This document shows positions 1-37,271 of a DNA stretch of 37,271 bases, in pieces; positions within the stretch are counted from its first letter, which is position 1; every line of letters begins with the position of its first letter. A program made the position numbers and the translations under genes. Under the pieces are notes generated by a model. That model searched no databases and was not told where the DNA came from. It saw only the letters and a list, made by a program, of their open reading frames with translations. Origin of the DNA: Bacilli bacterium. Lineage in GTDB: Bacteria > Bacillota_I > Bacilli_A > JAJDGJ01. The DNA lies in the NCBI GenBank assembly GCA_031272545.1, contig JAISTP010000030.1:1-37271 (forward strand), given 5' to 3'.

Positions 1-65
1 CATATACAATAAATAAAAATTATTGTTATTTTATTTTGATATTAAAATAGATAGGAGAGGACGAA

Positions 66-3000
66 GTGAAAAATAATAAAAGAAGAGTAACTTTATTAAT
101 GCTTTTACTTGTTGTAACCGGTTTTATAACAATAAGTAAAGTTGATGCGACCACTGAGTTTGTTGGGGATGTTAGTGATGTATGGATGAATGGCCGTTAT
201 GGTTCAGTCATTAAAACTGATGATGGAACATTATATTATGCGGGACAAGATTTGTATGGAAATTTATCTGGTACTGGTAATTATAAAACAGAGTTTACGA
301 AGATTAATTTTAAAGATCAATTCTATGGTACAGGTAAAGAAATTATTCAATATACTTATGCAAATGAGAGTAGAGGCTTTTTACTAGACAATGAAGGTAA
401 TGTTTATTATGCATCTACTTATGATGGAGTAGATTATGATAGATCATTTAGTTATTGTGTTAGAAAAGATAATACTAATACTTGTCATTCTAATTCAGAT
501 AATGCTTATATTCTTCATCCAATATTAGCTAAGTTTAAAGAAGAATATGGTAAGAAAATTATTAGAATAGCTGGTGTTCGTTCAGCATTAATCTTTGAAA
601 CAGAAGATCATGTTCTTTGGGGAATTGGTAATAGTTCAGAAGAAGATGTTACTGATAATATTCTTGGAAGTGGTAGTGTTGTGCTTGGTAGTGGTAATAC
701 TATTGATAAAAGTGAAACAGTTAATAATAAAACAGTTCATGATGTAAAAATGCTAGTAAGTAATGTTCAAGAATGGAAGATTGGTTTCTTTGATTATGCG
801 GAAAATAAAGATGCAAGTAGTCGTTTATGGTTTAAGGCTAACAATAAATGGTACGGTGTAGGTAGTACTTACTACAATCAATTATTAACTAATAAATCAT
901 ATGTTGGTTTTTTAAGTGATAGTGATTTTAATGGACCAACAAATAATTATGGTAAATATGGTCGTGCTCTTGATTATTCAAAGATTAATCAAACATATAA
1001 TAAAAACTATAGTGATGATAATGTCGTTTCAATTGAAGGTTATGGTAGTAGCACAATAATTGTTTTTGATGATGGAATTGCATATCATGTGGGTTTACCA
1101 CAATATTGTAATATTGCGGATAGTGCAGGTAGTGCTTGTTTAGGAGCTGCTACAACAAACCCTATTCAAGTTAAAATGTTTGCTTCACAAGATTATAAAG
1201 ATGAAATAGGACAGGGATGGGATAAAATTGTTCGTACTTTTCCTGGCGCACATGCGATATTTATTCAAACAGAATCTGGACGTATTTGGGCTCGTGGTTC
1301 AAATGATGAAGGTGATTTAGGGTTTGCGACAGATACTAATTATACAGGAAATACACCTTATTTTACTGATATATCAGATGTTAGTAGAACTGGTCAACAA
1401 TTAGCTGTTAGAATTAGAATTACTAATGGTTTAAAACAACAATCACCTATAGAAATAATGAATCCTAAAAAGTTAATTGCGGCTTGGAATGGAACGATTG
1501 CTTTAAGAAATGATGAGTATTTAGTAGGAACAGCTCGTCAAGGAACAAGTGCTTATTCAGGTTATTATGGAGCTCCTAAATATGAATTTGACTATGATGG
1601 TTTTGGCTTTACTAGAATTAAAAGAGCTAATCGTATTGTTAAAAATCCAACTATTATTGTCGATGGTAATAATAATCCTACTTATTGGGAAGAAAATCCA
1701 AGTAATTTACAAATTGGTGATAAAACAGAATGGGTAAATAAAGAAGATGGAAAATATCCAACATATGCACAATATACTATTTATGGGTGTGGAACAAGTG
1801 TTAATAATTATACTTTAAAAGACATTAGTAAATGTACTTATGAAGTAAAAACAAACAATAGTAATAAAAGTGAGTCAAGAACTTATGATAGTAGTATTGA
1901 TGATGCTAATAAAATAGATGATGTTAATTTATATAATGTTGATTTAAGTAGTTTAAATTTAAGTCCAGGATATTATAAATTGGTTGCGAAAAGATATGCC
2001 TTTATAGGACCTGATGGAACTAATGGTGCTTATCCAACTAGTAATGTTAATGCTGGAAAATTACAATATAATTCCAGTATTGGTGATAAAGAATATTATT
2101 TTCAATTTAGTGTTGAACCTAAAATTGAAGCAGATAATGTTACTTTAAATGTTGGTGATACTTTTAATGAACAGGATAATGTTATAGCTACTAATAGTAA
2201 AGGTTTAAATGTTTCTTTTGGTAATAATGATTATGATTTAAAAGTTACTAGTAATAATGTAAATACTAATAAAGTAGGTGTTTATTTTGTTTCATATGAA
2301 ATGAAAGATGAACATGTTGATAAGGTAGTTACTAAAACAATTAGAGTTATTGTTAAAGATAGTAATAGTATTATTAGTGATGATTACTTATTACAAGCTC
2401 ATAGTTATGTTTTAAATAAAGATATTGATGTTGTCAATGGTGGTAATAATGAAATATTAAATAATGCCGAAGCTAAAGCTTTCTTGTTAAGTGATGGTTC
2501 TAGTGTAGATGTTAAAGTAATAAATAATGATAATTATCATAATGAAGTAAATCAATACAGACCAACAATTGCAATAAAAGATGATGAAAGTATTACTAAA
2601 ACAATAGTTGCATCTATTATTGATAATGATACAACTATTAAAGATGATTATGCGATTAAAGGAAAAGATTTTACTATTTTATCTAAAAATGTTGGAGATA
2701 GTAGTGATTTCTATAATGAAAATTATGGTAATTTAAAAATTTGGAATATTGAAGATCCAAATGATGTTGTCGATATTACTTCACCAAATAATTATGATGG
2801 ATATAGTAAAAATGAAAATCTTTATAATGCACAATTTAATATAAAAAATGGCACACTTAATGCTTTAAATATTAAAGCTTTAGTCTTAGATAATGAACGT
2901 TTTGTCGATGGAAATAACTATGTTATTGCGGCTGATAATGTTGTTTTAAGCTTGAGTGATGCTAAAAACATTAGTGATTTGAATGAGTTTATAAGTCTAA

Positions 3001-6000
3001 GTAATGCTAAGGCTAAAAATAAAAATGATTTTAGTAATGGTAATATTATAGTTGATACTAATAATAGTAATTTTAATAGTATTGCTGGTGATTATACAAT
3101 TACTTTTATAGTTCAAGAAGAAACTACTACTAAAATAAGTATTAATGTTAAGGTATTAGACTATGATCATATTACTAGTAATGATGATTATTATTTAGCC
3201 GCAAATGATTTTGATATTAATGTTGGTCGTGTTGCTAGTTTAAATGATAATAAAATTAAATCACAAAGTTCAGTTACTATTTTTGATAAGAACTTTAATA
3301 AACTTAATAATGAAATTAATGTTAGTAAAAATGATATTGTGGCTCAAGTTGGAGGACCTTATGAAGTAATATTTAATATTAACAACACTAATGTTAATTT
3401 AAGTATTATGGTTAATGTTGTTAAAGGAGATAATCCTGTCTTAAACATTCCACAATATACTAAGATTATGATTAATGAATCCTTTGATAAATTTAAGAAT
3501 GTTAGTATTAGTGATACTGAAGATGGAGTTATTAGTCCAAATGATAATAATGTAAATATTAGTGGTATTATAGATACAAGTAAACCTGGTGTTAGTTTAT
3601 TAACTTATTCATTTACTGATAGTGATAATAATACAGTTCAAGCTACTACTTTATTAATTGTCGATGATGGTACTTTTACTATTAATGATGGTTATGTTTT
3701 AACAGCTCATAATTTTATTATAAATAAAAAAGATATTAGTAATGACGATAATGATATTTTAAATAAATCACAAGCTCATGCTTATAATTTAAGTGATGGT
3801 CACGAAGTTAATGTTGTAGTTTATAACAAAAATAATTATAGTAATGTTACTACTGCATCAGAAGTTAATCTTATTTTAGCTGTTCAAGATAATAATAATG
3901 CTAAAAAAATAATTAAAGCTACTATTGTTGATAAAGATGTGATGGCTGTTGGTAATAATTATAGTATTGGAGCTAATAATATTGTTATTGGAAAAAATGA
4001 TGTAAATAATTTAAGTGATAATGAGTTATTAACATTAATGAATGCTGAAGCTTGGCAAGTTAATGATTACTCAGCTAAAGGAACGGTTGTTATTGAAGAT
4101 AAAGATAATATTCAACCTATTGCTGGAGAATATCATTTTGTTTTAAATGTAAAAGAAGAAGCTACTACCAAATTAAATATTACTGTAGAAGTTAGTAATA
4201 AAGATAATTATCTTGAGGATAATGGTTATATTATTACTTCAAATGATATCGTAATAGGAAAAAAAGATGTTAAGAAATTAGATACTGATGATAAAATATT
4301 GCAAGCAATTGATGCTTCAATAATTAAAATTAGTGATAATAGTGAACAAGATAAAGTAATATTAAGTGATGGTGGCTTATCTGATTTAGCAATGCCATAT
4401 GATATAACTTTTGCTTTAAAAGATAATCAAAGTATTACTGGTGTCTCAGCAATTACAGTAATTGATTATGATCATTCATTTAGTAATGATAATTATCAAA
4501 TTAATGCTAATGATATTATTAAAGTGAATACTACACAAGTAGAAGATATTTTAAATAGTAATAGTGAAGCTAAATTAATTAATCTTAGTGAAGCAATTGC
4601 TTATAAAAATAGGGCTAGCATAAATCCAACTATTAAAGTAGATTATGCTTTGTTACAGGCCAAAGAAGGAACTTATCAAGTTAAATTCTATATTGATGAA
4701 GATTCAAATGTTTATGTAATAGCTGATGTAGTTGTCGATAATGGAAATACTCCAACATTAAATGTTAATGAACGTGATAATATTATGGTTGGTAGTGATT
4801 ATGATCCGCTAAGTAATGTTAGTGTTAGTGATGTTGAAGATAGTAATATAAATATTTCAGATATTAAGGTTACATGGGATAAACCATTTAATAAAGATGA
4901 AGTTGGTTTATATCGTATTAATTATGAAGTAGTTGATAGTGATAATAATAAAGCAGTCGCAAGTCGTATTCTTTGTGTTAATGATGGTTCAATTATTTTA
5001 GGAAATGATTATGCTTTACAAGCATATGATTTTGAAGAAAATAAGAGTACTGCTTCAAAAGATGCTAATCACATTATTAATAATTCTCATGCCAAAGCCT
5101 TTAAATTAAGTGATTTTAGTGAAGAAGAAGTTATTGTTAAAGATTATGGAACATATGATGATAATAAAGTTGGTAATCATTCACTTGTTTTAGCAATTAA
5201 AGATGAATCTTCAACAACTAAAGATATTAATGTAGTTGTCTTTGATAGTGATAATTATGTTAGTGATGATAATTATTCTATTATGGGTAATAATATTATT
5301 ATTGGTAAAAATGATGTTTCATCAATAAGTGATGATATGATTATCAGTTATAGTAAAGCTAAAGCTTGGCAAAATACTCATTTTAATGATAATTCATTAG
5401 CTATTGATGTTGATTATCATAATTTACAAGCTAAAGCAGGGACTTATGATGTAATATTAGCTGTTCATGATCATAGTGATGTGAAGATAACTATTAAAGT
5501 TACTGTCTTAGATAAAGATATTGTTAATCAAGGTGCTAATTATGTTATTAGTGGTGATAATGCTATTATCGGTAAAAGTAAAGCTCAAGAATTAAGTAGT
5601 GATAATGATTTTATCTTATTAAATAAAGTTGAAGCATTTAATAATCGTGATGTTAATACTAAAGTAGATGTTTTTGTGGATAGTAATTATTTCTATAATA
5701 CTGTAGGTACTTATGAAGTAAAATATTGTATTAAAGATGAGGCTAGTACTTGTCTTAGTCTTAGTATTGAAGTAGTTGATTATGATCATGCGATAGCATT
5801 AGATAATTATTATTTAAAAGCTAATGATGTTGAAATTAATTTAGGAGAAGTTTCTGGTTTAACTGATGAACTATTTATTAATAAATTAGTGGCTGATACT
5901 AATGGAACAATTAAAGTTAGCGATTTAAGTAATATTCAAAATAGTAAAGGTGAATATTATGTTCATATCTATTTAGATGAAGCTAATAATGTAAAATTAA

Positions 6001-9000
6001 AAATTAAAGTTAATGTTACTAATGGAGAAAGTCCAATTTTAAGTTTTAATTCACCTGTTGAATTAAAAGTTAATGATAATTTTGATGTAATGGATGGAGT
6101 AAGTGTTAGTGATAAAGAAGATGATGATGCTCAATTATTAAATAGCGTTGTTGTTGATAAGACTAGTATTGATACTAGTAAAGCTGGATTATATATTTTA
6201 AATTATTCTGTTATTGATAGTGATTTTAATGAAGTTAAGAAACCTAGAGTTGTTTTAGTTAATGATGGTTCATATATTGTTGGCGATAAATATATTTTAA
6301 AAGCTACTGATTTTGTCATTAATAAAAAAGATGTTAGTCTTAATGATGAAGATATTATTAAGCAAGCTAGTGCTTTAGGTTATACTTTAGCTGTTGATAA
6401 AGTAAATGGTAATGAAGCTAAAGTTATTATTTTAGATAAGAATGATTATCAAGCTGCACCTGGAACTTATACAATTAAATTTGGTGTTGAAGATAATAGT
6501 GATATTAAAGCTAGTAAAGATATTAATGCGACTGTTATTGATAAAGATTATCTTGTAACAGGTAATAGTTATATGATTGCGGCTAATGATATTACACTTG
6601 GGCTTGATGATGTAGATAATTTAAATGAAAACAAAATTATTGATTTAGCTCAAGCTGAAGCTTGGAATAAAAATAATTATCAAACCAAGAGTGATGTTAT
6701 TGTTAATAATATAGATGTTATTAAAAAACAAGCTACATTTGATAGACCTTACTTAGTAACTTTAGCGGTTAAAGATGAAACTAATACGCAATTAGTAATT
6801 AAAGTTCATGTTATAAATAAAGATGTTGTTGTAGATAATCATGATTATTTAATTAGTGGTAATAATTTAGTTATTGGTAAAAAAGACGCTGAAAATTTAA
6901 ATGTTAATGATTTAATTAATATGATGAATGTTGAGGCTATTGAACAAAAAACTAATAATAATATGGATGTAGTATTAATTACTTCAAGTATTGATATTAA
7001 TAAAATTAATGAAAAACAAGGTATCGAATTTAAGATTAAAGATAATGATATTAAGATAACATTAAATCTTTTAATTATTGATAATGATTATGTTGTTCAA
7101 TATGATAATTATTTACTAGTTGCTGATGACTTCTCATTAAGAATTAGTCAAGCTAAAAATATTAGTGATAATGATATTATCCAATTTAGTAAAGCAAAAG
7201 TATTGGATCGTAATTCATTATCAGAATGTGATAATGTGATAGTAAATAATCACAATATTGTTAATGTAAAAGGGACTTATGATGTTAATTTAGGTATTAA
7301 TAGTATTCCTAATTCTTCATTAAGTATTAAAGCTAATGTAATTAGTGGTAGTGCTCCAACAATTGATTTTAATAGTCCAATCATTCTTGATGTAAATGAT
7401 AATTTTGATGTTTATGATGGAGTAATGATTAATGATGCTGATGAAGTATTAACTAATAATAATGTTGATATAACTGGTGATACTGTTGATACTAGTATGA
7501 GTGGAATTTATAAAATACTTTATACTCTAACTGATAGTGATGGTAATATTGCTAGTAAACCTCGTTTGGTTATTGTTAAAGGTAATGGTATTGTAATTAA
7601 TCAACATTATGTTTTAGAAGCTCATAGTTATATTATTAATGCAAATAATTTTAGTGATGATGATGCTAGTATAATTAGTTCAAGTAAAGCTAAAGCCTAT
7701 AATATTGATGATTTAACTAGTGCTGATATTATTGTTTTAGATAAAAATAACTATAGTGCAGTAAGTGGTAAATATCCTCTAAAATTGGCTGTAAAAGATG
7801 ATACTAGTTTAATTAGAGATATTGATGCTTTAGTAATAGCTAATGATAATTATTATGAAAGCTCTAATTATGTTATTACTTCTAATGATGTTATTATGGG
7901 ATTAAAAACAGCTCACTCTATAAAAAATGACCAAGATTTAATTGATATTACTAATGCTCAAGCCTTTAATAAGAAGACTTTAAATAATGAAATTGTATCT
8001 GTTGCTAGTTCTGATTTTAAAGATGTAAGCGGTAATTATGATGTTGTCTTTAAAGTTGATAAGGAACCATCCTCAACAATCAATTCAAAAGTAAGAGTTA
8101 TTGATAAAGATAATGTTGTTGTTAATAATGATTATGGTATTGAGGGTAATGATATTACTCTTGGAACTAAAGATGCTAAAACGATGATTGATAATAATGA
8201 AGTTGAAAATAAAATTATAGCTTTAGCAAAAGCAAGAGCATGGCTAAAGAGTGATTACGATACTTCTTTAAGTAGTTTAGCAATCAAAGATTGTACTTTG
8301 GAAGCTAAAGAAGGTACTTATCAAGCTACTGTTTATCTTGAAGATAAAGTTTCTATGACTATTAATATTAATGTAATTAAAGATGATTATTATTATCAAG
8401 GTAATGCTTATACCATAATTGGTAATGATTTCACAATTAATGAAACAGTTGCTAAAAATATAACTCGTGATGAAATTATTAATCTTGCAAAAGCTAAGAC
8501 TTATTTAAATAGTGACAATAACCAATTGGGAAGTGTAAAAGTATTAAATAATACTATTAAAAATCAAAAAGAAGGTACTTATCAAGTTAAGCTTTATTGT
8601 GATGAAGAAATTGATACTTTCATTATTATTAATGTAACTATTTCTAATGGACAAAAACCTTTATTAAATATTAGTCCTGAATTTGAAGAAGTACCATTAA
8701 ATACATCAAATTATGATGTTAAAAATGGTTTAAGTGCAAGCGATCCTGATGATGCTAGCATTAATGAAAATAATGTTGTTATTAAAGGTAGTGTTGATAC
8801 TTCTCAAGCTGGTATTTATGTAATTAATTATTCATTAACTGATAAAGATTTTAATATTGTTAATAAAACAAGAGTAGTTTTAGTAAATGATGGCTCTTAT
8901 ATTATTGGACAAAATTACATAATTAAAGCTCATGATTTTGAAATAAATAAAAAATATGTTGTTAATGATTTAGATAGTATTATAGTTGCTAGTGAAGCTG

Positions 9001-12000
9001 AAGCTTATTCTAAATTAGATGGAAGTAAAGCAACAGTTATGGTTAAAGATGATGATTCATATTTTTCTAAAGAAATTAAAACTTATCATATTAAATTAGC
9101 TGTTAAAGAAGAAGATACCCTTACTACTAGTATAAATGCAACTATCTTTAATAAAGATAATTCACATGTTAATAGTAGTTATAGTATTGGTGGTAATAAT
9201 GTCGTTCTAGCCCAAGATGAAGTTAAAAATTTAACTAAAGAAAAGTTAATTGACAAAGCACAATTAGAACAATGGGATACAGGTTCATACATTAGTACAA
9301 GAGATAATAATGTGGTTATAAGTGATCGTGAATTTGATAAAATTAATGCTCAGCCTAATACGTATAATATTAGTGTTGCTCATCAAAAGAATAATGGTAT
9401 TACGATTACAATAAAAGTTAAAGTTATTGCTAAAGATGTTGTTAGTTATGATGAAAATTACTTAATTAGTGGTAATAATTTAGTTTTAGGTAAAAAACAA
9501 GCTTTAGCCATTAGTGATATGAATGAATTTATTTCATTGATGAATGTAGAAGGTTTTGATAATAAGGATAATAATGTTGATGTAGAAGTAGTTACTGCTT
9601 TAAATGAATTTGATGTTAATAAAAATGTTCAAGAGATTGAATTTAAAGTAAAAGATGTCATTCGACCTACTATTAAAGTTAAATTAACTATTTTAGATTA
9701 TGATTATGTTCAAGAAAATAATGGTTTAATTATTGCCGCAAATGATTTTAGTATTAGAAAATCACAAGTTAATAACTTAGATATTGTAAGTAAAGCAAAA
9801 GCTACTATCTTTGAAAAAGATAATCTTACTAAACCAAGTACTAATTACCAAGTTGAAATAAAACAAGGACAAGTTAATACTGATATTAAAGATTATGCTA
9901 TAGAATTAGGTATTAAAGATAATAATGAACCTACTTTAACAATTAATGTTAGTGTTGGTGCAGGACAGATACCTGATTTAAATGTAAGTCCTTTAGTAAT
10001 AATCAATAAAGATAAGAATGAAACATATCAAGAAAATGACATTAGTGTTAGTGATCAAGAAGATGGTACTAATCTTAATATTATTGCATCTGGCGATAAT
10101 GTTAATAATCAAGAAATAGGTATTTATTTTAGATATTATAGTGTAACTGATAGTGATAATAATAGTGTAAATAAAACAAGAATGATAGTAGTTAATGATG
10201 ATAAGAATTCTATAATTGTTGATGAAAATAAAGGTTATGTTTTAAAAGCTGATAATTATGTTATTAATAGTAAAGATGTAATAGATAATGATTTTAGTCA
10301 AATTATTACCTTAAGTAATGCAATTGCTTATCGTATTAGTGATGCTAAACAAGTTGAAGTAATTGTAAGTAATAGTGATAACTATAATAAAAATGTTGGT
10401 TTATATCAACCAATAATAGCTTTAAAAGATGATACAAGTATTAATAAAAAAATTAATATTAATGTATTAAATAAAGATATTATTCAAAATGGTAATGTTT
10501 ATGCTATTGGCGCTAAATCAATTAAAATAGGTAAAGAAAAAGCTCGTGTTTTAGCACATGATAATAATAAATTAATTGAAGCTCTACATGCTGAAGCGTG
10601 GCAAATAAAAGACTATAATCAAAAAGGAACTGTTGAAGTAACTAATACTAGTAATCTTCAAGCTCAAGTTGGAGATTATGATATTACCTTAAAAGTAAAA
10701 GAAGATAGTGTTAGTATTCAAGTAAAAGTAATTGTTGTTGATTATGATATTTATGAATATGATGATGAATATGAGTTAATGGCTAATAATATTGTCATAG
10801 GTAAAGAAGATGCTAAAAATATTAGTGATAATAAGATGTTATTATCTTTAGCTGATGCTAAAGCTATTAAATTGACAGATAATAGTAAAGCTAATGTAGA
10901 ATTAGATAAAACTAATTTCCAATCAGATAAAGGTTCTTATCAAGCTCAAATAAGTGTAAAAGAAAAGAATAGTATTAAAACTAATTTAAGTATTGAAGTT
11001 AAGGATAATGATCATGCTCAAAAAGGTAATAATTATGTAATAGTAGGTAATGATTTTACTATCAATACTACTAAAGCAAGTAATATTACTAATGATGAAA
11101 TTATAAATTTAGCTAAGGCAAATGGATATTTAGCTAACGATGTAAATCAAAAAGGTAATGTTATTGTAATAAGTAATGCAATTGTTGGACAAGAAGGTCA
11201 ATTTTCAGTAGTATTAGGCTTACAAGAAGATAATAAAGCTTTAATTACGATAAATGTTATTGTAACAAATGGTAAAGCACCAATCTTAGAAGTAAATAAT
11301 CCAATTGAACTTAAAGTTAATGATTCTTTTAATCCAAAAAATACTATAACTAAATTAGAAGATGATAAAGATCAATTAAATAAAAATGATGTTGTTATCA
11401 GTGGTAATGTTGATACTAAGGTGGCTGGTATTTATGTATTAACATATCAAGTATCTGATAGTGATTATAATGTTACTGAAGTAAAACAAGTAGTTATTGT
11501 TAATGATGGTAATTATTTAATTAAAGATAATTATGTGATTAAAGCATGTGATTTTAGCGAATATGTAGATAATACAGAATTAAGTGAAAATCATATTCTT
11601 AAAGAAAGTAAGGCTTATGGTTATGATATTAAGAATAATAAGGAAGTAAGTGTAATTTTATATAATATTAATGATTATCAAGCTAAAGCTGGTAAATATA
11701 CTATTGAATTAGCTCTAAAAAATAATAATGATGTTAGAAAATCACAAACAATTATTGTAAAAGATTTACCACAAGCTGTACTTAATAATGTAAAAGATAA
11801 TTATAATTTAATAAAAGATCATGAGTTTAATTTAGATTTTATTAATGATGATAATGTAAATATTAAATTAAATTCTAGTAATGAAGATATTGTAAGCGTG
11901 GATAATACTGGCGTAATTAAAGGACTTAATAAAGGAACATCAATAATTAAAATTATTGTATCTACTAGAGATGGTTTAAAAGAAACAAGTAAAGAAGTTA

Positions 12001-12509
12001 TAATAAATGTTGGATTAATGTTTGAACCAGAAGTAGATTACAATAATGAAGAAGCTATTGATGCAAGTAATGTTGAATTAACATTAAGCGAGACTAAAGA
12101 TTTAAATGAAAAATTATTAATTAATAAAGCTCATGCTTCGGCATGGTCAATAAATAAACAAACTTTAAATGATGATATTAAAGTAGTAGTTAATAATCAT
12201 AAAATTAAATCTAAGTTATCTTGGGATGGTAAAAAAGCATTATTAAGCTCTGAAACAAAAGATATTAATCGTGGCTATGTTTATCCAATAACATTTAGTA
12301 CTAATAAAGGAACTAATATTACTATTTATGCTCGTGTAGTACCTGATCAAGATAATGAATCATCTAGTGAAGTGATTACAAATAATAAAAATAGTAATAA
12401 AGGTAAAAAAATAATTGTAAATACAGGAAGTAATTATTTGCTTATTGCTTTAAGTTTATTAGTCGTTAGTGAAATTACTTATTTATGTTATACTCGTCAA
12501 AGTAAATAG
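66..12509 (+). CDS. Giant secreted repeat protein, 4147 aa, C-terminally anchored
   Basis: Probable cell-surface stalk or adhesin; the ligand is unknown. The GTG start is chosen because a strong SD (AGGAGAGG, about 53-60) sits five bases upstream and the frame opens with a signal peptide (basic MKNNKRR, hydrophobic core, likely cleavage after VDA near residue 28). Residues about 40-515 carry seven RCC1-like blade motifs. From residue about 685 the protein is a regular array of two module types. Type B resembles DUF5011/HYR Ig-like domains (VDTSKAGIYxLxYSVTDSD). Type A, about 85-95 residues, I cannot name. A Big_2-like domain (about 3901-3985) and one divergent A-like module follow. The last 31 residues are IVNTGS, a hydrophobic span and a basic tail. 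Composition is rich in Asn, Asp, Ser and Val with almost no Cys. It is followed by a terminator and an orphan response regulator gene. Surface location is well supported; function is not. Confidence 0.93.
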   Translation: MKNNKRRVTLLMLLLVVTGFITISKVDATTEFVGDVSDVWMNGRYGSVIKTDDGTLYYAGQDLYGNLSGTGNYKTEFTKINFKDQFYGTGKEIIQYTYANESRGFLLDNEGNVYYASTYDGVDYDRSFSYCVRKDNTNTCHSNSDNAYILHPILAKFKEEYGKKIIRIAGVRSALIFETEDHVLWGIGNSSEEDVTDNILGSGSVVLGSGNTIDKSETVNNKTVHDVKMLVSNVQEWKIGFFDYAENKDASSRLWFKANNKWYGVGSTYYNQLLTNKSYVGFLSDSDFNGPTNNYGKYGRALDYSKINQTYNKNYSDDNVVSIEGYGSSTIIVFDDGIAYHVGLPQYCNIADSAGSACLGAATTNPIQVKMFASQDYKDEIGQGWDKIVRTFPGAHAIFIQTESGRIWARGSNDEGDLGFATDTNYTGNTPYFTDISDVSRTGQQLAVRIRITNGLKQQSPIEIMNPKKLIAAWNGTIALRNDEYLVGTARQGTSAYSGYYGAPKYEFDYDGFGFTRIKRANRIVKNPTIIVDGNNNPTYWEENPSNLQIGDKTEWVNKEDGKYPTYAQYTIYGCGTSVNNYTLKDISKCTYEVKTNNSNKSESRTYDSSIDDANKIDDVNLYNVDLSSLNLSPGYYKLVAKRYAFIGPDGTNGAYPTSNVNAGKLQYNSSIGDKEYYFQFSVEPKIEADNVTLNVGDTFNEQDNVIATNSKGLNVSFGNNDYDLKVTSNNVNTNKVGVYFVSYEMKDEHVDKVVTKTIRVIVKDSNSIISDDYLLQAHSYVLNKDIDVVNGGNNEILNNAEAKAFLLSDGSSVDVKVINNDNYHNEVNQYRPTIAIKDDESITKTIVASIIDNDTTIKDDYAIKGKDFTILSKNVGDSSDFYNENYGNLKIWNIEDPNDVVDITSPNNYDGYSKNENLYNAQFNIKNGTLNALNIKALVLDNERFVDGNNYVIAADNVVLSLSDAKNISDLNEFISLSNAKAKNKNDFSNGNIIVDTNNSNFNSIAGDYTITFIVQEETTTKISINVKVLDYDHITSNDDYYLAANDFDINVGRVASLNDNKIKSQSSVTIFDKNFNKLNNEINVSKNDIVAQVGGPYEVIFNINNTNVNLSIMVNVVKGDNPVLNIPQYTKIMINESFDKFKNVSISDTEDGVISPNDNNVNISGIIDTSKPGVSLLTYSFTDSDNNTVQATTLLIVDDGTFTINDGYVLTAHNFIINKKDISNDDNDILNKSQAHAYNLSDGHEVNVVVYNKNNYSNVTTASEVNLILAVQDNNNAKKIIKATIVDKDVMAVGNNYSIGANNIVIGKNDVNNLSDNELLTLMNAEAWQVNDYSAKGTVVIEDKDNIQPIAGEYHFVLNVKEEATTKLNITVEVSNKDNYLEDNGYIITSNDIVIGKKDVKKLDTDDKILQAIDASIIKISDNSEQDKVILSDGGLSDLAMPYDITFALKDNQSITGVSAITVIDYDHSFSNDNYQINANDIIKVNTTQVEDILNSNSEAKLINLSEAIAYKNRASINPTIKVDYALLQAKEGTYQVKFYIDEDSNVYVIADVVVDNGNTPTLNVNERDNIMVGSDYDPLSNVSVSDVEDSNINISDIKVTWDKPFNKDEVGLYRINYEVVDSDNNKAVASRILCVNDGSIILGNDYALQAYDFEENKSTASKDANHIINNSHAKAFKLSDFSEEEVIVKDYGTYDDNKVGNHSLVLAIKDESSTTKDINVVVFDSDNYVSDDNYSIMGNNIIIGKNDVSSISDDMIISYSKAKAWQNTHFNDNSLAIDVDYHNLQAKAGTYDVILAVHDHSDVKITIKVTVLDKDIVNQGANYVISGDNAIIGKSKAQELSSDNDFILLNKVEAFNNRDVNTKVDVFVDSNYFYNTVGTYEVKYCIKDEASTCLSLSIEVVDYDHAIALDNYYLKANDVEINLGEVSGLTDELFINKLVADTNGTIKVSDLSNIQNSKGEYYVHIYLDEANNVKLKIKVNVTNGESPILSFNSPVELKVNDNFDVMDGVSVSDKEDDDAQLLNSVVVDKTSIDTSKAGLYILNYSVIDSDFNEVKKPRVVLVNDGSYIVGDKYILKATDFVINKKDVSLNDEDIIKQASALGYTLAVDKVNGNEAKVIILDKNDYQAAPGTYTIKFGVEDNSDIKASKDINATVIDKDYLVTGNSYMIAANDITLGLDDVDNLNENKIIDLAQAEAWNKNNYQTKSDVIVNNIDVIKKQATFDRPYLVTLAVKDETNTQLVIKVHVINKDVVVDNHDYLISGNNLVIGKKDAENLNVNDLINMMNVEAIEQKTNNNMDVVLITSSIDINKINEKQGIEFKIKDNDIKITLNLLIIDNDYVVQYDNYLLVADDFSLRISQAKNISDNDIIQFSKAKVLDRNSLSECDNVIVNNHNIVNVKGTYDVNLGINSIPNSSLSIKANVISGSAPTIDFNSPIILDVNDNFDVYDGVMINDADEVLTNNNVDITGDTVDTSMSGIYKILYTLTDSDGNIASKPRLVIVKGNGIVINQHYVLEAHSYIINANNFSDDDASIISSSKAKAYNIDDLTSADIIVLDKNNYSAVSGKYPLKLAVKDDTSLIRDIDALVIANDNYYESSNYVITSNDVIMGLKTAHSIKNDQDLIDITNAQAFNKKTLNNEIVSVASSDFKDVSGNYDVVFKVDKEPSSTINSKVRVIDKDNVVVNNDYGIEGNDITLGTKDAKTMIDNNEVENKIIALAKARAWLKSDYDTSLSSLAIKDCTLEAKEGTYQATVYLEDKVSMTININVIKDDYYYQGNAYTIIGNDFTINETVAKNITRDEIINLAKAKTYLNSDNNQLGSVKVLNNTIKNQKEGTYQVKLYCDEEIDTFIIINVTISNGQKPLLNISPEFEEVPLNTSNYDVKNGLSASDPDDASINENNVVIKGSVDTSQAGIYVINYSLTDKDFNIVNKTRVVLVNDGSYIIGQNYIIKAHDFEINKKYVVNDLDSIIVASEAEAYSKLDGSKATVMVKDDDSYFSKEIKTYHIKLAVKEEDTLTTSINATIFNKDNSHVNSSYSIGGNNVVLAQDEVKNLTKEKLIDKAQLEQWDTGSYISTRDNNVVISDREFDKINAQPNTYNISVAHQKNNGITITIKVKVIAKDVVSYDENYLISGNNLVLGKKQALAISDMNEFISLMNVEGFDNKDNNVDVEVVTALNEFDVNKNVQEIEFKVKDVIRPTIKVKLTILDYDYVQENNGLIIAANDFSIRKSQVNNLDIVSKAKATIFEKDNLTKPSTNYQVEIKQGQVNTDIKDYAIELGIKDNNEPTLTINVSVGAGQIPDLNVSPLVIINKDKNETYQENDISVSDQEDGTNLNIIASGDNVNNQEIGIYFRYYSVTDSDNNSVNKTRMIVVNDDKNSIIVDENKGYVLKADNYVINSKDVIDNDFSQIITLSNAIAYRISDAKQVEVIVSNSDNYNKNVGLYQPIIALKDDTSINKKININVLNKDIIQNGNVYAIGAKSIKIGKEKARVLAHDNNKLIEALHAEAWQIKDYNQKGTVEVTNTSNLQAQVGDYDITLKVKEDSVSIQVKVIVVDYDIYEYDDEYELMANNIVIGKEDAKNISDNKMLLSLADAKAIKLTDNSKANVELDKTNFQSDKGSYQAQISVKEKNSIKTNLSIEVKDNDHAQKGNNYVIVGNDFTINTTKASNITNDEIINLAKANGYLANDVNQKGNVIVISNAIVGQEGQFSVVLGLQEDNKALITINVIVTNGKAPILEVNNPIELKVNDSFNPKNTITKLEDDKDQLNKNDVVISGNVDTKVAGIYVLTYQVSDSDYNVTEVKQVVIVNDGNYLIKDNYVIKACDFSEYVDNTELSENHILKESKAYGYDIKNNKEVSVILYNINDYQAKAGKYTIELALKNNNDVRKSQTIIVKDLPQAVLNNVKDNYNLIKDHEFNLDFINDDNVNIKLNSSNEDIVSVDNTGVIKGLNKGTSIIKIIVSTRDGLKETSKEVIINVGLMFEPEVDYNNEEAIDASNVELTLSETKDLNEKLLINKAHASAWSINKQTLNDDIKVVVNNHKIKSKLSWDGKKALLSSETKDINRGYVYPITFSTNKGTNITIYARVVPDQDNESSSEVITNNKNSNKGKKIIVNTGSNYLLIALSLLVVSEITYLCYTRQSK
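150..1540 (+). other. RCC1-like seven-blade propeller domain (coding region)
   Basis: Seven short segments share the RCC1 blade pattern of a beta strand, an acidic/Gly turn and an aromatic strand. They are SVIKTDDGTLYYAGQD, GFLLDNEGNVYYAS, ALIFETEDHVLWGIGN, RLWFKANNKWYGVGS, STIIVFDDGIAYHVGL, AIFIQTESGRIWARGS and GTIALRNDEYLVGTAR. Seven is the blade number of a closed RCC1 propeller. The blades occupy roughly residues 40-515, just after the signal peptide, so this would be the outermost, ligand-facing end of the anchored protein. The assignment rests on motif reading; spacing between blades is wider than in classical RCC1 because of insertions. Confidence 0.6.
2118..11765 (+). repeat. Five-module super-repeat array: seven full units plus a truncated eighth
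   Basis: Each unit is one DUF5011-like B module followed by four A modules. The conserved Pro that opens each B module lies at 2118, 3435, 4752, 6033, 7356, 8658, 9972 and 11280 (residues 685, 1124, 1563, 1990, 2431, 2865, 3303, 3739). The spacings are 439, 439, 427, 441, 434, 438 and 436 residues. The eighth unit has B plus only one A before the Big_2-like domain. A modules share Tyr-x-Ile/Leu-x-Ala/Gly-Asn-Asp at the start, a KAxAW/F-like centre, a Gly-Thr-Tyr-x-Val strand and a closing (V/I)xD(K/Y)D. The repeat is clear in protein but worn at the DNA level, which suggests old duplication of whole units. Confidence 0.88.
12414..12506 (+). other. C-terminal anchoring signal, IVNTGS type
   Basis: The last 31 codons of the giant protein read IVNTGS, then a hydrophobic stretch (YLLIALSLLVVSEITYL), then a short basic tail (CYTRQSK). 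A Ser/Asn/Lys-rich linker precedes it. This is the layout of a sortase signal, but the Leu-Pro of LPXTG is absent. The other two surface proteins in this window end in the same way and at the same length. Confidence 0.7.
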
Positions 12510-12517
12510 TTAAATTA

Positions 12518-12552
12518 AAAACAAGTTTCTATAAAAGGAAACTTGTTTTTTA
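12518..12552 (+). terminator. Intrinsic terminator after the giant surface gene
   Basis: A 9-bp perfect stem (ACAAGTTTC at 12521-12529 with GAAACTTGT at 12538-12546) has an 8-nt loop, is preceded by an A run and is followed by a T tract. It begins about 10 bases after the TAG stop. Confidence 0.85.
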
Positions 12553-12775
12553 TATGTATATATATTTTACAATAATTTATATATTATAAACTATAAGTAA
12601 ATAAAAATTAAGAAAATGTATAATATATAATAAATATGAATATGTTAATATAATAAATATTAATAATTTAAAGCATATATTAATAAAAATAATTTTTATT
12701 TTAAGAATATTAATTTTAAAAAGAACATGATAATAATAAATAAAGTATTAAATAATATAATTATTAAGAATAATA
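12553..12775. other. AT-rich non-coding stretch
   Basis: This stretch is almost pure A/T with many TAATAATA runs and no plausible reading frame, RNA gene or clear hairpin. It separates the giant gene's terminator from the response-regulator promoter region. Confidence 0.6.
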
Positions 12776-12804
12776 TTAACCAATTTGTTTAAATATGTTA
12801 ATAT
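12776..12804 (+). promoter_or_regulatory. Weak promoter candidate for the response regulator gene
   Basis: TTAACC (12776-12781), a 17-bp spacer and TAATAT (12799-12804) match the sigma-A boxes at four of six positions each, about 30 bases before the gene. The region is so AT-rich that chance matches are common. Confidence 0.3.
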
Positions 12805-12832
12805 ATAAAAATAAATAATAGGAGGGTTTATT

Positions 12833-13528
12833 ATGAGAAAAGTTATTTATATTGATGATGACACGGAATTTGGAAAACTATTTTCAGAATTTTTAGAAAG
12901 AAATGGTTTTGATATTGATTTTTGTAGCGATATTCATGAAACTTTAGATAAAGTAAAAAATAATAATTATGATTTAATTATTATTGATTTCTTTTTAAAA
13001 GATTTTAATGGAGTTCAATTTGCGGAATTAATAAACCAAATTAAACCAAATTTGAAAATAATCATTCTTTCTAACTCAACTACGATAAATGATGAAATAG
13101 AAGCTTTATCTTCTAATATTATTGATGAATTTATCAAAAAAGAAGATACTCTAAATGTTATTTTAGCACGCATTAGAAAAGTAATGAATTTAAGAAATAA
13201 AAAAGAATCAAGTAATCATAATAAAGTTGTTTATTCTAATCTAGAAAATTTAAAAGTAGATATAGAAAATAGAATTGTTACAAAAAATAATAAATTGATT
13301 CAATTATCTTTTCTAGAGTTTGATTTATTGATTACTTTCTTAAAAAATCCTAATGTTTGTTTGTCAAGACAAGAATTATTAAACAAAGTTTGGAAATTAG
13401 AAAATAGTAATAACTATACTGATACAAGAACGATTGATGTTCATGTAATGAAATTAAGAAAAAAGTTAAATGTAAATTGTATTAAATCAATAAGGGGTTA
13501 TGGTTATTGTTGGTATGAAAAAGAATGA
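12833..13528 (+). CDS. OmpR/PhoB-family response regulator, orphan
   Basis: DNA-binding transcription factor switched by phosphorylation. The N-terminal receiver domain (about 1-120) has the acidic pair D8/D9, phospho-acceptor D52 (in DLIIIDFF), switch Ser80 and conserved Lys102. The C-terminal winged helix (about 135-231) has the OmpR-type pattern: an F-LEFDLL strand/helix, SRQELLNKVW, the recognition segment TDTRTIDVHVMKLRKKL, and the wing IRGYGYCW. SD GGAGGG lies six bases before the ATG. The frame ends in consecutive TGA TGA TAA stops. No histidine kinase lies next to it; flanking genes are the giant surface protein and an unknown membrane protein, with terminators on both sides, so it is transcribed alone. 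A link to the surface gene is only suggested by position. Confidence 0.92.
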   Translation: MRKVIYIDDDTEFGKLFSEFLERNGFDIDFCSDIHETLDKVKNNNYDLIIIDFFLKDFNGVQFAELINQIKPNLKIIILSNSTTINDEIEALSSNIIDEFIKKEDTLNVILARIRKVMNLRNKKESSNHNKVVYSNLENLKVDIENRIVTKNNKLIQLSFLEFDLLITFLKNPNVCLSRQELLNKVWKLENSNNYTDTRTIDVHVMKLRKKLNVNCIKSIRGYGYCWYEKE

Positions 13529-13566
13529 TGATAAAATTTAATACTTTCCTATTATTGTTGTTTAAT

Positions 13567-13597
13567 AAAGCCTGTTTTAATAACAGGTTTTATTTTG
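13567..13597 (+). terminator. Terminator after the response regulator
   Basis: The stem CCTGTT (13571-13576)/AACAGG (13582-13587) is extended outward by a G-T pair and A-T pairs. It has a five-base loop and is followed by a T-rich tract. Confidence 0.75.
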
Positions 13598-13601
13598 TTC
13601 A

Positions 13602-13630
13602 TATACAAGATGCTTCTTTTCTAGTATAAT
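13602..13630 (+). promoter_or_regulatory. Promoter of the membrane protein-lipoprotein-dnaB-dnaI operon
   Basis: TATACA (13602-13607), a 17-bp spacer and a consensus TATAAT (13625-13630) lie between the preceding terminator and the next start codon. Confidence 0.6.
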
Positions 13631-13656
13631 ATTGTTACTGTTTTGAGGTGATAATT

Positions 13657-14298
13657 TTGAATAAAAAAACTGATAATCTTTATTATATAATTATTATTAT
13701 TTTAGTTATTCTTTTTACTGGATATCGATTTTTTATAAATAATAAAGATACTTCTTTATTAATTTATCAACCTACTTATTATGATGATTGTCATAAAAAT
13801 GTAATTAAAGTTAATGAGTATTTTGATTATACTAATATTATTAAAAGTAATGAAGTTAAAGCTAGTAATGATACAAATAATGATGATTATCAAAAAAGTT
13901 CTTGTATTGTTCTAACAAATTATGTCATGGATAAACCATTTTTAACTTTAGATAAATATGATATTAATCATCTTCAAGGTAATAATGATCTTACTTATCA
14001 AATATCTTATCAAACTATATTAGATAACTTAAAAACAAAGAAAAGTTTAACTGATTTAGATAAAAAGATAATAAGTAGTTTAGAGTATTACTTAAGTAAT
14101 GATAAATTTCTATTGTTATATCCTGCTAGTTCTGGTATATTCCAATTAAATGAGCCTTTAATTGGGCCTAATGAAGATGCTACTTCAGGAACATATCACT
14201 TAAATATTTATCTTGAACTTGTTCATAATTATGATACTAGAAATAATAAAGTGTACTATACTTTTAGAGGATTGTTGATGAAATATGAAAAGGAGTAA
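13657..14298 (+). CDS. Unknown membrane-anchored protein, 213 aa
   Basis: I do not recognise a family. The start is placed at TTG 13657, because an upstream in-frame GTG (13648) is part of the SD itself (GAGGTGATAA), which is well spaced from the TTG. One N-terminal membrane segment (YYIIIIILVILFTGYRFFI, about residues 9-27) is followed by a soluble domain of about 185 residues, presumably outside the cell. Two Cys (DDCHKN and SSCIVL) could form a disulfide. It is the first gene of a probable operon with a lipoprotein gene four bases downstream and then dnaB and dnaI. It lacks kinase motifs, so it is not a sensor partner for the upstream regulator. Confidence 0.8.
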   Translation: MNKKTDNLYYIIIIILVILFTGYRFFINNKDTSLLIYQPTYYDDCHKNVIKVNEYFDYTNIIKSNEVKASNDTNNDDYQKSSCIVLTNYVMDKPFLTLDKYDINHLQGNNDLTYQISYQTILDNLKTKKSLTDLDKKIISSLEYYLSNDKFLLLYPASSGIFQLNEPLIGPNEDATSGTYHLNIYLELVHNYDTRNNKVYYTFRGLLMKYEKE

Positions 14299-14302
14299 GA
14301 GA

Positions 14303-14938
14303 ATGAAAAAAATATTATGTTTAAGTATCATTTTATTATTAATAAGTGGTTGTAGTTTATTTAATAATTATGCTACTTCAAGTGCTGCATCTCTTACCAA
14401 TAATGGTTCTTTAATATTTAATAATGATGCTGAAGATAACTTTTGTAGTAAAGCTAATATTGAAAAATATCTTGGCGATGCCAAAGTAGATGGCATTATT
14501 AATGAATTTGATATTTCTAAAGAAGATTATGAACAAACAATGAAAGAGCTAAAGCAAAGTAAAGAAGATATTACCAGTACACAATGTAATTACACTATTT
14601 ATTCTAGTGTTAGTACTGAAGAGAGTGATGCAATTGTTTTAATAAGTGTTAATGGAAATAAAAATGATAAAGTTGATGTTAATAAAGTTTTCAGTAATAG
14701 TGTTTTAGAAAACTTTATTAATAATGATGATATTAGAGTTAATGCTATTGTTTTAAAAGAATTATTAAAAGATGTTAGTACAAGTGATTTTAAAGATTTA
14801 AATTTAAAATATGTTAGAGATGGTAAAAATGATATAGTTCTTTATCCTGTTTTTAAATATTATTATTTAAAAGATAAAAGTAATATTAAAGATTTTCAAT
14901 TTAGTGGTATCAGTGGTTTTAGAGTAGCAATCAAATAA
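14303..14938 (+). CDS. Unknown lipoprotein, 211 aa
   Basis: The ATG at 14303 is preferred over an in-frame ATG at 14285, because SD AAAGGAG (about 14288-14294) precedes 14303 at a normal distance. It also gives a clean lipoprotein signal: MKK, hydrophobic core, lipobox LISGC with the modified Cys at residue 17. The mature part is Asn/Asp/Lys-rich with two further Cys (NFCSK, TQCNY) that could pair. I see no known domain. The gene starts four bases after the preceding membrane protein gene and is followed 24 bases later by dnaB, so the two envelope proteins are probably co-expressed with the helicase loaders. They may act as a pair. Confidence 0.82.
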   Translation: MKKILCLSIILLLISGCSLFNNYATSSAASLTNNGSLIFNNDAEDNFCSKANIEKYLGDAKVDGIINEFDISKEDYEQTMKELKQSKEDITSTQCNYTIYSSVSTEESDAIVLISVNGNKNDKVDVNKVFSNSVLENFINNDDIRVNAIVLKELLKDVSTSDFKDLNLKYVRDGKNDIVLYPVFKYYYLKDKSNIKDFQFSGISGFRVAIK

Positions 14939-14962
14939 TAGCAAAAGATAGAGGTGAATGAT

Positions 14963-16192
14963 ATGAATAAGAATTTAAAAGATGATAGTGTTTATTTAAT
15001 CGTTTCAAAAACACAATTAAATTCTTTTGAACGTAAAGTAATTACTAATCTTTACCAACCGATTATGGGTTATCCAGCTTTATCTTTATATCTAACTTTA
15101 GCTAGTGAAGTTGATTATTTTAATAATGTTTCATCTAAATCATATATTTCTCGTTTAGTTAATATTATGAATATTGATTTAAAATTACTTAGTTCATCAT
15201 TGACAATTTTAGAAGCTTTAGCTTTAGTTAATACTTATTATAATGAAAATGAAGATACTTATTTATTTAATCTTAATTCTCCTTTATCACCAGATAAATT
15301 CTTTCATAATCCATTATTAAATAATAAATTATTAAATGCTTTAGGTAAAACAAATTATCAAAAAACAAAACAATTATATCTTGATAGTAGTTTAAATACT
15401 AATGAGTATAAGGAGATTTCTGCTAGTTTTAAAGATGTTTTTTCTGGAAATAGTAATCCTTTATATCAAAATACTGACCAAAGATTTATTGATTTTAAAG
15501 AGGCTAATATTCATAATAAAGATGTTGATTTTAATTTATTAAAAGAAAAACTTAAAAAATATAAGTTACAATTTCTATTAAATGATAAAGCCATAAGAGC
15601 TCATATCGAAGCAATGTATTATGCTTTTGATATTACTGATGCGGAATTAATTGAAGGGATAATTGAAAGTTATCAAGATAAACATTTAGATTTAAAAATG
15701 TTAAATCATTATTGTAAACAAATTTCAGAATATAAAAGGTATACTACTGAATTAAACTTGGTTTATTTAGAAGACAAAAATGCTACTAATAAATATCAAC
15801 GATATAGTGTAGTAGCTTTTGTTAGTAAATTCTTTAAAAATATAAATATACAAAAATATTTAATAGATATTGAAAATATTATGAAAGAAAATAATTTAAG
15901 CACGGAAGTTACTAATGCTTTAATTGAATTTATAATTAATGAACTTGGTTATTTCTATATTAATTACTTTTCTAAAACAGCTTTAACATTAAAAAAAAGA
16001 GGAATTATAAGTTTAACTCAGGCCTTAAATTATCTTAATGATGTTCATGATGTAAGAGCTAATCCTAATAAAAATAAAAAAAATAATAATAAAAGAGTAA
16101 TTGGTTCTAAAACTAGTTGGAATGCTAATGAAGAAGAAGAAGTAAGTGATGAAGAATTAGAAAAGCTTAAAGAAGAAATGAAAGGGTGGTAG
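14963..16192 (+). CDS. dnaB: Replication initiation / helicase-loading protein DnaB (Firmicute type)
   Basis: In Firmicutes this protein works with DnaD and DnaI to load the replicative helicase at the origin and at restarted forks. The N-terminal winged-helix region (about 1-110) carries the family signature NLYQPIMGYPALSLYLTL, followed by LSPDKFFHNPLLNNKLL. The C-terminal DnaD/DnaB-like helical part (about 195-365) includes AIRAHIEAMYYAFDITDAELIEGI and a second helical block with FSKTALTLKKRGIISLTQAL. The charged tail ends in EELEKLKEEMKGW. At 409 aa it is shorter than the roughly 470 aa of Bacillus subtilis DnaB. The start is ATG 14963; an upstream GTG at 14954 is inside the SD GAGGTGA. 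The dnaI start lies one base after the stop, as in other Firmicutes. Confidence 0.88.
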   Translation: MNKNLKDDSVYLIVSKTQLNSFERKVITNLYQPIMGYPALSLYLTLASEVDYFNNVSSKSYISRLVNIMNIDLKLLSSSLTILEALALVNTYYNENEDTYLFNLNSPLSPDKFFHNPLLNNKLLNALGKTNYQKTKQLYLDSSLNTNEYKEISASFKDVFSGNSNPLYQNTDQRFIDFKEANIHNKDVDFNLLKEKLKKYKLQFLLNDKAIRAHIEAMYYAFDITDAELIEGIIESYQDKHLDLKMLNHYCKQISEYKRYTTELNLVYLEDKNATNKYQRYSVVAFVSKFFKNINIQKYLIDIENIMKENNLSTEVTNALIEFIINELGYFYINYFSKTALTLKKRGIISLTQALNYLNDVHDVRANPNKNKKNNNKRVIGSKTSWNANEEEEVSDEELEKLKEEMKGW

Positions 16193-16193
16193 G

Positions 16194-17096
16194 ATGGAAC
16201 GTATTAAATTTGATGATATGTTTGATGAAAATAATTATTCAAAAAAAGTATTTTCACAATATAAAGATGATGCTTTTTTTAAACAAAAATATAATGAAAT
16301 TAAAAAGCATTATGCCCAAGCTGAATTGTTTGAAATGGTTAAAGCTATTAATTCACAACGATTATGTATTGATTGTTTAAGCTTAAATGAATGTAAACAA
16401 GATATAGCTGGTTATTATTATGATATTAAGGATACTGGTTTATATAAAAAAGCTTGTTTAAAAATGAAAGAAATTGATGATTTAAATAAAACTTATCGTT
16501 ATTTAATTTATACTACTTTTGATTTAAAAGATAAATTACCTTCTTTAAATGATGATATTGATGTAACTGTTAAAAGAAGTAAGATTTTAAAATATATAAA
16601 AAAAATAATAAGTGGTAAAGAAAATAAAGGGTTTTATTTATTTGGGGCACCTGGTTCTGGAAAAACTTTTTTAATGCTCGCAATGCTTAATGATGCTTTA
16701 GAAGATAAAAAAAGATGTGCTTTAATTAATATTAATGATTTAACTCAATATCTTAGACCTTTATTATTTAGTAATGATAGTTATGATAAAGAAACATTTG
16801 ATATTTTGGTTAATAAATTAAAAAAAGTAGATCATTTATATATTGATGATATTGGCTCTGAAAGAGTAGATAGTATTTTAAGAGATGATATAGTATTTCC
16901 TATCTTAGATTATCGTATGCAACATAAACTTTTTACCTGTTTTACTTCTAATTTACCGCAAAAAGATTTAGAAATACAATATAGTATTTCTAATAAAAGA
17001 ATTGATGAACCAATTAAAGGAACGAGACTTTTAGAAAGAATTAGAGTATTAAGTACTGAATTTGAATTAACAGAAGTAAAATCTCGTAGACAATAA
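16194..17096 (+). CDS. dnaI: Helicase loader DnaI, AAA+ ATPase
   Basis: AAA+ ATPase that delivers the replicative helicase to DNA. The N-terminal region contains a Cys cluster (C58, C61, C67, C88) matching the zinc-binding helicase-interaction domain. The ATPase core has Walker A GAPGSGKT (151-158), Walker B LYIDDIG (D218, D219), sensor 1 TSN (251-253) and an arginine-rich GTRLLERIR motif (277-285). At 300 aa it is close to the usual length of about 310. An SD-like AGGGTGG overlaps the end of dnaB and the two genes are separated by a single base, so translational coupling is likely. The last codons hold the -35 box of the rpsF promoter. Confidence 0.93.
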   Translation: MERIKFDDMFDENNYSKKVFSQYKDDAFFKQKYNEIKKHYAQAELFEMVKAINSQRLCIDCLSLNECKQDIAGYYYDIKDTGLYKKACLKMKEIDDLNKTYRYLIYTTFDLKDKLPSLNDDIDVTVKRSKILKYIKKIISGKENKGFYLFGAPGSGKTFLMLAMLNDALEDKKRCALININDLTQYLRPLLFSNDSYDKETFDILVNKLKKVDHLYIDDIGSERVDSILRDDIVFPILDYRMQHKLFTCFTSNLPQKDLEIQYSISNKRIDEPIKGTRLLERIRVLSTEFELTEVKSRRQ

Positions 17097-17115
17097 GTAT
17101 TTGATATGGTATAAT
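17087..17115 (+). promoter_or_regulatory. Strong promoter of rpsF-ssb-rpsR
   Basis: TAGACA (17087-17092), a 17-bp spacer and TATAAT (17110-17115), with an extended -10 (TGG just before the hexamer). The -35 box lies inside the last dnaI codons. Confidence 0.8.
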
Positions 17116-17186
17116 ATTCAAGCATTAATTTGCCTTTGCTTAAAGGGAAGCCTTTAGGCCATTAGACCACAAAGGAGGTGTCGTAG
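17116..17186 (+). promoter_or_regulatory. rpsF leader with SD-hiding stem (candidate S6:S18 autoregulatory leader)
   Basis: A 9-bp hairpin can form between 17138-17146 and 17151-17159 with a GAAG tetraloop and one G-T pair. Just outside it, CCTTT (17133-17137) is complementary to AAAGG (17171-17175), the first part of the rpsF SD AAAGGAGG. Closing this basal stem leaves an asymmetric 3' bulge of 11 nt (17160-17170, containing GACCAC) and covers the SD. Bacterial rpsF leaders are known to bind the S6:S18 complex through a hairpin with a 3' bulge. The structure fits, but I cannot align it to the family consensus. Confidence 0.55.
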
Positions 17187-17474
17187 ATGACTAAATATGA
17201 AATTATGTATATTATTCATCCAAATCTAGACGATGCTAATAGAGCAGAAGTAGTAGAAAAATTTAATGGAATTATTACTAATCATGACTCTAAAATCCTT
17301 GAAACAAAAGATTGGGGCTTAAGAGACTTAGCTTATGAAATTAATAAAGTTAATAAAGGACATTATATGATTTTAAAAGTTGAAGCTACTCATGAAGCTA
17401 TTTCTGAGTTTGAAAGATTAGCATTAATCGATAACAATATTTTAAGACATATTGTTGTTAAAGAAGAAGAGTAA
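17187..17474 (+). CDS. rpsF: 30S ribosomal protein S6
   Basis: S6 binds the central domain of 16S rRNA as a heterodimer with S18. The 95-aa product has the full family pattern: MTKYEIMYIIHP at the start, the central WGLRDLAYEINKVNKGHYM signature and a terminal LRHIVVKEEE. Length is normal. An ideal SD (AAAGGAGG, 17171-17178) lies eight bases before the ATG. It is first in rpsF-ssb-rpsR; the leader upstream can hide the SD, which fits feedback by S6:S18. Confidence 0.97.
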   Translation: MTKYEIMYIIHPNLDDANRAEVVEKFNGIITNHDSKILETKDWGLRDLAYEINKVNKGHYMILKVEATHEAISEFERLALIDNNILRHIVVKEEE

Positions 17475-17488
17475 CAGGAGGTTATCTT

Positions 17489-17950
17489 ATGAATAAAGTT
17501 TTATTAGTTGGAAGATTAACTAAAGATCCTGAATTAAAAAAATCTAATAATAATTTGAGTATCTTAAATTTTACGGTAGCGATTAATCGTACTTATAAAA
17601 ATAAAGAAGGTCAAATAGTTGCGGATTTTATTAATTGTGTTGCTTTTTCACGTCAAGCTGAAAATATGGCTACTTATACTAGTAAAGGTAGTTTAGTTTC
17701 AGTTGAAGGAAGAATTCAAACAAGAAATTATGAAGATGCTACTGGGAAACGTGTTTATGTTACTGAAGTGGTAGCGGAAAATATTCAATTTCTTGCTCGT
17801 TCTAATTCACAAGGAAACAAAACAATGACTGAGACAAGTAGTTCTACAAGTCAAGAAGATAAATTCTTTGATGATTTTAATCAATTTGAAAAAGATTCAA
17901 AAGATATTCTTTCTGATTTAGATATTTCAGATGACTCATTACCATTCTAG
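17489..17950 (+). CDS. ssb: Single-stranded DNA-binding protein
   Basis: SSB coats single-stranded DNA during replication, repair and recombination and recruits partners through its tail. The OB fold occupies residues 1-105: [64 protein letters not shown] Ser/Thr/Asp-rich linker follows, then the acidic tail ending DDSLPF, the partner-binding tip. At 153 aa it is typical. SD CAGGAGG precedes the ATG, 14 bases after rpsF. Its place between rpsF and rpsR is the conserved Firmicute order. Confidence 0.97.
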
Positions 17951-17964
17951 AGAGGAGTTTAATA

Positions 17965-18192
17965 ATGAATTATAAAAAACGTGGTGGAAGACGTAAAGTT
18001 TGTTATTTCACAAAAAATAATATTAAACATATTGATTATAAAGATGTTGAATTATTAAAGAGATTTACATCTGATCGTGGTAAAATTTTACCTCGTCGTG
18101 TTACAGGTACTTGTGCTAAATATCAAAGACAATTAGCTGTTGCGATTAAAAGAGCACGACAAATGGCATTATTACCATATGTTAATGAATAA
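17965..18192 (+). CDS. rpsR: 30S ribosomal protein S18
   Basis: Partner of S6 on the 16S rRNA central domain. The 75-aa product shows [21 protein letters not shown], the core [19 protein letters not shown] and the basic helix [14 protein letters not shown], all typical of S18. SD GAGAGGAG precedes the ATG, 14 bases after ssb. Last gene of the operon; a strong hairpin terminator follows. Confidence 0.97.
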
Positions 18193-18203
18193 TAATTGAA
18201 ATT

Positions 18204-18240
18204 AAAAGATAAGATTTTATTAAATCTTATCTTTTTTCTT
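18204..18240. terminator. Bidirectional terminator shared by rpsR and the J-domain gene
   Basis: A perfect 14-bp stem (18204-18217 with 18222-18235) has a four-base loop and flanking A and T runs, so it works on both strands. The stop codon of the minus-strand gene lies inside its right arm. Confidence 0.88.
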
Positions 18241-19036
18241 TATTATTAAGTAATTCTTTTATTTTATCATCATAGTAACTATTTTGTTCATCTGCTTTTA
18301 ATAATTGTAATTTTAAATACTCTTGATATTGTTTAAATTTTTGTTCTCCTTCAATTAATTCATGAAGATTATAGGGATATGACATTTTAATTTTATCAAT
18401 ATTATGATCTACTTTAGTAATTAGTTCCTTAAGAATTTTTTCTTCTTTTTTAAGAAGTTCCATACTGTTACTATCATCATCAATAATATTTAATGAAAGC
18501 ATTAACGCAATTATTTTTAATCTTGTTAGATTTTGTTTTTTATAAGCATTAACAGCTTGATAGAATAATTTTATATGTTCTTTATTATCATTTAAATCAG
18601 GATGTAAGTATTTAGTTATTAAACGATAAATGTTCTTTAATTCTTGTAATTGTTTACTATCAAGTGTAAGAATATCATCAAACTTATATAAATCATTATT
18701 ATCATCATAACGATCATGATATTCTTCTTTATTAAATAATAGTTCAAATTTTATTTTATCATCAATAAAATCTAAATTCACTTCTTCATCATTTCTAATA
18801 GCTTGTTCAATTAATTCTAATTTTCTTTTTAAGATATTTATTTTTTCTTTTTTATGTTGTAAACGAATGGCCATAGGGCCAAATATAGTATTATAAATTA
18901 CTTCAATTCTAGTATTATCTGTTTCAATTATTTTAGTTTCTTCATTTGTTAGAACGATTAGTTCCTTTCTTAAATTATTATTCTTTTTAACTTGTTTTAA
19001 GTATAAAGGATGAATTATTAATTGATTTTTATTCAT
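18227..19036 (-). CDS. J-domain-containing protein, orphan
   Basis: A 269-aa protein with a J-like segment at about residues 133-170. A helix IYRLITKYL runs into the HPD motif (145-147, in YLHPDLND), and a second helix (KLFYQAVNAYKKQNL) follows. The HPD loop is what stimulates Hsp70 ATPase in DnaJ proteins. The Gly/Phe and zinc-finger regions of true DnaJ are absent. The long N-terminal (1-130) and C-terminal (190-269) parts are charged helices, probably coiled coil, with no signal peptide, so it is cytosolic. Similar stand-alone J proteins of unknown role exist in Clostridia and relatives. On the minus strand the ATG is preceded by AAAGGA at a somewhat long distance. It converges on rpsR and diverges from the TSP3 gene. 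Confidence 0.75.
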   Translation of the reverse strand: MNKNQLIIHPLYLKQVKKNNNLRKELIVLTNEETKIIETDNTRIEVIYNTIFGPMAIRLQHKKEKINILKRKLELIEQAIRNDEEVNLDFIDDKIKFELLFNKEEYHDRYDDNNDLYKFDDILTLDSKQLQELKNIYRLITKYLHPDLNDNKEHIKLFYQAVNAYKKQNLTRLKIIALMLSLNIIDDDSNSMELLKKEEKILKELITKVDHNIDKIKMSYPYNLHELIEGEQKFKQYQEYLKLQLLKADEQNSYYDDKIKELLNNKEKR

Positions 19037-19062
19037 ATGTTAGCTCTATCCTTTCTGTGATA

Positions 19063-19091
19063 ATTATAATAGTTAGTTATAATTAATGCAA
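19063..19091 (-). promoter_or_regulatory. Promoter of the J-domain gene
   Basis: On the minus strand, TTGCAT (19086-19091), a 17-bp spacer and TATAAT (19063-19068) lie about 27 bases before the ATG. The -10 is perfect and the -35 keeps TTG. Confidence 0.55.
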
Positions 19092-19209
19092 TATAATAAC
19101 TTATTTGCTGAATATCATAATATATAACATATACTTAACGATGATACTTGTTAATTAAATGTAAAATATAATTTAATAAGTGGTTAAATAGATTAATAGA
19201 ATATTTAAG

Positions 19210-19215
19210 TATAAT
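19210..19215 (+). promoter_or_regulatory. -10 box candidate for the TSP3 surface gene
   Basis: A consensus TATAAT lies 34 bases before the start codon in the divergent intergenic region. No convincing -35 box is seen at 16-18 bp, and nearby AT-rich sequence offers other near matches. Confidence 0.35.
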
Positions 19216-20674
19216 TATATTATAGTTTTTTTAAGAAAGAGGGATGTTAATGAATAAGATAAAGGTTTTAATGTTGATGTTATGTTGTAGTTTATTTTTA
19301 ATGTTATCTAATAATGTTCTAGCATTTAATACAACGACTAATTCAACATTAAATATGCGATTTTTTAAACCTAATGCCACAACTAGATATTTATATGTTT
19401 ACGCTAATGAGGGTGAAGAAATTAAAATAAACTTATTTGATTCAGTTATTAACTCTACTGGTGTTAACCAAGATTTTACTTTTCAATTATAAGATCCATC
19501 AGGTAATATCGAATTTAGTGAAAATTCACCATTTACTTCGACAACAACAGCAGGGACTTATTTAGATAAAACAATTACAGCAACAGAAGATGGTGTTTAT
19601 GTTTTAAGTTTTATTAGTAATGCCCAATTGGTAACTGAGTTTGATATTAGTGTCTATAATAATGGTGAAGAACAAAAAGGAAGACTATTTTCATTTAGAC
19701 AAAATTATGCTTTAAATGAAAGAAATGCTAATGGAACTTATGAAGAGTTTTATGTTTTAGGTGCCAATGGTTATTTATATAATATTAAATTTCCTAATGC
19801 TCGTAGCTATAATGCAGCCTATGTTTGGCCTTCTGGATTAGGTGCTTATGATGCTAATAATAATTATGTTGCTTATGATGAATCATTTGATCGTGCTGCT
19901 TTACCTAGTTATATAACAGGTGGTGCATGCGTTACATGTGGAGATTATAAAATATTTTATGAAAAACCAGATAGTAGTATGCCTGCTAAAGCAAAATTTG
20001 GTAATTTTCCAATAGAATTATCTTTGAATCCTCTACCTTTAGAAGACAGAGATAATGTTGCTAGTATTGATAGTTTTACATATGATAATCAATTAATTTC
20101 TAAAGCTGGAACATTTACTTATTCAATTGATCCAGATTATAGTGGTAATTATTATTTCCAAATAGATACTAATAATAATGGCAGTTATGATGATGATGTC
20201 GATATTAGTGTATTGAGAGGTGCACGAGGTGCCTTTTCTACTACTACATATGAAAGTTTAAATAGTAACTTAACTTATATATTTGATGGTAAAGATGGTC
20301 TAGGTAATGATATTCCTATAGATAGAACCATTAAAGCTCGTTTATTACTTGAAAATACTGGGAAAATGTATTTTGCAATGTATGATTTTGAATCAAATCC
20401 AGGTGGAATTATCGTTGAAAAATTAAATGGTAGTTTAAGTGGTGATAAAACTGTATATTGGGATGATACTAAATTAAGTACAACTGGCTTTACAGCAATT
20501 AATATTCCGACACAATTAGATGGTACTATGGGCGTTGATTCAAGTAATGGTGTTCATAGTTGGGGTGCAATTCCTTTTAGTGGTTTAGGATGGGATGATA
20601 ATGAACGTTATGTTTACAATTGGATTTTAAATCCTGTAAAATCATTTAATGATGTTATGGAATTAAAGCCAAGT

Positions 20675-21277
20675 GATCATGATCATGACGGTATTCCTGA
20701 TTATGTGGAAGTGGGAAGTGATGTTAATAATCCGATTGATAGTGATGGCGATGGGATTGCCGATTGGGATGATTTAGATAGTGATAATGATGGTATTCCA
20801 GATAAAATTGAAGCTGTAAATAATGATGGTAGTGGAGATCCTACTTATCCTGTTGATACTGATAATGATGGAATCCCAGATTACTTAGATACTGATAGTG
20901 ATAATGATACTATTCCAGATTATGTCGAAGGAGATACTCAAAATCATGGTGATATTTCTAGTATTGCTTTAGATACTGATCAAGATGGAATCCCAGATAA
21001 TATTAAAGATTATCAACCTACTGATACTGATGGAGATGGTGTACCAGATTATCGAGATATTGATAGTGATGATGATGCTATTCCAGATAGTGTTGAAGCA
21101 ATAAATAGTGATGGTAGTGGAGATTCTGCAAATCCAGTAGATACTGATGGAGATGGTATTCCAGATTATCGTGATGTTGATAGTGATAATGATACTTTAT
21201 TAGATATTGATGAAGTTGGACCTGATCCAATGCATCCACAAGATAGTGATAATAATGGTATTCCTGATTATCGACAA
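20675..21277 (+). repeat. Thrombospondin type 3-like calcium-binding repeats
   Basis: Eleven Asp-rich motifs of the form D-x-D-x-D-G-I-P-D occur in a row (for example DSDGDGIAD, DTDNDGIPD, DTDGDGVPD). A few have the Gly replaced (DSDNDTIPD, DSDDDAIPD). This pattern binds calcium and forms a stiff rod in secreted proteins. It sits just before the anchor, in stalk position. Confidence 0.85.
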
Positions 21278-21313
21278 TTTAATGAATTACCAAAAAGTAA
21301 TACTGGTAATAAA

Positions 21314-21406
21314 ATTGTTAAAACAGGTAATGAAATGTTAAATATAAGTCTTTTAACAATAATTACAACATTAGTATTTAGCATATCTTATCTTAAGATA
21401 AGAAAA
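21314..21406 (+). other. C-terminal anchoring signal, IVKTGN type
   Basis: The last 31 codons read IVKTGN, a hydrophobic stretch (ISLLTIITTLVFSISYL) and the basic tail KIRK. Its length and layout equal those of the other two surface proteins in the window. Confidence 0.7.
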
Positions 21407-21422
21407 TAAAGATATTAATAAT

Positions 21423-21456
21423 AAAACACTAGTTTTAAACTAGTGTTTTGTTATTA
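21423..21456. terminator. Terminator after the TSP3 gene, two-way in form
   Basis: Near-perfect inverted repeat 21423-21435 / 21437-21449 (core ACACTAG/CTAGTGT) with A and T runs on both sides. On the minus strand it directly follows the stop of the deacetylase remnant. Confidence 0.8.
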
Positions 21457-21866
21457 TTCAATATTATCTGCAAAACTTGCTAAAAAGATGTTTGTAAAAA
21501 TTCCAATTCTAGGAAATGTAAGTTTATTCATTTCTGGTTTTACTTTACTATATTCAATAGCAAAGCTCATTGTAAAATTAGCTTTTTTCATAATTGTTTT
21601 TATATGCTCATTAATATTGCTAAAAGGATAAGCTAAGAATGTACTTACATTTAATATTTTACTAGATGTTTTAAATCTTTCATTCCTTCATTAATATTAA
21701 TACATCTAAATAAACCCCTCTTTTAGTATTACAACCTGGTCGATGCATATTATTATTATTAAGAATATAAGTTTACTTTTTTGTATCATAAAAATAAAAC
21801 TATAATTAACAAAGCCAAAATTAAAATCATGTATTTTAAAAATATTCTAATCTTCATAAAATTCAT
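21454..21866 (-). pseudogene. Decayed polysaccharide deacetylase gene remnant
   Basis: On the minus strand, ATG 21866 opens a membrane anchor (MNFMKIRIFLKYMILILALL) that hits TGA after 25 codons. About 40 bases further on, in other frames, come pieces of a NodB-type deacetylase C-terminal half. They are MHRPG, then (shifted) INEGMKDLKHL, then (shifted again) KILNVSTFLAYPFSNINEHI, KKANFTMSFAIEYSKVKPEM and TFPRIGIFTN, ending at TAA 21454-21456. STFLAYPF-NINEH and the PRI end match the C-terminal strands of this family. The catalytic Asp/His region of about 150 residues is missing, and at least two frameshifts are present. The family removes acetyl groups from peptidoglycan or other polysaccharides. 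Read by eye from the reverse complement. Confidence 0.65.
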
Positions 21867-22002
21867 CTTTTTTCTCTACACTATTATAAATCATGATGGT
21901 TTTATTGAAAATATATTTTATGGAATCATAATCTATAATAAAGTAGGAAATAAAAATTCAATGAATGATTCTAAATTTGAGTAATAAATTTTATCTAAAG
22001 CC
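21867..22002. other. AT-rich non-coding stretch
   Basis: No supported gene or RNA. A 67-codon open stretch on the plus strand (21781-21984) has no SD, is mostly A/T-driven residues and runs antisense to the deacetylase remnant's 5' end. Confidence 0.5.
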
Positions 22003-22031
22003 TTGTTTTTAATACTTAAATATCTTATAAT
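22003..22031 (+). promoter_or_regulatory. Promoter of rplK-rplA
   Basis: TTGTTT (22003-22008), a 17-bp spacer and a consensus TATAAT (22026-22031). Transcription would start just before the L1-operator-like hairpin. Confidence 0.65.
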
Positions 22032-22049
22032 ATTAAAGCATGTTATGCA

Positions 22050-22076
22050 GTGGGAGGACTAGGTTCGTTAAACCAC
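22050..22076 (+). promoter_or_regulatory. L1 operator-like hairpin upstream of rplK
   Basis: GTGG (22050-22053) pairs with CCAC (22073-22076). The left side continues GAGGA and the right side is preceded by TTAAA. This resembles the GUGGGAGG...AAAUACCAC of the L1-binding arm of 23S rRNA. L1 is known to repress its operon by binding such a mimic. The right-hand block TTCGTTAAACCAC recurs almost exactly before rplA. Confidence 0.6.
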
Positions 22077-22112
22077 AGTACAACCAATTATTTTAAAGAA
22101 AGGTGTGTATTT

Positions 22113-22649
22113 ATGAAAAAGAATGTACAAATGATTAAGAAGATTCAATTTCCAGCAATGCAAGCAAAACCTGGGCCAGCATTAGCTAGTGCCGGAATTA
22201 ATATGCCTGATTTTTGTAATCAATTTAATGATAAAACAAAAGATCGTGCTGGAGAAATCGTACCTTGTGTAATTACGATTTACGAAGATAAATCATTCGA
22301 TTTTGTTTTAAAAACAGAACCAGCTGCTAATTTAATTATGAAAGCTGCTAATGTTAAAAAAGGTTCTGGTAATGCAAAAACTGAAAAAGTTGGAAGTATT
22401 ACTTATGATCAAGCAAAAGAAATTGCTGAAAAGAAAATGAATGATTTAAATGCTCATGATTTAGATGCAGCAGCTAAAATTATAGCTGGAACAGCTCGTA
22501 ACATGGGGATTGAAGTTGAAGGTTTAGTTATTGAAACTAAAACTCAAAAAGAAGAATCTGAATTTGTTGAATACAAACATAAAGCTAAGGATGCTATTCC
22601 TGAAGCTGGTAGTGAAGAAGCAGTAGCTACTGAAACAACAGAAGAATAA
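22113..22649 (+). CDS. rplK: 50S ribosomal protein L11
   Basis: L11 sits at the GTPase-associated centre with L10 and L7/L12. The ATG at 22113 is chosen over an upstream in-frame GTG (22050), which lies in the operator hairpin. SD GAAAGG is present, and [11 protein letters not shown] is the normal L11 start. The rRNA-binding C-terminal domain is intact ([40 protein letters not shown]). Two oddities stand out. The Pro-rich stretch of the N-terminal domain (ANPSPPVGPALGQ in E. coli) is shortened by about four residues to [10 protein letters not shown] Glu/Lys-rich C-terminal tail of about 35 residues ([12 protein letters not shown] to TETTEE) brings the length to 178, against about 141 usually. 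Confidence 0.95.
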
Positions 22650-22672
22650 AAAATAAAGATATAATCTTTGAT

Positions 22673-22697
22673 GTGGAAGATTAATTCGTTATACCAC
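22673..22697 (+). promoter_or_regulatory. Second L1 operator-like hairpin, upstream of rplA
   Basis: GTGG (22673-22676) pairs with CCAC (22694-22697), with GAAGA-like purines on the left, a possible TTCG tetraloop and TTATA before the right arm. TTCGTTATACCAC differs from the rplK copy at one base in 13. It ends one base before the rplA SD region (AAGGAGG), so protein bound here should block rplA translation. Confidence 0.58.
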
Positions 22698-22713
22698 TAA
22701 GGAGGAAAGAAAG

Positions 22714-23409
22714 ATGGCTAAAAAGTCAAAAAGATATTTAGAAGCTATGAGTAAAGTTGAAAAAACTAAATTATATGATATCGAAGAAGCTGTTACTTTA
22801 TTAAAAGAAGTAGCAAATGCTAAATTTGATGAAACTGTTGAAGTAGCTTTTAGACTTGGGGTTGATCCAAGACAAGCTGATCAACAAATTAGAGCTGCTA
22901 TGGTATTACCTCATGGAACTGGTAAATCTCAAAAAGTTTTAGTAGTTGCTCAAGGTGAAAAAGCTAAAGAAGCAGAAACAGCAGGTGCTGATTTTGTTGG
23001 TGGAAAAGAAATTCTTGAAAGAATTCAAAAAGAAAATTGGTTTGATTTCGATGTTATTGTTGCGACACCAGATATGATGGCGGAATTAGGAAAATTAGGA
23101 CGTGTCTTAGGACCTAAAGGTTTAATGCCTAATCCTAAAACAGGAACTGTTACAATGGATGTTACTAAAGCAGTAAATGAAATTAAAGCTGGTAAAGTAG
23201 AATATCGTGTTGATAAAGAAGGAAATGTTCAAGTTGGAATTGGTAAGATTTCTTTTGATAACGATAAGATTGTTGAAAATTTTAAAGCTATTTTTGAAGC
23301 AATTCAAAAAGCTAAGCCAAGTGCGGCTAAAGGGATTTATATGAAAAATGTTTCAATTACATCAACTATGGGTCCTGGAATTAAAATTAACACTGAAACT
23401 GTATTATAA
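22714..23409 (+). CDS. rplA: 50S ribosomal protein L1
   Basis: L1 forms the mobile stalk at the E site and represses its own operon. The 231-aa product is standard length. It starts [11 protein letters not shown], has [30 protein letters not shown] in domain I, the domain II core [18 protein letters not shown], and the closing [30 protein letters not shown] lies eight bases before the ATG. It follows rplK by 64 bases, which contain the second operator-like hairpin. Confidence 0.97.
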
Positions 23410-23419
23410 TCACTTATGG

Positions 23420-23428
23420 TGATATAAT
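23420..23428 (+). promoter_or_regulatory. Extended -10 promoter candidate for rplJ-rplL
   Basis: TGATATAAT, an extended -10 (TGn plus TATAAT at 23423-23428), lies 10 bases after the rplA stop and just before the L10 leader. No good -35 is seen, which extended -10 promoters tolerate. Confidence 0.45.
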
Positions 23429-23434
23429 AATAAA

Positions 23435-23530
23435 AATCAATATACCAAAGACAGCAACTGACGATGTCTTAATTCGTTGCCGAGGTAAAGTTAAAATGAC
23501 TTTTCACTTGGCTAAATGCCAAGTTTTTTA
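23435..23530 (+). promoter_or_regulatory. L10 leader with transcription attenuator
   Basis: The segment contains AAAGACAGCAAC, then TGTCTTAATTCGTTGCCGAGGT. Stems AGACA/TGTCT and GCAAC/GTTGC form the L10-leader fold known in Firmicutes, where L10(L12) binds the RNA. It is followed by a terminator hairpin (ACTTGGC 23506-23512 / GCCAAGT 23518-23524) and six T's. Before it, AAAGT/ACTTT (around 23487-23504) could form a competing hairpin. The arrangement fits feedback by premature termination. Confidence 0.82.
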
Positions 23531-23569
23531 TTGATATATTGATGCATAATTAATATAGGAGGTGTCTAA

Positions 23570-24160
23570 ATGAACGAACAAGTATTAGAAGGAAAAAAAC
23601 AAGTAGTTTCTGAAATTCAAGATAAAATTAAAAATGCTGAAACAGTAGTTTTATTTGAATATCAAGGATTATCAGTTAAAGATTTTGAAGATTTAAGAAA
23701 TCAACTTCGTAATGAAGGTGTTGAAGTAAGAATCTATAAAAATAGACTTGCTAAAATTGCTGCTAATGATATGGGACATGAAAAATTAACTGAAGAAATG
23801 ACTGGGCCTAATGCAATTGCATTTTCTAATGATGATGCCGTAGCTGGACCAAGAATTATTGCTAAATTTTCTAAAGATCATGAAGCAATTAAAATTAAAA
23901 CTGGTATTGTTGAAGGTGATGTTGTTGATGAAAGTGTTATTCTTGAATTAGCAAGTTTACCATCAAGAGAAGGCTTATTATCTATGTTACTAAGCTGCTT
24001 ACAAGCACCAGCTCGTGATATGGCTTTAGTAGTAGATGCTTTAGCAAAACAAAAAGGTGAAGATGCACCTGTTGAAGAAGCAAAACCAGCTGAAGAAGTT
24101 GTTGAAGAAGTAAAAGAAGATACACCAGCAGAAGAAAATGCTGATGAAAAAACAGAATAA
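23570..24160 (+). CDS. rplJ: 50S ribosomal protein L10
   Basis: L10 is the base of the stalk that carries the L7/L12 dimers. Residues 1-165 match the family: KKQVVSEIQDKIKNAETVVLFEYQGLSVKDF, LRNEGVEVRIYKNRLAKIA, the GPNAIAFSNDDAVAGPRI core, and the C-terminal helix region LLSCLQAPARDMALVVDALAKQK that binds L12. An acidic Glu/Ala/Pro-rich tail of about 30 residues extends it to 196 aa. SD AGGAGGTG precedes the ATG. It is controlled by the leader upstream and followed 24 bases later by rplL. Confidence 0.96.
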   Translation: MNEQVLEGKKQVVSEIQDKIKNAETVVLFEYQGLSVKDFEDLRNQLRNEGVEVRIYKNRLAKIAANDMGHEKLTEEMTGPNAIAFSNDDAVAGPRIIAKFSKDHEAIKIKTGIVEGDVVDESVILELASLPSREGLLSMLLSCLQAPARDMALVVDALAKQKGEDAPVEEAKPAEEVVEEVKEDTPAEENADEKTE

Positions 24161-24184
24161 TCTATTAAATAGGAGGAAAAAATA

Positions 24185-24556
24185 ATGGCAAAATTAAGTA
24201 ATGCTGAAATCATTGATTCATTAAAAGAAATGACAATGTTAGAATTAAACGATTTAGTAAAAGCAATTGAAGAGGAATTTGGAGTAACTGCAGCAGCTCC
24301 TGTAGCAATGGCAGCACCAGGCGCAGATGCAGCAGAAGCAGCACCAAGTGAAGTAACTGTAACTTTAACAGGTGCAGGAAGTGCTAAAGTAGCAGTAATC
24401 AAAGTAGTTAGAGAAATTACTGGTTTAGGTTTAGGTGAATCTAAAGCATTAGTAGATAATGCTCCAAGTGCAATTAAAGAAAACATTAGTCCAGAAGAAG
24501 CTGAAGAAATTAAAAATAAATTAGTTGAAGCTGGAGCAAGTGTAGAAGTTGCTTAA
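24185..24556 (+). CDS. rplL: 50S ribosomal protein L7/L12
   Basis: Stalk protein that recruits translation GTPases. N-terminal dimerisation domain (1-35, [17 protein letters not shown]), Ala-rich hinge (about 36-55), C-terminal domain (56-123, [23 protein letters not shown] to [10 protein letters not shown]). Standard length of 123 aa. The factor-binding helix reads [12 protein letters not shown], where most bacteria have GLGLKEAK, so a conserved Lys (E. coli Lys81) is Gly here. The Lys/Arg at the E. coli 65, 70, 73 and 84 positions are kept. SD AGGAGG precedes the ATG. Many codons here are richer in GCA than in the surface genes. A terminator follows. Confidence 0.97.
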
Positions 24557-24561
24557 TAAAA

Positions 24562-24592
24562 ACTAAGACCAACATTGTTGGTCTTTCTTTTT
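24562..24592 (+). terminator. Terminator after rplL
   Basis: A 9-bp perfect stem (AAGACCAAC 24565-24573 / GTTGGTCTT 24577-24585) has a three-base loop and a T-rich tail. It ends a few bases before the methyltransferase ATG. Confidence 0.85.
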
Positions 24593-24597
24593 AACTT

Positions 24598-25182
24598 ATG
24601 AAACAATATTTTACTAATAATGATAATTTAGACTTAAATAAAGAAATTACTTTATCATTTGAATATTATAATAATAAATTGTTATTTAAATCAAATGATG
24701 GTTTATTTAGTAAAGATGAACTTGATAAAAATAGTATTCTTTTATTAAATAATATTGATTCAAATAATTATCAACATATTCTTGATTTAGGGTGTGGTTA
24801 TGGGTTTATTGGTATTTGTTTAAGTAAAAGATTTAATACTAAAGTAGATTTTATTGATGTAACTAATCAAGCTATTTATTATACGAAGAAGAATTGCTTA
24901 TTAAATAACATCGATAATTATCAAGTTATTCAAAGTGATGGCGTTAAAAATATTAATAAATATGATTTAATAACTTTAAATCCACCAATTCACGCTGGTA
25001 AAGAAGTTTGTTATACTTTATATCAAGAAAGTTATGAGCATCTAACAAGTAATGGATCATTAATTATTGTAATTAATAAAAAGCATGGTGCTTTATCTAC
25101 AATAGAATATCTTAAAACATTAGGTCAAGTTATTATTAAATATAAAAAGAAACAAACATATATTATTGAACTTACAAGATAA
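24598..25182 (+). CDS. RsmC/YbxB-type class I SAM methyltransferase
   Basis: A 194-aa protein of the MTS family, which in other bacteria methylates guanine in 16S rRNA (RsmC). The SAM-binding motif I is ILDLGCGYGFIG (about 61-72). The catalytic motif is LNPPI (about 128-132) followed by HAGK, and the end is KKQTYIIEL. The N-terminal LSFEYYNNKLLFKSNDGLFSKDELD matches the start of Bacillus YbxB, supporting this ATG. There is no Shine-Dalgarno sequence; the start lies right behind the rplL terminator's T tract. The position after rplL is the usual place of ybxB, but rpoB, its usual next neighbour, is displaced by the adhesin gene. The exact rRNA target is not shown by the sequence. Confidence 0.9.
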   Translation: MKQYFTNNDNLDLNKEITLSFEYYNNKLLFKSNDGLFSKDELDKNSILLLNNIDSNNYQHILDLGCGYGFIGICLSKRFNTKVDFIDVTNQAIYYTKKNCLLNNIDNYQVIQSDGVKNINKYDLITLNPPIHAGKEVCYTLYQESYEHLTSNGSLIIVINKKHGALSTIEYLKTLGQVIIKYKKKQTYIIELTR

Positions 25183-25215
25183 AAGACTATTTTAAATAAT
25201 AGTCTTTTTTTATAT
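25181..25215 (+). terminator. Terminator after the methyltransferase gene
   Basis: An 11-bp stem (25181-25191 with 25198-25208, core AAGACTATT/AATAGTCTT) has a six-base loop and a T run. Its left arm overlaps the stop codon. Confidence 0.85.
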
Positions 25216-25580
25216 TTATTTTAATAATGATATATAAGATATTTTTACACAATATAAAGACTATTTACAAACAGTTAATAATAATATAAAATAATATTAA
25301 ATAACATAAATAAATGAAATATTTAATTATTAAGTTATTCTTCTATTATTTAAAATTAGTTTATCAATACTTTATTTTTATATTAACGAAATATTGATTT
25401 TAAATAATAATAATTTGTTTAACTTTTTATTTGATATTAAATTAGTACTTAATTTTTATTGAATTAATATTGTAAACACAAAGTAAATCATATTTTATAA
25501 AATGAAAACTATAGTTGTGTATAAAATAAGGTAAAATGAATGAATAAAAAGAATAATTTTATAAAAAAGAGGGTATCATT
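25216..25580. other. AT-rich intergenic region before the pilin-like giant gene
   Basis: The 365 bases contain no supported gene or RNA. The promoter of the adhesin must lie here. Several poor matches exist (TTGTAA at 25470, TATAAAAT at 25520), but none has both boxes at a normal distance. Confidence 0.5.
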
Positions 25581-28500
25581 ATGAGAAAGAGAAAAATATT
25601 ATTTTTTAGTATCGTCTCGGCTATAGCTATAATGCTAGGTTTAAGTTTTATTTTGCCTAGTGCTAAAGCTGCTGACTATGTGACGGACTTTCAATTGTCT
25701 GGAGGGAACAGTACTAATCTTGTTACTGGAAGTCTTAGTACTAATCAACCAGGACAACCTTATGAAGTTGCGACTGGAGCAGATTCTGTATTTTATTTAA
25801 ACTATAGTATCTCACCAGTACCTTTAAATCCTGGAGGTGAACCTCAACTTGAAGCAGGCAAGGTTGCCTTTAGATTAAAAATACCAAGTGATTGTGGGCA
25901 GTCTATTTCAATGAATCAATCATCAACTTGGGGTTTTAAAGAGGGAAGTGCTACTGATTATAATGGGACACCAGCTACTGGAGATTATAAATACTATTGG
26001 TATTATAGTACTGAAGATTTAAATTTCATTTTAACAGGGCAAGGTGCTTTTACAATAACTGATGTTTTTGAAAATGGGACAACTAATGATGGAACTTCAT
26101 GTTCTATTGAAGCACAACTTTATAATTTTAATCCAGCTACTCCTACCGCTGTAGATGATAGTTTTTCAAGTAGTTTTGTTGCGCAAACTAATCAATTTAA
26201 TTGGTCTAACGTAACTTTAGGTGCTACTGTTAATACTGATGATAGTGGACAAACTCCGGGAGCTGATGCGACAACTTCATGGACAACCACTAGAAATGTA
26301 AGTGATCCTGTTGTGGATGTTGCTATTCCTTTATTAAATTTTAATTTGAAAACATCACCTAATCCTGCAACATTACCTAATGGTGGAAGCTATGCTCAAT
26401 CAATAACTTATAATGAAACATATAATGTTCCTATGGGGACAACTGATACTAGTTGCCCATTGGTTAAGATAACGGATAAATCACAATTTATTGATAAAAA
26501 TGGTAATCCGATTAATCCTAATTGGATAACTTTAAATAAAAATAGTAATGGTTTGGTAACTAGTTTTACGATTAATCCTGTAATTACCAATACTAGTAAT
26601 CCAGCTAGTGAATTAAATCCTACAGAATTTTGGTTTGGCATTAAAGGGGCAATGGTTAATTCATCTTGTAGTGATATTCAAAATGCTAGTGTGAATAATC
26701 CTGTTAGTTTTAAATTTACTACTGGTGCAAGTACTCATTTAGTTAAACCTATGGCTACTTTAGATAGTAGTGTTAATCTAACTAATGGTAATTTAGTTAT
26801 TAATCAAAGTAATTTACCTAATGTTACTTTAAACTATGTTGTTAGATTAGCTGAACTACCAGAAGATTCTTTTAAGAAAACTATAAAAAAAGTAACTAAA
26901 ATTGGAACAAGTGATGTTAATCAAAGTGGTATGGCTGATCCAACTGCTCTTTCAGCATATGTAGGAGATAATGTAACTTATGAACTAGGTGCTGAACATA
27001 TTAAGAATAATAATAGTGTTCCGATAACTATTAAATATACTGAAACAGCATCAGCTGATTTTGATACTTCTAAAATTAGATTGACTAGTATTAATTCTGG
27101 AGCATTAAGTATACCTAATATTGATCGTAAAATCACCATTACTTATAGTGATGGGACTACTATAGATAATTCAAGTAGCGATGGAGCAGACGGAGCAGAT
27201 GGTTCTGATACAACTGGAAATAATAATTCAAGAACATGGATTGTTGATAGTGATGTTAATAGTGGTAAATATGTAACTTCTTTTACTATTGAGTTTACTT
27301 TACCACCAGGAGCATATGTTAATAATACTGGCCCATTAGCTAATTATGTGGTAGTTGATTCAAATAATATAGCTAATGAAGGAACTGATTTTATTAATAA
27401 AGTAAATCAAACATATACGATTACAATGAATGGAACTACGACCACAAAAGATAGTAACGATTCAGTTAATATTAAATATAAAAATGTACCTAATAATGAT
27501 GCTTCTTTAAATAACTTCAATAAGACTGGAGCTAACTTAAGTAGACCTAATGCTCATCCTGTATCAGGTGATGTTGTCTTATTTACATGGGAGTTAAGAA
27601 ATAATACTGGAAGTAATTTAAATATTGATGATATTAAAGATTTATATTCTTCTTCAGCTTTAAGTCCATATAATGGTACTGCAGATGTTCCAAGTAAATA
27701 TCAAAACGCTAATAATAGTTTAAATATGTTGTTATGGACAGGTGATCCTACTTCTACTAGTAGTGCAACTTCGTGGCCTGGTGGTGAACCTACTATTACT
27801 TTAGGTGCATATAGCAATGATAATATTATTGATGTTAAGATGGCTGATAACAATCCTATTGTTGTACCTAGTGGTTCAACATACTATATTACTATGACTA
27901 TGAAAGTAAAAGATGGTGTTGGCGCAAAATCAGCTTTAGGAGATTATTTTAATACATATTATGATGGCATTAAGAATGGTGAAGGTTTATATTGGTGGAG
28001 TGCTAGTACTGGTGGCTTAGGAAGTGATAATAAATATCATAGTAATGGTAGTGTTCCAGTAAATATTACTACGCCATGGACTTCTTATCCTTATAGTAAT
28101 GATGTTGTAACTTATGCAATTAGAGTTGTTAATAATACTGATGAGACATGGGGTGATGATGGACCAATAACTATTAATGATGCTTATGATAAAGATACAT
28201 CTCGTTATGATGGTGATACTGATTTTCCTTATAATAGTAGTAATTTAAACTGGACTTCTGGTGGTACAAATAATGGAAGTTGTGAAATGTGTGCTGGTCT
28301 TAATTTAAATAATCCATTTAATTTAGGAGTAGTTACATCAACGGAAAATATTTATGTATGGGGCGTTAATATGGAAACAGGTGTTGGAACAGGTGCTAAT
28401 CTAAAAACAACAGCTGCTAATTTTGATGAATCACAAGTAAGTGTTACTAATATAGATGAAACAAATCGTACTTTTACTGTTAATTTAGGTAATAATAAGA

Positions 28501-31500
28501 TTGCTCCAGGGGAACAAGTTGTTTTAGCTTATACCGTAAAAGTTAATCCTAATGTTAGTGCTACAGATCCAGTAGTAAGCAATCCAACAGATGATCAAAC
28601 AGTAGCTGGAGAATATGATGATTATGATTATGGTACTAAGGAAAATGAAATTATTAATAATTTTGAAGTGTTAAATAATGGTACTACTGTTGGAACAGGT
28701 AAAGATATTTTCCAAGTTAATCCTAATGAGAATGTTCAAGGAGTTGTTGATTTAACTAAAGGTATTTCACAAGATACTGATGGAGATGGTACTGATGATG
28801 TTGATTCCACAAAATTAAAGGATAATGAAGAAATAAAATATGTTGTAACTGTTTCTAATGATCATATTAAAGCTGACCGTTTCTTTAAAGTACAAACTTT
28901 AATTGACCAATTACCTGAACATATTTCATATAAGACTAATTCATTTGCTTTAAAATATTATAAGATTGAATCAACTGTTAATAGTAATGGTACCTTTAAT
29001 ATTGATGCTGGAACTAAAACAGAAATGGCATTGCCAAGTGGCGCTAATAACTATACTATTGATAGTAGTGATCCACATAAATTAATTGTTAAATGGGCTA
29101 ATCCTATTGAATTAACTTCTAGTACTTATAGTGATGATACTTTCCAAAAAGTAACTACTTATCAATATGAACTTACTTATTTAGGAGTTGTGGATACTGC
29201 AGGTATTGATGAAGGACAAAATACAATTGATCAAACTAATACTGCTACTGTCTTCTTCACTAATGCCAAGAGCGAATTAATTGCTAAAAATGGTACTATT
29301 GGTGATGATAGTAGTGCCAATGTTGATAATAATACTAATACTAAATCAACTTTAAGTGCTGAAAGTACCGTTACTTTACTTAATGATTCTTATAATTATG
29401 GTAAGATTGTAAAAACTGCTTCTAATGCTAATTTCAATATTGATTCAATCGGTACAGGCCGTAATTATAATGTAGCTATTACTAATACTGGGGCTAATGA
29501 TTGGACAATATCTAAAATAGTTGATATCTTAGCTGAATATGAGAAGATTGATAAATCTAGTTTAGTAATTGCTTATCCTAGTGATACCGCCAATGTTGAT
29601 TATCCAGATAATATTACAGCGGCAGCTAGTGATATTAGTACAGCTAATGTTTCTAATTCTAGTGCGACATATGAAAAATTTACTTATGTACATGATTTAG
29701 TTATACCTGCAGGTCAAACAGTAAAAATTAGTTATAATACTATAGTTGATAAAGATGCAGTTCATGATGTATTAAAAGCATCACAAACAAGTACATATGA
29801 TTCAAAAGCTAATAACTTTGCGATGTATATGAAAAACAATGCTACCTTAAACTTAAATGGTGGTGGTATGGCAACTAGTGATAATACTAGTACAAGTGAT
29901 TTTGATGGTAATTATGATAATGATAATAATACTGGTATTCGTTATCAAGCTGATTTAGATACTAATTATTTAGATAATTCACTTTCACCAGCCGTTAATA
30001 TTCAAGCTAAAGTTCCACAAACTGATGGTACATTATTAGATTATTCACAAGGGGTAACACCAATTAATCCTGGGGATAATTTAGCTTGGAATATTTGGAT
30101 TGGTAATCAAACTAATGCTACAGCACCAATTTTCCCTGGTGCTAAGATAATTCTTGTTTTACCTGAAGGTGTAACTGCCGCAACTAATAATGATGGTAGT
30201 ACCATTCAATATTTACAATCAAGTAATTATCCAGCTGCATGGAATAGTAATTCAATTGTGGATAATACTACAAAACCTTCATGGTTAAGTGATCCAGTAG
30301 TAAGTACAGTTAATGGTAAACAAGTAATTGAATGGACTATTACTTCTAGTGCTAATTTACCACCAGGTGCATCGACTACTGGTTTTGCAGGATTTACAAT
30401 TAATTCAATTACTAAACCATATACTTATACTTCTTATGCACCTGATGTTTATTTTGTACCATTACAAAATGATAGTATGCAAGATTTCTATGACAGTGTT
30501 GTAACAAGCACTGGTGGTGGTGTTGCTTGTGCTTGGCAACCATGGAATTATATGGTTGAAGAAAGCAATATTAGTAATTTAGATGCATCATTAACCGGTA
30601 CTTCACATTATGTTAAAGATAATATTCCAGTTGATGTTTATGGAGCATATGGTATGTCTGCTTATAAATCATTAACTTATGATGGTAATACTATAACTTC
30701 GCGTGATAGTAATCGTGTTATGGAATTAGCTAATCGTGATGATATCTTTACTTATACTTTAACTATTTCAAGTGAAAAAGCTGATGCTGTATTAAATACA
30801 CCAGTTATTGTCGATCGTTTACCAAATATAGATGACACAGGTGTTACAGCGCAATATGCTTCTACTGATCGTGATAGTAAAGCACCTGTTAGATTAGTTG
30901 GTGATGGTGACTTTGTAGTTGATTTAGTTGATGGAAGTGGTAATGTTACAACATTAGATCCATCTCAATATACAATTGAATATATGTTTGAAAACAATGC
31001 AACATTCACTGATGATGATATGAATGGAGTTGCTAATGCTTCTCGTTGGTATGATAGTGATGCTGTACAAAATGCTAATAAAGACTTTAATGATGCAACA
31101 GCTATTAGAGTAAAAATTACTGATGGAGCAGTTAGAATTGCTGGTAATGGTAAATTAAATGTTAGCTTTAAAGCACATCTTGGTTTAGAAGAAGATGCCA
31201 GTGATTATAATAATCCTGATAATATTGCTTATAATAACTTTGGATATAAGATTGATTATGGTGTATCTTTAACTAAAATTATTACAGATGTTATTCAAGT
31301 TGGAGTAAAAGCTGATGTTCCTGATGCTCAAGCTAGTATCGTTAAAAATATTGATTTAAACGGACATACTGATAGTGCTTCAAGAACTAATTTCTTAAAT
31401 AATAATTCGCAAACATTTAACTTTACTTATGTTGGAAAAGATGCTAGTAATACTGTGCAATATAGTTGTGATTTCTCAATAAATGCTAATACTTCTAATA

Positions 31501-34500
31501 GTACTGGTTATACTGGTAATGTTATTACAAGTACAGATCCTGATTGTTCTATAAGTAGTGATAAGAAGAGTTTAATTGATTTAGATCCAACTTTAACATA
31601 TACATTACAAGAAAATACTTATGCTAATTTTACTACTAATATTGCAAGTGATAGTACTGTTGTAGATAACCAAACTAGATATACTTATACTGTTACTAAT
31701 ACTTGGCAACCAATTCAAATTAAAGCTGAAAAAGCATGGATGATTGGTAATAATGCAATGACTAGTGATGAAATTGATAGCATCTTAGTTCCATTATTAA
31801 ATGGTGAAAGTATTCCAGTTGATTTATATGCTAATGATGTAAAAATTAAAACTGGTAATATCACTGCAACAAGTACAACAGTGGATTTTGGTTATTTTAA
31901 TAAGTATGATGCAGATGGTGATGAAATTAATTATGATGTCGAAGAAGGAACATTTAATCATGCAAGCTTCTTTACAATCAATGATGATGTTGCAATCGTT
32001 AAGAGTGGTACTGATAATAGTGTTTATACTTATGGTATTCAAAATAAATTAACTACTGGTGGTGTTGAATTAACTAAGAAAGATGATTTAAATAATCTTC
32101 TTGCCAATGCAACATTTAATTTATATCAGGATAATGCTACTACTGATACTTTAATTGGTACTTATACAACTAATAGTAGTGGAGTAATTAGTGTTGATAC
32201 ATTAGCACCTGGTGATTATTACTTTACTGAAACAAGTGCTCCAGCTGGTTATACAAAGGATAGTGATAACATCACATTTAGTATTACTGGAAGTGAAACT
32301 GATGCCGTAAGTGTTGATGCAACAAATGATATTATTAGAGGTAGTGTTGAATTAACTAAAGTTAGTGATCAATCTAGTAATACTTACTTGCAAGGCGCGG
32401 TTTTTGAACTTTATCAAAAAGCTGATAATCCTTATACTCACAATACAAGTGATACTAAGATTGGAACTTCTTATACTACTAATAGTGAAGGTAAAATTTT
32501 AGTAGATAACTTAATACCTGGCGATTATTATTTTAAAGAAATTAACGCACCAACTGGTTATACAATTCCTAGTGCTAATGAACAAATTGATGTAACTGTA
32601 TCTTTAAATCAAACTAATACGGCTGCTGTTACAGCTACAAATAATATTATTAAAGGTGGTGTCGTATTAACTAAAAAAGATGATTTAGATAATACATTAG
32701 TTGGTGCTGAATTTGAATTGTATCAAGAAAATGGTGCTACTGATACTAAAATTGGTTCTACTTATACTACTGATAGTTCTGGTCAAATTACAGTTACTGA
32801 TTTAGTACCTGGTGATTATTACTTTACTGAAATAAGCGCACCAACTGGTTATACGATGGATACTGATGATATCGCATTTACCGTAGAAAATAATCCAAGT
32901 GGCAATGTTAGTGTTAGTGCTACAAATCCTATTATTTTAGGAAGTGTTGAACTTACTAAAACAGATGATTTAAATAATAATTTAGCTGGTGCTGAATTTG
33001 AATTATATCAAAAAGCTAATAATGCATATACTCATAATACTAGTGATATTAAGATTGGTGATACTTATACAACTGATAGTGATGGTAAGATTTTAGTTGA
33101 AAACTTAGTACCTGGTGATTATTACTTTAAAGAAATAAGTGCTCCAGAAGGTTATAGTATGGCAGTTGATACTGATTTTACAATTGCATTAAATCCATCA
33201 CAAACAACACCAGTAAGTATCAGTGTTGAAGATGAAACTATTAAAGGTAGTGTTGAGCTTACTAAAACAGATGATCTAAATAATAATTTAGCTGGAGCTG
33301 AATTTGAATTATATCAAAAAGCTGGCAATACATATACTCACAATACTAGTGATACTAAGATAGGTGATGTTTATACTACAGATGGTGATGGTAAGATTGT
33401 TGTTAATAATTTAGTACCTGGTGATTACTACTTTACTGAAGTAAGTGCTCCAACTGGTTATACTAAAGAAGCTAATGATGTTGAATTTAGTGTAGCTATT
33501 AATCCATCACAAACAACAGCAGTAAGTGTAAATGTAGAAGATCCTATTATTAAAGGAAGTATTGCACTTAGCAAGACTGATGAGTTTGGTAATAGTCTTG
33601 AAAATGCACAATTTGAATTATATCTAAAAGCTGGTAATGAATATACTCATAATACTAGTGATACTAAGATTGGTGATACTTATACTAGTGATAATGATGG
33701 TATGATTATCGTAGATAACTTAATACCAGGTGATTATTACTTTAAAGAAGTAGCTGCTCCAGAAGGTTATAGTATGGTAAGTGATACTGAATTTAGTATA
33801 GCTTTAAATCCATCAACAACAACTCCAGTAAGTATTAGTGCTGAAGATCCTATTATTAGAGGAAGTGTTGAACTTACTAAAGAAGATGAATTTAATAATA
33901 TCTTAGCTGATGCACAATTTGAGTTATATCAAAAAGCTGATAATGCTTATACTCATAATACTGAAGATACTAAGATAGGTGATACTTATACTACTGATAG
34001 TGATGGTAAAATTGTCGTTGATAATTTAGTACCTGGTGATTATTACTTCAAGGAAATTGCTGCTCCAACAGGTTATAATCCAGAAACAAATAATGTTGAA
34101 TTTAGTGTAGCATTTAATCCTTCAACAGATACTCCAGTAGCTATTAAAGTTATTGATCCAATTATCAAGGGTGATGTTGAATTAACTAAGATGGATGAAA
34201 AAGATAATTTGTTACCAAATGCTAAATTCAAATTATGTTATGTAAGCATTCCAACTAATAATGCTTTAGATGGAACTTGTCAAGATAATATTTATATAAC
34301 AGATGATAACGGTAAGATTTATGTTGATAATTTAATTCCTGGTGATTACTACTTTGAAGAAGTAGAAGCTCCTGAAGGATTATTGATGTTACCAAATGAG
34401 ATGAATGTTTATAACTTTACAATAGCATTTAATCCTAGTGAAACAATTCTAGTAAATGCTTATAACATGCATCCAGTATCTTATGACCCACCAGTTCAAA

Positions 34501-34967
34501 AGATTGTTGCTGGTAATGATGCTAGTAAAGCACCTAATACAACATTTACTTTTGAAATGAGGGGATTGGATAATGCACCAATGCCACAAGGTAGTCAAAA
34601 TGGAGTTAAACAAATTGATGCAGGTGTAGGTGCTGTAGAATTTGGTGATATGACATTTACTGAAGCAGGAACTTATAAATATATTCTTAAAGAAGTAAAT
34701 GATGCTGAAAAGAACTTTACTTATGATACTAGTGAATACACTTTAACAATAGTTGTAACTTTTGAAAATGATCGTTACTTAACATTAACTAGTAGTATTG
34801 AAAAAGATGGAAAAGCTTATAGTGATACAAATATAGAATTTACTAATTTATATACTCTTCCTAAACAAGCAATCGTTGATACTGGTTCAAATGATTTGTA
34901 TGTATTTAGTATCTTAGTAATGTTTACTGGTACCTTATCATTAGTCGTATTTAATAAGCGTCATTAA
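25581..34967 (+). CDS. Giant pilin-like adhesin with SpaA/CnaB domains, 3128 aa
   Basis: Secreted, wall- or membrane-anchored adhesin. The ATG has SD AGAGGG upstream and opens a signal peptide (MRKRK, hydrophobic core, likely cleavage after AKA near residue 30). The N-terminal two thirds hold about seven DUF11-like beta modules (near 460, 665, 840, 1080, 1290, 1495 and 1720: GDNVTYELG, FTYTLTIS and similar). Around 1900-2060 lies a prealbumin-like module, and around 2060-2155 a CnaB-like domain (IKAEKAWMIG). Residues 2160-2965 hold eight SpaA/CnaB repeats. Residues 2970-3090 resemble the FctA/Spy0128-type pilin domain. The end is IVDTGS, a hydrophobic span and the tail NKRH. LTK Lys and YYF(K/T)E Glu in each repeat are the residues that form internal isopeptide bonds in this family. 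It has its own terminator and separates the methyltransferase gene from rpoB. Confidence 0.94.
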   Translation: MRKRKILFFSIVSAIAIMLGLSFILPSAKAADYVTDFQLSGGNSTNLVTGSLSTNQPGQPYEVATGADSVFYLNYSISPVPLNPGGEPQLEAGKVAFRLKIPSDCGQSISMNQSSTWGFKEGSATDYNGTPATGDYKYYWYYSTEDLNFILTGQGAFTITDVFENGTTNDGTSCSIEAQLYNFNPATPTAVDDSFSSSFVAQTNQFNWSNVTLGATVNTDDSGQTPGADATTSWTTTRNVSDPVVDVAIPLLNFNLKTSPNPATLPNGGSYAQSITYNETYNVPMGTTDTSCPLVKITDKSQFIDKNGNPINPNWITLNKNSNGLVTSFTINPVITNTSNPASELNPTEFWFGIKGAMVNSSCSDIQNASVNNPVSFKFTTGASTHLVKPMATLDSSVNLTNGNLVINQSNLPNVTLNYVVRLAELPEDSFKKTIKKVTKIGTSDVNQSGMADPTALSAYVGDNVTYELGAEHIKNNNSVPITIKYTETASADFDTSKIRLTSINSGALSIPNIDRKITITYSDGTTIDNSSSDGADGADGSDTTGNNNSRTWIVDSDVNSGKYVTSFTIEFTLPPGAYVNNTGPLANYVVVDSNNIANEGTDFINKVNQTYTITMNGTTTTKDSNDSVNIKYKNVPNNDASLNNFNKTGANLSRPNAHPVSGDVVLFTWELRNNTGSNLNIDDIKDLYSSSALSPYNGTADVPSKYQNANNSLNMLLWTGDPTSTSSATSWPGGEPTITLGAYSNDNIIDVKMADNNPIVVPSGSTYYITMTMKVKDGVGAKSALGDYFNTYYDGIKNGEGLYWWSASTGGLGSDNKYHSNGSVPVNITTPWTSYPYSNDVVTYAIRVVNNTDETWGDDGPITINDAYDKDTSRYDGDTDFPYNSSNLNWTSGGTNNGSCEMCAGLNLNNPFNLGVVTSTENIYVWGVNMETGVGTGANLKTTAANFDESQVSVTNIDETNRTFTVNLGNNKIAPGEQVVLAYTVKVNPNVSATDPVVSNPTDDQTVAGEYDDYDYGTKENEIINNFEVLNNGTTVGTGKDIFQVNPNENVQGVVDLTKGISQDTDGDGTDDVDSTKLKDNEEIKYVVTVSNDHIKADRFFKVQTLIDQLPEHISYKTNSFALKYYKIESTVNSNGTFNIDAGTKTEMALPSGANNYTIDSSDPHKLIVKWANPIELTSSTYSDDTFQKVTTYQYELTYLGVVDTAGIDEGQNTIDQTNTATVFFTNAKSELIAKNGTIGDDSSANVDNNTNTKSTLSAESTVTLLNDSYNYGKIVKTASNANFNIDSIGTGRNYNVAITNTGANDWTISKIVDILAEYEKIDKSSLVIAYPSDTANVDYPDNITAAASDISTANVSNSSATYEKFTYVHDLVIPAGQTVKISYNTIVDKDAVHDVLKASQTSTYDSKANNFAMYMKNNATLNLNGGGMATSDNTSTSDFDGNYDNDNNTGIRYQADLDTNYLDNSLSPAVNIQAKVPQTDGTLLDYSQGVTPINPGDNLAWNIWIGNQTNATAPIFPGAKIILVLPEGVTAATNNDGSTIQYLQSSNYPAAWNSNSIVDNTTKPSWLSDPVVSTVNGKQVIEWTITSSANLPPGASTTGFAGFTINSITKPYTYTSYAPDVYFVPLQNDSMQDFYDSVVTSTGGGVACAWQPWNYMVEESNISNLDASLTGTSHYVKDNIPVDVYGAYGMSAYKSLTYDGNTITSRDSNRVMELANRDDIFTYTLTISSEKADAVLNTPVIVDRLPNIDDTGVTAQYASTDRDSKAPVRLVGDGDFVVDLVDGSGNVTTLDPSQYTIEYMFENNATFTDDDMNGVANASRWYDSDAVQNANKDFNDATAIRVKITDGAVRIAGNGKLNVSFKAHLGLEEDASDYNNPDNIAYNNFGYKIDYGVSLTKIITDVIQVGVKADVPDAQASIVKNIDLNGHTDSASRTNFLNNNSQTFNFTYVGKDASNTVQYSCDFSINANTSNSTGYTGNVITSTDPDCSISSDKKSLIDLDPTLTYTLQENTYANFTTNIASDSTVVDNQTRYTYTVTNTWQPIQIKAEKAWMIGNNAMTSDEIDSILVPLLNGESIPVDLYANDVKIKTGNITATSTTVDFGYFNKYDADGDEINYDVEEGTFNHASFFTINDDVAIVKSGTDNSVYTYGIQNKLTTGGVELTKKDDLNNLLANATFNLYQDNATTDTLIGTYTTNSSGVISVDTLAPGDYYFTETSAPAGYTKDSDNITFSITGSETDAVSVDATNDIIRGSVELTKVSDQSSNTYLQGAVFELYQKADNPYTHNTSDTKIGTSYTTNSEGKILVDNLIPGDYYFKEINAPTGYTIPSANEQIDVTVSLNQTNTAAVTATNNIIKGGVVLTKKDDLDNTLVGAEFELYQENGATDTKIGSTYTTDSSGQITVTDLVPGDYYFTEISAPTGYTMDTDDIAFTVENNPSGNVSVSATNPIILGSVELTKTDDLNNNLAGAEFELYQKANNAYTHNTSDIKIGDTYTTDSDGKILVENLVPGDYYFKEISAPEGYSMAVDTDFTIALNPSQTTPVSISVEDETIKGSVELTKTDDLNNNLAGAEFELYQKAGNTYTHNTSDTKIGDVYTTDGDGKIVVNNLVPGDYYFTEVSAPTGYTKEANDVEFSVAINPSQTTAVSVNVEDPIIKGSIALSKTDEFGNSLENAQFELYLKAGNEYTHNTSDTKIGDTYTSDNDGMIIVDNLIPGDYYFKEVAAPEGYSMVSDTEFSIALNPSTTTPVSISAEDPIIRGSVELTKEDEFNNILADAQFELYQKADNAYTHNTEDTKIGDTYTTDSDGKIVVDNLVPGDYYFKEIAAPTGYNPETNNVEFSVAFNPSTDTPVAIKVIDPIIKGDVELTKMDEKDNLLPNAKFKLCYVSIPTNNALDGTCQDNIYITDDNGKIYVDNLIPGDYYFEEVEAPEGLLMLPNEMNVYNFTIAFNPSETILVNAYNMHPVSYDPPVQKIVAGNDASKAPNTTFTFEMRGLDNAPMPQGSQNGVKQIDAGVGAVEFGDMTFTEAGTYKYILKEVNDAEKNFTYDTSEYTLTIVVTFENDRYLTLTSSIEKDGKAYSDTNIEFTNLYTLPKQAIVDTGSNDLYVFSILVMFTGTLSLVVFNKRH
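32058..34487 (+). repeat. Eight tandem SpaA/CnaB-type repeats in the adhesin gene
   Basis: Units begin at 32058, 32340, 32655, 32940, 33246, 33555, 33861 and 34170, each with GGV or G(S/D)(V/I) followed by (E/V/A)L(T/S)K. Lengths are 94-105 residues, and the last unit is longer and contains a Cys pair. Each has A-x-F-x-L near residue 18, D-x-x-G-x-I in the middle, and PGDYYF(K/T/E)E-x-x-AP-GY. Units 4 and 5 are almost identical at the DNA level over their first 70 bases, pointing to recent duplication or gene conversion. Confidence 0.9.
34872..34964 (+). other. C-terminal anchoring signal, IVDTGS type
   Basis: The last 31 codons read IVDTGS, then NDLYVFSILVMFTGTLSLVVF, then NKRH. LPKQA stands just before, so a Leu-Pro pair exists but is not in the LPXTG register. 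Confidence 0.72.
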
Positions 34968-34975
34968 TGATTAAT

Positions 34976-35012
34976 AAAAAAGTTAGTTGTTTATAACAGC
35001 TAACTTTTTTTG
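34976..35012 (+). terminator. Terminator after the adhesin gene
   Basis: Long stem 34976-34990 / 34996-35010 with one G-T pair, a five-base loop and a run of seven T's. It isolates rpoB from the adhesin transcript. Confidence 0.87.
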
Positions 35013-35097
35013 TGCTTATTAAAAGTATATATAAAAATGAGCACAATATTATAATATAAAGAGATATAAAAAGTCAAGAGTTTTTTAGTAATTTTTA

Positions 35098-35126
35098 TTG
35101 ACTAGCAAAAAAATATGTGATAATAT
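35098..35126 (+). promoter_or_regulatory. Promoter of rpoB
   Basis: TTGACT (35098-35103), a 17-bp spacer and TAATAT (35121-35126). An alternative -10 is GATAAT (35119-35124) with TGT just before it. The position, 60 bases before rpoB and after a terminator, gives rpoB its own start. Confidence 0.65.
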
Positions 35127-35186
35127 TATATACTGTCTAATGCTATGCTTTTAATAGATATTAAAATTTAACAATGGGGTGATCAT

Positions 35187-37271
35187 GTGGCATACCAAGT
35201 AGAAAATTTTGGCAAACTTGCACAAAGAAGAAGTTATTCACGAATCAAGAGTTCTTTAGACTTACCACCACTTGCGGAAATACAAACATTATCGTTTAAG
35301 TGGCTTAAAGAAGAAGGATTAAGAGAGGTTTTAGAAGATATTTATCCTATCAAATCTCATCTTGGTAATAATCCAAATGCGGCTATTAAATATCAGTTGG
35401 ATTTTGTAGATTATCATTTTAATCCGTCTAAATATACAACTAGAGAATGTAAAGAACGTGATGCAACTTATGCTTCTCCTTTATTTGTAACAGTTCGTTT
35501 AACAAATGAAGATGGTGAGGTTAGTGAACAAGATGTATTCATGGGTGATTTTCCTATGATGACGCCAAGTGGAACATTTATTATTAATGGTGCAGAACGT
35601 GCTATCGTATCACAATTAGTTCGTTCACCAGGAGCTTATTTTAAAATAAACTTTGAAAATGGTATTCACAACTATTCCGCAAGTCTTATTCCAGGACGTG
35701 GAACATGGCTTGAATTTGAAACAGCAATTTATAAAAATAAAGAAAAACATAACTTACAATATGCAAATGTTAAGATTGATCGTTCTAAGAAAATGCCTAT
35801 TAGCGTTATTTTAAAAGCTTTAGGTTTAACTGATAATGAAGAAGTTATTAAGCTTTTTGGAGAAAATGATATTCTTACTAATACTTTCAATGATAAGGAT
35901 ACCGTTAATAAAATTGAAAAGGCTTACTTAGATGTTATTACATCAGTTTATGAAGATGAAGAAAAGATGACTTTTACTTATGAAGATGGGTTAAAGTTTA
36001 TTCAAAAATTATATTTCCAAGCTAATTTTAAAGAATTTGAAGATTTTTTTAAAGAAAATATTGGTGAAATTGATAATAACTTCCCTCGTGAACAATTAAA
36101 GAGATTAATTGATTTTAATGTCTTTAAAATAATGGATAGTTCATATTATAAAATCGTCGAACATTCAATCAAGAAACAAGAAGAGAAATTAAAAGAATAT
36201 TTAAATAATGATAAAATTACCTCATTAAGAAAAGAAATTCTTGAAGTTGCTCGTGCTAGTAGTGAAGGAAATATCTTTACTACTAAAGATACTTATTATT
36301 TATTAACTATTTTATATTTTAGAGATAATCTTGTGGAATTAATTAAAAAAGGTGAAATTAAATTATCTGATGAATTAATCCAACAATTTGTTAATCTAGA
36401 TTATTTATTTGGTTATGATCGTTTTTCTTTTGCGGATGTTAAACCTTCTTTAAAGAAAGAAAACGCTAATGCTTTAAGTATAAAATCACTAGATCATGTT
36501 ATTAAAGTTCATTTAGCTGAATTAGAAATTTTTGAAAAATTAAAACCTGGTGAAACTGGTAATGTTGAACAAACTGCTAATATCTTAAATAATAAGTTTT
36601 TTGATGGTAAAAGATATGACTTAGCAAAAGCAGGAAGATTTAAATTTTCTAAGAAACTAAATGTTACTGATCGTTTGTTTGGACAAACTTTAGCTGAAGA
36701 TATTAAATTAGATAAAGAAGTTATTTGTAAAAAAGGAACTTATATTACTAAAGATGTTTTAAATGATATTAGACAAGCTTTAAAAGATGGGGCTAATATG
36801 GTTGAAATAGATGTTAATAGAAATGTTTATGTGGATAAAGAAGTTGCTAAAAGACCATGTCTTATTCAAAAAATAGCCGTTTATGCTGATGAAAATAAAA
36901 CTAAAGTCTTTAATGTTATTGGAACTAATACTAAGTTAACTGAAAAATATTTAACTATTGAAGATATAATTGCGACAGTTTCTTATTTATTAGGTTTACC
37001 TTATGGTATTGGTAGTGAAGATGATATTGACCATTTAGGTAATCGTCGTATTAAACCTGTTGGTGAATTATTACAAAATGTTTTTAGAATTGGTCTTTCT
37101 CGTATGGAAAGAGTAATTGGTGAAAAAATGTCTACTACTGATAAAGAGAGTGCTACAGCTAAGAAATTGACTAATAATCGTCCTTTAACAGCTGCTGTAA
37201 AAGAGTTTTTCTCTTCATCACAATTATCACAATTTATGGACCAAACTAATCCTTTAACTGAACTTACTCAT
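35187..37271 (+). CDS. rpoB: RNA polymerase beta subunit, 5' part (runs off the window)
   Basis: Catalytic core subunit of RNA polymerase. The start is GTG 35187 with SD GGGGTGAT; the overlapping ATG at 35185 is out of frame and stops after five codons. The 695 codons seen are open to the end. They show RRSYSRIKSSLDLPPLAEIQ, FMGDFPMMTPSGTFIINGAERAIVSQLVRSPGAYF, LIPGRGTWLEFE, DDIDHLGNRRIKPVGELLQNVFRIGLSRMERV, and the start of the rifampicin-binding cluster SSSQLSQFMDQTNPLTELTH. The last residue corresponds to E. coli His526. Key rifampicin residues Gln513, Asp516 and His526 are present; E. coli Ser522 is Thr here. Normally it follows the ybxB-type gene directly; here a 9.4-kb adhesin gene lies between. 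Confidence 0.96.
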   Translation, partial: MAYQVENFGKLAQRRSYSRIKSSLDLPPLAEIQTLSFKWLKEEGLREVLEDIYPIKSHLGNNPNAAIKYQLDFVDYHFNPSKYTTRECKERDATYASPLFVTVRLTNEDGEVSEQDVFMGDFPMMTPSGTFIINGAERAIVSQLVRSPGAYFKINFENGIHNYSASLIPGRGTWLEFETAIYKNKEKHNLQYANVKIDRSKKMPISVILKALGLTDNEEVIKLFGENDILTNTFNDKDTVNKIEKAYLDVITSVYEDEEKMTFTYEDGLKFIQKLYFQANFKEFEDFFKENIGEIDNNFPREQLKRLIDFNVFKIMDSSYYKIVEHSIKKQEEKLKEYLNNDKITSLRKEILEVARASSEGNIFTTKDTYYLLTILYFRDNLVELIKKGEIKLSDELIQQFVNLDYLFGYDRFSFADVKPSLKKENANALSIKSLDHVIKVHLAELEIFEKLKPGETGNVEQTANILNNKFFDGKRYDLAKAGRFKFSKKLNVTDRLFGQTLAEDIKLDKEVICKKGTYITKDVLNDIRQALKDGANMVEIDVNRNVYVDKEVAKRPCLIQKIAVYADENKTKVFNVIGTNTKLTEKYLTIEDIIATVSYLLGLPYGIGSEDDIDHLGNRRIKPVGELLQNVFRIGLSRMERVIGEKMSTTDKESATAKKLTNNRPLTAAVKEFFSSSQLSQFMDQTNPLTELTH

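Follow-up and report, generated by a model that had tools for sequence, protein, structure and literature searches.

A bacterial surface protein with a stalk of repeated five-module blocks and distinct opening, middle and closing modules

The gene at 66..12509 on the forward strand of the window (the whole 37,271-nucleotide stretch of DNA analyzed, which begins contig C55 of a 1.32 Mb genome) encodes a surface protein of 4147 amino acids (460 kDa, pI 4.6) whose stalk repeats a block of one B module and four A modules. It is probably a sortase-anchored, rod-like surface adhesin, in which an RCC1-type head is carried on a stalk built by block duplication from three inherited types of A module. 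The gene has a GTG start, and inspection of the sequence places AGGAGAGG upstream of it, at 53–60. Read directly from the protein, the module order is head, B0, (A1 A2 A3 A4 B)×7, A1, a Big_2-like stretch, a degenerate A module and a sorting tail; all features lie on the forward strand.

The B modules belong by profile to PF16403 (Bact_surface_Ig-like, DUF5011-like), with a whole-protein E value of 1e-55. All eight score above the curated cut-off of 27 bits (27.4–45.5 bits): B0 (aa 683–765, 2112..2360), B1 (aa 1120–1201, 3423..3668), B2 (aa 1559–1640, 4740..4985), B3 (aa 1986–2067, 6021..6266), B4 (aa 2427–2506, 7344..7583), B5 (aa 2861–2942, 8646..8891), B6 (aa 3299–3380, 9960..10205) and B7 (aa 3735–3814, 11268..11507). 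The A module is ∼87 residues long, and four of them fill each gap between successive B modules. By the A profile, supplemented by a tree for block 1, the A1–A4 runs occupy aa 766–1119 (2361..3422) in block 1, aa 1202–1558 (3669..4739) in block 2, aa 1641–1985 (4986..6020) in block 3, aa 2068–2426 (6267..7343) in block 4, aa 2507–2860 (7584..8645) in block 5, aa 2943–3298 (8892..9959) in block 6 and aa 3381–3734 (10206..11267) in block 7. The eighth block comprises B7 and an A1 module alone (aa 3815–3899, 11508..11762; A profile and tree), and is followed by a weak Big_2 match (aa 3931–3969, 11856..11972; PF02368 E 0.008, below cut-off), the degenerate A module (aa 3989–4056, 12030..12233; A profile) and the membrane tail. 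In total, the iterated profile detects 29 full A modules, each with an i-E of 1e-16 or less, in addition to the degenerate copy near the C terminus.

This order bears out a sequence-only reading of the same DNA, which had described a five-module block present seven times and cut short in an eighth, with exactly four A modules for each B; four are found in 7/7 complete blocks. The B-to-B spacings are 437, 439, 427, 441, 434, 438 and 436 amino acids. They match the periods given in that reading except for the first, put there at 439 because of a different choice of B0 start. The A modules match no Pfam or NCBIfam model above its cut-off. Against PDB sequences the best E values are 0.31–0.39, none of them significant, and no solved structure was found. 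Nor is any kinship between A and B detectable by profile comparison (hhalign 1.3%).

An AlphaFold model of block 2 with the B modules on either side (B1 to B2; 521 aa, mean pLDDT 89.8, pTM 0.67) reveals the fold class directly. Four β-β-α-β-β-β-β units lie between two B β-sandwiches, so that the model agrees with the count of four A modules per block, and the block is a chain of β-sandwich beads with short links in which each A module has one or two short helices. The model also matches Big_3 (2kpn) by fold. Whole-block Foldseek matches to S-layer proteins, cadherin and the titin I-band were set aside: their TM-scores of 0.1–0.2 signify merely a string of Ig-like beads.

Within the window, A modules at the same position in the block resemble each other, with a mean identity of 0.295 compared with a maximum of 0.276 among 10,000 within-block label shuffles; same-position identity (mean 29.5%) reaches maxima of 50–53%, and the window repeats overall span 13–53%. 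Neighboring A modules within a block resemble each other no more than unrelated pairs do (0.234 versus 0.230), and modules never cluster by neighbor. In a maximum-likelihood tree of the window modules, 8/8 A1 modules fall on one side of a branch (support 93/88), as do 7/7 A4 modules for another (89/79), although these supports, drawn from the window alone, fall short of the 95/80 standard. A2 and A3 are intermingled on the tree (6 and 5 changes, respectively); A3 as a single clade is rejected (p-AU 0.028), and A2 as a single clade has a p-AU of 0.076. The earlier proposal that each of the four A modules has its own character and would group by position therefore stands for A1 and A4, which form one group each, and falls for A2 and A3. 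The A2 of block 1 is A1-like in the window protein and in both relatives, by tree and by profiles.

When ∼10 residues are trimmed from each end of the modules, the A1 group persists (78/75), and A4 requires 2 changes, a number as low as which is seen in 0/500 shuffles, although A4 support falls. The survival of A1, and nearly of A4, means that the signal is more than linker sequence. Tyr59, which lies inside the fold, is present in 17/17 A1 modules of two genera versus 5% of other A modules. The alignment also upholds the specific characters picked out earlier: an INKKDV-like segment in A1, which follows VNDGS, and a Gly-rich link from A4 to B, which takes the form Gly-x-x-Pro.

A-like modules are found by profile search in 26/100 related genomes. 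A block profile searched class-wide against 395 genomes finds the block near-complete in two genomes only, that of the window and G003 (Erysipelotrichaceae bacterium OttesenSCG-928-M19), from a sister genus of the same family; the other matches listed in that search each cover a B module, as many as about four A modules, or both. G003 is likely of insect-gut origin; a cockroach-hindgut single-cell genome study covers the same family (PMC10266427), and the strain name was not found in its text. The contigs of G003 break inside the repeats, and whole genes are unreadable there. When typed with profiles built from the window only, its closed intervals read B-A1-mid-mid-A4, save for an A1-like A2 in the first block. 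Its long open runs read A1-(mid)n, with n at least 9, and a contig end reads (mid)n-A4, followed by a SpaA-like domain at the C terminus. Where no B closes a run, the number of A modules ranges from one to at least eleven.

In a tree of both genera, the G003 A1 modules all group with the window A1 modules and the A1-like A2 of the first block (support 99/95). A1 and A2 of the first block each have an orthologue in the other genus (99/95 and 100/99), and most other blocks appear to have diversified separately in each lineage. One related protein (L050) is orthologous from its first residues, RCC1 head included, with 38% identity over 1354 aa; in another (L045), the head is unrelated but the stalk behind it is the same. 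Considered together, these assignments favor B-A1-(A2/3)n-A4, in which A1 would open a run, A4 would close it and the middle type would fill it, as a better rule than selection on length or phase.

More distant genomes hold other arrangements of the two modules. In G041, from another family, a 1954-aa open frame (L055) shows strict B/A alternation, with 12 B and 11 A modules. G030 (family f17) has many A-rich arrays (L053, L054 and L056) and many short open frames of about 245 aa, each with one A module. A 24,248-residue open frame in G008 was dropped, as it corresponds to masked N.

We propose that the stalk arose by duplication of a complete B-A1-A2-A3-A4 unit, in which three A types would be inherited: a starting A1, always after B; an interchangeable middle type, A2/A3; and a closing A4, which precedes either B or the C-terminal domain. 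The repeat would be set by the copying of blocks, and copying of whole blocks would give the fixed count of four. Diverged A modules probably stop recombining, which would freeze that count in closed blocks, with no ruler. Duplication of the whole block, as the sequence-only reading had suggested, is supported by the A1 and A4 groups, by the lack of neighbor clustering and by a block copy in L045. In that protein, blocks 2 and 3 share 63, 73, 59, 40 and 69% identity in B, A1, A2, A3 and A4, respectively, compared with 24–41% among the A modules within either block. This sister-genus relative (L045/L068) thus retains a direct trace of a recent copy of the whole block. The window copies are old: block pairs have mean identities of 27–42%, the one notable pair being blocks 4 and 6 (mean 42%, p 0.03). 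Between-block similarity matrices for the five positions show no correlation in the window (all Mantel p > 0.1), and the order of block copying is therefore irrecoverable there. The open A runs of G003, at 60–66% mean identity and up to 92%, appear from sequence to grow one module at a time.

The lack of congruence between block positions would also suit a different account, in which the modules multiplied singly and the likeness among A1 and among A4 modules reflects selection at the junction to fit a B neighbor. Consistent with this, in the 1:1 B/A array of G041, 11/11 A modules score best as A1, versus 9/37 in the A-rich arrays of G030 (p 7e-6; single scores are weak), making “A after B” distinct outside the block, and the drop in A4 support on trimming places part of the A1/A4 signal in end residues. 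However, L045 contains a recent copy of a whole block, and both the persistence of A1 as a single group on the trimmed core and the discriminating residues inside the fold, such as Tyr59, argue against it. We consider growth by single modules unlikely and favor duplication of the whole block.

The sequence-only reading had further proposed that selection maintains stalk length and phase. A related possibility is a functional ruler, a 437-residue unit whose length and phase are selected, for example, so that B modules line up with a periodic partner or with neighboring stalks. Block length does vary little (427–441), and four A modules, n = 2 of them of the middle type, are present in each of the 12 complete B-to-B intervals from the two genera (seven in the window, five in G003). 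However, the observed block-length variance of 17.6 is that of a sum of independent module lengths (20.5 expected), so that in the window this test finds no length compensation among modules within blocks, and the open runs of the relative extend to 10 or more A modules without a B. The proposed selection on length and phase therefore finds no support, and we regard a ruler as improbable; the lack of compensation instead supports a count of four that was frozen without one.

At its N terminus, the protein has a predicted signal peptide (aa 1–28, 66..149), assigned from the sequence; an orthologue (L067) has a start of the same kind. The head that follows (aa 30–682, 153..2111) comprises an RCC1-type β-propeller and the region after it. 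It matches PF25390 (RCC1) with an E value of 1.3e-9 at 38 bits, below the cut-off of 150. On a low-confidence model (pLDDT 46), RCC1-like structures make up nearly all of the best Foldseek matches listed for the head (E to 9e-14); because this model is poor, they serve solely as support for the Pfam match. The C terminus (12399..12506) resembles a sortase-type sorting signal, with IVNTG in place of LPXTG, followed by a membrane helix and a basic end, and the genome encodes two sortases. From this tail, the sortases and the bead-chain model, we infer an extended shape, attachment to the cell wall and adhesion; the most likely role is therefore that of an extended, wall-anchored stalk presenting an RCC1-like propeller to a gut surface or glycan. 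The ∼39 β-sandwich modules would hold the head away from the cell. Ig-like domains add about 4 nm each; if all ∼39 beads did so, the stalk would have a length of the order of 150 nm. That the protein is instead shed or matrix-forming, as in an S-layer or pilus-like layer, is improbable: the best Foldseek matches of the block include the S-layer proteins EA1 and SbsB, and two tail contigs of the relative end in a SpaA-like domain without a membrane tail, but TM-scores near 0.1 reflect shared Ig-like beads only, and the protein itself ends in a sortase-type tail, in a genome with sortases.

In the relative, the A-run proteins at L046 and L048 end in a SpaA-like domain without an anchor or membrane tail, and a secreted gene follows directly after each; the one after the L048 protein has an SPKTG tail. 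Anchoring here possibly involves two proteins. In the window, three proteins share IV[NDK]TG tails, at 12399–12506 (IVNTG), 34857–34964 (IVDTG) and 21299–21406 (IVKTG), and a fourth protein outside it (L075) has an IVTTG tail; other proteins encoded in the genome have LPKTG, TPKTG or MPETG tails. With two sortases and two kinds of tail, the genome may possibly have two sorting classes. The IVDTG protein (25581–34967) is a second giant surface protein, of 3128 aa, with eight SpaA modules and an FctA isopeptide domain, and sits between ribosomal-protein/methyltransferase genes and rpoB. The IVKTG protein (19628–21409) has thrombospondin-type-3-like repeats, a TTG start and no signal peptide, and its gene may be cut short or interrupted at the 5′ end.

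A-type domains also occur as a tandem pair within PotA-type ATPases ∼530 aa long; at least nine genomes, from families f13 and f19, encode such proteins (L020 and L022–L029; for example, L024:475-2064). The A profile search detects the pair with per-genome E values down to 6e-12, and profile-profile comparison with A gives 98.3% for the first PotA domain and 88.8% for the second. In the C-terminal region of these proteins, the TOBE match ends where the A-type pair starts. PotA in the window's own family has the usual 349–356 aa. The presence of a domain of an Ig-like stalk inside a cytoplasmic polyamine transporter ATPase is unexpected.

By analogy, a plan in which one domain comes in separate forms for the first, middle and last places is otherwise best known from the muscle protein titin. 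In the FnIII domains of the titin A-band, type A always opens a run, type C always closes it and type B lies in the middle, domains at equal positions are more alike than neighbors, and growth was by super-repeat duplication (PMC10665226). The likeness is one of design, with no homology claimed: a super-repeat of two kinds of module, with start, middle and end types, that grows by duplication. Start, middle and end types occur in both the window protein and its relative, and super-repeat duplication is seen in blocks 2 and 3 of L045, but an own group for every position is absent, since A2 and A3 intermingle. Titin differs in being eukaryotic, in its FnIII and Ig domains, with runs of two or three FnIII, and in having a thick-filament partner of matching period, whereas the window stalk is on a bacterial surface, has one B and four A modules per block and has no known partner.

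Among bacterial surface proteins, Periscope Proteins (SasG, Aap, Rib and Sgo0707) are likewise single-chain stalks of tandem domains bearing a head, but their repeats are highly identical and differ in number from strain to strain (PMC9704523). The window repeats are far from this near-identity, and the open A runs of the relative come closer to it. The Mobiluncus mulieris giant adhesin (7651 aa, 51 ester/isopeptide cross-linked Ig-like domains) is similarly a giant sortase-anchored Ig-like stalk and the largest protein of its proteome, as described in the available part of PMC10619420, in which no block grammar is reported; unlike its domains as described there, the A modules show no conserved cross-linking pair in their alignment. 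In honeybee-gut bifidobacteria, RCC1-repeat surface proteins combine 2–4 RCC1 domains with Flg_new repeats (PMC4449606). There too, an insect-gut bacterium displays an RCC1 propeller on a surface protein anchored by sortase, whereas the window protein has one head on a long B/A stalk. Literature matches to “super-repeat” and “adhesin” concerned mucins only (a reference-list entry and a title).

We give roughly equal weight to acceptance and rejection of a broader proposal, in which A modules form an uncatalogued domain family whose inherited subtypes for start, middle and end govern how the stalk is built (B-A1-(A2/3)n-A4), in a bacterial parallel to the domain grammar of titin, and in which the same domain was also inserted as a tandem pair in the TOBE region of PotA in other families of the class. 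The A domain merits a family entry of its own. Strict 1:1 B-A alternation in one family, B-A4 blocks here and long A runs in the sister genus provide a natural series on the function of start and end domains, and a simple rule predicts module order in relatives. The stalk of a bacterial adhesin can grow by copying of multi-domain blocks with specialized first and last domains, beyond slippage of single identical repeats.
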